Assembly: GCA_015227615.1 (NCBI GenBank)
Contig: JAALGZ010000019.1
Location: 496,001-560,000 of the forward strand
Origin: Labyrinthula sp. Ha
Lineage: Eukaryota > Sar > Bigyra > Labyrinthulida > Labyrinthulaceae
Length of the DNA stretch: 64,000 bases
Reading direction: 5' to 3'
This document shows, piece by piece, positions 1-64,000 of the stretch (the first letter of the stretch is position 1; every line of letters starts with the position of its first letter). The notes beneath the pieces were generated by a model. It ran no database searches and was not told where the DNA came from. It was given only the letters and a program-made list of their open reading frames with translations. Both the position numbers and the translations under genes were made by a program.

Positions 1-2380
1 AGATGACATTTGATGAAAAATCTATACTAAAATAATATGAAGAAAGGAGGGGAACCAGTGTATTTGGGATTGAGTGGTATATATTTTTGATTTGATTATT
101 ATAAGGTCGAATAAAGATAGAGAAGAAGCAGAAAAGTTCAACAAGGCAATCAAAACTTCTCTCCAAAATATGAAAGTGAATAAGGAGATATTTAGCTTAT
201 TGTAAGATATTTCCTTCTCAAAGAATATAGGTTTGATGATTGTCCACTTTTTGTTCTGAATGAAGAGTTTGAAAAGTTATTAAATTTATTTCCAGCAGTT
301 GATGAATTGGGGTATTTTTTGTCCTTATTTTAAGATAGGTTTTTTGACTGTTCAATAAATGGTGATACTTTTAATATACTCTCTAAACCAAAAATATTTC
401 CTATGTTGAATAAGATAGAGTATTTTCTTATTATTTACTTATTATAGTTTTACTGGTTGTGAAATAATATCTTTTGAGTCTTTTGATATGTTTATAAGCA
501 AAAGAACAAAAGTTGAATAGTGGTTGTATATTTTTGTTTTATTTCATATGTAGGTTTTATGATAATAATTTCACTGCAACTGAGTTATCAATTATTTTTC
601 AAACACTATCAGAAAATAATACTATGAAGCTCTTAAGGTAAACCAACCTTTTATTTAAACTTTAGTGTTCTTGAGTACACGAATTATAAAGAATATCAAG
701 AGAAAAAAAACAATAATTGGAGGTGTGAAACAGTTACTTCTTGGAAGTCCTTCTCTTTGCTATTTTGGGTTATTTTGTTTATTATATTTATTCTTTAGGT
801 TTGAAATATTTGATATTAAAGATTTTGAAACAGCTTTGATTAAACTAGTTGAAAAACATCCTTCACTTTTATATTTGGAAACAATAAATAAAAAGATAAA
901 AAATAAAAAAAATATTTATATTATGCTTCATTCTATGTTACAAAAAAGATATGATCAAGAACTCTCTTTAAATGAACTTCAACTATTATTTATGGGAGAT
1001 GGTAAAACTGGAAAAACTTCAACAATAAGAAGTTTTTGTAAAAAAAGATTTACGAAAGATATTTCTTCAACTTTGGTTTTAGAAGATACAAATATTTTTG
1101 AAATCAAAGAAGAAAAACTAAAGCCTCTCACTAAATATGAACTTAGTGTGCAGAGAGTGAAAAACGTTCTTGCTATTAAATATGATGTAGATGACAGAGT
1201 TGGAAATACATCAAAATACAATCTTCCATTTGAAAAAGAACTTTTGGAAAGAACTGTTCAAGATGAAGAATTTCTAAAACTGTTTATGAGGGATAATAGC
1301 TCTGAATATGAATCAAACAACCCTTTCTATCGTGTTTCTGATTTTGGAGGTCAAGAAGTTTTTTCTTCTCTTCATCATTTATTTATGAATCCAAATGCAG
1401 TTTATGTTCTTTTATTTAACTTAACAAAACAAAATAACAAAGATATGCATAGACTTAAATTCTGGTTAAAAAGTGTTGTCAAAAATGCTCCAAGAGCACC
1501 TATTGTTTTAATTGGAACTTATTTAAAACTATTTCTTAGGAAAAATGAAAAAGAAGAACTAGAAAAAACTGAATTGAAAGTCTTTAAACTTGTTTCTGAA
1601 ACTTTTACTGATTTTCAGGTACCAAAAAATGAGAAGATTATTTTTTTTCCTATTGAGAATTCAAATCCTTCTTCGAAAACTCTTTCTGAGATACATGAAA
1701 AACTTAAAAGCTTTGCAAAAGAAGATACATTTTTTACCAATTATTTTTCAACTGAGTTAAGTTTACCTTGTGTTTGGGTTTTATTCTTGGATAATTGTAG
1801 AGAAGAATCAAATTATTTAAGTGTGAAAAACTTCAAGAATAAAGGAAAACTTTGTAACTTTACTGAAGAAAATTTGGATGATATGCTTGATATTTATTCA
1901 AGAGCAGGAATTATTTTCTACCATAAAAACCTTGAGTTAGCTGAAGAAGCAAATTTTATATTGTTTGCACCTTCCTATATAGCTCAAACTTTAGGAAGCA
2001 TTATTCGGGATTCAAGTCTTCGTCAACTTGCTTTTAGGTTGAATTCAGAGATTTTTCCTGAATATAGAAAATATATTGATTTTGGAATTATAAGAAAGAC
2101 TTTATTCAATTCACTTCTCAGAGAATATACTAAAGAAGAAAGAGAATATGTTTTAAAAGTTGCTTTAAGTAGTATGATTTTATTAAAATATGATGAAAAA
2201 GCAGAATGTTTTATTGTTCCAGAATTAATTCCTGTTTTAAAAGATAGGAGAACTAGACCTTCAAAAAATACTGAAGACTATTTGGAATTTGAAAAGCCAA
2301 TTAGCTTGATAACCTTTTTAAATGCAGTCCTTGAATACAAAAATGAACATCAACCAAAAGATATTTTGTTATATCGATAA
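1..2380 (+). CDS. LRR-ROC-COR (ROCO-family) GTPase, 5'-partial, probably decaying
   Basis: The 3' part of a ROCO protein, a Ras-like GTPase (ROC) followed by a COR dimerisation region and preceded by leucine-rich repeats. Exons that close in frame are 106-201, 231-311, 339-419, 448-525, 554-637, 666-746 and 799-2380. All the introns between them are phase 2 and 27-29 nt long, except the last (52 nt). An exon before 77 is likely. Most small exons are 78-84 nt, about one LRR each, for example the repeat containing DNNFTATELSIIF. The ROC domain has the P-loop GDGKTGKTS near 993-1020, the G3 motif DFGGQE near 1340 and IGT in the G4 region near 1510. The COR-like part follows to the end. Oddities: an in-frame TAG at 518-520, and after the TAA at 2378-2380 the same frame stays open for about 30 codons. 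These suggest a decaying copy. No kinase domain follows. The family call is secure; whether the gene is functional is doubtful. Confidence 0.72.
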
Positions 2381-2480
2381 TTTGCAAAATTTATTTTCAA
2401 TCCTGACAAGATTGTTGATATGTTTTTACTAAGTGAAAAAAAAATTGGTTTAAAATTGGTAAAGAAGACATGACTGCAAA

Positions 2481-4424
2481 ATACTATGGATGTATTAGCC
2501 AATAGATTCAGGGATGAGTTGTCTTCGGATATGCTTTAGTTTGACTATTGTTAATTTTATTCAGTTGAGGAATAATTAAATTGCAAAATGTATTTTATAT
2601 TGTATCTATAGTTTGAGTTTATTTACTGATCTTATGTAATAAATATTTTTATCTCAAATTTAGCTCATAATACAAGGATATTTAATCATTGAGCATATGA
2701 ATAGAACAAAAAAGGCGAATGAAAATTTGCAACTCTTCTAGCTATTTACGGATGAGGACACACAAAACGTATCTTCAATCGAGGTCTAGGTTTGGAGCAG
2801 AAACAAAGCCGAGACGGCTAATAGGACCGAGACTGGGAACCCATAGGTTCGAGGTAATTACATTGCTTAAGACTCTAGTAGTGTTTCAACTACACTATCC
2901 TTTCTTTTTTGTTCTGTGTGCAATTGTTCCCATTAATATGAGATTCCCCTTTCAAACATTCCTAGAAGAAATAGACACTCTTCGAATTACTTAATTCAAA
3001 AAAATGCTAAAAGTTCATTTTTTAAACTCGATGCTTCACTTTATACTTGGGGAGTTTAGGACCACTTAAGCAAGGTAAGACCTTGGTTGTATAAACTGAT
3101 CTATCAGTGTAGGTTAATCCATTCAATCTTCCAACTACTCTACAGGGACTTTACTCAATGTTATCAACCTACTCCTCAGCAGCTAGATAGTAGCCGACAA
3201 AATAGTAACTATCCCAGTTAACCTTTGGAAAGTCACAGAACGTAGCAGATTGGTTAATGTTAGTTAATAAAAATAGAAGTAACACAAAACTTAAGAACAA
3301 AAGAGCTCTGAATAATATAGTAATAATTGTCTCGAAGGAGATTATCTTACACTTAAAAACTCTATTAGCCTAGATGAGTATACTCTTAACGGTTTTAAAG
3401 AGAAGACATAGCTATAGAGGCTGAGCCAATCAAATCAAACAGAGCGTTGTACCACAAACGCTTTTATATCTTTCTGATGCAACCTAATAGATTTGAAGTG
3501 CATATACCAATTCTAAGTTGGACTTATCTTATGTCTTCCTATTGAACTCATTTAGAAGAAAATCCGAGTTTCCTTTTTAGCTGTTCAACTTCCTTTAAAG
3601 CTACTCATCCAGCATAATGTGAGGAGAACGTCCTAGAAATAAACTCTCTATAGTGCCATAGTCCCAAACTACATAGTATTTTCGATTAGATTTTATGTAT
3701 GAAAATGGTGTTTTCAGCGAGTTATATACAATGCCATTATATATCTCTGCAACATGTATAACTTTATGTATCTGTTCTTTCACTTCTAATTAAAATAGTT
3801 AGACATATATTAAATGAGAAAATAGTGTTGATTTTTTTAAGACTAATTCTGCATGGCCTGTTTCAACTCAGTGAAAAATATTATAAAAGGGTGTTCTTAT
3901 TCAATAGTTTCATTCCGGAATGTAAACAGAATAAAACTGTGTCTATCTCTTGCTATTTAAAGGACAATGAAGCTACCCAGATGGCGAACACTCACACTTA
4001 AATGCAATGATAAGCGGCTAGAGAGCTACTCTTGAGTAATCATTTTTTTGCGACAACTTGCTTTCTGCATTAATAGCAGGAGGGTTTTTGTTTACGCCAG
4101 CGTAATTTACACCCCTTTCCAATTATACCAATAACATAATTTCCCAAAATTAATAATCAAAAATTAGCAATTAAAATTAAGATGTTGAAAGAGTTAAAGA
4201 AATAACTGAAGAAGAAAAGAAGCCTATGTTTATATCCGAAGGGGGTTATTTCTACAGCACACGATTCAAACATAAAAATCAATAAAATTGGCTAGGGTTA
4301 GTTTTTAGTAAAAAGCTAACCACAGACCCACACAGATCTGCAAAACCAGATCCATAACCCTTGCTTGGGGTTTAGGTAGAGGTTTTTTTTTAATTTCTTT
4401 TAGGTTTCAAGAAGGAAGGTGTAT
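2481..4424. other. gene-free stretch
   Basis: No gene can be supported. A 91-codon plus-strand frame (2719-2994) and a 60-codon minus-strand frame (3601-3783) have no recognisable motif and no neighbouring exon that closes in frame. A GGTTCGAGG string near 2850 resembles a tRNA B box, but no cloverleaf can be drawn around it. Confidence 0.5.
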
Positions 4425-4540
4425 TGGGGGTGGGCATTGGAATCAGGATTAAAAGCAGTTTGGAAAAAGATACGTATATTCTGGGTTTTCTGATTAGGGG
4501 TGGGCATAGGGATCAGGATTTTCTTATTTTATAGGGCCTT
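4425..4540. repeat. two tandem ends of the dispersed inverted-repeat element
   Basis: The string GGGGTGGGCAT-GG-ATCAGGATT occurs twice, at about 4428-4452 and 4497-4521. It resembles the left end of the non-autonomous element seen whole near 17.8, 27.9 and 55.6 kb. Only terminal sequence is present here, so this is a fragment or a nested end. No coding sequence is visible. Confidence 0.45.
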
Positions 4541-4833
4541 TGGATGAAAAGTTTCAAAACTGATCTATTGAACGGCCTTCAAAATATATAGAAGCTATCC
4601 CACGATGCATAAAATAATTCCGTTGTAGATCATGAGGTACATGCTTTTCAATTCAGTATGTTCTATTTGGTTTTACGAAGACGTGTTTGAAGGGTTTCTG
4701 CTTAATTACAATGAAGATGTTGATCGAGGTTGTTGTGAAGTGAGTACTGTATAGGAATGCTTCGCATGAGAAAACGGGCATGCTACAAGAAAAGGTTGTA
4801 GGTGAGTACTATATATGAAAACCTGCTGAAGTG

Positions 4834-5500
4834 TTAAAGTTCAAAATTTTCTCCATTACTTAGACATCTTTTACCTGCTTTAATTAAAATTTGAATGCTA
4901 TTATCTTCCGAATCTCTTCCTTCTTCTCTAGCCTTCTTTAATTGACGTTTTAGTAAGTCTTTATCAAAGTAAATCCCTGGAAATTCCTGATGAAGTGCCA
5001 CTTCCACTGACGTTAAGGGAGTGTCAGCAACTCCAAGGTACTTTAACATTCTTACTTCAGCTGGTTTTAAATCTGATTGAAACTTTCTTTCATTTTTCTT
5101 TACTTGTACTTCATGTCCTGTGTGATCTAAGCATTTTACTTGGAAAATGTATTTTCCTAATTTGAGATCAAACTTAAATTTTAACTCAAAAGTACAATTT
5201 TTAGAAGACACACATTTTAATCTACACGTACGCATAATTTTTTACTAAATCCAAATATTCTTTTAGTTTCATCCTCAGAAAAGCTGTGGGGCGACTCTTT
5301 TCTAAGTCTAAATCTGTTTACAGCTAAGTTCATCACAACTGTAAACATCTCTTCTGTAGAACCTTTGAAAGTCGCCCAGTTGTCTCTTGTTTTGCTTTGG
5401 TTTAGTTTTTGGAAGTTTACTTCATCTTTGGTATGAGCACAAAGGTATGTTTCATACTTGTAATTTTTCGTTTGCTGTTATCACAAATTTTGGGGTGACA
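4834..5500 (-). pseudogene. Mutator-like (MULE/FAR1-type) transposase N-terminal relic
   Basis: A minus-strand relic in overlapping frames. The downstream frame (5235 to 4834) has paired cysteines (CRLKC, SKNC), a basic stretch and HTGHEV, then RKFQSDLKPAEVRMLKYLG. This Cys-rich segment followed by H-x-x-H fits the WRKY-GCM1/FAR1-type DNA-binding region at the start of MULE transposases. Directly upstream (about 5470 to 5237) another open frame continues the same kind of sequence (RDNWATFKGSTEEMF, then ETKRIFGFSKKLC) and meets the first through a frameshift. A third short frame with FCHPKICDNSKRK lies at about 5530-5460. The catalytic DDE core is not visible, so this is a 5' fragment. A domesticated FAR1-like host gene is a less likely alternative. 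Confidence 0.45.
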
Positions 5501-6439
5501 GAATTGGGCTTTGGGTTCTGCTATTAAGGTACTAATAAGTTTCATAGGTTTCCACAAAAACCCTTACTGGTTTGCCTTGTCGAAATCCTCCTAAAATCTC
5601 TAACGAAAGACAGGTGTATCTTACGTTAGCGTAAGAAAGCCCGGTTCCGGAAATATGGATATAGTTAGTTTTAGTATATACAAATCTAAATAAAGCACAA
5701 ATAGAAATCATAATCTACTCTGGGTAACTTAAAAGAGTACTCAGGTTTCTACTTGGCGCAGAAAGGAAATTATTCACCCAGAAAAATAACTTTTACGAAG
5801 GAAGATATGAATACACAGTATTTGCTTCTTAATGCCATGCTCTAAATCATGCACAACCAGGGTTTAACTGAACAATAAGTCAAATTGTTTCATATGAGAG
5901 AAAAAAATTAAATATTGGAATTAGAACGTTTTTAGTTCTCTCAAATACAGTTTAAGCTGAATTACATGCGTTTCAGGATGATGAAGGAAAGTTTTTTTTA
6001 CCGCAAGTAACTGTAGGTTCTTTCGAAAACTTTAGTTTATTCTGAGTTAGCCATCTAATTCTATGTTGAAAGGTCTTGCTAAGAGCTTTCTAGTTATGCA
6101 ACTAACTCTGGATGAAGTCAGTTTAGGGTAAAGTTAAATACATTTCATTGTCTGTCGTCATCATTCATTTCGCGGTTGTTAAAGAACTAGTTTTTATCGC
6201 TCTTGCTTTATTCAAAATTAGTTAATTAAAAAATAAATAGATTTTGATAGAAGAGCATTTTAATTGCAGTTACTTATTTCTATTAATTTCCTATCCGCGC
6301 TAAGTAATGCTTGCTTTCTTGTCTTGCACTTATAGGAGTTTTCTCCAAATTTCATGGGATCAATCTAAAATGCTCATACTGGCATTGTTACTAAGATTCT
6401 ATGTAGTTTAACTCTAGAGGGTATATGCATAAAGTATAA
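5501..6439. other. gene-free stretch
   Basis: No open frame with recognisable protein character on either strand. The stretch lies between the transposase relic and a repeat fragment and may hold further decayed transposon sequence. Confidence 0.4.
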
Positions 6440-6705
6440 AAAATGCGGGTTCCATCCGAACGAATTGGGTTTTCATTAACAGAATCAAATTGAATTGCAA
6501 TAAGGTGCAACTTGACGGCTAAATTTTCAAAATTTATTGATAATCAAACCAATCAAAAGACGAGGTAATTTTGGCCATGTGGCCCAATTATTAATTGATT
6601 ATCAATAATCAATCAAAATGATTATGATATTATCAGAATCAATCGATAAGAAAAATATATATGCAAAAATTTAATTGATAAAACATCGATGAATCAGATC
6701 TCTAG
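6440..6705. repeat. dispersed inverted-repeat element, truncated copy
   Basis: Shares the diagnostic inner motifs of the family: CATGTGGCCC, then TTGATTATCAATAATCAATC, AAAATGATT and ATTATCAGAATCAAT, and the right-end string GATGAATCAGATCTCTA. The left terminal sequence is poorly kept. It lies about 150 bp upstream of the LTR element. Non-coding. Confidence 0.55.
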
Positions 6706-6847
6706 ACTGAACAGACAAAGTTGGGATTGCCCAAAATACTTCTCTCGTTCACTCTGAGGAATTAACGAGAGCTGTTAAAGCAACAGTTTTATGTAAAATC
6801 TCTCTCATTAGATATGTCAACGAAACAAAGACATTATTTATAGCAGG

Positions 6848-6984
6848 TGGGGTAATTCCATTTCGAGTGTAACATAAATAGCTAATATTGTCGAGTTAAG
6901 CGTTAATACATACCAAGCGATACATATTTTCAAAAGATACAAAACGTCCCCAGAGGTAATCCGAAACCCCTGGGAAGTACGCCA
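6848..6984 (+). repeat. 5' LTR
   Basis: A 137-bp direct repeat, identical base for base to the 3' LTR by eye, with TG...CA ends. It is short for a Ty3/Gypsy LTR. The bases just after it (AAGCTATAGCTTAGCG) do not start with the TGG expected of a tRNA primer-binding site, so the priming mode is unclear. Confidence 0.95.
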
Positions 6985-7014
6985 AAGCTATAGCTTAGCG
7001 AAAGAGTATAGAAA

Positions 7015-8652
7015 ATGAGTGAAGAGTTTTATGAGCTAGATGAGAGAGGCAATCCGAGGCCTCGAGTACCTAGACCTAGAAGTGCTAGTGGACTAGGAAC
7101 TCCAGAAAGTCCGGTGAGAAGAGGTCGTGTAGGCGCAGCTCCTGACACGCCGGGGGGTGCAGTGGAAGAGGTACCACCAGAAGTAGGTCCTAAGACAGAC
7201 GAAGAGGACCCTAGAAGTGGTAGAACCCCTGCACCAGGCTCTCCTTTGGGGAGCATCACGGCGGATGAATTTCTGACCACAATGATGGATCAGTTCAGGA
7301 GGCTGAACGTAGACACTGGCACCACTGGTCATGTGCAGAGAGGGAATTACAGCGCTAAGGGTGGCTTTCGTCCCCCTAAAATTAAAAAATTAGAAGCCCT
7401 GGACAGAGAAAAACTTGGAGAGTTCGTCCTGAGGATGGAGAAGATGCGAGAAAGGGCTGGTCAAACAGGAGTAGAGGTGAGTGTAACGGAATGGATGTCG
7501 ATGCACATTCTAGAACTTGTGGAAGCGCAGGAGGTGGACATTGAAAATGACGATGCGGTCATGACCTACCTCAAGGGACGCCTTAAGATCCTTAATGAGT
7601 CGCACCAGAGCCAGGTTTTGGGAAAGCTTCGAGGGTAATTGAATTGGCCGAGCGATGCTTTCACTGGGAAAGAGGTTTTGGAACGTTACATTCAGAAAGC
7701 AAGAGACCTTGTGGGCACGGCAAGGGTTAGTAACAAGACTGTGCAAAAGCAGATGCTGAGGATTTTAGTGGAAAAGCTGCCTTCGTACTTCGCGATGAGT
7801 TACGCTGATTTCAAGGAGAACCCAGAAGTAAGGACTTTAGAAGAATTCAGCAAGGCCATGGAGAATTACACGGCAGTGGAAAATATAAAAATTCGAGAAA
7901 GAAGGAGGAAAAAGTCACAATTAAAGAAATCATCTGCAAGAAGTTCCAAGGCTCAAGTAGCAGAACTGAGTAAGAAGATTGAGCAACTATAGAGCAGGAA
8001 CCGTCGAGAGGGACAGCCGCAGAACCAGTTTAGAGGTAGTGAAAGGATAAAGGTGCAGTGGAAGAGAAAGTGCAGGATATGTGGTTCTCTAACACACCTA
8101 ATGCTCCAGTGCCCTGACTTGAAGTGTTACAAGTGTTTAGGGAAAGGCCACATAGCCCGCAACTGCCCAGAAAATACAGAAAAGAACACAGGCAATAGCA
8201 AAGACAAGAGACAGGGAAAAGAAGGAAAAGGAAAACCCGAAGCGGGACAAGCTGTTGCGGAACCTATGAAATGCTCAGAGGAAGAGGAAACAATCGTTGA
8301 CGAAAAGGAAGAAAGCAGCTCTTCGGATACGTCCGCATCTCCAGTGACGGTTGGAAAAGATAGTACAAACGTGGAAAGAAGCGTTGGAAATATATACGTG
8401 AACAGCACAAATGCAACGAAAAGAACAACAATTGAAGCTTTAGACCCTGTTAAAGAGTTGTGGCTAGAGGTGGAAGGTTGTTTAGACAGTGGAGCCACTC
8501 ATACCCTCGCTGGATTCAATACATTTGGACATCTATGTACAGAAGTGAAGAGATGCCGCCCAATACCTGTATCCCTGGCAGACAAAAAAACAATAGTTTA
8601 TGTCTCAAGAGAAGGAATGATAGAGTTGAGAACTCACGTGGATAGTAAATGA
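7015..8652 (+). other. gag - zinc knuckle - protease region of the LTR element
   Basis: Structural-protein region of the retroelement. A proline- and acid-rich N-terminal stretch is followed by a helical, charged gag-like region (roughly 7330-7990). Near 8070-8175 come two CCHC knuckles, CRICGSLTHLMLQC and CYKCLGKGHIARNC, which bind genomic RNA in this family. A Lys/Glu-rich linker leads to the aspartic protease active site LDSGAT near 8480. This part is broken, with about three apparent breaks. Ty3/Gypsy families often separate or recode gag and pol, so part of the interruption could be normal for the family. Confidence 0.85.
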
Positions 8653-8685
8653 CCCACGCTTCTTGGTCAAGTTTGAATATTCCTC

Positions 8686-11600
8686 GTGGACTCCGACTTC
8701 CCAGAAATTCTTATTGGGAGGAAGGTCCTGGAAAAGTTTGGTTGCCTACCCGAGCAGAGACTAGGTAACTTTACTGAAGAAGAAAGGAAAAAGGAAGCAC
8801 CAGACAGGAGGAAACAGACAGCTAAAGAAGTAAAGGGGGTCAGCAAGATACACTTGAGGAGAGCTGATGGAGATGATGCTTCAGGAAAAGAGGGGAAGGA
8901 GGATAAGGCCGAGGAAAGAGACGAGAAAGAAATACAGGAGAAGATAAGACAGAGAAGGTTAATGGAGCAGCTGGGCTTGCCATCGCAAAGGCCACTTAGA
9001 TTCAAGGACCCTGACGAAGGTGACGACCTGGAACACCTAGAAGGAGCTACAGGTGGTGACAACGTGGTCATCCCCGTGGAGGAAATGGAGAAGGAGAAGC
9101 TGAAAGAGGGAGAAACATACACAGGAGAGGAAGAAGAAGCCAAGGCAGAGATAAGAAGTAAAGTAGAGGAGATGAGAAGGACTGCGCAGTTTTCTAATGG
9201 ATTTGTCGATAAAGTTCAAGATCTTCTTATTCTGCATTGGAAATGCTTCGCCTTGCCACAAAGTCGTATTGTTTTAAGTCGTCTCTCAGAAGTCAAGTGT
9301 ATCCTTAAGAAAAACGCTCCGGAATCGATTACAGTTAAAGCTAGAGCGGTGGGAGCACAAATGGAAGTATGGTTTAGAAATAAGTTAGCCATGATGGAGA
9401 AGATGGGCCTCATTCGACTAGCCAAGAAAATGGAGTCTAATTATGCGGCGAGAATATTCGTCGTGCCGAAGAAGGGCCCGGCAAAGTTTAGACTCGTCGT
9501 AAACATGAAGCCTCTTAACGCGTGGACGGTAAAGGTAGCGCACCAACTTCCCGTTTTGGAGCAGCAGCTTAATCATACGAGAGGTGCGGTGATTTACGGA
9601 TGCTTCGACATCCGTCCAGGGTATGACCAAGTTCCAGTCGAAGAGGGAAGTAAGAAATACTTTGGCTTGATGACGCCTTGGGGAACAGTCTATCATCAGT
9701 GTAGCTGTCCTCAAGGCTGTACCAATAGCCCAATGCTCTTTCAGCAGCTTATTGTCGAAGAAGTTCTGAAGGGGACCGGGTATTACGTGAACACTACAGA
9801 TGGGATAATACAATGGATTGATGACTCGTGCTTATTTTCAAGTTCTGAAGAGAAATATATTCAAGTGTTAACGTCGTTTCTTGAGCAGGTGGAGAAGATG
9901 GGGATAAGAATGTCCCTGAGGAAATGCGTTTTTGCTGCAAAGAAGGTTACTTATTGTGGGAGGATGCTAAAAGATTCTGGGTGGAGCCTCTTGCCAGAGT
10001 ACTACAGGAAAATACTCAGGACAAGCAAGCCCCAGTATCACCACGAACTTGCAGAAATCGTTTATTTAGCTACATGGCTAAGCCCCACAATACCCCAGCT
10101 TTCTAAAATTAGAGCAGACCTTACGGGGCAGGTCGACTTATCGGGATCTATGAAGCGATTGAAAGCACTGAATATACCTTTGAAGTGGAACAGAAAACTA
10201 GAGAAGACATGGAATAACTTCCTCAAAGAGGTGTCGAAGGCTGCGAAAAGATACCTGGCAATATACGACCCGGATCTGGAGCTAAATATATTCTCCGATT
10301 CGAGTGACTTATTCTGGAGCTGCGTAGTTACACAGTGTAGCAGTGGGGAGCTCAACAAGGAAGACTTTTTACAGCAGAGGCATCGTCCAATAATGTTTTT
10401 CTCTGGAAAGTTCACAGGTTCGCAGCTGAAGTGGCATATTAGTAGCAAAGAAATGTACCCGATGATCGCCTGCACAGCAAGGATCGATTATTTGATATTG
10501 GGCCATCCCACACCTTGCAACTATTTCACGGATCACAAAAATCTGGTATACATTCTTTCGCCCACGGCCGCGGACAAGAGAAGTTATGTGGATAGACTTC
10601 ACCGATGGAGCTTGAGGCTGCAAAGGTTCAACGTCGCAGTGAGACACATCGAAGGAACCAGAAACGTATTCGCGGACATGCTAAGTAGATGGGGCAACGA
10701 AAGCAGTCTCAAGGAGGTGCAGCTACCCGGGGAACCAGCAGCAGCGGAAAGTAACATTGCGATAAGAGAAGGGGAGGAAGAAACGAAGCCGGAAGCAGGG
10801 GATATTGAGGTGGAGCAGAACGTTAGGAGAATAACGAGAAAATCCATGAAGTTAGCCAAGAATAATCAAGAAGCAAAGGAATACCTGAAGGAGCTAGACG
10901 GATATAGAATTGAATTATTCAGCCCGCTGTTTAAAGAGAAGTGGAAAACGATATCTGAAGCCGAGGTCAGAAGGGAGCAGCGAGTTAGCAGCAAGTTAAA
11001 GCCGGAGGAAGAAAGGCTCTTTAAGGAAAGGAAGGGATATATTCTTAGGAAGAAAGGCAAAATATGGATACCTGAAAAACTTGTTGCGAAGCTCATATTG
11101 CATAACCATTGCAGCGAAGGCCATTTCTCGGAACGTAGGGAGTTGCAGACACTGAAATCAAGATATTCTTTCGAGCCTGTTAAAGACCAGGAGCTGAAGC
11201 AGATGATCCGGCAAATAAGAAGGAAGTGTCTTCATTGCGACAAGGGGCCAAAGTTAATTAGGAGGCCGAGAAGCATAACGCAACTGGGACGTAGACCAAG
11301 GGAAGTCCTTTTAATGGACTACCTCTACGTCGACAAAAGTGGTTATATTTTAGTTATAGTGGACTCTCTGTCACGGAAATGCCAGTTAACTTTTCACAAG
11401 GAATGTACAGCTTATGGAGCAGCGAAGAGCTTATTGAGGTGGAGAAACGATGTGGGATTTGTCCAAGGCTTTATCTTATTCACTGACAGAGGCAGCCATT
11501 TTTGCAACGAGTTATTTACCCAGATGCAGAAGCTTTTCAAGTTCACGCAGCACTTTGCTATAAGTTATAGCCCGTTCACGAATGGCGGAGTTGAGACGAC

Positions 11601-13797
11601 GAATGGGCCGATACTTAAGTACCTAAGATCCCTCGTCAGTGAGTATCGTCTTGAAGAAGGCCAATGGCCTGACCTTATTGAGCAGATCGCATATTACATG
11701 AATAAAGCTCCATCATCTAGTAACGACGGATTGTCACCAAATGAAGTAATCATGTTGCACAAAGATGAGGGCACGCTGCTTAGCAAAGAGGACTGGGCCC
11801 TACCGCTCCGGGATGTGGAAACAGGAAGAGTTAACTGGAGAACTCCTAGGGACGCAGGGAAGGTTGAGGGCCATATCCGTGACATGCAGTCGAGACTAGA
11901 GGAGATCTGGCAGCGTACCTACCAATATACATCACTTCTTAGGGACAAGAGGAACGCGTCCTGGAATAGCAAGAAGGCTGTTAAGGTGGTCCAGTTCGGG
12001 GAAGGCGACTGGGTCATGCTCTCAAGAGCTGGCACGCACACGGATAGATTCAAGACAAAGCTCAAGTGGACTGGACCCTATAAAATTATGAGAACCCTTT
12101 CAGGAAACGTCTACGAGATCGAGTCGCTGCAGGGCAAGAAGACCACGGCCCATTCCACGCGCCTCATTTGGTATGAGCCAGAGGGTTATATCCCAAGTGC
12201 TGAGGTGGTGAAGCAGTTCGCCTCCGATGCAGGGCAGCTTGAAGTGCAACAGTTCACCGGCTTGAGATATGAGAACGGTAGATATGAACTGTGCACACGA
12301 TGGAAAGGATTTACCGAAGCAGATGACACGTGGGAGCCACTGGATGTGATGTGGGAGGACGTGAAGCACGTTGTAGAAGCTTTCTTTAGAAAGAGGAGAG
12401 AGGATCGGATGATAAGAGAAGCAAAAGTTTTCCTGGAGACGGCAGAACAGAGAGTAAGAGCAGCAAAGTTTTGGGATGTATATGAAGACGAGGTGCTCAT
12501 AGGGGCAATAAGAAAGCACGGAGTTGGGAACTATTCGGCGATCCTGAGCAAGAACTATTTACCAGGGAGATCCAAGCAGGCACTTTATTTTAGAACGCAG
12601 CAGCTGTTGGGAAAGCAGTCAATCTTCGAATATAGATTGCTTAGGCTGGATGCGAGAGCTGTGGCGAGGTTCAATGCGCAGAGGTATGGTGTTGAGTTCT
12701 ACAAGGAAAAGACCAGAGTGATCCCAAGATGGGAATCCTTAGCTAAAAGATGGTTCAACTTGAAGAGGTTCGGCCTCAAGAGTAGTGCGGAGCTTGAGCA
12801 CGTAGCATTTTATAGGAAGAAATCCAATATGCAAGAGAAACAAGAGTCGCTTGAATACCTAAAGATGGCGAAGGTTAGAGAGAAGTTCAAAGGGAATATT
12901 CTCCCTAGAAACATGGACATCGAGGAGACCATAAATAAGCTTGAAGAAGAAGTAGCGGAACACAAGAGGCTGGAAATGCGAAAGGTAGAAAAAGGAAAAC
13001 AGCTGGAGGCAATCCTTGAGGAGTTCCGGTCCAGAAGAGCTTCAAAACTTGGTCGGGATGAATACGCGTCAAGGAACGATGAAAGGTTAAAGGCGAAGCG
13101 CATTGGAACGACGTGGATGTATGAAGTCTTCAGTGGAAACATCTCACTGGGTACTGGACTTATTCCGCCACCTGGAGCATATTCTGTTTGCGCCGATGTG
13201 AAAACACTGGATTGGGATGAGTTTATTCGAACTATGTTGAGAATAGGGTTTGGAATGCCTGAGGTAATGATTATCGACCCTCCATGGCGTGTCGCACCAG
13301 CGAACCCTTCACGCGGAGTAGCATTGAGATACAAGACGCTTTCTGACAACGACATCCAGGCCATCCCCATAAGTAGACTGGTTCCAAGAGGTCTCGTATT
13401 CTACTGGGTAGCAAAAAGTAAGGCCAAGATGGTTCGTGGGTGGATGAAGCAAGCCGGCTACAAGGAAAAAGGCCGTATCGTCTGGGTGAAGTTCTCGGAA
13501 AAGAAGTTGGTTCAGCCGGGGCCAGGAAACTTGGTGGCTACAGCTACAGAGAAGTGCATAGTTTTCCAGAGGGGAATTCTACCGAGCACGATGATGCAGG
13601 CTCATCTCGGTAGCGATGTGATCCTGGCACCTAGAAGACCGGATAGCAGGAAGCCGCGGGAACTAAGGAGCAGAATTGAAGCATGTTGTGGAGGATGCGC
13701 GAAGATAGAGATTTTTGGAAGAAAACCTGAAGTTGACAAGAACTGGCTCGTGGTCGGAGATGAGCTGGGATATACGTCACATGTTTTCAGAAATTAG
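8686..13797 (+). CDS. Pol polyprotein: RT, RNase H, integrase, chromodomain, SANT-like, MT-A70 methyltransferase
   Basis: One 1703-codon open frame. Residue numbers count from the first codon. RT: LVVNMKPLN near 270 and the active site WIDDS near 377, where YxDD is usual. RNase H: FSDSSD near 536 to a conserved HIEGTRNVFADMLSRW. Integrase: HNH/CLHC zinc-binding region 806-850, then catalytic D878, D934 and E970, the D-x55-D-x35-E spacing of Ty3/Gypsy. Chromodomain about 1186-1236 (RWKGFTEADDTWEPL). SANT/Myb-like segment about 1258-1310 (DEVLIGAIRKHGVGNYSAIL). MT-A70 domain about 1480-1700 with DPPW at 1531-1534, RIVWVK, KIEIFGRK and KNWLVVGDEL, which match the SAM-binding and active-site blocks of METTL3/IME4-type RNA or DNA adenine methyltransferases. 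The METTL3 CCCH fingers are absent. The domain order is directly readable; enzyme activity is inferred. Confidence 0.93.
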   Translation: MDSDFPEILIGRKVLEKFGCLPEQRLGNFTEEERKKEAPDRRKQTAKEVKGVSKIHLRRADGDDASGKEGKEDKAEERDEKEIQEKIRQRRLMEQLGLPSQRPLRFKDPDEGDDLEHLEGATGGDNVVIPVEEMEKEKLKEGETYTGEEEEAKAEIRSKVEEMRRTAQFSNGFVDKVQDLLILHWKCFALPQSRIVLSRLSEVKCILKKNAPESITVKARAVGAQMEVWFRNKLAMMEKMGLIRLAKKMESNYAARIFVVPKKGPAKFRLVVNMKPLNAWTVKVAHQLPVLEQQLNHTRGAVIYGCFDIRPGYDQVPVEEGSKKYFGLMTPWGTVYHQCSCPQGCTNSPMLFQQLIVEEVLKGTGYYVNTTDGIIQWIDDSCLFSSSEEKYIQVLTSFLEQVEKMGIRMSLRKCVFAAKKVTYCGRMLKDSGWSLLPEYYRKILRTSKPQYHHELAEIVYLATWLSPTIPQLSKIRADLTGQVDLSGSMKRLKALNIPLKWNRKLEKTWNNFLKEVSKAAKRYLAIYDPDLELNIFSDSSDLFWSCVVTQCSSGELNKEDFLQQRHRPIMFFSGKFTGSQLKWHISSKEMYPMIACTARIDYLILGHPTPCNYFTDHKNLVYILSPTAADKRSYVDRLHRWSLRLQRFNVAVRHIEGTRNVFADMLSRWGNESSLKEVQLPGEPAAAESNIAIREGEEETKPEAGDIEVEQNVRRITRKSMKLAKNNQEAKEYLKELDGYRIELFSPLFKEKWKTISEAEVRREQRVSSKLKPEEERLFKERKGYILRKKGKIWIPEKLVAKLILHNHCSEGHFSERRELQTLKSRYSFEPVKDQELKQMIRQIRRKCLHCDKGPKLIRRPRSITQLGRRPREVLLMDYLYVDKSGYILVIVDSLSRKCQLTFHKECTAYGAAKSLLRWRNDVGFVQGFILFTDRGSHFCNELFTQMQKLFKFTQHFAISYSPFTNGGVETTNGPILKYLRSLVSEYRLEEGQWPDLIEQIAYYMNKAPSSSNDGLSPNEVIMLHKDEGTLLSKEDWALPLRDVETGRVNWRTPRDAGKVEGHIRDMQSRLEEIWQRTYQYTSLLRDKRNASWNSKKAVKVVQFGEGDWVMLSRAGTHTDRFKTKLKWTGPYKIMRTLSGNVYEIESLQGKKTTAHSTRLIWYEPEGYIPSAEVVKQFASDAGQLEVQQFTGLRYENGRYELCTRWKGFTEADDTWEPLDVMWEDVKHVVEAFFRKRREDRMIREAKVFLETAEQRVRAAKFWDVYEDEVLIGAIRKHGVGNYSAILSKNYLPGRSKQALYFRTQQLLGKQSIFEYRLLRLDARAVARFNAQRYGVEFYKEKTRVIPRWESLAKRWFNLKRFGLKSSAELEHVAFYRKKSNMQEKQESLEYLKMAKVREKFKGNILPRNMDIEETINKLEEEVAEHKRLEMRKVEKGKQLEAILEEFRSRRASKLGRDEYASRNDERLKAKRIGTTWMYEVFSGNISLGTGLIPPPGAYSVCADVKTLDWDEFIRTMLRIGFGMPEVMIIDPPWRVAPANPSRGVALRYKTLSDNDIQAIPISRLVPRGLVFYWVAKSKAKMVRGWMKQAGYKEKGRIVWVKFSEKKLVQPGPGNLVATATEKCIVFQRGILPSTMMQAHLGSDVILAPRRPDSRKPRELRSRIEACCGGCAKIEIFGRKPEVDKNWLVVGDELGYTSHVFRN

Positions 13798-13800
13798 GTT

Positions 13801-13830
13801 GAGGTCATGGGATTGACCTCAAAGGGGCAA
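13801..13830 (+). promoter_or_regulatory. hairpin and polypurine tract before the 3' LTR
   Basis: A perfect 7-bp inverted repeat, GAGGTCA...TGACCTC, with a 6-nt loop (13801-13820) lies 3 nt after the Pol stop codon. It is followed by the purine-rich AAAGGGGCAA touching the LTR. The tract position fits plus-strand priming. The role of the hairpin is unknown. Confidence 0.6.
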
Positions 13831-13967
13831 TGGGGTAATTCCATTTCGAGTGTAACATAAATAGCTAATATTGTCGAGTTAAGCGTTAATACATACCAAG
13901 CGATACATATTTTCAAAAGATACAAAACGTCCCCAGAGGTAATCCGAAACCCCTGGGAAGTACGCCA
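13831..13967 (+). repeat. 3' LTR
   Basis: A 137-bp LTR identical to the 5' copy, followed by the CAGG target duplication. It ends 97 bp before the start codon of the first Mob-like gene, so its transcription signals lie inside that gene's upstream region. Confidence 0.95.
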
Positions 13968-14064
13968 CAGGTAAAAACTCAACAGATTCAACATACTCAA
14001 AATTTAACAAACATAAACAAACGAAAAGAATAATTTAATTATAATACAACAAGCAAAAAACAAG

Positions 14065-14754
14065 ATGGACTTCAACTACGCTCCTGCTAAGAAATCAGTG
14101 AAGAACAGAAATGCAACTTTTTTCCGGCCAAGGTTGCGGCAGAATACGACATACTCAGATCTTCTCATCCCTGCACAAAAGGAAGGAGATAGTTACATAG
14201 CTTATTATGAAGAGGAGTGGATAGCTGATAATGTGACAGATTTCTATGAGAAATTGGGTGATTTCCTGTGTTTGTATGTTTTCAGTAACACAAGTTTTCA
14301 AAACGCCTTTGAGGAAGGTTTAGTAGAGAATTACGGTTATCCACCAAAGTTTGCGTATAAATGGAAGGAAAAAGAACAAGACAAACCGGAAGTTTTATTA
14401 GGCAACATTTATATAGAAAAGTTATTTGGTTGGCTTGAAACGGTGATTGATGAAGAAAATACTTTTGATGGGCTTGTGGATGTACAGTATCCAGAAGATT
14501 TCAGGTATAGAGTTCGGATGATTATGAAACGCATGTTTCGTATTTTTACTATTGTTTATTTCAACCAACAGTTTCTTAAGTTAACTAGTGGTAAAGATTT
14601 ATCTTATACCTTGGATCCTTTGTTTAAGCATTTTATATGGTTTTGTTGGGTTTGGAATTTTCTCCCTGAAAAAGAAGAAAAAGCTATTATAGAAAAAGTT
14701 GCATCTCTAAAAGAGGAATTTAATGAAACGAAAGAAAAGCATTATACATATTAA
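14065..14754 (+). CDS. Mob1/phocein-like protein, copy 1
   Basis: 229 residues. Mob proteins are kinase coactivators that bind NDR/LATS-type kinases in mitotic exit and Hippo-like signalling. Family landmarks: EEWIADNVTDFYEKLGDF (about 52-70), GYPPKFAYKW, a long acid-rich link, then DFRYRVRMIMKRMFRIFTIVYF and LFKHFIWFCWVWNFL, which match the conserved C-terminal helices of Mob1. The two Cys and two His that bind zinc in canonical Mob1 are replaced: no Cys near GYPPKF, and FNQQF where Mob1 has H-x4-H. It is therefore a divergent, probably zinc-less Mob. Single exon; the ATG follows an A-rich leader. Two related copies follow in the same direction. The LTR element is inserted 97 bp upstream of the ATG. 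Confidence 0.82.
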   Translation: MDFNYAPAKKSVKNRNATFFRPRLRQNTTYSDLLIPAQKEGDSYIAYYEEEWIADNVTDFYEKLGDFLCLYVFSNTSFQNAFEEGLVENYGYPPKFAYKWKEKEQDKPEVLLGNIYIEKLFGWLETVIDEENTFDGLVDVQYPEDFRYRVRMIMKRMFRIFTIVYFNQQFLKLTSGKDLSYTLDPLFKHFIWFCWVWNFLPEKEEKAIIEKVASLKEEFNETKEKHYTY

Positions 14755-15313
14755 AAAGTGTTTTTTTTTAGCAAATTGAGTTTTGCTGAAAAAGTCTATC
14801 TTATTTTAAAAAACCTGTTTTCAGTTACAGAGGAAACCTTAGTAAGACTCCTACTTTTCCGATTAATTATAAAAAAAGGGAGTTTGAAGCCCATTTTCCC
14901 AACAAGAAGATTTCCCTTTTTTTTCTGTAGAGTCGTCATTTTTACCAAAGCTTTTGGTCATGTAGGTAGAAAAAAGTTGAACCAAATCTAATTCAGGAAG
15001 TCAGCGTCTGACCAGCTTCAAATCTTTCAGATTCACTGTAATCGGTTTCGTGAATAATAAAAGGATAGTGCTTGAAACTAATCCTTTAGTCTGCCTGGAA
15101 GCATTTATATTTTTGTGTTTGTTTTTAGTTTCAAGAGCTTGCTATTTTTTCAGATAAAGTGTTCCATAAAATCTATTCGATTTAAATTTCATTCTGTATA
15201 TATACTGTCCAAAAAGGACAAGTGTAACAAAACTGTTCATACTTCGAAATTAATAGCAAATTCATCTTAGTTTTAAAAGTTTCCTTTTCATCGCTGCTTA
15301 AATTTGAATTTAA
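14755..15313 (+). other. intergenic between Mob copies 1 and 2
   Basis: The 77-codon frame at 14758-14991 does not begin with ATG, starts in a T-run right after the Mob stop and has no protein character. I see no gene here. The stretch presumably holds the 3' UTR of copy 1 and the promoter of copy 2. Confidence 0.5.
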
Positions 15314-16054
15314 ATGCATATACAGAATTTAGATGCACTTCCACCACCTGATAAGGGATACCAATCTCCAGAAGAAGCTGTATATAACCCATATGGCAAA
15401 AAGTACGTTTCCTTTCCAAATGCTGATATAAAAGTTAACGAAAAAAGTTTGTACAAAAGAATTCTTTCTCCTGAAGATTTATATGAGACTGAAGATCAAA
15501 ATATTAAAGAAGATAAATGGATGGCTGAAAATGTCACTGAGTTTTATTTTGAATTAAGCCATTATACTAAGATCATTATCGTTGAAAATATGAAGTTTGA
15601 AGAATATTGTGTAAGAGGTAAATTAGTTAATAATGGATATCCAAGGGATACTTTCTACAGATTTAAAGATAGTGAAGGCAGGTTTGAAGGCTTTTTGCCA
15701 GTGAATGCTTACGTCAAGAAAGTATGCGAGTGGATTGAGAAAGAATTAGAAGATGAAGAACTTTTCCCTGTTGATGGCATAAAGGGTTTTCTTCCGGATT
15801 TCAGGTATAGAATTGGGAAGATTATGACCAGCATGTTTCGTATCTTTGCTATTATATATAGTAATTATGAGTTCATAGTTGATGTGAACGATATTAATCT
15901 AGCTGAAACTTTGGATTCATTGTTTAAGAAGTTTATGTATTTTTCTTGGAAATGGAATCTTATACAGAAAAGGGAGATGATTTGTATTTGGCATAAGATA
16001 AAGCCATTTGAAGAAGAGTATAAACTTGAGGAAGCAAGATTTAAAGCGTATTAA
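15314..16054 (+). CDS. Mob1/phocein-like protein, copy 2
   Basis: 246 residues, homologous to copy 1 along its length: DKWMAENVTEFYFELSHYTK, NNGYPRDTFYRF, KVCEWIEKELEDEELFPVDG, FRYRIGKIMTSMFRIFAIIY and LFKKFMYFSWKWNLI. The order and spacing are those of the Mob1 fold. The ELFP segment is closer to canonical Mob1 (DETLFP) than in copy 1. As in copy 1, the zinc-binding His pair is lost (YSNYEF in its place) and the Cys pair is not conserved. The N-terminal 60 residues are variable and Pro/Tyr-rich. Single exon. It is probably a kinase-binding Mob paralogue that lost zinc; the partner is unknown. Confidence 0.82.
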   Translation: MHIQNLDALPPPDKGYQSPEEAVYNPYGKKYVSFPNADIKVNEKSLYKRILSPEDLYETEDQNIKEDKWMAENVTEFYFELSHYTKIIIVENMKFEEYCVRGKLVNNGYPRDTFYRFKDSEGRFEGFLPVNAYVKKVCEWIEKELEDEELFPVDGIKGFLPDFRYRIGKIMTSMFRIFAIIYSNYEFIVDVNDINLAETLDSLFKKFMYFSWKWNLIQKREMICIWHKIKPFEEEYKLEEARFKAY

Positions 16055-17196
16055 GTATGTGAGTTTTGAAAGGGAAGAGTTGCTTTAGTCGGTTTCAATA
16101 AGGAGGTTCTCTTGGTTTTGATACTTTGAAGACTCTATATACTGATAATTATCCACGATATCTTGTTTTTGTTTGTGAAGTGGATGAAATTCTCTTTTTA
16201 AACTTTTGCATTGTCGCGGTTGGGTTTTTATTTGCGCTTGAGAAATATGTGCACGAAGACTATAGCTGGAAGAAGAATAGAAGAAGGTTTTCTTATTCAT
16301 TTTATATTTTTTCTTACTGCTCCCTTTGGTATATTGAGGAATTCGGAATATTAAACTAAGACTTCGTGGGTCTCATTCGTGAACAAATAATTGGAAAATA
16401 TAAATTTACAGAGAATTTCCTACTGCTCTTAAAATATATAAAAAATGTACATCTGAGTTTAGACCATAATACCCTTCCAGTTGTTATTCCAAAGAATGCG
16501 CTATTTACAGCACAATATGAGCATATATAAATCGTCTTGGAAACGTGTAGTTATATTCCTCTTTGAAAATGAGAACTCTGTTATTTCTCCAATAGCATAC
16601 TTGGCTTAAGACCGATTTTCTATTGTGTTCACAAATTGTTAGGTAGTAAGGATGCCAAAATGTAGGAAAACTGGGCTAATGGAAAAATTCTAGTAGAAGA
16701 ACAATATAGTCTTATATCATAGTATCTATTAATTATCAAAGAACATGATTCAGTATAGTTTCTTGTGTCTTAACTAATAACTAGTACATCAATATATTAT
16801 ATTTGGTCCTTTAAGTCATAATTGTATACACACATGGTAACTATATAGTGTAACAGACTGTGAAACTCGGGTTTAGCTCTTTTTTTGTACAGAACTAGAG
16901 TTAGAATTTTTTAAATAGCCACCTGAGTTTTATTTCATTGCATGTCCGCAACGTACTTAATGGAGCAAATGCTCCAAGAAGTCCTTTTATGTCTAAAATA
17001 ACCCAAACAAAACTTCGCGTTAAATAGTTAAGCTAACATACAACCAAACTATCTATAAAACTGTATAACTTTAATAGTTGTTTTTTCTAAAATTTGTTTT
17101 ACTTTTTATGTGTTCATCTTGGACATATTTTGTTCCAATATTTTATTTCGGTGAAATTATTACCAGAACAACTATTCTAACTAAATAGAATAACAT
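16055..17196. other. gene-free stretch
   Basis: No supportable gene. The 77-codon plus-strand frame at 16126-16359 begins with TTG and shows no family motif. The stretch separates Mob copies 2 and 3 and is strongly AT-rich. Confidence 0.45.
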
Positions 17197-17837
17197 ATGA
17201 AGACAAACTTTTTAAAATAAATATTAAAAAAGCTTAAACCAGCGAAAGATCCCGAGACACATGACTCTTCTTTTCCTAGTCTGGAGTCACATGTAAAAAC
17301 CGAAGTTGTTCCGGATTGGCAAATAGAAGCATGCAACCACTTAGTTTCTCCTCCTAGACCTTTGTACGAAGAGACCCCTGGTTACCCAAGAGAAGAGTTC
17401 CAATATTTCCAGGAAACAATATATCAAGTTATACTCGTACCTGAATATGAGATTCAAGATAATGAGCCTTTTCAATCTGAGAAAGAGTGGGTATCTGCAA
17501 ATGTGATTAAATTTTATAATGAAATAGTTTACTTTAATGCTGCTGTTGTTTTCCAGAATTATATTTTTGAAAATACTTATGCAGCTGATCATCTATTACA
17601 TGAAGGTTATCCACCAGGAGTTCGATATATCTGGAGCGATAATGAGAATGAACCCGATAGAGTCCTGCCAGTGAATAAGTACCTTGAGAAAGTTTTGGAA
17701 TGGAGCGACAAAGAAATGGAAGATTTAGAAATTCTCTTCAACGTAAGGTAGATGCACTTCAAAAAGATTTCAGATATATGTTCAATGATTTTCTTAATCG
17801 AATGTTTCATGTCATTTCTATTTTTTATTATAACTAG
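17197..17837 (+). pseudogene. Mob1/phocein-like protein, copy 3, broken
   Basis: A third tandem Mob paralogue. An ATG at 17197 opens the right frame but meets a TAA at 17218-17220. The frame is then open through KEWVSANVIKFYNEIVYF, HEGYPPGVRYIW and VLEWSDKEMEDLEILFN. At about 17742 a 5-bp insertion (GTAAG) shifts the frame; the following DALQKDFRYMFNDFLNRMFH is clearly Mob sequence in another frame. The last Mob helices (the HF-x-x-F-x-W region) are missing because a dispersed repeat begins at about 17836. So there is one stop, one frameshift and a 3' truncation in a host-gene duplicate. Confidence 0.75.
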
Positions 17838-18312
17838 GGGTGTGGTTTGACAGGAAAAATCAATAATTATTTGATAATAATTTTGATTCTGATTGTCAAT
17901 AAGGGAATTTGGTTTCTAATTCTTATCAAATGCTTCTAATTTTATTTTGATTATCAATGGATTATTCATAATAAATTACGCCACATGACCTTGGACCAAC
18001 TGGCGCGAGAACATATATTTGATTTAAGCACCGTATGAAAATTCATAGAATATGACCTTATGACCTGAGAATAATCCAGCAATAGAATGCAGCAGAGTCA
18101 TATGCCCGGTATTTAGAAGAAATTCATACGGTGCTGAAATGAATATGGAATTTCGGCCGGTTTGTCCGACGCCATGTGGTCTAATTTATTGTTGATAACA
18201 AATTGACTATCAATAGTCAACCAAAATTATATGAGAATTGTCAGAATCAATTAATAAAAAACTATGAGGAAATTTCTTCTTGGTAAATTATCAATGAATC
18301 AAATCCCACCCC
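17836..18312. repeat. dispersed inverted-repeat (MITE-like) element, long copy
   Basis: About 480 bp with terminal inverted repeats AGGGGTGTGGTTTGA / TCAAATCCCACCCCT. Inside are AT-rich palindromic motifs (TTGATAACAAATTGACTATCAA) and paired CATGTGG/CCACATG segments. No coding capacity. It abuts and truncates the third Mob copy. The palindromic structure would fold into a long hairpin. The ends fit a DNA-transposon-derived MITE, but no target duplication is clear at this copy. Confidence 0.6.
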
Positions 18313-19472
18313 TCCTTCGGTTGCTCATCATGTTCGCTCTACATGTCTGATAAGTTAACCCCTAGTTTATTCATTTGCGAAAAGGAAGTTTATTTGAACC
18401 CCGTAAAAACTTAATCACGGCTATCATAAATTAGCTCTGAGATTTTAATGTATGTTCCAAAGCTTGGTCGCCCTGTTTCAGGGAATGTAAAATTTGCAGG
18501 ATTTTAAATAAATTTTTGCCAAAGTGATTTGACTAGGCTGGCTCGTCATAAGTGCATCCAAAATCTATATATGCGTAGAGTAAACATTCATGGGCTTAAT
18601 AGAGATGGCGACATTTTATTAGGTCTGTTGTTTTATCGAATGAGGAATGAGGGTTGAAGCTCACTTCATGAGTTCTTAAGACTAATTGAAGGTTTTTCAT
18701 TCTGCTCCTTTTATTCATGTTTGCAGGAAAACCTAATATCTAAGAGACTAGTGACTTTGCTGACAGTTTTATTTTTTCATGTTTATTGTTGCTCCCTATA
18801 AATAGTAGCCAGTTCAAAGGTTTATTACAGAGTTCCCACTAAAGAACTCATTATGAAGCCCGAAACCTCAAGACAATACATTGTTACTCAAGTGCTCAAC
18901 TATAATATATTCAAATGTAATATATCTGAACCATAAAGAAGAAAAAAGCAAATTCTCATCCACATAAGCTTTTTCTTTGTGAAAGTACCTACTGAAATAC
19001 TTAGAGCAAAACTACTCGAAAGGATGAAGCAAACTAGCGTTAAGAAAGCTTAATCTCTTCACTGGGGTTGTAATTCTCTTTCGAAGAATATGCCAAAATA
19101 TATCTCCTTTTTAGTGGTGAATTGTTACCCATTAACACCATCGTCACGAAGATGCAAAACTCAAGTCAATTAAGCCATTAATGACATCATCACATTTGAC
19201 AATATAACTGCATCATAACGGTAGATCTACTATCACATATATTTTCCCTTAATCCCTTAACGTTACAAATCGGTACGTTCATTTGCTTAGTAATAGCAGT
19301 TCTTTATATATATTATTAGTGTTGAAAATTAAATAGTAGAATTAGTCCGGTATTTTGTATTGATAAGAAACACTAATTCTAGCCACAAAAATAATATTCC
19401 GGGGATATCTTCCATTGTCGGAACACCACTAATAAGTATTGACTAATAAGTGGACAAGCTAAAGTAATATAA
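18313..19472. other. gene-free stretch
   Basis: Nothing recognisable on either strand. It probably includes the promoter of the histone-fold gene at its right end. Confidence 0.4.
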
Positions 19473-19985
19473 ATGGACAAAATAAATGGAGATAACATGT
19501 CACAAACTTCTCTTTTCAGCAAAAATAGCTCAGGTACAGATTTTGAAATATATTCGAAACCCACATTCGCAGAAAACTATATTAGTCAAGCACCAGACTT
19601 TGACTCACTTGAAGATAACGAAGAGTATCACAAAGAACTTAATTCCTACTTTAAACGAAGTTTAGAAGTTGTTCAAAATCTTGATATTGCCGACAACATA
19701 TATTCTGAGCATAGTCTTGTATTTTCAAATGAGGAAATTGCTATGATAGTGACGTCTGAAAGTCAAGTCAACGACGTCGATGAGGATTCTTGTGTACTTT
19801 TCCATAAGGCGATTGAGATGTTTATTCAGGTTTTATCTCTTACAATGAAGTATCAGCTGCGAACAGATCTACTTGTTACTCCATTAACAGTTCAAAAAGC
19901 TGTGTGGTGCACAGCAGATTGTGATTTCTTAACTGTAGTTTGGCCGGAGTTGGTAACTGAACGAGATCAGATCGAGGAAGCGTAG
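19473..19985 (+). CDS. CHRAC1/POLE4-like histone-fold protein
   Basis: 170 residues, single exon. The C-terminal half (about 80-165) reads as an NF-YC/CHRAC/POLE4-type histone fold: a short first helix (FSNEEIAMIVTSES), a long central helix (CVLFHKAIEMFIQVLSLTMK) and LLVTPLTVQKAVWCTADCDFL before a VWPE ending, matching the 'xFxFL...P' close of POLE4/CHRAC1. Such proteins pair with a second histone-fold subunit in chromatin accessibility complexes or DNA polymerase epsilon, in the nucleus. The N-terminal 75 residues are acidic, Ser-rich and probably disordered. The first-helix arginines typical of the family are missing, so DNA contact may be weaker. An NF-YC-like or DR1-associated subunit is possible. 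Confidence 0.6.
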   Translation: MDKINGDNMSQTSLFSKNSSGTDFEIYSKPTFAENYISQAPDFDSLEDNEEYHKELNSYFKRSLEVVQNLDIADNIYSEHSLVFSNEEIAMIVTSESQVNDVDEDSCVLFHKAIEMFIQVLSLTMKYQLRTDLLVTPLTVQKAVWCTADCDFLTVVWPELVTERDQIEEA

Positions 19986-22900
19986 GATTATTCCATTTTT
20001 CTGTGTACCTGTGTTGTTCATTATTTATTAAGTTTAAGCTTAAAGTTTTTTTCTTTCATATTTTAACGAATATATTCCAACGGATAAATAGGTTCTATTT
20101 AAAGCTGCCACGTGGAAATAAAAAAAGCAAATAATAGAAGGAAGAAAGTAAGAAGAATTTCGCAAGTTGGTTTATATCAGAGTTTTATCCTAAAGGTTAT
20201 ACAGAGTATTTGGAAAGAAACTATAATAAACATTTCTGAAAGACCATAGGTTTTAACTGAAGTTGCTGTATGACTTATTGCTTGGGAATAGCAAAAGAAA
20301 AGAGTGATGGAGAGCGTTGATGAAAAAAGTAAGAAACTTGAACCAATAGCTTTGTACAGGTACTTAGCTTTTGTGAAGTTCTAAGATCTCCTGGAAAGAG
20401 TTAATTATAGTGGTTACAAGTTTTGCATGAAGCACAAAATCGGGTTTAAACACTCTATAGAAAACTATTTGAAACAACATAGAGTCAATTCTAACTTTGA
20501 GTTGAAAGTTTGGATAGTATGGACAAGATGTAAAAGCTATCTAAGAACAATTCAAAGGATTTACCATAGATAAGGCTTGCTTTTGAAGCTTCGAATATAT
20601 AAACTTTGCTAGTATGAAAATCTTGCAGTGACAGTGCAAGAAATTTGTTGTAGATTTACTTCAGGTTCGACAGAAAGAGTTTCTTTATCCTACTTGTATA
20701 AAGCTTGGTTATTATGTGGAAACTCCAGCGGAAATGTACTTGTTGAATAACTTTGCCATGGTGTGCACTTTGACAAGATTTGAAAAGAGGAAGATATGTA
20801 ATGGTTTCTGATTAGTATCTCCTCAAATATGGTTGTATTATCTAGTGATATGGTACTGCGAGAGGTGAAACTCGAAGAGCTCAAACGATTGCCTTACTGT
20901 TGTTAAGACGATTTAATATTGAAATAGATGGTAATTAGAAAGAAGAGCCTGGTGGGGATCTATTTTGTGTTATTCAAATTACATCAGTGAGTTAGGTTTC
21001 AAACCAGAGGAAGTCAACTTTGCAGGTATGTGCAGTGAGAATGCTGCTATCTAAGTGAAGACAATTTGATTATATTCTCAAACTATGGTGTTGAAGTAAA
21101 GATAGAGGGCTTTATTTTAGTTGTGGCAAATTATTAAAATGGTCGCAGAAAGATATGATTATTCTTTGTTTAGACACCTGAAAAGTATTCTTTTTTGTTC
21201 AGAGATTATGACTGTTTTCATACGAGTCAAGCTACATAACAAAGGTTGAGAATTGATCACAGCAGTGGAAGGAAACACCTTTTTTCCTAAATCCAAAATC
21301 TTCTTGAATTAGAACTGAAGAGTCTTAGAATGCAGTGTACAGTTCTCCATCCATGATTTTTAGATTATTCTACCTGGTAAGTTCTATGTTCATCATTAGA
21401 CGCTGTTCGCTGCTTATGAAATTAGCTCAAACTACTTTTCTTGCTTAATTGAAGTGTTTCTCCGAAGATATTAAGACTAAATTTCTTTGAATAATGTGGA
21501 AAGATCGTCTAGTTGAGCTCTTATATTACTTGTTATTCTCTCTGCTTACATAAATTTAACTGAGTGAACTTTAATTCCTTCAATAGCAACTTTATTGGTG
21601 ATTTTCTTAATTCATGCTGTACCTTGGATTCGTTTTCTACGTGCATAACTCCTAGTGAGCTTATCTCTAAGAAAGAAAGCCCAACTTATTGAATACAATG
21701 GTTAATACTTTGTATAACTTCACCAACTACAGTTGAGCATTCTAACTCTAGATGTTCTATATTAACACACAATTTCTTACCTGCACGAGCTGTTAATAAT
21801 GCGAGTTGCCTCTCGTACTGGTGAATTTCTACTAAGAGATGATAATTTAAGATTCTTGACCCAGAAACATGCTCCTAACGAGAATAAATAATTAATTGGG
21901 AACTCACAGTGGTTATTCAGAAAGAGCATTATCATATGCTTGTAAAGAAGCGCTAAATGCTATTCTGATCTGCTGTTGATTTCCGTCAGAGTAAACGTCA
22001 AGAAACAAAGAGGACACCGGCTTTCGGTTCAACAGGAACAAGAGATTTGTAGACTTTTCTGGGACAACAATGCTCAATGACATTGTGCTTTATGTATTTT
22101 TGGTCATCAACTACATCATATGAGCTTAGCATTATCTTTAACTCTAAGTTCTAATACTTTTATAGACTTTCGGATTGATGATATTATTGCCACATTTTGC
22201 TTTCTTCTCTTCGTAAGGTTGGGTGACAACTCAGAATTTTTAAACATGTTACCAATGTTGTACACTTTTCGAGAGTAATTTGAAATATGCTTTAAGACAG
22301 ACTCCAAGCAGAAAAAGAAAGATGCAGTTTCTCTCCCAACAGAAAACATACAGACCTGTGCTGCCAAGGAATATTTTTCTTTTAATGCGAGAGCTATGAT
22401 CATTTTATAGGAATATTCGTAGACAAGCAACGTTCTAGAATTGACAAGAACAGGCTCAGAGTCTGAACATCAAAGTATGGGCATTAGGAGTACTGTTCCA
22501 AGAAGAAAAAAAGCTCAAGTGATAGTATATAGGATCTTGAGTTTAGACTTTTTATGGAATTTAGTATTCCTCAAATGATCTTTGAGTTTTCCTGATATAT
22601 CAAAATACTTCTAATGATATTCTTGCCACATGTTAAAGCCCCATATCGCCCAGATGTTTTTATAATTTCGCTCTTGTTTCACATAAAAAAACTATGACAA
22701 ATATGCCCCAGATCTCAACAATATCCTGGAAGTAGGTGGGGTAAGAAATATAATTCCTGGGAAAGTTCATTTTCCACAATTTTCTTATTGGAGCAATCAT
22801 TGAGGCAGACAACCTAGCAGGCGATATGATCAGAACCTTAAATGATGCTCTTGATAGTATCAAAACTCACTCAAAGTGGCTCGAAAAAGCACCAATATCA

Positions 22901-24204
22901 AACAAAGTAAGACAAAATCCTCAAGACTTGTTTGATATATCATGATCATATCGGACGGTATCCCTGGAGAAGCTTTTTAAACATTGCAAAATGAGCAAAT
23001 TAAACTTTTTATGACACTTTTACCAGTGTAAAGGAATACATAATCATCATAACTGTTGAAGAGGCCTTTCAAGATGGTTTGCCCGGAAATGAGTTTCAAG
23101 ACATTAGTCTTTGACTGTTTCTTTATGTAACGTAGAGAGTGAAAGCTAATTGACTAAATAAGGAAGATAAGATGAGAACAACCAGTTAGTAATGAGCCTT
23201 AAGAGAAATTCGGTTCGAGATATAGTGTCTGAAGATTTTCAAGAAAATAACATTCGGAGTTCGTTTGGAAATAATACAGCACCGTGAATTATGAAGTTTT
23301 CCTTACTTTAACATGCCTTGTTAGTGCTAGTATGAAAACTTTGAATTCAAAATTTTTAATAAAATTTTGCAGTTACGTTTCCCTATTGCGCGGAACATAT
23401 TGAGTAGAATTTTACTTCTGCAGAAGTGCTTTAGCAGAGGAATAGTAGTACAATTAACTGGACCAAAGCTCGTTTAACTAAATTAACTACGGAGGTTCTT
23501 ACGGTGCACTAGAAGAGCTTCTATTTTCTTAGAGCTGATTATACATATAGTCTTTTGAGTTCGGTAACTTTAGATCTTTATCAACACAACGAGTGTTCTT
23601 TAATTGTTCGCTTCTGCTTATTTTCCTATTACTATCACTTTATATTGTTCGATCAGGGGTATGTTGCACGATGAAATTAAATGGTGAGAGAGAATAAGGA
23701 GAAAGCGAACGACGTAGCTAAGTTGTTAAAGAAACTTTCCCTGGGTGCATCTAAATATACCTTTCCTTCTATTAAATAAACAAACACATTTTCTCTTTGG
23801 AAGAGAAATTTAAGCAACACTAGGAAGGTGTTTTACATAAAAAATTTAAGTTCAGGAAAGTTAAACCTTTAACTCTCAAAGAGAATATTCTATAAGTCCT
23901 ATATTAAGCACAATTACTATTTAGCTCAAACAGGTCGCACAAATACCAAACATAGGTTTGTTCCATTTTGGTCACGAATATCAAGGTTGTTTCATTCCGA
24001 TAGGAAAACCATCTGTGAAATCTAATATTATTGTTACTTTTTGGAACATTCCAAAGGAAGTACACATTTCTTCCTATATTAACAAAAACTCATCGAACAT
24101 ACTTATTTGTTGGACTTGGAAACCAGTTTAGCCGTTAAAATAAATAAAAAGCGATAAATAAACAATTGAAATATCTTAAAGTTTATGATTGTTGTATTTA
24201 AGCA
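19986..24204. other. long gene-poor stretch with scattered decayed coding fragments
   Basis: No intact gene. Several short protein-like runs appear on the plus strand (around 20440-20560, 20650-20760, and 23040-23100 where ITVEEAFQDGLPG faintly recalls the Mob GYP region), but stops interrupt them every 20-50 codons and no introns close the frames. I read this as decayed sequence of unknown origin. The minus-strand 104-codon frame at 22116-22430 has no recognisable motif. Confidence 0.4.
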
Positions 24205-25692
24205 ATGCAAGTAGATAAAACTCCCGGAAATAGTTTTAAAAGAAGAGTGACGCGTTTTAGCAGTTTAATAAGGGGTGAAAGCAACAAATTGCGAGTGGAG
24301 AAATTTTATCCTCGGGGAAAGAATGAGGGAAATGGAAATCGGAACTTGAATTCAACAAACCGTACCTCTAGGAGAAAGAAGTATTCAACTCTTCATACTT
24401 TAACAAACTTCAAACAGCCACAAAAACAACTGAATCCACCACTTTCCAGAGGCAAGTCAGCCAATCACTCTCTTTCTCATTCTAACTTCTTTCCTACGGC
24501 CAACGAAGAGCAACAAAGGAAACTTAGCAGTGTATCACTTCCTGCAACAACTGATAAACTACATCGCCAAATGACACAAAGAGAATATCGTGTTGCTCAA
24601 AGTCGTGCAAAGCTCTTAGAAGCGACGCAAGATTCTATTTCAAATTCTTTGAATCCGAATCAGCAGCTTCTTCAACGGACAAACAAAATCATTACCAAGC
24701 AAGATGCTAAACGGCTAAGTAACGAGTTTTTCAAGAATCACTTTGATGATGACACATTAACATTACAAGAAAGTTTGAGGATAAATCAACACCTTTCAAG
24801 AAAAGTACAAAATCCAGAAGAAACTCAAATAGAGCGAATCCTATTGGTGTACACTCAGAAAGGGGATGAAACTGGTTTACATACTGTTATCAAACATATT
24901 CAAGAAAGTCATAATTTAAATGTGAATTATAATAGGATTCGAGATAATAAAGGTTGTAATTTGTTACAAATAGCAGCAGCAAAAGGATTAGATGCAGCTA
25001 TTATCTGTTTTTTTGGATATACAAATATAGATATTGAACATAAAAACAACTATGGATATTCAGCGCTTTCAATAGCTTGTCATTATGGAAATTTAAGAAC
25101 TGTTCAGCTTTTGCTTGACTTTGGAGCGGATTCAAATTCAAGAAATTCTGATGGTGAAAATAGTTTAATAGTGGCAGCAAATAGAATACTGAAATACAAG
25201 AACAATAAAATATATGAAGTGTATTTGCTTATTTGTAAAGAAATTATTGAAAGATGCGATACTGATGTGTTGTATACAAAAGAAGATAAAAGAACAAAAA
25301 AAATAAGAAACAATAAGACACGTATGCTAGTTGAAGAATGGATTCAGGCAAAGAAGGATTTAAATAATCTTCACGTACCTCCTATTGAAGTTATCAATGC
25401 CGTTGAAAATGAAACATCCAATCGTTTCAAAGAATTTTTATTACGAAAAAATAAAGCTTGGTCGATTTGGGATTGGTTGAAAATTCTTGTCTTGCTTGTT
25501 TTTGTTGCCTATGATATGTTCATGAACGGGTTCAGTCACAACATATGGATTTATTTATGTTTGTACATCGCTGCCTACTTTCTCTAACCGCGTCTTTGTA
25601 GTGAACTTTATCAAGTTGTGTTTTTTAGTATAGATGGAGCAAAAGTTTTAGCGTTTCTTTTTGGTGTAGTTTTGTCGGTTGAACATTTTTAG
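24205..25692 (+). CDS. ankyrin-repeat membrane protein with a small 3' intron
   Basis: The first exon encodes a long basic, Ser/Gln-rich N-terminus (1-195), then about three ankyrin repeats (residues about 205-320, with NLLQIAAAKG, YGYSALSIACHYGNLRTVQ and LLLDFGADSNSRNSDGENSL), a charged linker, and a hydrophobic C-terminus starting WDWLKILVLLVFVAYDMF. The unspliced frame stops at 25587. A 39-nt GT-AG intron (25563-25601, with a CTAAC branch-point-like string) removes that stop and joins to CFELYQVVFF and a second hydrophobic segment (VLAFLFGVVLSV), ending at 25692. The intron length fits the other introns here, so I prefer the spliced model (481-482 residues, two or three membrane spans). 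Ankyrin repeats bind proteins; the partner is unknown. Confidence 0.7.
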
Positions 25693-25846
25693 CAACTAAC
25701 GATTAAATCCCGGGATCTTGGTTAGAGCCGTTTATTCAGATTAAATTTGTTCTTAAACGGTCAGATTCATTCCAATATAGATTAAACGGACAACACTGAG
25801 GGATATAAACGGATATTTTTAATATAACTTAAATGAGTAATTGAAC

Positions 25847-26179
25847 TTAAGCTACAACAGTTGCTTTTTCAACCAAAGCAGCAAGTTTGTTGGGATCAGC
25901 ACCAACAACAGTATCAATTGTCTCAGATCCCTTGAGGGCTATGAATGTTGGCATAGCTCTGATCTCATATTTCTGTGCAATGTCATGTACACTGTCTACG
26001 TCAACTTTTGCAAACACCATGTTATCGTTACTCGAAGAAGCGGCCATATCGTTGAATTTAGGAGAGATCATTCTACAAGGTCCACACCAATCAGCATAGA
26101 AGTCAATCAGAACAGTTTTCCCTGCTTCAAGCAACTTGTTCAAGGCATCTAGATTAGTTAAATGGATTACTTCAGGCAT
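25847..26179 (-). CDS. thioredoxin
   Basis: 110 residues, full length for a classical thioredoxin. The redox site WCGPC is in ADWCGPCRMISP (about residues 31-42); the cis-proline loop is RAMPTFIAL, and the VDVDS stretch before it is typical of the fold. No signal or transit peptide is visible, so it is probably cytosolic. It reduces protein disulfides using electrons from thioredoxin reductase. Single exon. It lies tail-to-tail with the ankyrin gene, with about 150 bp between the stops. The family call is certain. Confidence 0.95.
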   Translation of the reverse strand: MPEVIHLTNLDALNKLLEAGKTVLIDFYADWCGPCRMISPKFNDMAASSSNDNMVFAKVDVDSVHDIAQKYEIRAMPTFIALKGSETIDTVVGADPNKLAALVEKATVVA

Positions 26180-26329
26180 TTTATCTTCTCTTTTAGATTC
26201 GGAGTTTTAATTGTTTTGGGTTTGGTTTGTTGCGGACTGTTCAAATTTTCTAGATATTTCCGGAATGTTCATGAATACGAACAATACGGAGTTTTTGTGC
26301 ACATTTTTCCGAGAGTGAGAAATTAATCA

Positions 26330-26460
26330 AGTAGTCATCGATAAGATAAATATGTTATCGAAATATTATCGATAAAATGTTTTTTATGATTTCATTAAAG
26401 AAATATCGATGAAAAGGAATTATCGATAATTTAGCAGTATATCGATAATTCAATGAGAAC
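26330..26460. promoter_or_regulatory. cluster of ATCGAT palindromes upstream of thioredoxin
   Basis: Five ATCGAT cores and one ATCGA half-match lie within about 120 bp, several extended to TATCGATA, 150-280 bp upstream of the thioredoxin ATG. The density is far above chance. TATCGATA is the DREF site in insects, but no such factor is known here, so function is inferred from position only. Confidence 0.35.
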
Positions 26461-27929
26461 AGTCGTAATTTTGGGTACTTCGATATACTGCACTGTAAGA
26501 AATTTGGGTCCAAGGATGAAAAGAACAACACACGAAAATTGAAAAAACATTCGTTTTTTGAAGAGAGTAAAAAGTATATTAAGTTGAACACTTTCATTTA
26601 CTTTTTTTCTGCAAGGTTGCAAGCTGTTTCCTTCTTTCGTCCTTGACTAAATATAATCCTTTTGGCAGCTGACGTTCAAAGCATGAAACAAGGGGTTCAG
26701 TTTAGTTTTCAAAATAAAATCAGCCATATGCTAATGCCTTTTTTAGAAGTTTAATTTAGATATTAACAAAGACCAGGATAAAACTGGTATTAAGATGTGT
26801 ACAAACTAGAATATTATACAAAGGAGACTTACTAGCTCTAACAGTAAGAATTTTGAATGATACAGTGCTCTGAAAAAAGATTATTAAGTCTGATCAATTT
26901 CCACTTCATACACTTTAAGTTCCCTTCTTCTTGATTATGCATTTTTCCTGCTAGTTTGTATAGTTTAAAATTCTTCTCATGAAATATACCTAGCTAGAAA
27001 CTGAACGACAATAGAGAATTAGAATTAGAATTAAAAGAGAAACAATATTTTAATATTGTCATTTAGGTCTTATAACTTGTAGTTATCTATTACTTTTCAG
27101 TGATAAACTATTATGAAAACATCAACATCCAAAAAGTAAACACCTTTAGAAATACAGCTATAATCTTATTGAAACAATGATAACCTGTCGATAAGAACCC
27201 TATCAATAAACTCGTGTTTTTTTATTTCATGAAATGATTATTTCGCGAAATTTCTTATTTAGAACATATCGATATTTTGATACTGATATCTTCTGGCATG
27301 GATAGAATGATAATTCGTATAGCTGAGATATTTTGGACATGTTTGTTAAGAGGTGTTCATTTTGGTCATTCTAGAATAAAATTCTCAGGCAGAAAAATTC
27401 AGTCTCAAGAAAGAAAAGATTTAATTCTATAACTTCACGTAGAAATAATCCGGTTACATCTTCTGGGAAAGCAAAAAGATTTTAAGCTTTTTTAGGATGT
27501 TTGGACCCTTTAACGCATGCTAATTTGCTGGTCTCGCCACTTACAAACTAAACATTTCTTTTGAATATATCAAGGACGTAGAGGTACTGACACTACTAGG
27601 ATTGAGGTAACAAGAACACGGGACTTCGAAAAGACAGGAGAAAGTTAGTCCAAGAATAAGCAAGTTGATCTTGTCAATTCAGCTGAACTCCCTATGAGGG
27701 TGCAGCAACGTTTTTCTACGAAGAAATCACTGAAAATGTTCTAAGTATATAGGCTCATGGCTACAGCATACTTAAATTTGTAGCAGGTTTAACAGGTAGA
27801 GTCCAAGTAACCTTAGTAAATTCTTGCATCAAATACTCTAGAGGAAATCTGATTGATTTCTTTCTCTCTAACCTTCAGAGGACGATTTTTAAAAAAATAG
27901 CAAGTGAAGATATGTCCTTAATAGTTTCA
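26461..27929. other. gene-free stretch
   Basis: No supportable gene on either strand; the short minus-strand frames at 26355-26622 overlap the ATCGAT cluster and lack protein character. Further single ATCGAT strings occur near 27190 and 27270. Confidence 0.4.
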
Positions 27930-28425
27930 CCCTGGACTGGGCATCGGAATTGTTGAAAATTCTCAATAATTATCTGGTAATGTTGTTGATTCTGATTATC
28001 AATAAAAGACTTGGGGTTTTGAATTTCATTAAATGATTCTGATTTTATTCCAATTATCAATTGCTTACTAATACAAGATTTAGCTACACGCCGTTATGTC
28101 AAGTGACCAAAAGATTCATTTCTTACCTTTGCACCGTGTGAAGATCCGTTTAAAAAGGCCACATAACTTGAGAATAATCGGGGATTGGTTATTTGGCTCG
28201 TGTGACATATTCTTGGGCATTCTTGTACAGTGTGAAGATGAAATAAGAGTTTTCCGATCATCTGGCCCAAGGTTGGGGGCACAATTTGTTGTTGATAATC
28301 ATTTGATTACTATTAGGCAATCAAAATGGTTATGGAATTATAAAGATCAATCAATAAACAAATCATCAGCAAATGTTTTATTGACAAAGTTTCAAAAAGT
28401 AAAAGTTCGATCTCTAACCTGAACA
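27930..28425. repeat. dispersed inverted-repeat (MITE-like) element, long copy
   Basis: About 490 bp aligned by eye with the 17.8-kb and 55.6-kb copies: left end GACTGGGCATCGGAATTG, then TTGATTCTGATTATCAATAAAAG and GATTTTATTCCAATTATCAATTG; the middle contains a CACCGTGTGAA / CAGTGTGAA pair and GGCCACATAACTTGAGAATAATC; the right part has TTGTTGTTGATAATCATTTGATTACTAT and ends GATCTCTAACCTGAACA, a terminus shared with the copy near 6.7 kb. The 108- and 62-codon frames inside are by-products. Confidence 0.6.
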
Positions 28426-28649
28426 CGAAAATCAATAGAATCTTCATATATATAGTAATAGGAAATATGGATGCTAAAAGGGATTGAACAGAAATGCGAA
28501 AATCTGTAAATAATGTTTATTAAAGTATGGATATAAATTCTCTAGCTTTAGGTTCATTACTGGAGGGAGAGGAAAAAACATTTTGCACATTTCCAAAAAT
28601 GGAATAAAACAGTTAAGGCGGAAACAAACTTTCATCTACTAAAATATTT

Positions 28650-29580
28650 CACTATGGTTACATCAACCAACGTCGTGAAGACTAACTTAATTAGATTCTA
28701 TGAAGGAATAAGATTTTATCAGCAAGCAGTAAAAGCAAAGTTAATGCCAAGAACCTGGCAAAAATCCTTAGTGCCCCAAGAAAACCAGATATCCTAACAC
28801 CTCTAGACGTTCCAAATCTGGGACAGTTATCTAACACTAACACTAACAACGAACTAGTTAAACTGCCTTGTTAAAAAGAGGAATTTATATAATTAGCTGG
28901 CTTGAAATTAACTTGTTGAGAATAGTACGTAAATACTAATTCCTCACTTTCCTCCACGCATTAGCTCCGAAGCTATGATCGCAGTAGTTAACTGAAGAAT
29001 AGAACGTTTATAGGTGTATCACGCGAGAAGAAAACTCGCCAAGGAAGTAACTGCCAGTTAAATGTGGGAGCAAAATGTCTTATTTTAAATGGTAGCTGAG
29101 AAATACATTAAGTTTTCAAACCCAGCAGGTTCGTAAAATCCTACATACTTGTTAACAAGCTCAAACCGATGAAGCGACTGCAACTCATGGTTGCAAAGCA
29201 TAGTGACGGCAAAATGGTACACCTCGAAACAACACTGAGAACTCTATATGAGTATGTGGAGAGACAGCAAAAGACTCAGATCGCCGAAAAGAAACTCAAA
29301 ACAGCTAAAGTTGAACATTACCACAACTAAATTACTTAAGTGACTATTCAAAATAGTGTACACATACATCTTCCATCAGCATATATAAGGATTAGGCCCA
29401 ATTTTTAGCTTCAAAACAACCGGAAACTAGACGTATATAACATTCAAAAAGCTGCAAAAAACTGCAGAAGCCGTGCAGTAGATCATGCTTTAGAAGAGCC
29501 TAGTTTCTTTCAGAATTGGAATTATCGTACAAAAGGAGCTGAAAACTCTGTGAAGTGGCAAGACTATGCATACCTATAAA
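28650..29580 (+). pseudogene. coding-like relic of an unrecognised gene
   Basis: Several plus-strand runs have amino-acid composition like real protein but lie in different frames. One begins MVTSTNVVKTNLIRFYEG near 28655. One contains NLAKILSAPRKPDILTPLD near 28750. A 53-codon ATG frame at 29169-29330 (MKRLQLMVAKHSDGKMVHLE...) is highly helical and charged, and a run near 29430-29578 contains NIQKAAKNCRSRAVDHALEE. No family is recognised and no set of introns joins them convincingly. It may be a decayed host gene or transposon. Confidence 0.25.
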
Positions 29581-30108
29581 CAATCAGGAAGCAAAGATGA
29601 TCCTTTACGTTAGTAAAAACATAAATCAGGTTTCTGACAAAGATAATCAATAATAAAAAAAGTCGTAATATAGAGAAACTTCCTTATCAAGCAGACCCCA
29701 GATCTAATTCCACTATGGTTTAATTCACACCCTGATTTTCTTAATAAACTTTTAGTTGGCGATTTGTACTTAATTCTAAAAACATTATTCATTATTTATG
29801 GATGAAACCATTCTCTACTATGTTGAAACCTAGTTTTACCTTGACAACATGTTTTCTTCTAGATTGAGTCTCTTTTGCTTATTACATTACCCTATTGTCG
29901 CCATCGACTCCAAAAGTCGGGATTCGGGAAGAGATCCCGAATTTTCCCGTTTATATTAACTTGTCAAGAAGGAAAGTTTCCCGTTTCCCGAATCAAAACA
30001 TTGGCAATACGACAATATAACTCATTTTGACTCGATTCCGACTCGAGAAAGCAGGACAAACATCCGGGAACAAAAGAAAAAAAGAAGCATCGAAGCAAAA
30101 CGAATAAG

Positions 30109-31309
30109 ATGCCTTTATCTCCAGGATGTTGTTGTAGACCTCTAATTAACAAAGTAGCGTTTCCTGCTCCTGAACACCCACTTTCATATTATCAAAGTAA
30201 TATCCTTTCCCAGTATATTAACTCTTTTTTCGTTATAGTTCAGTCCAGATCTCGTATGGTTGAAACTAAAACAAAGAACCCTTACAGGAAGAGAGAGATT
30301 TAAAAATGGTGAGTGTATACCAGCTATATTTGTTTCATCTGGTGCTGCTAATTCCAAGTATACCATCCTATTTTCCCATGGAAATGCCGAGGATCTCTCA
30401 TCAGCCTTTCAAACAGCCCAAATTCTTGCCAAATCAACCTCTTGCAACGTTTTAGTCTATGACTATCCAGGCTATTCTCTCAATAGATTCCTATCAAAGC
30501 CAAATTTCTGCTCTAAAGCCTCTGAAGAAGGCTGTAAACTAGCCATTGAAGCTGCGTTTAGGTACCTAATCATGAATCAAAACATACACAGCTCGAAAAT
30601 AATAATCATGGGTGTTTCTATTGGTTCTGGGCCTTCAACTTATCTAGCGTCTAGAAAAAAAATTCCTTTTCTTGATAAGGATATTTTAACAAATAATAAT
30701 CCACAGAACGCGGGTGGGATTTTTTTGCAAAGTCCGATTGAAAGTGCATTTCGAGTGGCATTGAAACCATTGAAAAAAACGCTTTGCTGTTTGTCAACAT
30801 GTTGTGGATGTTATGATATGTTTCAAAATTATAAAAAGATTAAAAGTGTGTCTATTCCTTTTGCATTGCTTCATGGAACTGAGGATGATGTAGTTCATGT
30901 AAGTAATGGAAAAACTTTGTTCAAGAATTATAAAGACAAACTTCCTGATTCTGAGAAAGAGTTTTTGATTGACCCTTTATATGTAACTGCTGGGCATAAT
31001 GATATTGATCCCACTGATACAATTTCTCAATTGCTTAATTTGATTGCGATGGTCACGAAAAAGCAAAAGCGAAATGGTATTGAAGCGTCAAGACAGAGTC
31101 ATAATCAAACGCCAGAAAGTTTATCCAAGTTCAACTCGGAAAACTTAAGTAACCAACCAATTTTAACCGAAGAACCTGTTAAACAGAAGGAGGTAGAAAC
31201 TGGAAAAGCGATAAATCCAGGGGCGAGTAAGAAAAAATTGACCAAGGAGGAGTTAAGGGCAAAGAGAGCGAGGGTCCAAGCTGAGAGAAGAAAACAAGAG
31301 TTATCATGA
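30109..31309 (+). CDS. ABHD17-type alpha/beta hydrolase (probable protein depalmitoylase)
   Basis: Two exons, 30109-30212 and 30244-31309, separated by a 31-nt GT-AG intron; splicing joins ...YYQSNILS to HPDLVWLKLKQ in frame. Family signs: an N-terminal cysteine cluster (PGCCCRPLINKVAFPAP), which in ABHD17 proteins is palmitoylated and holds the enzyme at membranes; LFSHGNAEDL (oxyanion region); YDYPGYS; the nucleophile Ser in GVSIGSGPS; Asp in HGTEDDV; His in AGHND. ABHD17 enzymes remove palmitate from Ras-like and synaptic proteins. A Lys/Glu-rich tail (last about 75 residues) is extra compared with animal homologues. It converges on the PP2A B55 gene with 2 bp between stops, so their 3' UTRs must overlap. 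Confidence 0.88.
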
Positions 31310-31311
31310 TT

Positions 31312-32696
31312 TTACGCGCCGTAGATGTATAAAATGTTTTCTATTGCCACGGCGAGACACTTTGAGTTTGGATGCATAGCTAGATAGAGTGCTTTTTGTT
31401 TATACTCATCTTTAATTGCGGAAACTGCATCTTCATTCCCAATAGCTTCCTCAATCATCGCGTCTGAAACCACTTCCATGTCTTCAGAGATCTTCAACTT
31501 CTGAAAATTAAACTCCTCATTGAACACGTAGACCTCATTATTATAGCTACCAGTTGCCATTCCATTATTCCCTATACTCAAGTTAAACTTGTCAAATATA
31601 TTCTCATTCTTATATAAGTCTCTTAGTTGTGGTTTCAAGTGATCTAGAAACCTTATCTGATCAACAACATTTTCACCTTTTCGTTGATCCCATACTTTAA
31701 CGGATAAATAATCTCTTGCAATGACGATATTGTCATTTAGCCGTTGAGAATAATTTCCAGAAAACTTGATTTCAGAAATTGATCCAAGAATTTCACCAAA
31801 AAAGTTATTCATATCTGTAACTTTCTTTTGAGAAAAGGTTATTGCTGGTGTTATATTTCTTGAAGACTGTCGTAGATCATACAAACTTCCTGTCCCACGA
31901 GATGAAGAGTGAATAAAAATATTTGGTTTTGTAGGATGCGTATCAGTTGAAGTGATCACTTCTGTCAAATCTTCCATGTTTGCTGGCTTAATATCCAAAA
32001 CACTGTACGTTTCTTTTGAATTATGAATATTCCACAGGTAAATTCGAAGATCATCAGATGAAAGAAACGTTTCATGGTCACAGCGTGGGGCAATACTATT
32101 TATATGATACGCATGTGCATTCTTATAAGTAGCCATCGTTTTTGTTCCTTCATCCTCAACTTCAGTATTCTTCTAAATAAATAAAGGAACAAAAACAATG
32201 TACTTTTGGGACAAGGGGATTTTTCCATAATTTAATTGTTTTATCATTTGTATTTAACAAATACATTGATGAGTTCGTCGATAAAAGAAATTTTATCTCT
32301 GATATTTTTTCTTCTATTTCAAGACTTTTGAGTGCATCAAATTCTTGTGTGTGGCTTTGAAATTCTGAATGGAACTGAAACGTAGGACATATTGCAGATG
32401 TAGAAGCTTCAAAGATGACAACTCTCCCAGCCTAAAGGTATTAATCATTTGTTATGAAGATACTCTATCTCCTGTTGCTAAATATTTTCCGTCTTGGTTG
32501 AATTCGAGAGCTAGATATTGTTGGTATACAAAGATAAACCTGTTAACATGTCACCTTCATGAATATTTTTTGGGTTGTTTTTCTCTCCGAAGAATTGTTT
32601 AAAGCTCCATGGACCAAGGGAGTTCGGTTCAGGCTTTTCTTTAGAGCCAAACCTTGTGAATCCTCGATTTATTGTTCGCACCATTTGGTTTGACAT
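31312..32696 (-). CDS. PP2A regulatory subunit B55/PR55
   Basis: Four exons on the minus strand: 32696-32540, 32510-32464, 32431-32204 and 32172-31312. The three GT-AG introns are 29, 32 and 31 nt; the spliced length is 1293 nt (430 residues) with every junction in frame. The spliced order matches the B55 WD40 propeller: [56 protein letters not shown]...[80 protein letters not shown] and a C-terminal LYIYGA. B55 directs the PP2A catalytic dimer to substrates in mitotic exit and signalling. The start is MSNQMVRT; a second ATG five residues on is possible. Length is close to the usual 430-450. Confidence 0.92.
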
Positions 32697-33950
32697 ATAT
32701 GGTAATGTCACACTGTGTTTTTCGAACTTCCATGCATTCACTAACTTGGGACTTAGTAAGCTAACCTGCAGTCCCTATTTTCTCATCTAAATGACACGTC
32801 ACTAAGGTCTATAATAAAATATTTCAACTTTGTAACTACTCAAAAAATAATTTTCTTATCCTAGAATAAAAAGTGCTTGGTTCAAGAGTTTTAGTGCGTT
32901 TTATAGAGTTGCCTAGTTCACATTCTCAACGAAGTCACTACAATGTGCCCGGATTCACCACTTAATAGAGCAGTATTAGCTTATATAGTTTGAAATCTAA
33001 TATTCTGAAGTTAGTTTAGCTTTGAAAGGGAGTTAATTGGGACTAGTTCCTTGCCCTCATGCCCAATTAGGTCTTACTACTCTATTTTCTTTATCTATTT
33101 ACTAAACTGCTGTTGTTATCCTTCAATTATCTCCTTGAGCTTTCCATTTGCTCATCTTTTGGTACTCTGCCTTAATTATTGTTTCTTGCATTTTTTTACT
33201 GATATTTTATTTGGTTAGTCGTTGTCCTGCTTCCCATGTACCATTATCGTTAACGACAGGATCCCTGTGCGGTTAACATGCCTGATGTAAAAGCTAAAGA
33301 TATAAATTTTCCTAAGAGTTTATGAATCCACAATTTTCTGGAAATAAATACACTAAAGATTTGATAAGAGATAAGTGAAACATTGCGCGTATTCAGATGA
33401 GCGGCCTTGGGCCTATATATTGTCCAAATGGTTTAGGAATGGTCCAAGTGCGTTCCAGTAAAGGTATTTACCATGTGAAAGCTTTATATGAGGATGGCAA
33501 CTCGATTAATTCGCGTTTTGCTGATTTTCTTGCAATCGTGGGCAAGATTGAGCATATCTCCTAAGTAGTTCTCAAGTAGTCCCAGACCATGGAAATTGTT
33601 CTTCAATTGGTTTTTCAGTTGTTTCTGCATATTTTTCTCCGTTGATGGAACCTATTTTAGTTCCAATGAAGATTTCTATGTCGAGAGATTAGCCATTAAT
33701 GAGTAGGGGTTGTTGACTTAGAGGGAGGGGTCCTATATTGTTAGAACTTTTCCTGCTAGCCTCTGAACTCGGTTGTTCAGTTTGACTGATGTTTCACTTA
33801 ATTTTCGAAGTTGTCTTGGATCATGTTCTTTTCTGATGGAAACTTTGAATGTTTTCAATTGGATTTATGTTGGCTGCTGCTTGAAATTTATATTTCCTGG
33901 TGGCTCTGAAGACTGTTATGCAGAACACTTTTTTGCATTTGACTATGAGC
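32697..33950. other. gene-free stretch
   Basis: No host gene. Between the B55 promoter and the LINE relic; the right part (from about 33400) may include the decayed 3' end of the LINE. Confidence 0.4.
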
Positions 33951-33959
33951 TCGTGTTTA

Positions 33960-36900
33960 TGCTGCTCCTTTAAGGGATGTTGTCTGTTGTTTTGTTCCTT
34001 GGCACAGAGCTAGGTGGTAGGGTACTAAATGAATTTGGATCCAGGTTTAGTTCAAGTCGTACACCAGAATATAATATTTCCACCGTTATTCTGTTGAAGT
34101 GCTGTTGCTGATGTTCGAGAGCCTGAGCGCACCAGCTGTTCGTTATGAAGCATTTTTTTCAGAGTATCATATTCATTCTGGAGCTCTTGGACGATTCCAT
34201 GAACATTCAAGTAGCCTTATTGCAGCTTGGTATTTTTGAGGCAGGTTTCTAAGATCATAACTTTTATTTTTCTGGAGAGCATATATAACTTTTATATCTA
34301 TTCTTTCATCTCTAGGCCAATTAACTAGACTATACAACCCAGATGACACGACAAGTGCTTGTACAAGTTTCGGCTTTGTACCTTTTTAGATTGTTGCTGC
34401 TGAAATGATATCACGATGTTTACCCAGTTTTGCCTCACACATTCTCGTTTCTTAGATAATTCCATTTACCAAGATATCTAACGAGCGAAAGACCATCCCC
34501 AGACACTTATATGCTTTCAGGAGTTCGATGATCTCGCCATTCACTACAAATGGGTTAGCAAATTCCAGTAGTTTACGTTCAATTAACTCCATAGCGCAAG
34601 CTGATGATAAAGTACATTTATGACTGCGGCTATGCATGCCGCCACATAATCTACCCCTACAGTGTGTGTCGTAGCTCACTTGGCGTTTAAAAAACCTTCA
34701 GAGCCCTCGCAGTGGAGCTCTGTTAGATTAATGTCTATATCTCTATCAGGCACATCTTCTTCTATATTATATCCTTCATGTGTTAACAGAATTTTGAAAT
34801 TGATAATATTGATCCGCAGTCCATAGAAATATTCAAGAGCTTGGATTTAGTTAGCGAAGTTGAATATATGCTCATCTGGTGCACACACTATAACTGTGTC
34901 ATCCGCGAATACCGAATAATTAAATGGGGTTCCAGCAATAGATGTATTTGCCAAGCTATTATTCTTTAATTATTTCATTACTGAATTCAAAGTTAGGATG
35001 AAGATTGCTGGTGACAACGAATCTTCTTGCAATGCCCCTCGTCTTAAGTTTATAGACTTTGATAATTTGTTTCCTTCTACTGTTGTTCCTTCTGCTGTGT
35101 TGTACAATTTATTTATTATTTTCCTTGGTTTCAGTGGAACATCGTGTTCTTTCAGAGAAGTTTAGATAAACATATGGCTTAATGAGTCAAAGGGCTTCTA
35201 GAAACCAATGAATAATAGTTTAAGCATTTGGTTGCAGTTACGGCAGTAGTTAATAATACAATGTAAAATTTCTATTTTGGTCACGGTACTGAATTTGGAT
35301 CTAAGCTCTGCGTGATAGGATGGAAGTTTTTATAAGATATGTAATATTATAATTTTGATGATTTTGGTAATCTGTTTGAACGTTGTGCTCAATAGTGGTA
35401 TGGGTATATATCAACTCGGTCGTTCTTACTTCCTTGTTATCTGCATATATAAATAACTTTATCCCTAGAGAGAGTTTTGAGATCCTTTTCTGAGATTGAA
35501 CCAATTCTGAAAATATTCTGCATCTTGTTGATCATAATTTTCTAAATGATTGGTGAAGTTTTTGGGAGCACATATGGAGTGTTGTCTATTCCAGCTACAT
35601 ATTTGTTCTTGAGTTACTTTATTAATTCCATCATTTCTTCTGGTGGTAGGGAGTGAATATCCATAACTTTTAGAGAGTAGACTCAAGAATCCGTATACGG
35701 TATTATTCTATTTGACCTTTTCTAAGCTCTATTTCCCGAGTTGGATGTATTTGTTGCTTTTCCATAAATTACTATACTACTTTTAACCCGGTTCCTACAT
35801 CTACCCTTTTCCCAGCATTATCTTTGATAATTTTCCTTGTAGTTTCCTCTTGGGTTTTAGTATCTATATGAGAAAGTATTATTCCTTGATTCCGTTGCTC
35901 ATGAAAACCGGTTGTATTTTATCCGCAACCTTGTTCAACCAAATGTTCTTGTCACGAACTAATGCTGCCTTCATTTCGTGGGCAAGTTGTTTCTCTCTTT
36001 CTACACAACAACTATGTACTCTCCCCCTTTCTTGGTGACCAGTATTACACTGACCTTTGAATTTTCCGTTTGAGGTATCTGAAGGTTTGATAGTAGAATC
36101 TTTTTTTCAAGGACGTTAGTTACAACAGTAACTAGAGCCTGTTAAGTATTTTCATTCCCAGGTGACTTTTCCAGTTGCCGTTAGATTCTGCTATTAGCTA
36201 AGTGTACCAGGAATGAATATCTGAGAAGTAAGCTGACGTCTTGTTTATCCTGATCAAAATGAATTTGTTTGAGACAGTTGAAATTAAATTTTCTTCAATT
36301 ACTTGATAGTGAAAGTTTGTTCCTCTATGTTGTCCGGTTCGTATATTCTATATCACTTTAAACGATGTAACCAAATGTAAAATTTTTGCTAGAAAAAACT
36401 CGATCTCAGACTTTACCGCATTGGCCCCTTTCTGGTAGTATGTAGCATGTTTCCTTTGCCATTTCCCCAGTCTTAACCTAAAAGACAACAACCTAATATA
36501 CATGTTTCATTGTCTTTTCTACTAGCCTTTTTCCATTTATGTTCGACCTATTGGGAAACAATATCTATTATCAATATCATTTGAATTTCTGCTCTGATGG
36601 ACGTTTAGATTCCCAAAAATGATAGTAAATCTTTCGTTTTGAGCTATAGGTTTTTTAAGGTTAAAGGGAAATTTTTAATGATCGCCCGCGCTCGAACCAG
36701 AGTGTGGGTATAAGAATTCACAAAAATAACCTGAGATATTCCAACAATACATAACACAACTTTAAGGATCCTCTCAATTCGAGCTCGTAATTTAGAACTC
36801 TCTCCCTCTCAACTCCTGGCACGGGAACGTTACTACGCATTCATAACAATTATATGGCTTGGACAAAGACGATTTCCCTGTTCTGCTACTAACGCTCACA

Positions 36901-37040
36901 TGTCTTTGCAGTCTCTTGTAACACTTCTGATTTGATTTCTGCAACAGGAAGACATCTTTCTCGCTGGTGCTTTCGCGAAGAGAGTTTGGTTCATAAGTAC
37001 TAAGGCTACCAACGATGATATTTAGTACTGATATCAAGTG
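33960..37040 (-). mobile_element. decayed non-LTR retrotransposon (LINE), minus strand
   Basis: Reading the minus strand from 37040 downwards: fragments like an APE-type endonuclease (VLNIIVGSLSTYEPNSLRE near 37030, IIFGNLNVHQS near 36620); a linker with KAALVRDKNIWLNKVADKI near 35950; then reverse transcriptase blocks: LLFIGF-KPFDSLSHMF near 35190, RRGALQEDSLSPAIF (35006-35041, cf. GxxQGDxLSP), the catalytic FADD at 34898-34909 in YSVFADDTVIV, a GLRIN block near 34810, and EIIELLKAYKCLGMVF near 34510 (YLG block). Beyond it come LYSLVNWPRDERID-like C-terminal fragments near 34320. Many stops and frameshifts interrupt it (for example stops directly after NSVMK and after HIFNFAN), so it is an old, dead copy. 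Ends and family (Jockey- or RTE-like) are not settled. Confidence 0.72.
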
Positions 37041-38476
37041 TTTTCGAAGAATTACATAGTTCGAGCCTTTGAGGGGGCATGAAAGGTGCTGTTAAATGTG
37101 GAGCTAGATATGTGCATCTTTTGTTTCAAAGTTATTAAGTTATTAGCCATATGTTTGACTAGATACCAAGTTTATATAGAACTCCTTGGGACATAGTTTA
37201 TTTTTTTGACAGAATGTTCAGAAGTCTAAAAAAAAATATAAGAATTCTTCCAGAACTTTTCTATAGCTGTTTAAGAACTCCTAACTAAAAGTTTAAACAG
37301 CCAAAAATGACCTTTGAAATTTTCAATACTTCCAGAACTTTTGGGGTGATTTTTCTCAGTTGGCCAACCATGAATTCTTTCAGCTTGCACCATTAGATAT
37401 GCCCATATAGCTAAGAAAACAGTGGAGCTGACAGTGGATTAAAGGTATAATCACAATGCATGGTTAATCTTAGGACGTATTTATACTATTACCCCAGCTT
37501 TATTGATTCAATTAACAAGGTCTTGAAACTTATCAGCTCTTTCTAGTATCTAAAGTGAATTCCAAACACAACCAAGTAAAAGAAAATTAACATAAATCGC
37601 TCAAATAGATCCAATGGGTAACCGTGAATGGCATCGGCACTTCATAGTGGTCTTAGGTGTGGATTATTGGGAAGTACATTGATTATTATGTCAAGCATCG
37701 GAACATATTTCCTGTGAGTTTAGTGAACTTTAGGTGATACCCGTCTTCTATCTGTATGATACCTTGATTCAGCTAAAGGAATTCTGAACAGCTGATTGCT
37801 GTACTTGTTTCAGAAAGCATTAGATTATATGTTTTTTTCTATTAGTTTGAGGGTAATCTCCATTTTATTTTTTTCTCTGCTGTATATTTTCCCCTTATGG
37901 GGTTCTTGTGTTTCCAGTTCTTTCCTTGATGGAGTTATTAACCATGAATCTTGTTGGCCGACTTTAGTGTACTTTTTTTATTTATTGTGTTCGGTTTTAA
38001 TTATGATTATTAAGTTTACAGTAGATGCTAATTCTAGTTCTGCTCTATGGCTAGCGAGGGCTCTATATATCTTCCACCCCAAACCTTAGCATCTACAACC
38101 CGCAAAAAGTTGTTCAGCTAGCAATATAGCTATGCTTACAGTTTTGCTAAAACCTTTAAGAAAAGGGATCTACCTTCATGAAAACTACAACTTAACTTTT
38201 CTTTCAATTTATTATGACCATTCCGGTGCGGTTGCTGGATTGCCAAAGAACGGCACTATTGCAGAAAACGAGAGGAAGTAGGTAGCTTTTTTAAGACTAA
38301 GATTATCTGCGTTGAAGCTGACTAGGTTAAGTCTTGGCATAACCTCGTTTATAGTTCTTTATATTTCATTAAGAAATGCGTGATGGAGGGTTGCACTGGA
38401 GAGTTGACAACTGGTTACGCCCTCTTCTCATTCCTGAAATATTAAAATTTCTTGTGCACTCTTCGTCCTGGTTGCT
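37041..38476. other. gene-free stretch
   Basis: No supportable gene. The hydrophobic 97-codon frame at 37796-38089 begins with TTG and looks like a T-rich chance frame. The left part may include decayed 5' sequence of the LINE. Confidence 0.4.
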
Positions 38477-38659
38477 ATGAGCTTATCTGAGATTGCTATT
38501 TCTAAGAAAATACCCATCGAGTTTCCTCCAGTCAGCCAACGCAAGAAATCAACTCCATTTTTTAGAATTGTTACTTCTGAAAATTCTCTTCTGGACGAAA
38601 ATGTACTTTATAGTACAGTAAAAGATTTCTACCGTACGGTACTAATGCTTCTACAATAG
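38477..38659 (+). pseudogene. possible N-terminal relic of a Mob-like gene
   Basis: A 60-codon ATG frame. KSTPFFRIVTSENSLLDENV and STVKDFYRTVLMLLQ resemble the N-terminal part of Mob copies 1 and 2 (ATFFRPRLRQNTTYSDLL and NVTDFYEKL). It stops where the Mob GYP region should begin, and no continuation is clear. An 83-codon frame at 38799-39050 follows, with no recognised motif. Short chance similarity cannot be excluded. Confidence 0.3.
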
Positions 38660-39513
38660 GATTCCGGAGAACAGTTTCTTTAATGTGTGACTGCTTTACC
38701 ATATTCCATTTTAGTTCATGAGAATATTTACATTGTGAGTCAAGTTCGGATCTTATTTCATGAATGACCTATTTAGTTCCTCATAGAAATCCTCTTATGT
38801 GTTTAATGAGTTCTACTTTAAAGAAGAAGCACCCATCAAACCCACCTCAAGGGAAACAGATGACAAGTCTGATAGAATAAATTTTCTCTTGCTTTCCATC
38901 TACATCAATGAATGGGGACATTACAAAAATAAAACAAATTCTTGGAAGAGCGGGATTGGCTACATTATGTTCTTTACCATTTCGGTTTTAATTTCCAAAG
39001 ACACACTTAGGTATCGTTACGATCCTTGGCTTGTTTACACTCGCTTATGAACTCCACACATAGACTTTGTCGTTAACCTAAGTCTATCAACGCAATAATA
39101 TTAGAATAACATTGTTGATACTAGTAGCTTTCGAGGATCTAGCTCAAATATCCAAAATGAACTTACCTTAGAATTAATTGCTAGACGCATAACTTGAAAG
39201 TACTAAGTAAAATACAAGAGCACTCATATAATATTTCTATTTTCGTGAAAGCTCTCCAACTTGAATTTAGGAACATAGATTTACTTGAACTTAACAACTA
39301 GAAGTTAAAAAGAATAGTTTTGTGTCGGGATACGGGACACACGGGAAATATTATCGGTAAATGAGATCTCAATATTATCAACACACAGTCATCCCGAAAC
39401 ATACCCACAAAGTGTTCCTATTCCCGGAACCGGTTTGAATTGTTACAATGTATTAACTAAACACATACCCACAAATAAATGTTATAGAAGGAGATATTAT
39501 TGAACAAACCAAA

Positions 39514-40947
39514 ATGAAACCACCAAGTACAAGGAATGAAGGTCAAAACTCACCACCCAAAGTATATATTCCTCAGAGAAGAAGAGCAGAAGAGTATAAG
39601 ACTTCTACACACTACATTCCTTCAATGAACTCAGGAGTTATTAGTCAAACGATAGGCAATCCTAATTTTGATACACAAAGTATTGGAACATTTGGACCAT
39701 ATGAAACAAATCTACCAGGCAAGAGCAATATCTTTGATATTTCTGATATTGATCTTCCAGTACCCAAAAAAAGTCCTTTCCAAGACGACTCTAGAATTTT
39801 CTCAATCCCACAAAAAAAGAAAAAGTTAAGGAAAAAGAATATTGTGATAACCATCGCGATTCTTTTTTTTGCAGCTACTATTGCAATATATATATTATTT
39901 CAAGAGAAAAAGTCTGACAATACAGAAATTGAAGAGGAAATTATAACAGATGTTCCAGCAGAGCTACTTGAAGCATGCCAGGGAATCGAAGCAGAAGGAA
40001 ATGCATTTCGAATGTCAAAAGAACTTTCTCTATCAGATTCTGGAGTTTCTTTAACTATTTCTAATGTTGATCTCAGCTGCTTGCCAAAGAATTCTCTTCG
40101 TGCCTTCTTGGATGATAGTCCTAATTTGAACACCTTGATTTTCATTTCTTCAAATATTACGGTAATTGATACAGATGTGTTTGATCTGGGAATTAGTGCA
40201 CCAATTGCTTCTCTTCAATTTACCGATTGTAATATAGATTATATTCGAGATCAAACCGAGAGAATGTCAACTGTTTTCTTCGAGAACACAAGAGTAGGAA
40301 TCTTTCCAAGAAAGTTTCCAATTTCAGGATTAGGGTTCTCAAGAACTCCAGATGTGCAGATCACTGAAAATTTAATTTCTTTTCTTACTGAAAAGACTAA
40401 TTCATTCTCGACAATTATTTTTGACAATTTCTTTGATGACAAAAAGATTATCGAATTTCGTGACATCCTAAACGAATCTGGCGGGAAAGTTAGTTTTAAC
40501 AATACATTACTCACTATTCAAGGATTTCTTTTTAGTTCAAACAGTTTTTCAACTCTCCCAGAAGGATTATTCACCGCAGAAAACGTTGATTTTGGTAATG
40601 ATGTTGTAGCCATTGCGTTTGGACTAAGTGATGAATTTGAGTCTGTAGAAGAAGGAGCGATTCAGCCACAAAATGGGAAAAAATATTTACTTAGTTTCGG
40701 CGGTTGCTCGAAATTTTCAAATGAAGCTCTTGAAACTATTGTTAATGAACTGGATGTCCAAGCATTGATTTTAGAAGGAACTGCCATAAACGATCTAAGT
40801 GGAATAGATTTCACTGCTTTCTCAGATTTTCAACTATTGAATGTTGAAAATACTGAAGTAGCACCTCTTTGCAGTGAAGAGGATGCGTTTAGAGAGAGTT
40901 TGGGCTTGTCAACTGAAGTTGATATCAATGGCTGTCTTGAAGAATAA
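39514..40947 (+). CDS. type II single-pass membrane protein with leucine-rich-like ectodomain, copy A
   Basis: 477 residues, single exon. Cytoplasmic N-terminus of about 108 residues, polar and Ser/Pro-rich, with a conserved block KSNIFDISDIDLPVPKK. A basic stop (KKKKLRKK) precedes one membrane span (IVITIAILFFAATIAIYILF, about 110-129). The rest is an acidic extracellular or lumenal domain with four cysteines and LRR-like strands (LNTLIFISSNITVIDTDVFDLG, LTIQGFLFSSNSFSTLPEGLF, LNVENTEVAPL). No signal peptide: orientation follows the positive-inside rule. I recognise no specific family; an LRR receptor-like surface protein is the best description. Its paralogue in the other arm (53164-54609) shares about 45% of the N-terminus but close to 90% of the C-terminal 110 residues. 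Confidence 0.75.
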   Translation: MKPPSTRNEGQNSPPKVYIPQRRRAEEYKTSTHYIPSMNSGVISQTIGNPNFDTQSIGTFGPYETNLPGKSNIFDISDIDLPVPKKSPFQDDSRIFSIPQKKKKLRKKNIVITIAILFFAATIAIYILFQEKKSDNTEIEEEIITDVPAELLEACQGIEAEGNAFRMSKELSLSDSGVSLTISNVDLSCLPKNSLRAFLDDSPNLNTLIFISSNITVIDTDVFDLGISAPIASLQFTDCNIDYIRDQTERMSTVFFENTRVGIFPRKFPISGLGFSRTPDVQITENLISFLTEKTNSFSTIIFDNFFDDKKIIEFRDILNESGGKVSFNNTLLTIQGFLFSSNSFSTLPEGLFTAENVDFGNDVVAIAFGLSDEFESVEEGAIQPQNGKKYLLSFGGCSKFSNEALETIVNELDVQALILEGTAINDLSGIDFTAFSDFQLLNVENTEVAPLCSEEDAFRESLGLSTEVDINGCLEE

Positions 40948-41049
40948 GATTCAATTGTTGATATATTAAACGGCTATATGAGGAAAAGCTTGGTGTGAGC
41001 CGTTAAATTGAATACTAATAAAAAGGGCTACAAAAATAAATTAATTTGC

Positions 41050-41532
41050 TTAAGCTTCAGACTTAGCAATGTATTTATCTAACCCTTCTTTGGCACCTTT
41101 CTGTACTTTAGTCTTAAAGAAATCAAAACCTCCTAAAAGTTTTCCTGCAAAGCCCAGTGCTTGTCTTGCCCAAGCTTTAAAGTCAAAACTATCTATGTGC
41201 TCTGTTATTTTCCCTTCCTCATCAAACTTAAATGTAGCGTTAACTACATTGTGTACCTTGTTTCCTTGGAAAAGATAATCTGCTTCCCAAAGAGCACTAC
41301 CTTCTGTTTCTGTTGCAGTGACTTCACTAAACTTAACTTTGAATTCTTTTGCCCGGAAAGTCAACATTGTCCACATAGAAGTCACCTCTTTAAAACTCAA
41401 GTTAGAAAAAATAGCGTCACTAAACACCACACTTTCCGCGTAATGTTTTCCCGTAGCTTCTCCATCTAGCTTTGAAAATGCTGTGTAAAATGCGTTGATA
41501 GTTGCTTTGTTCTGTTCAGCTTTGTCACTCAT
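41050..41532 (-). CDS. SnoaL/NTF2-like fold protein, copy A
   Basis: 160 residues. The N-terminal helix (KATINAFYTAFSKLDGEATGKHYAESVVFSD) followed by alternating strands and FKFDEEGKITEHIDSFDFKAWARQALG is the pattern of SnoaL-like / DUF4440-type polyketide cyclase or ketosteroid-isomerase relatives. The fold is a cone-shaped pocket for small hydrophobic ligands; no specific reaction can be assigned. Family genes are often bacterial, so ancient transfer is possible but untested. It converges on the LRR-like gene with about 100 bp between stops. The duplicate at 52579-53061 differs by about 9 bases in 483, giving four amino-acid changes. Confidence 0.8.
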   Translation of the reverse strand: MSDKAEQNKATINAFYTAFSKLDGEATGKHYAESVVFSDAIFSNLSFKEVTSMWTMLTFRAKEFKVKFSEVTATETEGSALWEADYLFQGNKVHNVVNATFKFDEEGKITEHIDSFDFKAWARQALGFAGKLLGGFDFFKTKVQKGAKEGLDKYIAKSEA

Positions 41533-42009
41533 TGATTACCTTTTCACTCAATTCCTCTTGTGTTGTGTATCCTTCTCATTCCTCAACTTCTGTAAGGAAC
41601 CTTTTTACCAAAACTCCATATTAGCACGCTTTTCCAAATTATCGGAGAGAAAGATATCTTCTTTTTTTTAACCCGAAACTTCCTTTTCGTAGTATTCAAA
41701 CGGGGACAAAAAAAGAGTTAATATTACATTAACGGTATAATTGAGATTCTGTATATCCAGAAATCTTCACTAACGTTTAACTCTTGGGAAGATATCGTAT
41801 AACTCCCCGGTTTTTGTACTAATATACCAAAATCTAATCAAGTCATTGTACTTCTATTGTTTATGTTATATAAAGAGTTTCTACTTAGTGTTTATGTATT
41901 TTCATTATTAAGCGGATAAAAGCCTTTCTTTGCTTGCAGTTTACGTCGAGGTAAATGTCCGTTGAGTGAAATGTTTCGCTTTAAACATAAAGAATAAAAA
42001 AATATTTGA
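41533..42009. other. divergent promoter region, arm A
   Basis: Shared upstream region of the SnoaL-like gene (-) and the 5'-nucleotidase (+). It shows little similarity to its mirror region 52110-52578, in contrast to the near-identical SnoaL coding sequences. Confidence 0.5.
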
Positions 42010-43917
42010 ATGAAGTTAAAAAGTGTTGTGTTTGGTGTGCTGACTTCTTTCTTTTCATTGAGGGCTAATGCTCAGGACCTGGACTTTACTATTTTGCATA
42101 TTAATGACATGCACGCACGAGTTCGTGGTATGGTTGGCACTGGAGGCTGCTCTACTACTCAATTAGAAGCCGGGGAGTGTGATGGAGGTTGGAGTAAGTT
42201 ATTGACCGCTGCCAAAGATTTTGTAGCACAGAGCGAGAATCCTGTAATTTTTATTGATAATGGAGATCAATTTGCTGGTACCATCTGGTCCAGTTTTTAC
42301 AGAGGCGTTGAAGCGTATACATTCAAGAACATCCTGTGTGAAGAAGCCGGTTTTTTTCTCTGCCTTTCAGGAGTAGGAAATCATGAATTTGATTTTGGGT
42401 ATGAGCCTGTGTACACTTACGTCAATTCTTCCAATCACCAGTACATTAACTCTAACATTGTTGACACTTGCGCAGAAAATTCGCAAGGAACGCATGAGGC
42501 TAGTGGAATAGGAAATCTTCTAGCTGACTCCCTAGTGGTAGAAATTTCAGGAACTTCAGTTGCTTTTGTTGGTTATGTTACCCCAGAAACTCCGAGCATA
42601 TCATCCCCTCCTGATTGCCTACTGTTCTTGGATGAAGAAGAAGCACTTGAGCCTATCTTAGGAAACCTTGCATCTGATGGAGTTGAAGTGGTAATCGTAA
42701 TTGGACATTCGGGAGTTATTAAAGACCTTGAAATTTCCTCGAGGTTTGAGTCGGATATCGATCTAATTGTAGGTGGTCATAGCCATACTTTCTTGTGGAA
42801 TGAAGCTGAACAAGGTGCTGTTCCAGCACAGGGGAGACCTTACACTGATGATGCTGGTGATGTAAGTGGAATTAGACAAGATACTCCTACAGGTTTGTAT
42901 CCTATCTTTGCTGATGGCTCCAATGTTCCTGTTGTTCAGGCTTACTTTGGTGGAAGGTATTTGGGAGCTGTTTCATTGAGCTTTTCAAATGGAAACCTCA
43001 CTAACTTTACGCGGGGAGCAATTATTATGGCTGACTCAAGATCAAGGGTAGCTGATCAAACCACTTCTTTTGTTGTTGATGCGGATATGGAAGTCGCCAT
43101 CAAGGATCTTCAGGGTCCATTGAATGTCTTTGCCCAGACTCCTGTAGGTAATGTTTCTGTCACCTTTGATGACAGTGTTAATGCAGGAAGGAGGATCATA
43201 GTACAGGAAATGCCACTTGGAAATGTTTGTTGTGATGCTATGCTTGCATCAATCAATTCAAAGTCTGAGGGGAATGCCGACATTTGCATGCAAAATGGAG
43301 GTGGAATTAGAGCGGCGATTGAAGCAGGAAACGTGACTTTTGAAGATGTTATCACTGTCTTTCCTTTTGGTAATGTTCTCTCTGTACTCCAGTTTACTGG
43401 AGAAAGAGTTCATGCGGCATTAGAGCATAGCTTTGCAAGAGTTGGAACCTTTAGTGGGGAGTTCATGCAGTTTAGTACTGGTTTTCAAGTATATTATGAT
43501 CCACTTGCCGAAGCTGGCTCTAGAGTTATCAATGTATCTCTTAATGGATTACCTATTCTAAACGATAGTTCTAGGACTTATGATGTTGTGACAAATAGTT
43601 ACATTGCAGGAGGAGGTGATGGTTACAACGAGATTTTTACGGATGCTCCTGTTATTTTGCAACTTGGTGATCCACAGGAAGATGCACTTGCTGATTACAT
43701 TGAACAGAATCCAGGTTTATGCCAGGAATTAGATGGAAGAATTATTCCGATACAAAACCCTGTAGATGTTGAGGGAAATGTGATTGATGTCTTAAGTGTG
43801 CAGTTTCCTTCTTGTGAGTCTGATGCAAGTAGTGCGATGTCTAGTTTTAATCCATCTACGAGTGTGCTTATGCTTTTGAATGTTGTTCTGCTTAACTTTT
43901 TGGTACCAGCGATTTAA
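42010..43917 (+). CDS. secreted, probably GPI-anchored 5'-nucleotidase, single unit
   Basis: 635 residues. A signal peptide (1 to about 22, ending RANAQ) leads directly into the metallophosphatase domain: ILHINDMHAR (D-x-H metal site), IDNGDQFAGT, GVGNHEFDFG, VIGHSGV and LIVGGHSHTFL. The substrate domain follows: LGNVCCDAM, QNGGGIRAAIEAG, VFPFGNVLSVL and GGGDGYNEIF. The last about 35 residues end in a hydrophobic tail (LMLLNVVLLNFLVPAI) after a Ser/Asn-rich stretch, as in GPI-anchored ecto-5'-nucleotidases (CD73/UshA family). It hydrolyses extracellular nucleoside monophosphates to nucleosides, a purine-salvage role. Single exon. The mirror copy (48432-52109) carries two such units; this gene resembles its first unit. 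Confidence 0.93.
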   Translation: MKLKSVVFGVLTSFFSLRANAQDLDFTILHINDMHARVRGMVGTGGCSTTQLEAGECDGGWSKLLTAAKDFVAQSENPVIFIDNGDQFAGTIWSSFYRGVEAYTFKNILCEEAGFFLCLSGVGNHEFDFGYEPVYTYVNSSNHQYINSNIVDTCAENSQGTHEASGIGNLLADSLVVEISGTSVAFVGYVTPETPSISSPPDCLLFLDEEEALEPILGNLASDGVEVVIVIGHSGVIKDLEISSRFESDIDLIVGGHSHTFLWNEAEQGAVPAQGRPYTDDAGDVSGIRQDTPTGLYPIFADGSNVPVVQAYFGGRYLGAVSLSFSNGNLTNFTRGAIIMADSRSRVADQTTSFVVDADMEVAIKDLQGPLNVFAQTPVGNVSVTFDDSVNAGRRIIVQEMPLGNVCCDAMLASINSKSEGNADICMQNGGGIRAAIEAGNVTFEDVITVFPFGNVLSVLQFTGERVHAALEHSFARVGTFSGEFMQFSTGFQVYYDPLAEAGSRVINVSLNGLPILNDSSRTYDVVTNSYIAGGGDGYNEIFTDAPVILQLGDPQEDALADYIEQNPGLCQELDGRIIPIQNPVDVEGNVIDVLSVQFPSCESDASSAMSSFNPSTSVLMLLNVVLLNFLVPAI

Positions 43918-46900
43918 GTAGGTGCAGGAGTTAAAAGATAGGGATAAGGTTTAATATTAATCTTAAATAGAAGGTGTACTCATACTCTTACTATTCCAAA
44001 ATCTAGCTTCAAACACCTCGAGTAATGTGAACGCTAATTTCTTAGGCCAGGATTCAAGACTGTAACATCTTAATCACGTTATACCTCTCAGTTGATTTGG
44101 AATTACATAAGAAGAACAGGGTTGACTAAAACTACAGAGGGAGAATAAACTTCAATGTTTATTTAGAGCCTTATAAATAAAACAATAATATCAACTCGAG
44201 TCCCAATGTATCCGCAGAAGATCTGTTGTCTAACTTAATTCAGTAACATTTTAATATCCTACTTTATTAATTGAGCGATATCACCCCGTTCTATTTGAAC
44301 TCATTGTACAAACCTTCAACTTGTCATTGCGTAAGATCTAATCTTACTAAATCTTTTTTCAGAACGGTATATTCAACCCTTGGTGAGCTTGTGGTTATTA
44401 TGCTTCATCTGCTGCATGTGTTTATTTTGCATGTTTTCATATTATGACATCTTGGGCATTGATTCATTAATATGTAGGTGATACATAAGCAATGGATATG
44501 AACATTTGTACTATAGTACTCCTCTTAGTTGTTGCAACTTCAATTATTGCTCCATTTATATAGTGAATATAATTTACATTTCCTTTCAGCTGCAATTTTA
44601 TATGATTGAACTTGTTCCTGCAACGAAACAAAAATTTGATATGGGGCACATAGTAAATCAGAAAATCAGTACCTAATAGCTAAGAGTATTTGGTAATTTT
44701 TGATAAGTTTTCTTATCACCAAGCATAGCATAGATAAAGATTTTTTCAATTAAGGATAGCATGGTGTATATTTCGTTAATGATCTGACTTGAGTTTAGAT
44801 GTATCTCTTCAAATTCCTTGAACTTGGTTTACCAGTAGCAGGAAGCAGAGATGAAGGGTTATGAACATTATGAATTAAAGGACGGAGGACCATCAGATCC
44901 TAAAATGCCTAAACAATTATGTGAAAGCTAGAAGAACCCTAAGCACTCGTTGGTAGAACCCCAACCGCACTACAAAATATTAATCAGAAGTTATGTTAGT
45001 TGAATAGGTATCAGAGAAAATTAAGCCCTGGAGACGGGTTAACGAATATTTCCTTTTTTTAACTCTGACTGTTTCACCTTCCAGTATTCTTCAAATATCT
45101 CCTCTGCTGCTTTGGGTTAAGTTGTTAGCAAAGGGTAAAGGGTTTATGATTAGATATTGCAGTCTGCAAATGGTTGCGACAGCTCGATTCAAACTACCCC
45201 CCATTTTACTTGGAAGAGACCTCTTTTTTTTCTTAAGCTCACCTAGCAACTTTATTCCATTGCAAAGCTTTCTGTATGTCTGTCCTGATGTTATTTGACT
45301 CATTCTATTTTGAGTATCACACAATTACTCTGGCGTAGTTTCCTTGTAATTATTTTTTCTACCGATTCAAGAAATATTACTAATTCTGTTTATTGAAGTC
45401 TCTGCAAGAGAGTTAAAAGCAGGTATCAAATATGATGAAATTTGTTTATAATTAATTGATAATTCTTTTAATTCTGAGTATTAACAAGACAATTGGGATT
45501 TTAATTCGCATTAGGCGATACTGGTTTCATTATAATTAAATATTATTTATCAGCAGTCTATCAATATGTTTCATCAATATTAAAGATTATCAATAAGAAG
45601 AATATGGCAAAAAAATTCTCGATTAATCATCAACAAATTGAATCTTACCCATAGTTACAAGCTGAATGAAATAGCTTACTTGACTCTTTAATATTGCCCA
45701 TTAGCTTCGCTAGTTGTTTTTCAAAATTTTAATACTCTTGGTTTTGAATAAGTACTGAATGTGTAGTAGTTATCAACCAGCCAAAAACAGGTTTCAGATT
45801 CTTTGATTATTCTGTTATCACTGCTGATGTCAATATTGAAATCGTATTATGTCTCCGCTTTGTTTCTAGTTTGACTTCCTATACATATTATTTCGATCCT
45901 ACCTAACAAGCTAAGACGAGAGACTAGTTTAACACTCTAAAGGTTCAAGTTTCGTTATAATACGTGCCAAATGAGGCTATAGCTTTACTTTCTACAAGAT
46001 CGGAGACCTGTCTGTCTCTAATATATAGATTCTCTTTGGTATAGATGTAAGGAGAACGCCTCAAATGCTCTATCCAGCTACAGTTCAACTTTATAGAGGC
46101 AAAGACGACAGTACTCTTAAGGAATATATACTAGGCAAATCTCTGAAGTTTATCTCAATTTGATGGATATATCTCATAAATAGCTTTAGAATATGTGCTT
46201 TTAATCACGTCAGCAGTGGAACGTTAAACCTCAAACCTCATGTACTAAGTACATCGAAGATATGAAAGCTCCTAACTTTAGCGAGTAGTTAACAAACATC
46301 GTTGGGATATTTCTTGCTAAGTTCTTATTTAATTAAAGAAACATACCTATCAGGTGAAACCCGATATTTGTGCGCCTCCCTGGTATTGTAATCATATGTC
46401 TCGCTTGAAATAACTTTCTACAATATATGTCTAAGCTAGATATTAAAAACTTACTAATAAATCCTATGTTTCACTAATTTTCAACTCTGAATAATTGAAG
46501 ATGTAGAGTAAGTACTTGTAAGAAATAAGAAAGCATAGTTCAATCTATTCTTTATACATCCGGGTTCTGAGTCTTGTATAATGTTTTCCTGCGCTTGCTA
46601 CATTTACTTAAAACAAAATTTTCAACTTAATATTTATGATAAAAAAGGTATAATGAGAGTGGGTAGGTTTTTTCTTGGACATCTTGACTAAGTGGTAACA
46701 CATCTAATATATCTATTGTACTAGGCATGTGTTTACATCCTTATTTGATTTGATTCATCCACATGGCATGGGCAAGTGCCGAGCTTCAAAACTTGATTAG
46801 ATGGTTATTTGAATTTTTTTACTTTTATTAAAACTAATGTTATTCTTCTTGTAAGCTTTATGCAAGAAACAAATATTTCATTCCGCTATATTTCTGATTT

Positions 46901-48431
46901 AGACAGTAACTATGAACACTTTGAACTATATCTTCCGTTGAGAACTAGGATTATATTCATAATTCGTTATGATTTCATTACATTTATTCAAGGAAAGCTT
47001 TAACTTGGAAATGGTATATTAAAAAGCTTAGCCTGTGATTGCAGTGGGTAGTTCTATGTATTTTGCGCAAAATATCCAATGCAGTGAAGATGTTATATAA
47101 CTTTAAGACGTACTCTTTATATTCCATCATCTGCTTCTTTCCTATATTTTCTTTATAAGCGGGGTCAAAGGTTTTCTAAATATTTGAAATTTTTTTTTGC
47201 ATTTTGCAACTGACTCAGTGAGACTCAAGAATTGTTAGAGCTTCCTCAAATAAGTAACAAAAAAATCAAAATAGTATGAGCAGTATCTTTTAGTTCATGT
47301 ATTAGTCTAAGACATCTGAAAGACTCAGGTATAGCTTTATTATGGTTCTTGGGGTGTTAAGTGGTAATGCTATTGATAATGTTGATTGAGTTTGCTTCCT
47401 CTTATCCTCTGCATTTATTCTTATATTCCTACTATGTTAGTCTTTATCTTATTACATCACCTTTTAAGAATATCCCTGTGTGACGTGGCACAATGTTCTC
47501 GGTAGTCCGACATGCTACGAATATCATTGTTAGCATATGAACCATAGTAAGCTAAGTAACTCAATTTTATATTTCAAGAAACGTATTAACTTTTATTAAA
47601 ATATTAATTTACTGAAAAAACGAAAGAGGAATAAGATAGGAACTTAAAACTCCTTATGGGTAAAAAACTTATACCGCTCAAGGCCAATGTAAGTAAATCA
47701 AGTCAAGAATTAACACAAATGAATCATGAGGGAATTTAAACCCAGGAATAAAAGCAGTAGACAAGTTGATTGGCTCTATGAGGTTATATGACTTTATATT
47801 TAGCCGCGCAAGTCATTAATTCGATGATTCACCCGACTTTCACTGCACCAAGAGAGATTTACATCAGAATAAACTAAGTAGGTTAAGTTTATAGATCCCG
47901 TAGGGAAAGGTATTTAATTACATATTAGATATTAATGGCGAGCAAAAAGTGGAAAACACTTATTCACCTTAGAATAATGCACTTGTATTGCTCGTACCAT
48001 TATGCAGAATGAAGGTTTAAAATACGAAATATCTCTTATGGAAAAGGTTTGAGAAGTATTTCTTAAACTCGCTTATACTGTGTGTATAATTCTTGGCCTA
48101 TTTATAATTATGAAGCAACTTTCCTCCGGTTATATTATTGATTGACTTCTAGTCAGTTCCTTTCCTTTAATAGAAGCTTCACTATAGGGAGCCTTTCTAT
48201 TGAAGTGTTTGTTTTTTAATGATCTTAATTCTACTTGTTGGAATGTACTTGTTCTTAGAATATTATAATATACTGTTTGAACTATATTTTTCAGTATACA
48301 TTAGCTAGGTTTTCAAACAAGAAAAAAACAAGAATACTAAACGCAAAATTAGCTGAGAACTCAGTTCCGTCACGAAGGTACGATGATTCAAGGTAAGATA
48401 TGTCTATATTTTATTTTTTACTTGACTCTAC
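43918..48431. other. spacer of the inverted duplication, gene-free
   Basis: No coding sequence is supportable; the short frames here (44467-44649, 45091-45324, 46809-47003) have no family motifs. It contains one short copy of the dispersed repeat near 45.5 kb. The spacer does not look palindromic itself. Confidence 0.5.
45437..45660. repeat. short copy of the dispersed inverted-repeat element
   Basis: A reduced form of about 225 bp: left half with TTGATAATTCTTTTAATTCTGAG, right half with AAAGATTATCAATAAGAAGAATATGGC and a terminal ATTGAATCTTACCC. The central part of the long copies is deleted. Confidence 0.4.
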
Positions 48432-51400
48432 CTAATTCATCAAATGTGCAAGAACAAGAGCTACAACTGAAGTGCAAATCGAAGCAACTGAAGAAAGGCT
48501 TGCAGCTCCTTCAAAAGACAAAACTGGACACTCTTCTCTATCTTCATCACTGCACACTTCATAGTTATCAGCTGCATTGGGGTTCTCGTCGTTAGATAAT
48601 CTTCCCTCAACCTCGGCACAGCTTGGACAAAAAACACCCAAATAAGTTACAAAGGCTTCTTCCTGTGGATCTCCATTCTCCAAAAATCGTGGGGCACCAG
48701 TCATAATTTCACCATAGTTATCACCTCCATTCGCTATAAAGTTGTTTGTGACTAATAATAAGTTGGTGTCCTCATCGTTTCGGTCAAGTTCAACCCCATT
48801 TAAGAAGAATGAACTGATTCTTGCGCCCTCCGCTCTTGAGTTATTGTAAGTGATATTTACTCCAGAAGAGGTTTGCGGGAATGCTCCAACATCGCCCTCT
48901 AGACCAAACTCGAATGCAGCAAACAACCTTGCAGGGGTGAACTCTAGTACAGAGAGTACGTTAGAGAACGGTAGGACCGAAATAACATCTTCATAGGTTA
49001 CGATTCCAGCTTCAAGGCTTGCCCTGATTCCACCTCCGTTTTGAATACAGGCATCTACCTGAGTACCCTTCTGCGCTAAGTTGTACACCATAGAGTCACA
49101 GATTAAGTTACCCAAAGGAGTTTCTTCCAGTCTAACACGAGTTTGATCAAGAAGAACAGGAGTATACCCTACAGCTGTAGAGCCAAATACTTGAAGAGGA
49201 ACAAATAGTTCATCAATCAACTCTTTCATGTCTTCATCCTCGGCATAACCTTTGCTTGGGTCAACATCAACTTCTCCAGAAACTTCGTCAACCCCAGTTG
49301 CACCTACAACAGGTGAATTCTCATTGGCCAAAAGAACAGACTTTCTCTCTAAGGACACCAAATCACCAGTAGAAATTGAAAAAGTAAGTTCAACAGCCCC
49401 TAAGTACCTTCCACCAAAGTATTGCTGCAGAACAGGTGTAGTACTTTCATCAGCAAAGACAGGATATACATCAGATGGCGAGTCTTGCCTAATTCCACTT
49501 ACAGCTCCTTCATCATCAGTCGCAGGTCGACTCTGTGCTGGAACTGGACCTTGCTCAGCTTCATTCCAAAGGAAGGTATGTGTATGCCCACCAATTATTA
49601 AATCCACCTCAGGATGACTGGTTGCAACTTCGAGATCCTTGTTGATACCAGAATGTCCGATCGCAATGAAAATACTTACACCATCTTCAGCAAGTGCATC
49701 AATCTCATTCTGAATTGCTTCACCTTCCTCCGAGAAAGTGAGACAATCAGGAGGTGAACTGATGCCTGGAGTTCCTTCAAGCGTATATCCGACAAACCCA
49801 ACTGATACTCCTGAAATATCAACGACACTACTTTTCTTAAAATAACTTCCAAGTTCACCTTCATCATGTTCACCCTCTGCATTTTCAGCACAGCTGTCAT
49901 CGATATTAGCGGTAATAATATCATGCTCCATATTACGCGCCATATCAAGTAGAACTTCATACCCGAAGTCAAACTCATGGTTTCCCATTCCCGAGAAACA
50001 ATAAGCGAAACCAGCACCGTTTTCTGGGTCACAAAGCAGGTTTTCAAACGTATACACTTCCGTTCCCTGATAGAAAGTTGACCAAGAAGTTCCAGCAAAC
50101 TGATCACCATTATCTATGAAGATAACAGGGTGATCAGACTCTTCAACAAACCTCTTTCCAGCAGCCATCAACCTAGCCCATCCACCATCACATTCTGCAG
50201 CATCATTCTGCTCGGTGCTGCACCCACCAGTTCCTCTCATTCCTTGAACTCTGGCATGCATGTCATTGATATGTAGGATGGTAAACGTTACAGAGTCTTG
50301 AGCTTCACATGAAGGGAACTCCACACCAAGTACGTCAATTTCATTTCCATCAATGTCGACTGGATTTTGGATAGGGATAATTCTTCCCTCTAGTTCTTGA
50401 CACAAACCTGGGTTGTCCGCGATGTAATCAGCAAGTGCATCTTCCTGTGGGTCACCAAGTTCGAGAATAACTGGGGCCTCTGTAAAAATTTCTCCATAAC
50501 CATCCCCACCAGCAGCGATGAAACTATTTGTAACAACATCAAAAGTTTGGGAATCATCGTTTAGGATTTCTTCCCCATTAAGAGAAACATTAATGACTCT
50601 GTCTCCAGCATCAGCAAGTGGATCATAATATACTTGGAACCCTTCACCAAAATGCAAGAACTCACCATTGTCGGTTCCAACCCTTTCAAAACCATGTTCC
50701 AAAGCTGCAAAAACTCTTTCTCCTGTAAACTCTACAACTGAAAGAACATTAGCGAAAGGAAACACGGTGATAACTTCTTCAAAAGTAACATCACCTTCTT
50801 CGATCGAGGATCTAATTCCTCCTGCATTTTGCATACAGATATCAGCATTTCCTTCGGAATTCGAGTTAATTGCTGCCATCATTGCATCACAAGCAACATT
50901 TCCAAGTGGCATCTCTTGCATTCTAATTCTTCTAGCCCCATCTACACTGTCTTCAAAGGTAACTCCCACAGTACCAACCGGGGTTTGAGCAAAGACATTC
51001 AAAGGTTCCTCAAGCTCCTCAATTGCTACTTCCATGTCTGCATCAACGTCAAATGCAGTCGTTTGATCAGCAACAGGTGACCTTGTATCTGCAACAATAA
51101 TTGCCTCTCGTGAAAAATCAGTTAGGTTCCCGTTTGAGAAGCTCAAGGAAACAGCACCTAAGTATCTTCCACCAAAGTATGCCTGAACAACAGGAACATC
51201 TGAATCATCAGCAAAGATAGGATATAGCCCTGTAGGTGTGTCCTGTCTGATTCCAGTTACAACACCTTCATCATCAGTTACTGGTCTACCTTGAGCAGGA
51301 ACTGCCCCTTGTTCAGCTTCATTCCACAAGAAAGTATGACTATGACCACCAACGATGAGATCAATGTCGGATTCAAACTCTGTTGAGATTTCAAGGTCCC

Positions 51401-52109
51401 TAAGTACTCCAGAATGTCCAATAACGATCACAACATCAACTCCTTCAGAAGAAAGGGTATCTAAGATAGGCTCAAGTGCTTCTTCTTCATCCAAGAACTG
51501 TAGGCAATCAGGAGGGGATGATATGCTCGGAGTTTCTGGGGTAACATAACCAACAAAAGCAACTGAAGTTCCTGAAATTTCTACCACTAGGGAGTCAGCT
51601 AGAAGATTTCCTATTCCACTAGCCTCATGCGTTCCTTGAGAATTTTCCGCACAATTGTCAACAATATTTGAGTTAATGAACTGATGGTTTGATGAGCTTA
51701 CATAGTTGTAGAGGGGTTCATAACCAAAATCAAACTCGTGATTTCCTACTCCAGAAAGACAAAGAAAGAAGCCGGCCTCTTCGCACAGGATGTTCTTCAA
51801 TGTATACACCTCAAGACCTTGGTAGAAGCTTGACCAGATAGTACCAGCAAATTGATCTCCGTTATCAATAAAAATTACAGGGTTCGCACTTTCCTCAACA
51901 AAATCTTTTGCAGCTGTCAAAATCTTACTCCATCCCCCATCACACTCACCAGCTGCTAGCTGTGAAGCAGAACATCCTCCAGTGCCAACCATACCGCGAA
52001 CTCTAGCATGAAAATCATTGATGTGCAAAATAGTAAACTCCAAGTCTTGTGCATAGGTATTTTGCACAAGAAACGGCGTCACCAGTCCCAAAACACTTTT
52101 AAACTTCAT
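48432..52109 (-). CDS. secreted, probably GPI-anchored 5'-nucleotidase with two tandem catalytic units
   Basis: 1225 residues, about twice the family's usual 550-650. After a signal peptide (ends NTYAQ) unit 1 (about 21-600) has ILHINDFHAR, IDNGDQFAGT, GNHEFDFG, VIGHSGV, GGHSHTFL, QNAGGIRSSIEEG and AAGGDGYGEIF. Unit 2 starts near 605 (VTFTILHINDMHARVQG) and repeats every motif: IDNGDQFAGTSW, GMGNHEFDFG, AIGHSGI, GGHTHTFL, QNGGGIRASLEAG, LPFSNVLSV and NGGDNYGEIM. A hydrophobic C-terminal tail (SVASICTSVVALVLAHLMN) suggests a GPI anchor. Unit 1 lacks its own anchor signal and runs straight into unit 2. In unit 1, QNAGGI replaces QNGGGI. All metal ligands seem present in both units, so both may be active. 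Unit 1 is nearer to the arm-A gene than to unit 2. Confidence 0.93.
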   Translation of the reverse strand: MKFKSVLGLVTPFLVQNTYAQDLEFTILHINDFHARVRGMVGTGGCSASQLAAGECDGGWSKILTAAKDFVEESANPVIFIDNGDQFAGTIWSSFYQGLEVYTLKNILCEEAGFFLCLSGVGNHEFDFGYEPLYNYVSSSNHQFINSNIVDNCAENSQGTHEASGIGNLLADSLVVEISGTSVAFVGYVTPETPSISSPPDCLQFLDEEEALEPILDTLSSEGVDVVIVIGHSGVLRDLEISTEFESDIDLIVGGHSHTFLWNEAEQGAVPAQGRPVTDDEGVVTGIRQDTPTGLYPIFADDSDVPVVQAYFGGRYLGAVSLSFSNGNLTDFSREAIIVADTRSPVADQTTAFDVDADMEVAIEELEEPLNVFAQTPVGTVGVTFEDSVDGARRIRMQEMPLGNVACDAMMAAINSNSEGNADICMQNAGGIRSSIEEGDVTFEEVITVFPFANVLSVVEFTGERVFAALEHGFERVGTDNGEFLHFGEGFQVYYDPLADAGDRVINVSLNGEEILNDDSQTFDVVTNSFIAAGGDGYGEIFTEAPVILELGDPQEDALADYIADNPGLCQELEGRIIPIQNPVDIDGNEIDVLGVEFPSCEAQDSVTFTILHINDMHARVQGMRGTGGCSTEQNDAAECDGGWARLMAAGKRFVEESDHPVIFIDNGDQFAGTSWSTFYQGTEVYTFENLLCDPENGAGFAYCFSGMGNHEFDFGYEVLLDMARNMEHDIITANIDDSCAENAEGEHDEGELGSYFKKSSVVDISGVSVGFVGYTLEGTPGISSPPDCLTFSEEGEAIQNEIDALAEDGVSIFIAIGHSGINKDLEVATSHPEVDLIIGGHTHTFLWNEAEQGPVPAQSRPATDDEGAVSGIRQDSPSDVYPVFADESTTPVLQQYFGGRYLGAVELTFSISTGDLVSLERKSVLLANENSPVVGATGVDEVSGEVDVDPSKGYAEDEDMKELIDELFVPLQVFGSTAVGYTPVLLDQTRVRLEETPLGNLICDSMVYNLAQKGTQVDACIQNGGGIRASLEAGIVTYEDVISVLPFSNVLSVLEFTPARLFAAFEFGLEGDVGAFPQTSSGVNITYNNSRAEGARISSFFLNGVELDRNDEDTNLLLVTNNFIANGGDNYGEIMTGAPRFLENGDPQEEAFVTYLGVFCPSCAEVEGRLSNDENPNAADNYEVCSDEDREECPVLSFEGAASLSSVASICTSVVALVLAHLMN

Positions 52110-52578
52110 TCAAGTATTTTGTTTAATGTTTCTTTTTAAACGGTAAAGTTTAGTTTCAAGTTGTACTGAATCAACGGTAAAAACCAACGGTGGATTGAAT
52201 TATGCTATAAATATGTTAATACAGATTCACTGCAGTAAAAATCATTGGGCACGGCTTAGTAACAGGAAAACAGAAATAGCTCTGTATCAACAAAATTTTA
52301 TAATAAATTACCAGTAATTATTAGAATAGTAGTTTATTTTGGCAATGATACAATACTGTTACTATACCAGTATTGGCTTTATAGGTAAGTTAATGTGCCC
52401 GGCGGGATAAATCGGAATAGGCGGCCATGGGCTGAAATGAAAGAGCGCGTCGTTCTTCGAGGAAAAGCGGAACGAATCCTGGAGATACCAGTTTCATTTA
52501 TTTCATTAATCTCTACGTAATTTATGTGAAACTAAAAAAACTAGAAAGTAAGAAAGGATCGAATAAAATTGTCAAAAA
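52110..52578. other. divergent promoter region, arm B
   Basis: Shared upstream region of the two-unit nucleotidase (-) and SnoaL-like copy B (+). The only similarity to arm A that I see is a short stretch just before the nucleotidase ATG (TTTAAA...AAACATTAAA, then TTGAATG). Confidence 0.45.
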
Positions 52579-53061
52579 ATGAGTGACAAAGCTGAGCAGA
52601 ACAAAGCAACTATCAATGCATTTTACACAGCGTTTTCAAAGCTAGATGGAGAAGCTATGGGAAAACATTACGCGGAAAGTGTGGTGTTTAGTGACGCTAT
52701 TTTTTCTAACTTGAATTTTAAAGAGGTGACTTCTATGTGGACAATGTTGACTTCCCGGGCAAAAGAATTCAAAGTTAAGTTTAGTGAAGTCACTGCAACA
52801 GAAACAGAAGGTAGTGCTCTTTGGGAAGCAGATTATCTTTTCCAAGGAAACAAGGTACACAATGTAGTTAACGCTACATTTAAGTTTGATGAGGAAGGGA
52901 AAATAACAGAGCACATAGATAGTTTTGACTTTAAAGCTTGGGCAAGACAAGCACTGGGCTTTGCAGGAAAACTTCTAGGAGGTTTTGATTTCTTCAAGAC
53001 TAAAGTACAGAAAGGTGCCAAAGAAGGGTTAGATATATACATTGCTAAGTCTGAAGCTTAA
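52579..53061 (+). CDS. SnoaL/NTF2-like fold protein, copy B
   Basis: 160 residues, the mirror duplicate of the gene at 41050-41532. The coding sequences differ at about nine positions, five silent and four changing residues (Thr/Met, Ser/Asn, Phe/Ser, Lys/Ile). The near-identity starts at the ATG and continues past the stop, through the intergenic 100 bp and into the 3' end of the neighbouring LRR-like gene, whereas the sequence upstream of the ATG is unrelated. Fold call as for copy A; the ligand is unknown. Confidence 0.8.
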   Translation: MSDKAEQNKATINAFYTAFSKLDGEAMGKHYAESVVFSDAIFSNLNFKEVTSMWTMLTSRAKEFKVKFSEVTATETEGSALWEADYLFQGNKVHNVVNATFKFDEEGKITEHIDSFDFKAWARQALGFAGKLLGGFDFFKTKVQKGAKEGLDIYIAKSEA

Positions 53062-53163
53062 GCAAATTAATTTATTTTTGTAGCCCTTTTTATAAGTATT
53101 CAATTTAACGGCTCACACCAAGCTTTTCCTCATATAGCCGTTTAATATATCAACAATTGAATC

Positions 53164-54609
53164 TTATTCTTCAAGACAGCCATTGATATCAACTTCAGTT
53201 GGCAAGGCCAAACTCTCTCTAAACGCATCCTCTTCACTACAAAGAGGTGCTACTTCAGTATTTTCAACATTCAATAGTTGAAAATCTGAGAAAGTAGTGA
53301 AATCAATTCCACTTAGATCGGTTATGGCAGTTCCTTCTAAAATCAATGCTTGAACATCCAGTTCATTAACAATAGTTTCAAGAGCTTCGGTTGAAAATTT
53401 CGAGCAACCACTGAAACTGAGCAAATATTTTTTCCCATTTTGTCGCTGAACCGCTCCTTCTTCTACAGATTCAAATTCCTCACTTAGTCCAAACGCAATG
53501 GTTATCGCATCATTGCCAAAATCAATATTTTCCGGGTTGAATAATCCTTCTGGAAGAGATGAAAAACTGTTCGAACTAAAAACAAAGCCTTGAATGCTTA
53601 AGAGCGTATTGGAAAAGTGAATTTTACGGTCAAACTCGCGCAAAACGTTTCGGAACTGAATAATCTTTTCATCATCAAAGAAATTTTCAAAAAAGATTAA
53701 AGAAAACTGGTTGGTTTTTTCAGTAAGAAAAAAAACAAAATTATTATTGAATTGTATATTTGAAGTTCCAGAGAGTCTTAATCCTGACATTGGAAACTTA
53801 TTTGGGAAAGTTCCTACTCTTGCGTTAATGAATGAAATAGCTGACATTTTCTGAGTTTGATCTCGAATATATTCTATATTGCAGTTGTCAAATTGAAGTG
53901 TAGTAGTAGATGCACCCACGCCGAGATCAAATACATCTGTATCAATTACCGTGATTGTTGAAGAAACAAATATCAAGGTGGTCAAGTTTGGACTATATCC
54001 CAAGTAAGGAAGAAGCGAATCTTTTGGCAAGCAGGTAAGATTGACATTGGAAATAGTTAATGTATCTCCGGCTTCCGATAAAGAGATCGCTTCAGACAAT
54101 CTAAGTGAATTTCCTTCTGCTTCAATTCCCTGGCATGCTTCAAGCAGCTCCGCTGGAACCACATTAATATCCGCTTCTCCGTCATCTGAACTTTCTTCCT
54201 TGCCAGAACCGGTACTTTCCAGAAGCAAATAAGAAGTAGTGGCAGCTGCCAAACACAATAAAAGAAACAATAAAAAAACAATTATATGTTTCCTAAATTT
54301 GGTTTTTTTCTGGTGGAGTGAGTACATTTTAGAATATGCTGGAAGGGAGCCTGTTCTTGGTAAGGGAAGGTCCGTGTCAGAAATATCAAAGATATTTGAT
54401 TTACGTTTTGGTGCTGATCCGTATGGTGCAAATGATCCCACACTCTGTGAATCAAAACCAGTATTGCCTATGTTCTCTGCCATTGCCCGTGAGGTGATTG
54501 AGGGAATGTGGTTTGTTGAAATTTCATCATGTTCCAGGTCTCTACTATAAGGAACAAATACTTTGGATGCTGATACTTGATCTTCTCTTAAAGTCTGTGT
54601 TGGTTTCAT
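53164..54609 (-). CDS. type II single-pass membrane protein with leucine-rich-like ectodomain, copy B
   Basis: 481 residues, same architecture as copy A: polar N-terminus with KSNIFDISDTDLPLPR, basic stop (KKTKFRKH), one membrane span (IIVFLLFLLLCLAAATTSYL, about 109-128), then a cysteine-containing acidic ectodomain with LRR-like strands. Cys positions and ectodomain length match copy A, while the cytoplasmic part has diverged strongly apart from the KSNIFDISD block, which may be a binding or sorting motif under constraint. No family is recognised. Convergent with SnoaL copy B at about 100 bp. Confidence 0.75.
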   Translation of the reverse strand: MKPTQTLREDQVSASKVFVPYSRDLEHDEISTNHIPSITSRAMAENIGNTGFDSQSVGSFAPYGSAPKRKSNIFDISDTDLPLPRTGSLPAYSKMYSLHQKKTKFRKHIIVFLLFLLLCLAAATTSYLLLESTGSGKEESSDDGEADINVVPAELLEACQGIEAEGNSLRLSEAISLSEAGDTLTISNVNLTCLPKDSLLPYLGYSPNLTTLIFVSSTITVIDTDVFDLGVGASTTTLQFDNCNIEYIRDQTQKMSAISFINARVGTFPNKFPMSGLRLSGTSNIQFNNNFVFFLTEKTNQFSLIFFENFFDDEKIIQFRNVLREFDRKIHFSNTLLSIQGFVFSSNSFSSLPEGLFNPENIDFGNDAITIAFGLSEEFESVEEGAVQRQNGKKYLLSFSGCSKFSTEALETIVNELDVQALILEGTAITDLSGIDFTTFSDFQLLNVENTEVAPLCSEEDAFRESLALPTEVDINGCLEE

Positions 54610-54739
54610 GGTAGTTAATTAAATAATACTATGCCTTATTTTATTTGTTAGAGTTAGGTTCAGAGTTAATCCACCACTACGAACTGAACTTATTCCGGGA
54701 ATAAGAACAGTTTGTGGGTATGTTTAATTTTCAAATAGG

Positions 54740-55015
54740 GATAAAAACATCTCGTTTCAAGCATAAGGTATCTCGAACATAGTTCTCGATATCTTGATTG
54801 TCTCGCTTCAGATTGCCCATATAAATTCTATTTGTTCTCGAGACTCTCATTAGAAAACATTCGAGAAAATTCAGCAAAAGTTAATGGTACAAAATCCGAG
54901 ACTTAAGAAAAATTTATTTCGTAACTCGTCTCGTATCTTGCTTAAGTGTATCATTTTTCAAGTATGGTATCTTCGAGAGATTAAAATTACAGGAATTTTC
55001 GAGAATCTCGAATCG
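54740..55015. repeat. dense cluster of CGAGA/TCTCG motifs
   Basis: About a dozen TCTCG or CGAGA pentamers in roughly 270 bp, some joined as palindromes (TTCTCGAGACTCTC, TCGAGAATCTCGA). It lies just outside the right duplication arm, upstream of LRR-like copy B. It could be a degenerate satellite, a hairpin-forming repeat or a factor-binding cluster. Confidence 0.4.
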
Positions 55016-55572
55016 ATGGCATATGTGTTTGTATCAAAATTTGCAATATATTTTCTCATTGAATTCGAATAATCTTATTGGAAGGTTTTACCAATCATAT
55101 TACGAAGTAAAGAGCTTACGAGAGCGTCGATAGAAAAGAAGGATATCTACCACAGAGTGAGAGGTAGAATAATTTTAAGGAAACTATATCAGCTCACTAG
55201 CACTAGCAGTGAATGTTTTATAGATTATTATTTTTGAAAAGCAGGTGAGGTATATTTTTCCATGCATTTCAGAAAGGGATAGGATATTATTGTTGACAAT
55301 TCATTATAAACCTTGCTGCACAAAGTTCTATTTTTTTTAATCATGAATAATGACAAAGTTATTTTGATCGAGTGTTGAAATTATAGGAACGAACGAGCCT
55401 CCCTTAACTCAAGCGGGTAGACAAACTTATTTACTATTTGCACCGCATGAAAACCATCAAAAAATGGGTCACTTAGCTCAATAGTATCCTGGTTGCAGGT
55501 TATTGTCAGGTCATATGATCCAATCTTTGCAGATTTTCATACGATGCATAAAAGAACATATTTCTTAGTCAG

Positions 55573-56055
55573 ATGTAGGGTGGGATTTTTTAGAAATTAT
55601 CAATAACTATTTGAGAAACATTTTGATTCTCATTATCAATAAAAGAAATTAAATTCCATTCTTTATCAAATGATTTTGATTTTATTCTGTTTTTCAATTG
55701 GCTATCAACATAAAGATGGACTATGAAACCCAGTTTCAAATTTTTGAAATTTCTTACATATTCTCTGCACCGTATGAATACCTTCAAAAACTAGCCTCGT
55801 GACATGGAAATAAACCAGTAATAGCTTGTGGTTAAGTCATGTGGCGAGTTTCTTGAAGCTTTGCGATCGGTGCAAAATATATAAGCTATATTTGTTGCCT
55901 AATTGGCCGAGTGCCTTGTGACGCGACCTTTTGTTGATAATCAATTGATTAACAAGAATCAACCAAAATGATTTGGGAATTATCAGAGTCAATGAATAAG
56001 AAAAATACAGGTAATTTTCTTATTGACAAATTTTAAATAAATGAAATCCAACCCT
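55573..56055. repeat. dispersed inverted-repeat (MITE-like) element, best-preserved ends
   Basis: About 480 bp with termini AGGGTGGGATTT / AAATCCAACCCT. It is flanked by TAGTCAGATGT on the left and TAGTCATATGT on the right, a possible 11-bp target duplication with one mismatch. Internal parts match the 17.8- and 27.9-kb copies (TTGATTCTCATTATCAATAAAAG, CACCGTATGAA, CATGTGGCGAG, TTGTTGATAATCAATTGATT). A 9-11-bp duplication is typical of Mutator-like elements, so the MULE relic near 5 kb is a candidate relative. Non-coding. Confidence 0.6.
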
Positions 56056-56084
56056 TAGTCATATGTCCCAGATACGTATGGCCC

Positions 56085-56215
56085 CTTCTAACATTGATAA
56101 TCAGTTCAATATCAGAATAAAGTCAAAATCACTTGATACGAATCAAACCTACAATTCTCTCATTGATAATCATGATCAAAACAATTTTCAATAAAGTTTT
56201 GTGAATTAAAAAAAA
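56085..56215. repeat. inverted fragment of the same dispersed element
   Basis: Reads as the reverse complement of the family's left end (AATAAAGTCAAAATCACTTGATA, then TTGATAATCATGATCAAAACAATTTT). It lies about 30 bp from the right end of the full copy, forming a head-to-head partial pair. Confidence 0.45.
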
Positions 56216-58362
56216 CTGGATTCCTAATTTAAGCTCACCAATATCCCATAATTTCCATTTAAAAACTTACAGCGAAAAGGTCTTGCAACCCTTGAAACCC
56301 TCCTTTTCAGCTGAGAGAAGAAACAATGGAAAAAAATCACCAGTGCTTAGAATTCTCTAGAATGTCACTCCAAAAATTCCAAGTCAGATTAAAGCCAAAG
56401 GTCTTATTCTAAATACCCAATACCGTGTATCAGAATTCGCCCTAAGCACTAAGCCTTGTCCTGCACAAAACTCAGTAAATGAAGCGAGAATTTAAAAATA
56501 TATATTTAACAACAGGACCTTCAAAAAGGTTGATTAGTATTAGTAGAAAAGAGAAGGGAACCTAGAAAGAATATTGCGTTTGTAATAGTAAAGAATGAAG
56601 ACTTCAATGCTGCATAGCTTTTTGACAATAGGAATCACCTTTGTACCTATTGAGATCTAATAAATTTCAAGATTCCAGCTAAAATCATAATAACTACCAC
56701 GGTGTTCAAACTCTTTGCCTCTTGACCCTTGAATAAGCTGCAAGAATTGGGCGATTTTTTTCTTATGAACCAATAACCGAGAAATTCATTTTTTTTGCGA
56801 AATTAACAGAAAGGGTTACAATCTTTGTCGCATTAACTTTTAAGGTAATTGCAGTATGGTAAAGGTGTTAAAGCAAAAGAGATTTCTGAGTTCCTTCAAA
56901 CTTGAAACTTGGTGGTGAAGTGTGTCTATTGTATTTAATGTTTGCTCTCTATGCTGCTTTTGCAGTTCTAGTCAAACTGCTACAACCACTTAGAAATTTT
57001 TAAGTCTTGCTGAAGTCTTACAAATATTTAAGATGCTTTATTCGTGGAAAATATTTTTTGAAGAAAATTCTAGTCTACTTGTTTATTGTCTTTGACTAGA
57101 TGCATAGCTCGTGTGAAACTCTGTGGTGAACATTTCTTATACACTCCTAGTGGCTTGTTGTAAATTACTCAAGTTCAGACTATGTCGTAAATAACCGTAT
57201 TTCTATTTTAACACAATCTGTCTTATCCTTTTCTTATCCAAGTGTTTACTCGTGTTTAACCTCTACTCTTTTCTAGAGATTTCAAACTTGCAGTGTTGGT
57301 ATGGTACGGGATGGAAAAAGCTGCATAGGCCCTTTTCCTGATTAGTTACCTCTTGAAAGCTTCAAAACAATGCAGATTAGCCAAATTACTTAGAAACAGA
57401 TATGTGAAATAATACGATACCTGAATTCAACTTTACATATACACATGTATCCCATCCGCTGCCACATTTAAGTAGCATGTGTTTCATTCACCGTTTAAGC
57501 GCTATATGTAAGAAATTAAATTAAGAACAAGATCCATACTTCCTGACGCATCATTGAATCTCTTCCTAACTCTCATAAAACACTACCCATGGTAAAGAGT
57601 TAGGCTCCTCGCCTGTTATAAAACTTTAAAGACAATAGGAAAGTACTTTCAAGAGCAAATATAAAATTATTTCGTGTTAAAAACTTATTTTATTTCTTAA
57701 AATTAACCGATATAATTTTGATGAAGTTCGAGGAATTGAGATCTTAATGACATTAAGTGCAGAACGTGCTCATAAGAAAGAAATAGTTAACTAAACCCTG
57801 CCAAATTATGCTGCGGTTTCTTACCAGAAAACAAGAAAGAAAGGCATTCTTCACTTCAGCGCCACACCGCAACTTTAGACCATGTGGCTTTAACTTCATG
57901 TAGATTTTTCTCCTTTCTCGCCATGTTTGCTTCAACTCACAAGACTTCTTAAACCTTTCTTCTTGCCCAAAAAAATTGTACAAGTTGTTCTTTTACTCCT
58001 TTTGTAGAACGCGACCTTTAAGCTCAATGTGGACTCAAGCAATTTACAGCTCTATATGCAGTCTCCTCATCGAATTTATATCTTAACTACACGATATCTC
58101 GTTAATATATTTTCTACATTGAAAACTATTCAAAAAAGATAAACTAATATCGTGAAAGGCACTTATATTCTCTCTTTAATCGTCCGCGGAGAACAACTCA
58201 CAAAGTCTAACTCCCAAAATACACTATTTAACCGTTTTTTGAAAAAACATCAAAAAGTTTGTTCTGCATATTTTCTAGTCGTTAAACCTTGGTGTTCAAC
58301 AAACCAAATTTATTCGTTAAAGAAGAAAACAAACAAAACAAGAAATTTGCGAAACTGTCAAG
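56216..58362. other. gene-free stretch
   Basis: No supportable gene. The 76-codon minus-strand frame at 57753-57983 and the 91-codon frame at 58152-58427 lack family motifs, and the latter overlaps the next gene's start in another frame. The right end presumably holds that gene's promoter. Confidence 0.4.
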
Positions 58363-59556
58363 ATGGAAAAAAGCACAGGAAAAAGCAAACCAGTAACCGT
58401 AAACACCACCAAAACCGGCAAACCTAAGTCTACTTTAGCAAAGCTATCCTTGGAAGTTGAAGATTCAACACTTAACTTCTCCAGTGCCAGTATATCTCCT
58501 GGAGGTCGTGGTTTCAATTCGTCATCATTGCACTCCGGGGCTGCCCAAGGGTCTACAGCTGCGCTAAGGAGGTTTAAACATGCAAAGCCGTTTTATCCAA
58601 GATACACAAAAAGAACTAACATTGAGATGTCCAATCTTGGATGTGAGGCGGAGTTCGCTGCACAAGATGCACTTGGAAACATATTAAAGGCATATATATT
58701 AAAAAAGTGCAGCATCAACCCATACTGCAGAAAGACTGACTTTGATGGGACAGCCTTGGAGGGATTAAACAGGTTATTTTTCATACAGTCTCTGCAGGCT
58801 ATAGAGCATTATTCGATGTCCGTATCAGAGAGAATACAAAAAAAGCCTGCTTATCTAATGGGTATTTTGAGAGGACAAGAGTCTCATTGGGATAACTCTA
58901 GAGCAGCTGCACATTTGGACGGAGGTTCTATGCAACTGTTGAATCTTCCTGGCAGAGTTTTGAAAGTAATTGGAGAGTTTTGTTTGGAAGGAAATTGCCT
59001 GCCTTCAGACTTTACTCCAGAAGTTTTATTAAGTCTTCACTCTTTGACTGTGGAGTTGGGAATAAAGGCTATTCAAGCTTTCAATAGTAATAAAAGAATC
59101 GTTGCTGGTCAGCGTGGAGGTGTTGTTAATAGGCCAAGATTTTTGCAAAGGTTGATCGAAAACGTTATTCAGCAAAACCCGTTGGATTTTAAGTCAATTG
59201 AGACTGAATATGAAGCGGTTGCTTCCATGGATAAAAGAAAAGAAAACATTGATGACAAAGACAGTGTTAAAAGTAATAAATCCGCAAGAAGCTTCTGCAG
59301 TTTACTTGGAAGTAACAGCAATGAACAAAGTCAAGTTGTTCCGCTTGAAAGGTATGAGAAAGCTGTTGCTGAAACCAGTTTTCTCAGAAAGCAAAATTTG
59401 GATTTGCAGATGCAACTCCAAGAAAAAAATACTGAATGTACGAGACTGAGGGCAGCTTTGGAACGAGTTATTGAGAAATACAGAGTGAAATGTAAGGAAG
59501 TTGAAAACTTGGCGATTGCGTCCAAACACCCAGCAGCAACGCAGACAAAGAAATAA
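58363..59556 (+). CDS. protein with probable hnRNP-Q-type acidic domain and C-terminal coiled coil
   Basis: 397 residues, single exon, ATG preceded by AAG. The basic Ser/Thr-rich N-terminus (1-75) has a GGRGF patch of RNA-binding-protein type. About 115-170 reads as the small helical acidic domain found at the start of hnRNP Q/R/SYNCRIP proteins: LEGLNRLFFIQSLQAIEHYS followed by KKPAYLMGILRGQ (cf. NKSAFLCGVMKTY). A middle region with FTPEVLLSLHSLTVELG is helical. The C-terminus (about 325-385) is a coiled coil (ERYEKAVAETSFLRKQNLDL, then RLRAALERVIEK). No RRM is present. A post-transcriptional role is possible, but only the acidic-domain similarity supports it. Confidence 0.5.
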   Translation: MEKSTGKSKPVTVNTTKTGKPKSTLAKLSLEVEDSTLNFSSASISPGGRGFNSSSLHSGAAQGSTAALRRFKHAKPFYPRYTKRTNIEMSNLGCEAEFAAQDALGNILKAYILKKCSINPYCRKTDFDGTALEGLNRLFFIQSLQAIEHYSMSVSERIQKKPAYLMGILRGQESHWDNSRAAAHLDGGSMQLLNLPGRVLKVIGEFCLEGNCLPSDFTPEVLLSLHSLTVELGIKAIQAFNSNKRIVAGQRGGVVNRPRFLQRLIENVIQQNPLDFKSIETEYEAVASMDKRKENIDDKDSVKSNKSARSFCSLLGSNSNEQSQVVPLERYEKAVAETSFLRKQNLDLQMQLQEKNTECTRLRAALERVIEKYRVKCKEVENLAIASKHPAATQTKK

Positions 59557-59960
59557 AATAGACGCACTTAGACGTTTTATTTTGAAATAAACAATGCAAT
59601 ATATTGAGCAACAGACATATGTTATAAATGTCAGGGAATTTGAGTCATCTGGTTTCCTTTACATCGTTGTTTATATTAAGTAATTGAAATAACTTGTGTT
59701 CTTTTGTATGGTATTTCTATTTATTTCTAAGACTAGCCTTTTAAAGCCAGGTGTTACCAACTCCGGCTTCAAGACTGGAAACAGTTCCAGCTCGACTAAT
59801 ATTTTGAAAAAAAATTCTTTTATATGGAAACGCGTTCATGAGCGGCGAAGTGATCCTGATATTCTATTACCACTTTACTTCCGTTTTCCATACACTAAAG
59901 TGAATGGTAATAAAAGTGCAAAACTATCCGTTTAAGACCTAACGCAAGCGAAATTAACAA
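59557..59960. other. intergenic
   Basis: The 79-codon frame at 59696-59935 begins with GTG and has no recognised motif. The stretch probably holds the 3' UTR of the upstream gene and the promoter of the cNMP/RGS gene. Confidence 0.4.
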
Positions 59961-62171
59961 ATGGGCGCTAAACCATCTTCAGAGGCAAAAAGTGTCTTTA
60001 GCTCAAATACACGGGTTCATAACGCAAGCATTCAAAGTTTTCTTTCCTTATCCAATTTCCCACTGAGTGACAGTCAGCTAGACGATATTCTAACACTACT
60101 ACAACACGAACCAGACGGCTCCGACGAAAAACAATACTTACTTGCTTCGTTACTTCAGCAACGCTATCCACGAATGAAAATCAGTGAACTACTTCCTTTT
60201 ACAAATTATCTTGGTGTTGTTTTACTTGATTCTGGTGATGTCGTGTATCGTCAAGGTGAGCAAGCTGATGCTGGCTACTATATCATTCGGGGGGAAATCA
60301 ACCTCTCCTCTAACGGTCAACTAGTTCGAAGCTTGAACGCAGGCGATGTCTTTGGTGTAACGGATAGTTTTGTAGGTGACTCTGTGTCTATTTTGAACAA
60401 GCACAAATACACTGTTTCTGCTGAAGCTTCACTGGGATTGCAGAATGTTAAAGGAGCAGCATTATTGAAATTACGGGGTTGTCATTTTCATAAAATAATT
60501 GACGAACAACCAAGGGGCTCTTCGGCTACAGTTGATAAAGATTTTAAGTACCTGAAAATAATAGCAGATGTTGTTGAGCCTGTTCTACGAAGTACTAATA
60601 CAAGGTTCTTGCTTAGTTTGCCGCTATTCTCTTCATTCCAAAAGGATTTATACTGTTCCTTAAGCTCAAAGGCTCAAATTAAACGTGCAACAATCGCTGC
60701 AGAAGCATTTGCCATCATAAAGCAAATTCTTAAGTTTGAAACTTTGCTTCCTGGAACGATGTTAACACAAGAAAATACTTTGACATCATGCTGCTATCTA
60801 CTGCTGTCAGGCAAAGCTGTTGCGACGTTTGATGTGAACGGATTTCCTGCTGTTGTAGCTATCTTTTCTCGAAAAAAATATACATTTTCTGGCCATAAAT
60901 CCGGAGATCAAGAGCACATTCATCACATTGGAGAATACAGTTTACTGACTGGTCATTTATCTACTTTCACGACAGTAGTTACGGAAGCAGCAGTATGTTT
61001 TTCAATAAAAAAGGTTCAATTTCGAGCACTGCTGCATCTGATTCCTGAGCAAAATAATTTTCTATATCGCAGACTGAAAATACTAGACTATTCGCACCAG
61101 ATTATGGTGGATAATCCTTTATTCAAAAGCCAAAGTGGAGCTGAAGTATTGCTTGCATCAGTCTTATATGAGGCAACTTCTTATAAACCAGGTGAGGTAA
61201 TTATTCGGCAGGGCTCCAGACGTAAGAAAGAGAAGTTCTTTTTAATTTATGAAGGACAATGTGAAGTTTTTGTTAAAGATGTAAACGATGATTCCCTGAC
61301 TAATACATTGCGTACTCAGGATGTGTATTCGGCTAAAATGCGATCAGAATATGTGGACTTCGCTGACCTAAGGAGACAGAAATCTAAGAAAAATGTTTTT
61401 TCTCTTTTTGGAAGGAAGGTTTCAACCCTGGGTCGAGGTGATTATTTTGGCGAGATCTCTTTACTGAGTGATATTGACTATTCTGCAACCATAGTAGCAA
61501 GCAAATCTGGAGATGGGGTGAAATGTTTGACTTTAGACAAACGGCTCTTTCGTGAACTTTTCAGCCACAATGAAAGTTTACTCTCTGCATTTTACTGTAA
61601 GTGTTTTGGTATGAACACCAACACAAAGTATTTTGTTCTGCAAGATGATCTTCGATTACTTATAATGAAACATTGCGAAAAAGAATACAATCTAGAAAAT
61701 ATTCTTTTCTACTTGTCGGCTGTGGATCTTGAGCTTCTTGAAGGAAAGCTGCAGGGTTCATATGTGCATAGCACTGTTCGACTAACCAAAAATGAAAGAC
61801 AAGTTGTACTCAGAACTTGTGGGCTTGATGAAGCAGAGTTGATTCAAGCAACTAATTTGATCGTATATGACATGTGCAAAGAGATAATGGAAAAATTTGT
61901 GTTGCCTGGCTCAGAGCATGAGATCAACATTAGTTTTAGAGTGCGTGATACAATAACCACATCCTGGGAGAAAAAAGAGTTCAACATTAACATGTTCAAC
62001 GAAGCAAAGGCGGAGGTGTACGGTCTTATAGATTCGGACATTATGTCTAGAGTTAAATGTAGTTCAGAATTTGTTGCCGCACTTGCGAAGCTTAAGGTGT
62101 ATGATTTTGGGTCACTGAACATGAAGAATGTAAATCTGTCCTTATTAGGTAAGAAAAGGAAGAAACCATAG
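59961..62171 (+). CDS. three cyclic-nucleotide-binding domains plus RGS domain, probably N-myristoylated
   Basis: 736 residues, single exon. It begins MGAKPSS, which fits the N-myristoylation consensus (G2, S6), so membrane attachment is likely. cNMP-binding domain 1, about 80-180: GDVVYRQGEQADAGYYIIRG. Domain 2, about 260-375: LLPGTMLTQEN, CCYLLLSGKAVATF, HIGEYSLLTGHLS. Domain 3, about 400-545: YKPGEVIIRQGS, FFLIYEGQCEVFVK, RGDYFGEISLLSDIDYSATI; the FGEISLL-x5-YSATI phosphate-binding cassette here lacks the usual Arg-Ala pair, so ligand binding is uncertain. The C-terminus (about 558-722) has RGS landmarks: EKEYNLENILFYLSAVDLEL, the MCKEIMEKFVLPGSEHEINI helix and a late FNEAKAEVYGLIDSDIMSRV. 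RGS domains speed GTP hydrolysis by G-alpha. The combination suggests a link between cNMP and G-protein signalling. Confidence 0.82.
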   Translation: MGAKPSSEAKSVFSSNTRVHNASIQSFLSLSNFPLSDSQLDDILTLLQHEPDGSDEKQYLLASLLQQRYPRMKISELLPFTNYLGVVLLDSGDVVYRQGEQADAGYYIIRGEINLSSNGQLVRSLNAGDVFGVTDSFVGDSVSILNKHKYTVSAEASLGLQNVKGAALLKLRGCHFHKIIDEQPRGSSATVDKDFKYLKIIADVVEPVLRSTNTRFLLSLPLFSSFQKDLYCSLSSKAQIKRATIAAEAFAIIKQILKFETLLPGTMLTQENTLTSCCYLLLSGKAVATFDVNGFPAVVAIFSRKKYTFSGHKSGDQEHIHHIGEYSLLTGHLSTFTTVVTEAAVCFSIKKVQFRALLHLIPEQNNFLYRRLKILDYSHQIMVDNPLFKSQSGAEVLLASVLYEATSYKPGEVIIRQGSRRKKEKFFLIYEGQCEVFVKDVNDDSLTNTLRTQDVYSAKMRSEYVDFADLRRQKSKKNVFSLFGRKVSTLGRGDYFGEISLLSDIDYSATIVASKSGDGVKCLTLDKRLFRELFSHNESLLSAFYCKCFGMNTNTKYFVLQDDLRLLIMKHCEKEYNLENILFYLSAVDLELLEGKLQGSYVHSTVRLTKNERQVVLRTCGLDEAELIQATNLIVYDMCKEIMEKFVLPGSEHEINISFRVRDTITTSWEKKEFNINMFNEAKAEVYGLIDSDIMSRVKCSSEFVAALAKLKVYDFGSLNMKNVNLSLLGKKRKKP

Positions 62172-62291
62172 ATAGTGTAGCAGAGATGTTAGATAGTATT
62201 GTGTATATGTTCAGGTGTTATAACGGGTTTGTTGGGTTTATTTAATCTAAATCACAATAACATTAAGAATTTAAGACGTAAGTTCCTGACA

Positions 62292-64000
62292 CTAGCCCTT
62301 TCTTCCAAAAAAACCAAATCCGGTTTTCTTGGTTTTTCTTTGTGGTTGTTTGTCGTTAACATTAGCAGCAGGTTGGGTTTGCGCTGGTGGAGGTTGATAT
62401 TGTACATTTGCAGGTTGCACTGGCATAGGAGCTTGGTAGTAACCAGGTTGCATTGGCTGATATGCCATACCAGGTTGCATATATCCTGGCATTGGTTGAT
62501 ACCCCATCATCGGGACCATATGCGGGTTATACGCGTATGGATTATATCCAGGCATAACTTGCTGTCCAACAGGAGCCATTACTGGATACCCATTTGCATC
62601 GACAGCTGCAGCAGGCTGCTGCAGACCAACAGTGGGTTGAGGAGCAGCAACTGGGTCATTTTGTGGGCGACCAAGATGAATCTCTGACTTTTGCCTTTGA
62701 ATTGCAGGGGTGTGTCTTTTGTCATCATTTTGAGTTCTTGGTGTAATATTTGCTTCCTTCAAAGCATCTTCTAACTCTTTGGCGATGAAGTCTCTAGTAA
62801 AGATGCTGTCCTTCACAAGCCCATCAAGCTTTTGTATTTTCACTTCCAAGTCTTCATAGTACATCTTTCCTTCAAATACATGTCTCCCAATACTCTCATA
62901 AGCCTCTAGAGCATTGCTCAATCCAGCTAGTGCCTGAGTTCTCTCTTGAGACATCGAAGTTTGCTGCCTAGATGCCATGTACTTTGCTGAATCTTCCAAG
63001 ACTCTTGCCAATAGAGGAGATAAAGAATCCTTTAGAACATAGAGAGAGTCGATCAAACTCATGTTCTGGGCAAGCCGCATACCGACAACATCCTCATCAC
63101 CAAAATCTTGATTTTGGGAAAGATAAGCTTTAAACCGTTGTATTTCTTCAGACACACTCTTCTTCAAATTACTCGATGCTGCTTCGCACTCACCCAATTT
63201 GGAATCAAGGTTAATGTAACTCATCCTTAATTTTGTTCTAATGGCTTCCACAGCTTCATCGTCATCGACACCAGTTGTATCTGGCACTAGAAGTGACATG
63301 GACGCTTTATCAAACATTAAAGTATCAAATCTTGTAGCATTTTCGTTGCTTGAGAGTTTGTTCAGTAAGAGAGTATCATTATTTCCACCTTCAGTTAAGT
63401 AACCCAAAAATTTTAAACAATCATTGGTCAACTTAGCATTTGCCTCTGCCGGGTCAGGCAGATTCCAGCGATCTCCAAATTTACCTTTCATCTCCTTATG
63501 GTGATTTTCGGCCGATCTTAATGAGTTTAAGTTATCTTGGGTTAACTTTCTTAGTGTATTATTCTTGTTTTGATTATCTGTTATTTCTTGCCTCAATCCT
63601 GCTGCTCCATTACGACTTTGAACTCCTGTTTGAATTCTCTTGAACAAATCATCAGGCACCCCATTGGAAGTAGGATCCCCGGCTTCTATTAGATATGGCA
63701 GGTTAGCTTCTGCAAGCATTTCTTTGACACGGGACACCTCTCCACTAATAGTGGATTCTACAGTTACAATATTTTCACGAAATCTTCTCTCAAACTCAGC
63801 AGCGTAACCTATTTTTTACCCAAAAATAAAAAGAATACTTTCAACTTTTGCTGGTAATAAATTATAAAACACATCGTCACTTGTCTCTTGAGTAAGATCC
63901 AGTTTACCCATCCACCATGGCTGAAATTTGTCAATCGTTTTTTTGACAATAGCATGACTTTCTAACGCTGGAAGTGCTGCCCTAGTAGGAACGGGATCAA
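62292..64000 (-). CDS. ALIX/BRO1-family ESCRT-associated protein, 5' part beyond the window
   Basis: Minus strand, exons 64000-63839 (partial) and 63808-62292, separated by a 30-nt GT-AG intron that joins LLPAKVES to YAAEFERRFREN in frame. The upstream exon (WWMGKLDLTQETSDDVF) is the link between the BRO1 domain and the V domain. Then comes the helical V domain (about 480 codons from 63737): REIVTVE-type helix, LNLPYLIEAGD-like segment, KFGDRWNLPDP, and long coiled helices. The tail is rich in Pro/Gln/Tyr (MMGYQPMPGYMQPGMAYQP), as in ALIX, where it binds TSG101 and endophilin-type partners. ALIX/Bro1 acts in multivesicular body formation and membrane scission. It converges on the cNMP/RGS gene with 120 bp between stops. 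Confidence 0.88.

Follow-up and report, generated by a model that had tools for sequence, protein, structure and literature searches.

A chromodomain Ty3/Gypsy retrotransposon lineage in Labyrinthula sp. Ha with putative AMT1/MTA1-type methyltransferase and p1-like segments in one Pol frame

A chromodomain Ty3/Gypsy LTR retrotransposon in the genome of the labyrinthulid Labyrinthula sp. Ha ends its Pol frame with an MT-A70 methyltransferase domain, apparently of the AMT1/MTA1 type, preceded by a segment that profile comparison identifies as homologous to p1, the DNA-binding partner of MTA1. Tetrahymena MTA1 (AMT1) is the catalytic subunit of the eukaryotic DNA 6mA writer, which in ciliates is a four-subunit complex (MTA1/AMT1, MTA9/AMT6-7, p1, and p2) and is also present in green algae and early fungi. 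Dam-like or cytosine methyltransferases are already known from retrotransposons; we found no report of a retrotransposon carrying an AMT1/MTA1-type enzyme. We favour, as somewhat better than an even bet, the explanation that the lineage took up the AMT1/MTA1-type and p1-type core of a 6mA writer and that this module writes 6mA on the element's own cDNA or new copies, helping them to escape silencing.

The element occupies positions 6849–13967 of the window (the whole 64,000-nucleotide stretch analysed, from contig JAALGZ010000019.1 of assembly GCA_015227615.1); its two LTRs are identical to each other and CAGGT flanks both ends (Table 1). It is classified by its LTRs and domain order: two LTRs with a short target duplication and the succession of gag zinc knuckle, protease, reverse transcriptase, RNase H, and integrase are those of Ty3/Gypsy elements, the putative protease of the window copy being read from its CLDSGAT motif alone, and the chromodomain lies C-terminal to the integrase, as in chromoviruses. 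If the preceding T is counted, the LTR measures 137 bp, has TG...CA ends, and is flanked by a 4-bp duplication. Two stops interrupt the translation of 7015–8650 (gag) in the window copy; in copy C103, gag through part of the reverse transcriptase lies in one frame.

An earlier note on this DNA had described a single frame running from reverse transcriptase through integrase, chromodomain, and a SANT/Myb-like segment into a complete-looking MT-A70 domain with DPPW, WVK, and FGR...NW blocks. The frame is indeed open throughout, and the MT-A70 domain, sought with the PF05063 profile as the note had suggested, scores 84.4 bits (cut-off 23.9), covers model positions 2–172 of 172, and has its three blocks at Pol residues 1531, 1600, and 1677, respectively. 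The D-x55-D-x35-E spacing reported for the integrase is exact (residues 878, 934, and 970), with the Pfam rve match at 30.1 bits against a cut-off of 32.6; the tail start, given as 12236, is corrected to the in-frame position 12238. The weak chromodomain match is backed by phmmer (MPP8, 9.8e-7; CBX3, 1.5e-6) and by the sister copy P0002, in which Pfam Chromo exceeds its cut-off (1.3e-8). The Myb match in the window Pol is likewise weak (0.0019, under the Pfam cut-off). The purine-rich run next to the 3′ LTR resembles a polypurine tract and may serve as one.

Table 1. Features of the element in the window.
Feature	Position	Strand	Basis
Target-site duplication CAGGT, left copy	6844..6848	.	Sequence; partner at 13968..13972
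5′ LTR, 136 bp	6849..6984	+	Sequence comparison with 3′ LTR
gag frame, first part, broken in window copy	7015..7638	+	ORF list
CCHC zinc knuckle and putative protease active site CLDSGAT (from about 8479)	8053..8652	+	zf-CCHC 2.5e-7; motif
Pol ORF, 1,703 aa, methyltransferase at its end	8686..13797	+	ORF list
Reverse transcriptase, aa 260–425	9463..9960	+	RVT_1 3e-23 (Pfam)
RNase H, aa 528–648	10267..10629	+	RT_RNaseH 1.7e-16 (Pfam)
Integrase core, D878, D934, E970	11290..11595	+	rve 6e-7, under cut-off; triad spacing 55/35
Chromodomain, HP1/MPP8-like	12238..12432	+	Chromo 0.0081, under cut-off; phmmer MPP8 9.8e-7
p1-like (AMTP1) Myb/homeobox segment	12433..12885	+	Best PDB match p1, 2.5e-8; 4-member profile
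MT-A70 methyltransferase domain, AMT1/MTA1 type, DPPW at aa 1531	13261..13764	+	PF05063 1.1e-23
Purine-rich run, polypurine-tract-like, directly 5′ of 3′ LTR	13821..13830	+	Sequence
3′ LTR, 136 bp, identical to 5′ LTR	13832..13967	+	Sequence comparison
Target-site duplication CAGGT, right copy	13968..13972	.	Sequence

The element belongs to a lineage that has been mobile and is present in many copies with this architecture. Three full-length copies lie at separate sites with their own target duplications (CAGGT, ACTCT, and CCCTT), the two others each being 94% identical to the window copy, and the methyltransferase tail is present in each of the five LTR-bounded copies found (degenerate in two). 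In the 50.8-Mb genome, MT-A70 matches occur at no fewer than 184 places, counting the host AMT1 gene; this lower bound was obtained from 150 listed and 37 added matches after trimming some ends by hand, merging overlaps, and excluding matches confined to the chromodomain or the p1 part. These are counts of the domain rather than of verified elements: at least 112 have a Myb-like (p1-like) segment just upstream, and 72 of the 184 have none among the matches listed. Conversely, at least 113 of the 150 p1-like matches listed are followed by MT-A70 on the same strand within 1.03 kb, and none by MT-A70 on the opposite strand. Five of the 37 p1-like matches that lack a listed MT-A70 were inspected: one (C132:669717) is a merged-interval artefact, two lie at contig ends, one is followed by an unlisted MT-A70, and one has no MT-A70 in the 690 bases downstream.

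The same domain order recurs in P0004, a gag-to-MT-A70 polyprotein of 3,045 aa in a single frame from another assembly, and in the sister lineage L063 a retropepsin stands between chromodomain and MT-A70. An assembly chimera is ruled out by the three insertions, each flanked by a separate target duplication, the more than 100 linked p1–MT-A70 pairs, and the independent assembly, and that chimerism or chance adjacency made the fusion is a negligible prospect. The earlier note had itself named three outcomes that would count against it, namely that no other copy carries the methyltransferase, no MT-A70 match, or a chimera, and none was seen. A scan of IMG/VR and GTDB contigs found no relative of the element.

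The earlier note had assigned the enzyme to the METTL3/IME4 type, an identity that we reject. METTL3 methylates mRNA, and MT-A70 folds include RNA as well as DNA enzymes; the METTL3–METTL14 writer of RNA m6A shares the fold and DPPW with the element enzyme. In phmmer, however, the window domain matches MTA1 at 3.4e-35 against 1.7e-18 for METTL3, and MTA1 scores above METTL3 in 60/60 element rows (P0001 and P0002 repeating L002 and L007 in these and the residue counts), the margin being 0.2–6 bits in five rows of one lineage (L046, L047, L048, L050, and L051). This family comparison is one of MTA1 with METTL3, AMT2/5 and AMT6/7 standing outside it save for the MTA9 chains in the structure collection. 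MTA1 is also the best match by sequence in that collection for the three lineages tested, the predicted structure of the window enzyme fits MTA1c structures best in fold comparison, and the AMT1-type NP(T/S)RG stretch after DPPW is present in the element enzyme and absent from human METTL3.

In trees of 53 sequences, thinned from 78 and rooted on a single METTL3 outgroup, the 34 element sequences group in a clade of their own next to the 18 AMT1s rather than nesting among the cellular enzymes (support 76/82 and 70.8/83 for the element clade, and 78.8/65 and 92.1/86 for the AMT1 clade). With one outgroup, the separation of the element enzymes from the AMT1s appears moderately supported, and these comparisons support, without settling, a derivation from the AMT1 side of the MT-A70 enzymes.

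The SANT/Myb-like segment noted earlier is present, but it is p1-like rather than a generic SANT or Myb domain: a profile built from four members matches p1 at 3.5e-17, p2 at 4.4e-6, and other Myb-type chains at 4.8e-4 or worse. The match spans p1 24–97 and thus includes both the homeobox/Myb fold and the conserved stretch that follows it. Because an AMT1-like enzyme is here combined with a p1-like partner, the likely substrate moves from RNA m6A to DNA 6mA. That the module instead methylates element RNA, with effects on packaging, stability, or escape from RNA sensing, strikes us as improbable: p1 is the partner of a DNA enzyme (PMC12695648), Pfam and phmmer found no other known nucleic-acid-binding family in the tail, and every row leans to MTA1, whereas the breadth of the MT-A70 fold and the nearly equal scores in the five rows named above would suit an RNA enzyme. 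No host METTL3 was seen among the genome matches listed, and an element-borne RNA writer would then be non-redundant.

The catalytic motif is conserved: the window enzyme has DPPW, and the catalytic Asp is retained in 57/57 and the Trp in 55/57 well-covered rows having a letter at these positions, most lineages showing DP(P/A)W. In MTA1c, the D209A mutation leaves almost no activity, and p1 takes part in DNA binding (PMC9852454). Among the MTA1 SAM contacts tested (D182, V183, D209, S332, R357, N360, N370, and E371), the window enzyme keeps six, with N360 replaced by E and N370 by D; N360 is retained in only 42/58 element rows. These rows come from 87 open-frame MT-A70 pieces, of which 66 passed the coverage rule and gave 59 distinct sequences, the host gene among them. 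The SAM-contact and DPPW counts therefore do not include copies that are broken or partial. Among the three young copies, dN/dS is 0.10–0.20 for the MT-A70 part and 0.16–0.19 for the whole tail, values that rest on few changes but indicate purifying selection on the methyltransferase module.

The varying SAM contacts would also fit a targeting device, in which the chromodomain and p1-like segment, with MT-A70 mainly a binding fold, steer the integrase to chromatin such as promoters, while catalysis plays a minor role or has been lost in certain lineages, that of the window among them. The window copy does end 97 bases upstream of the ATG of a Mob1-like gene. We nevertheless judge this account unlikely, since the catalytic residues are kept as described, dN/dS of MT-A70 is the same as or below that of the p1-like part, and too few insertion sites were seen, the 3′ flank of C103 having no frame of at least 80 aa in 1.3 kb and that of C13 having two short frames (87 and 89 aa).

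The host genome contains a clear AMT1 gene (3.7e-73 to MTA1), which groups loosely with thraustochytrid AMT1s; because this gene is open in frame, the host 6mA pathway looks present. Accounts of transposons usually cast them as the targets of silencing DNA marks. A survey of AMT1-encoding species found 6mA at ApT on expressed genes, no enrichment of 6mA on transposons, and p1 and p2 exclusively alongside AMT1 (PMC12695648). Under the explanation we favour, ancestors of the element would have captured an AMT1/MTA1-type catalytic subunit and a p1-type partner and fused them behind the integrase chromodomain, giving a DNA N6-adenine methyltransferase that would travel with the integrase. It may methylate ApT sites in the element cDNA or the freshly integrated copy. 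New copies would then look like the start regions of host genes, which carry 6mA and are transcriptionally permissive, and this resemblance could help them escape silencing.

Several findings count against self-marking of this kind. They comprise the N360 and N370 replacements in the window lineage; the broken gag of the window copy; dN/dS of 0.02–0.06 in integrase and RNase H relative to the window copy, lower than in MT-A70; the lack of 6mA enrichment on transposons in the AMT1-encoding species surveyed; and, in comparison with the four-subunit ciliate enzyme, a tail in which Pfam and phmmer identified no MTA9/AMT6-7-like partner or p2, although Trichomonas vaginalis has AMT1 without AMT6/7, p1, or p2 (PMC12695648). 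The HP1/MPP8-type chromodomain fits silent rather than active chromatin and could serve in recognition of silenced copies or in silencing itself. The ApT observed/expected ratio does not differ between the element (0.867) and the rest of the window (0.863) and hence leaves no footprint. A role directed at the host, with element-made writers supplying or disturbing genome-wide 6mA, would accord with the abundance of MT-A70 places beside one host AMT1-type gene, but the open host gene and apparently present host pathway leave it very improbable. The broader proposition, an ancient and diverse chromodomain LTR superfamily with a single-chain AMT1 and p1 writer that puts an activating mark on its own new copies, we advance only tentatively, as somewhat less probable than its opposite.

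Set against known systems, the element shares LTRs, the reverse transcriptase–RNase H–integrase order, and a chromodomain after the integrase with chromoviruses, and differs in its additional p1-like and MT-A70 domains. It has homologues of two of the four MTA1-complex subunits, catalytic MTA1 and DNA-binding p1, but carries both in a single polypeptide of a mobile element, placed after the integrase and the chromodomain. DIRS elements rely on a tyrosine recombinase. Those with Dam-like N6-adenine methylases, cited in PMC5890265, likewise place an adenine-N6 methylase on a retroelement, but the enzyme is of the bacterial Dam type, whereas the present element combines MT-A70 with a D,D35E integrase. 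Uptake of a DNA methyltransferase by a retroelement is further known from LINE- and DIRS-like elements of Symbiodinium and from charophytes, where the enzymes are C5 cytosine methyltransferases (DNMT), the word chromodomain is absent from the text, and self-methylation of retrotranscribed DNA is suggested by its authors (PMC5890265). The N4CMT of bdelloid rotifers, a bacterial N4-cytosine enzyme that deposits its mark on transposons, resembles the element in pairing a DNA amino-methyltransferase with an HP1-type chromodomain in a ‘histone-read-DNA-write’ layout, but is a host gene not borne by a transposon (PMC8885841).

This retrotransposon lineage carries relatives both of an enzyme that marks expressed genes and of the DNA-binding partner of that enzyme. 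If the broader proposition above is true, a mobile element uses eukaryotic-type 6mA, of which we found no earlier report, and a transposon counters silencing by writing the active mark of its host. The element would permit a direct test of whether writing 6mA suffices to keep a new insertion active. A natural AMT1–p1 fusion would also be useful, as the ciliate enzyme needs four subunits, and the lineage offers some thirty natural, diverged versions of the catalytic domain (the tree has 34). As to the window at large, Rfam gave no match anywhere in its 64 kb, and its GC content in 2-kb blocks ranges from 27 to 47%.

The Ty3/Gypsy-type LTR retrotransposon of the window encodes Pol in one uninterrupted frame (ORF reading), in which Pfam finds reverse transcriptase (RT), RNase H and integrase, weak matches to a chromodomain and a Myb domain, and a complete MT-A70 domain (PF05063, 1.1e-23). 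The open frame that an earlier note had claimed from RT through integrase, chromodomain and Myb to MT-A70 is real, and its integrase triad is exactly D-x55-D-x35-E. The target duplication CAGGT stands at both flanks, and the two LTRs are identical, which points to a recent insertion. Because gag is interrupted, this copy is probably non-autonomous as it stands. A Mob1-like gene follows, with the element's 3' end 97 bases before its ATG.

Features of the element and of its surroundings in the window
Feature	Position	Size or content
5' LTR of element	6849-6984	136 bp
Pol frame of element	8686-13797	1,703 aa
3' LTR of element	13832-13967	136 bp
Mob1/phocein-like gene (Pfam), directly downstream of insertion	14065-14754	
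Second, probable Mob1/phocein-like gene	15314-16054	
Region directly downstream of insertion	14065-17828	63-bp repeat common to two Mob1-type genes and a further stretch
Roc-COR GTPase frame	665-2380	
5'-nucleotidase/metallophosphatase frame	42010-43917	GC above surroundings
5'-nucleotidase/metallophosphatase frame	48432-52109	GC above surroundings
cNMP-binding and RGS protein	59961-62171	

The element is a member of a mobile family. Full-length copies on contigs C103 and C13, each 94% identical to the window copy over about 7.1 kb, have target duplications of their own (ACTCT and CCCTT, respectively), which excludes an assembly chimera. Searching the genome with the LTR gave thirteen matches, ten of which pair by position around five 7.1 kb elements (window, C103, C13, C63 and C132); three (C1, C125 and C88) are without a partner. 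The tail of Pol (chromodomain, Myb and MT-A70) is present between the LTRs in all five, so further copies with the same methyltransferase do exist; it is degenerate in C63 and C132. The C103 copy has two in-frame stops within the RT to RNase H stretch, and the frames of the C13 copy are broken. In the C103 copy (L061, minus strand) one open frame covers gag, protease and the beginning of RT, which suggests that the family makes gag-pol as one polyprotein, with no frameshift.

This family belongs to a large superfamily. Queried against the 50.8-Mb genome, the tail gave at least 122 matches and PF05063 at least 150; several searches merged yield at least 184 distinct MT-A70 places (the host gene being one), at least 112 of them with a p1-like match upstream and some in open frames as long as 1,500-2,660 aa. 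DPAW replaces DPPW in 13 of the 57 element rows with a letter at that site. A second lineage (L063) has RT, RNase H, integrase and chromodomain, then retropepsin (a weak Pfam match with a DSGA motif), then MT-A70; this protease position, between chromodomain and MT-A70 at L063:513-5903 (contig C2), is unusual. Two protein searches found one further polyprotein outside this genome, P0004 (3,045 aa, 9.9-kb contig, source label ‘lgn’), with zinc knuckle, protease, RT, RNase H, integrase, chromodomain, p1-like segment and MT-A70 in a single frame. Their three other matches repeat sequences of the window's genome: P0001 has 100% identity to L002 over 1,004 residues, P0002 to L007 over 1,043 and P0003 to L032 over 604. 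As these searches depend on shared 5-residue words, the single outside match does not establish rarity elsewhere.

The enzyme had been taken for a METTL3-type; it is closest to AMT1/MTA1. Among solved structures, the tail matches Tetrahymena MTA1 (AMT1) best (3.4e-35), ahead of METTL3 (1.7e-18) and METTL14 (4.3e-8), and MTA1 also ranks first for two other element lineages. When the query segments are trimmed to a common core, all 60 element rows score higher with MTA1 than with METTL3, by a narrow margin (0.2 to 6 bits) in L046, L047, L048, L050 and L051. These form one lineage (contigs C145, C73, C110, C101 and C83), which, given the nearly equal scores, may differ from the other elements in substrate. 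The motif NP(T/S)RG after DPPW is common to element enzymes and AMT1; human METTL3 is without it. Trees of 53 sequences group the 34 element enzymes, among them P0004, in a single clade next to 18 AMT1s (SH-aLRT/UFBoot 76/82 on a profile alignment and 70.8/83 on a free MAFFT alignment); because the outgroup is a single METTL3, the placement leans on tree, score and motif together. Modelled with AlphaFold2 (pLDDT 72.9, with the chromodomain part below 50; pTM 0.57), the tail again resembles MTA1c chains first (8.7e-18) and METTL3 second (1.9e-15); this predicted match is no independent confirmation of the sequence comparison, as the model was built from an alignment that contained AMT1s.

The segment described earlier as SANT-like does hold a Myb-type domain; its best match, reaching past the Myb fold through LPG(K/R)S...TQ.LLG.QS, is p1 of the MTA1 complex. 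Alone, it matches p1 at 2.5e-8; a four-member profile that includes P0004 gives p1 3.5e-17, p2 4.4e-6 and other Myb-type chains 4.8e-4 or worse. Of the 150 p1-like genome matches listed, at least 113 are followed by MT-A70 within 1.03 kb in the same orientation, and none has an opposite-strand MT-A70 up to 3 kb away. Four of the remaining matches were inspected: two lie at contig ends, one has an MT-A70 beyond those listed, and one shows none in 690 bases downstream. By homology, therefore, the element carries counterparts of two subunits of the four-subunit cellular writer, an MTA1-like MT-A70 and p1. In published reports, MTA1 is catalytic (D209A almost abolishes activity), MTA9 is its non-catalytic partner and p1 contributes to DNA binding (PMC9852454); p1 and p2 occur exclusively alongside AMT1, and 6mA is placed at ApT close to transcription starts and tracks expression, with no enrichment on transposons (PMC12695648).

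PMC5890265 describes captured DNMTs on retroelements of dinoflagellates and charophytes; it also cites DIRS elements with Dam-like adenine methylases. The former share a captured methyltransferase with the present element and the latter an adenine methylase, whereas the enzyme here is of the MT-A70/AMT1 type. A search of open-licence literature, in listings and selected passages, turned up no transposable element described with an MT-A70/AMT1 enzyme or with p1. We rate methyltransferase capture by retroelements as known in principle, and the enzyme family, captured partner and scale as new.

Comparison of the three young copies gives dN/dS values of 0.10-0.20 in MT-A70, 0.21-0.42 in the p1-like part, 0.16-0.28 in the chromodomain and 0.16-0.19 in the tail as a whole (RT part 0.105-0.132, integrase 0.04-0.26, RNase H 0.02-0.12). 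In a set of 58 well-covered element rows from different lineages, every one of the 57 with a letter at that site has the catalytic Asp; R357 is conserved in 57/58, S332 in 47/58 and N360 in 42/58 (MTA1 numbering). The window lineage has E for N360 and D for N370; since both contact SAM in MTA1, activity of its enzyme is a prediction and cannot be taken for granted.

A single AMT1 gene is present in the host (L064:794-1774, contig C91; 3.7e-73 to MTA1), scoring 721 bits where the next best place reaches 160. A six-frame genome search with METTL3 returned this gene first, then element-type places, with no METTL3 gene among the matches listed, although introns could hide one; the host may thus lack mRNA m6A writing.

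Most likely, we infer, Pol is the carrier of its own DNA 6mA writer. The writer would enter the nucleus on Pol together with integrase; p1-like domain and chromodomain would tether it to DNA and chromatin, and its targets would be ApT sites of the cDNA or of the new insertion. Where host 6mA labels expressed genes, the methylated copy would be read as permissive. The chromodomain, being of HP1/MPP8 type, might first dock on silent chromatin, as proposed for N4CMT of bdelloid rotifers, likewise an enzyme fused to a chromodomain (PMC8885841). The main rival to a self-carried DNA writer is that the module targets insertion, catalysis being secondary; RNA methylation by the module ranks after targeting.

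Elsewhere in the window, one of the two 5'-nucleotidase/metallophosphatase frames is 1,225 aa long and contains two stretches of each domain.
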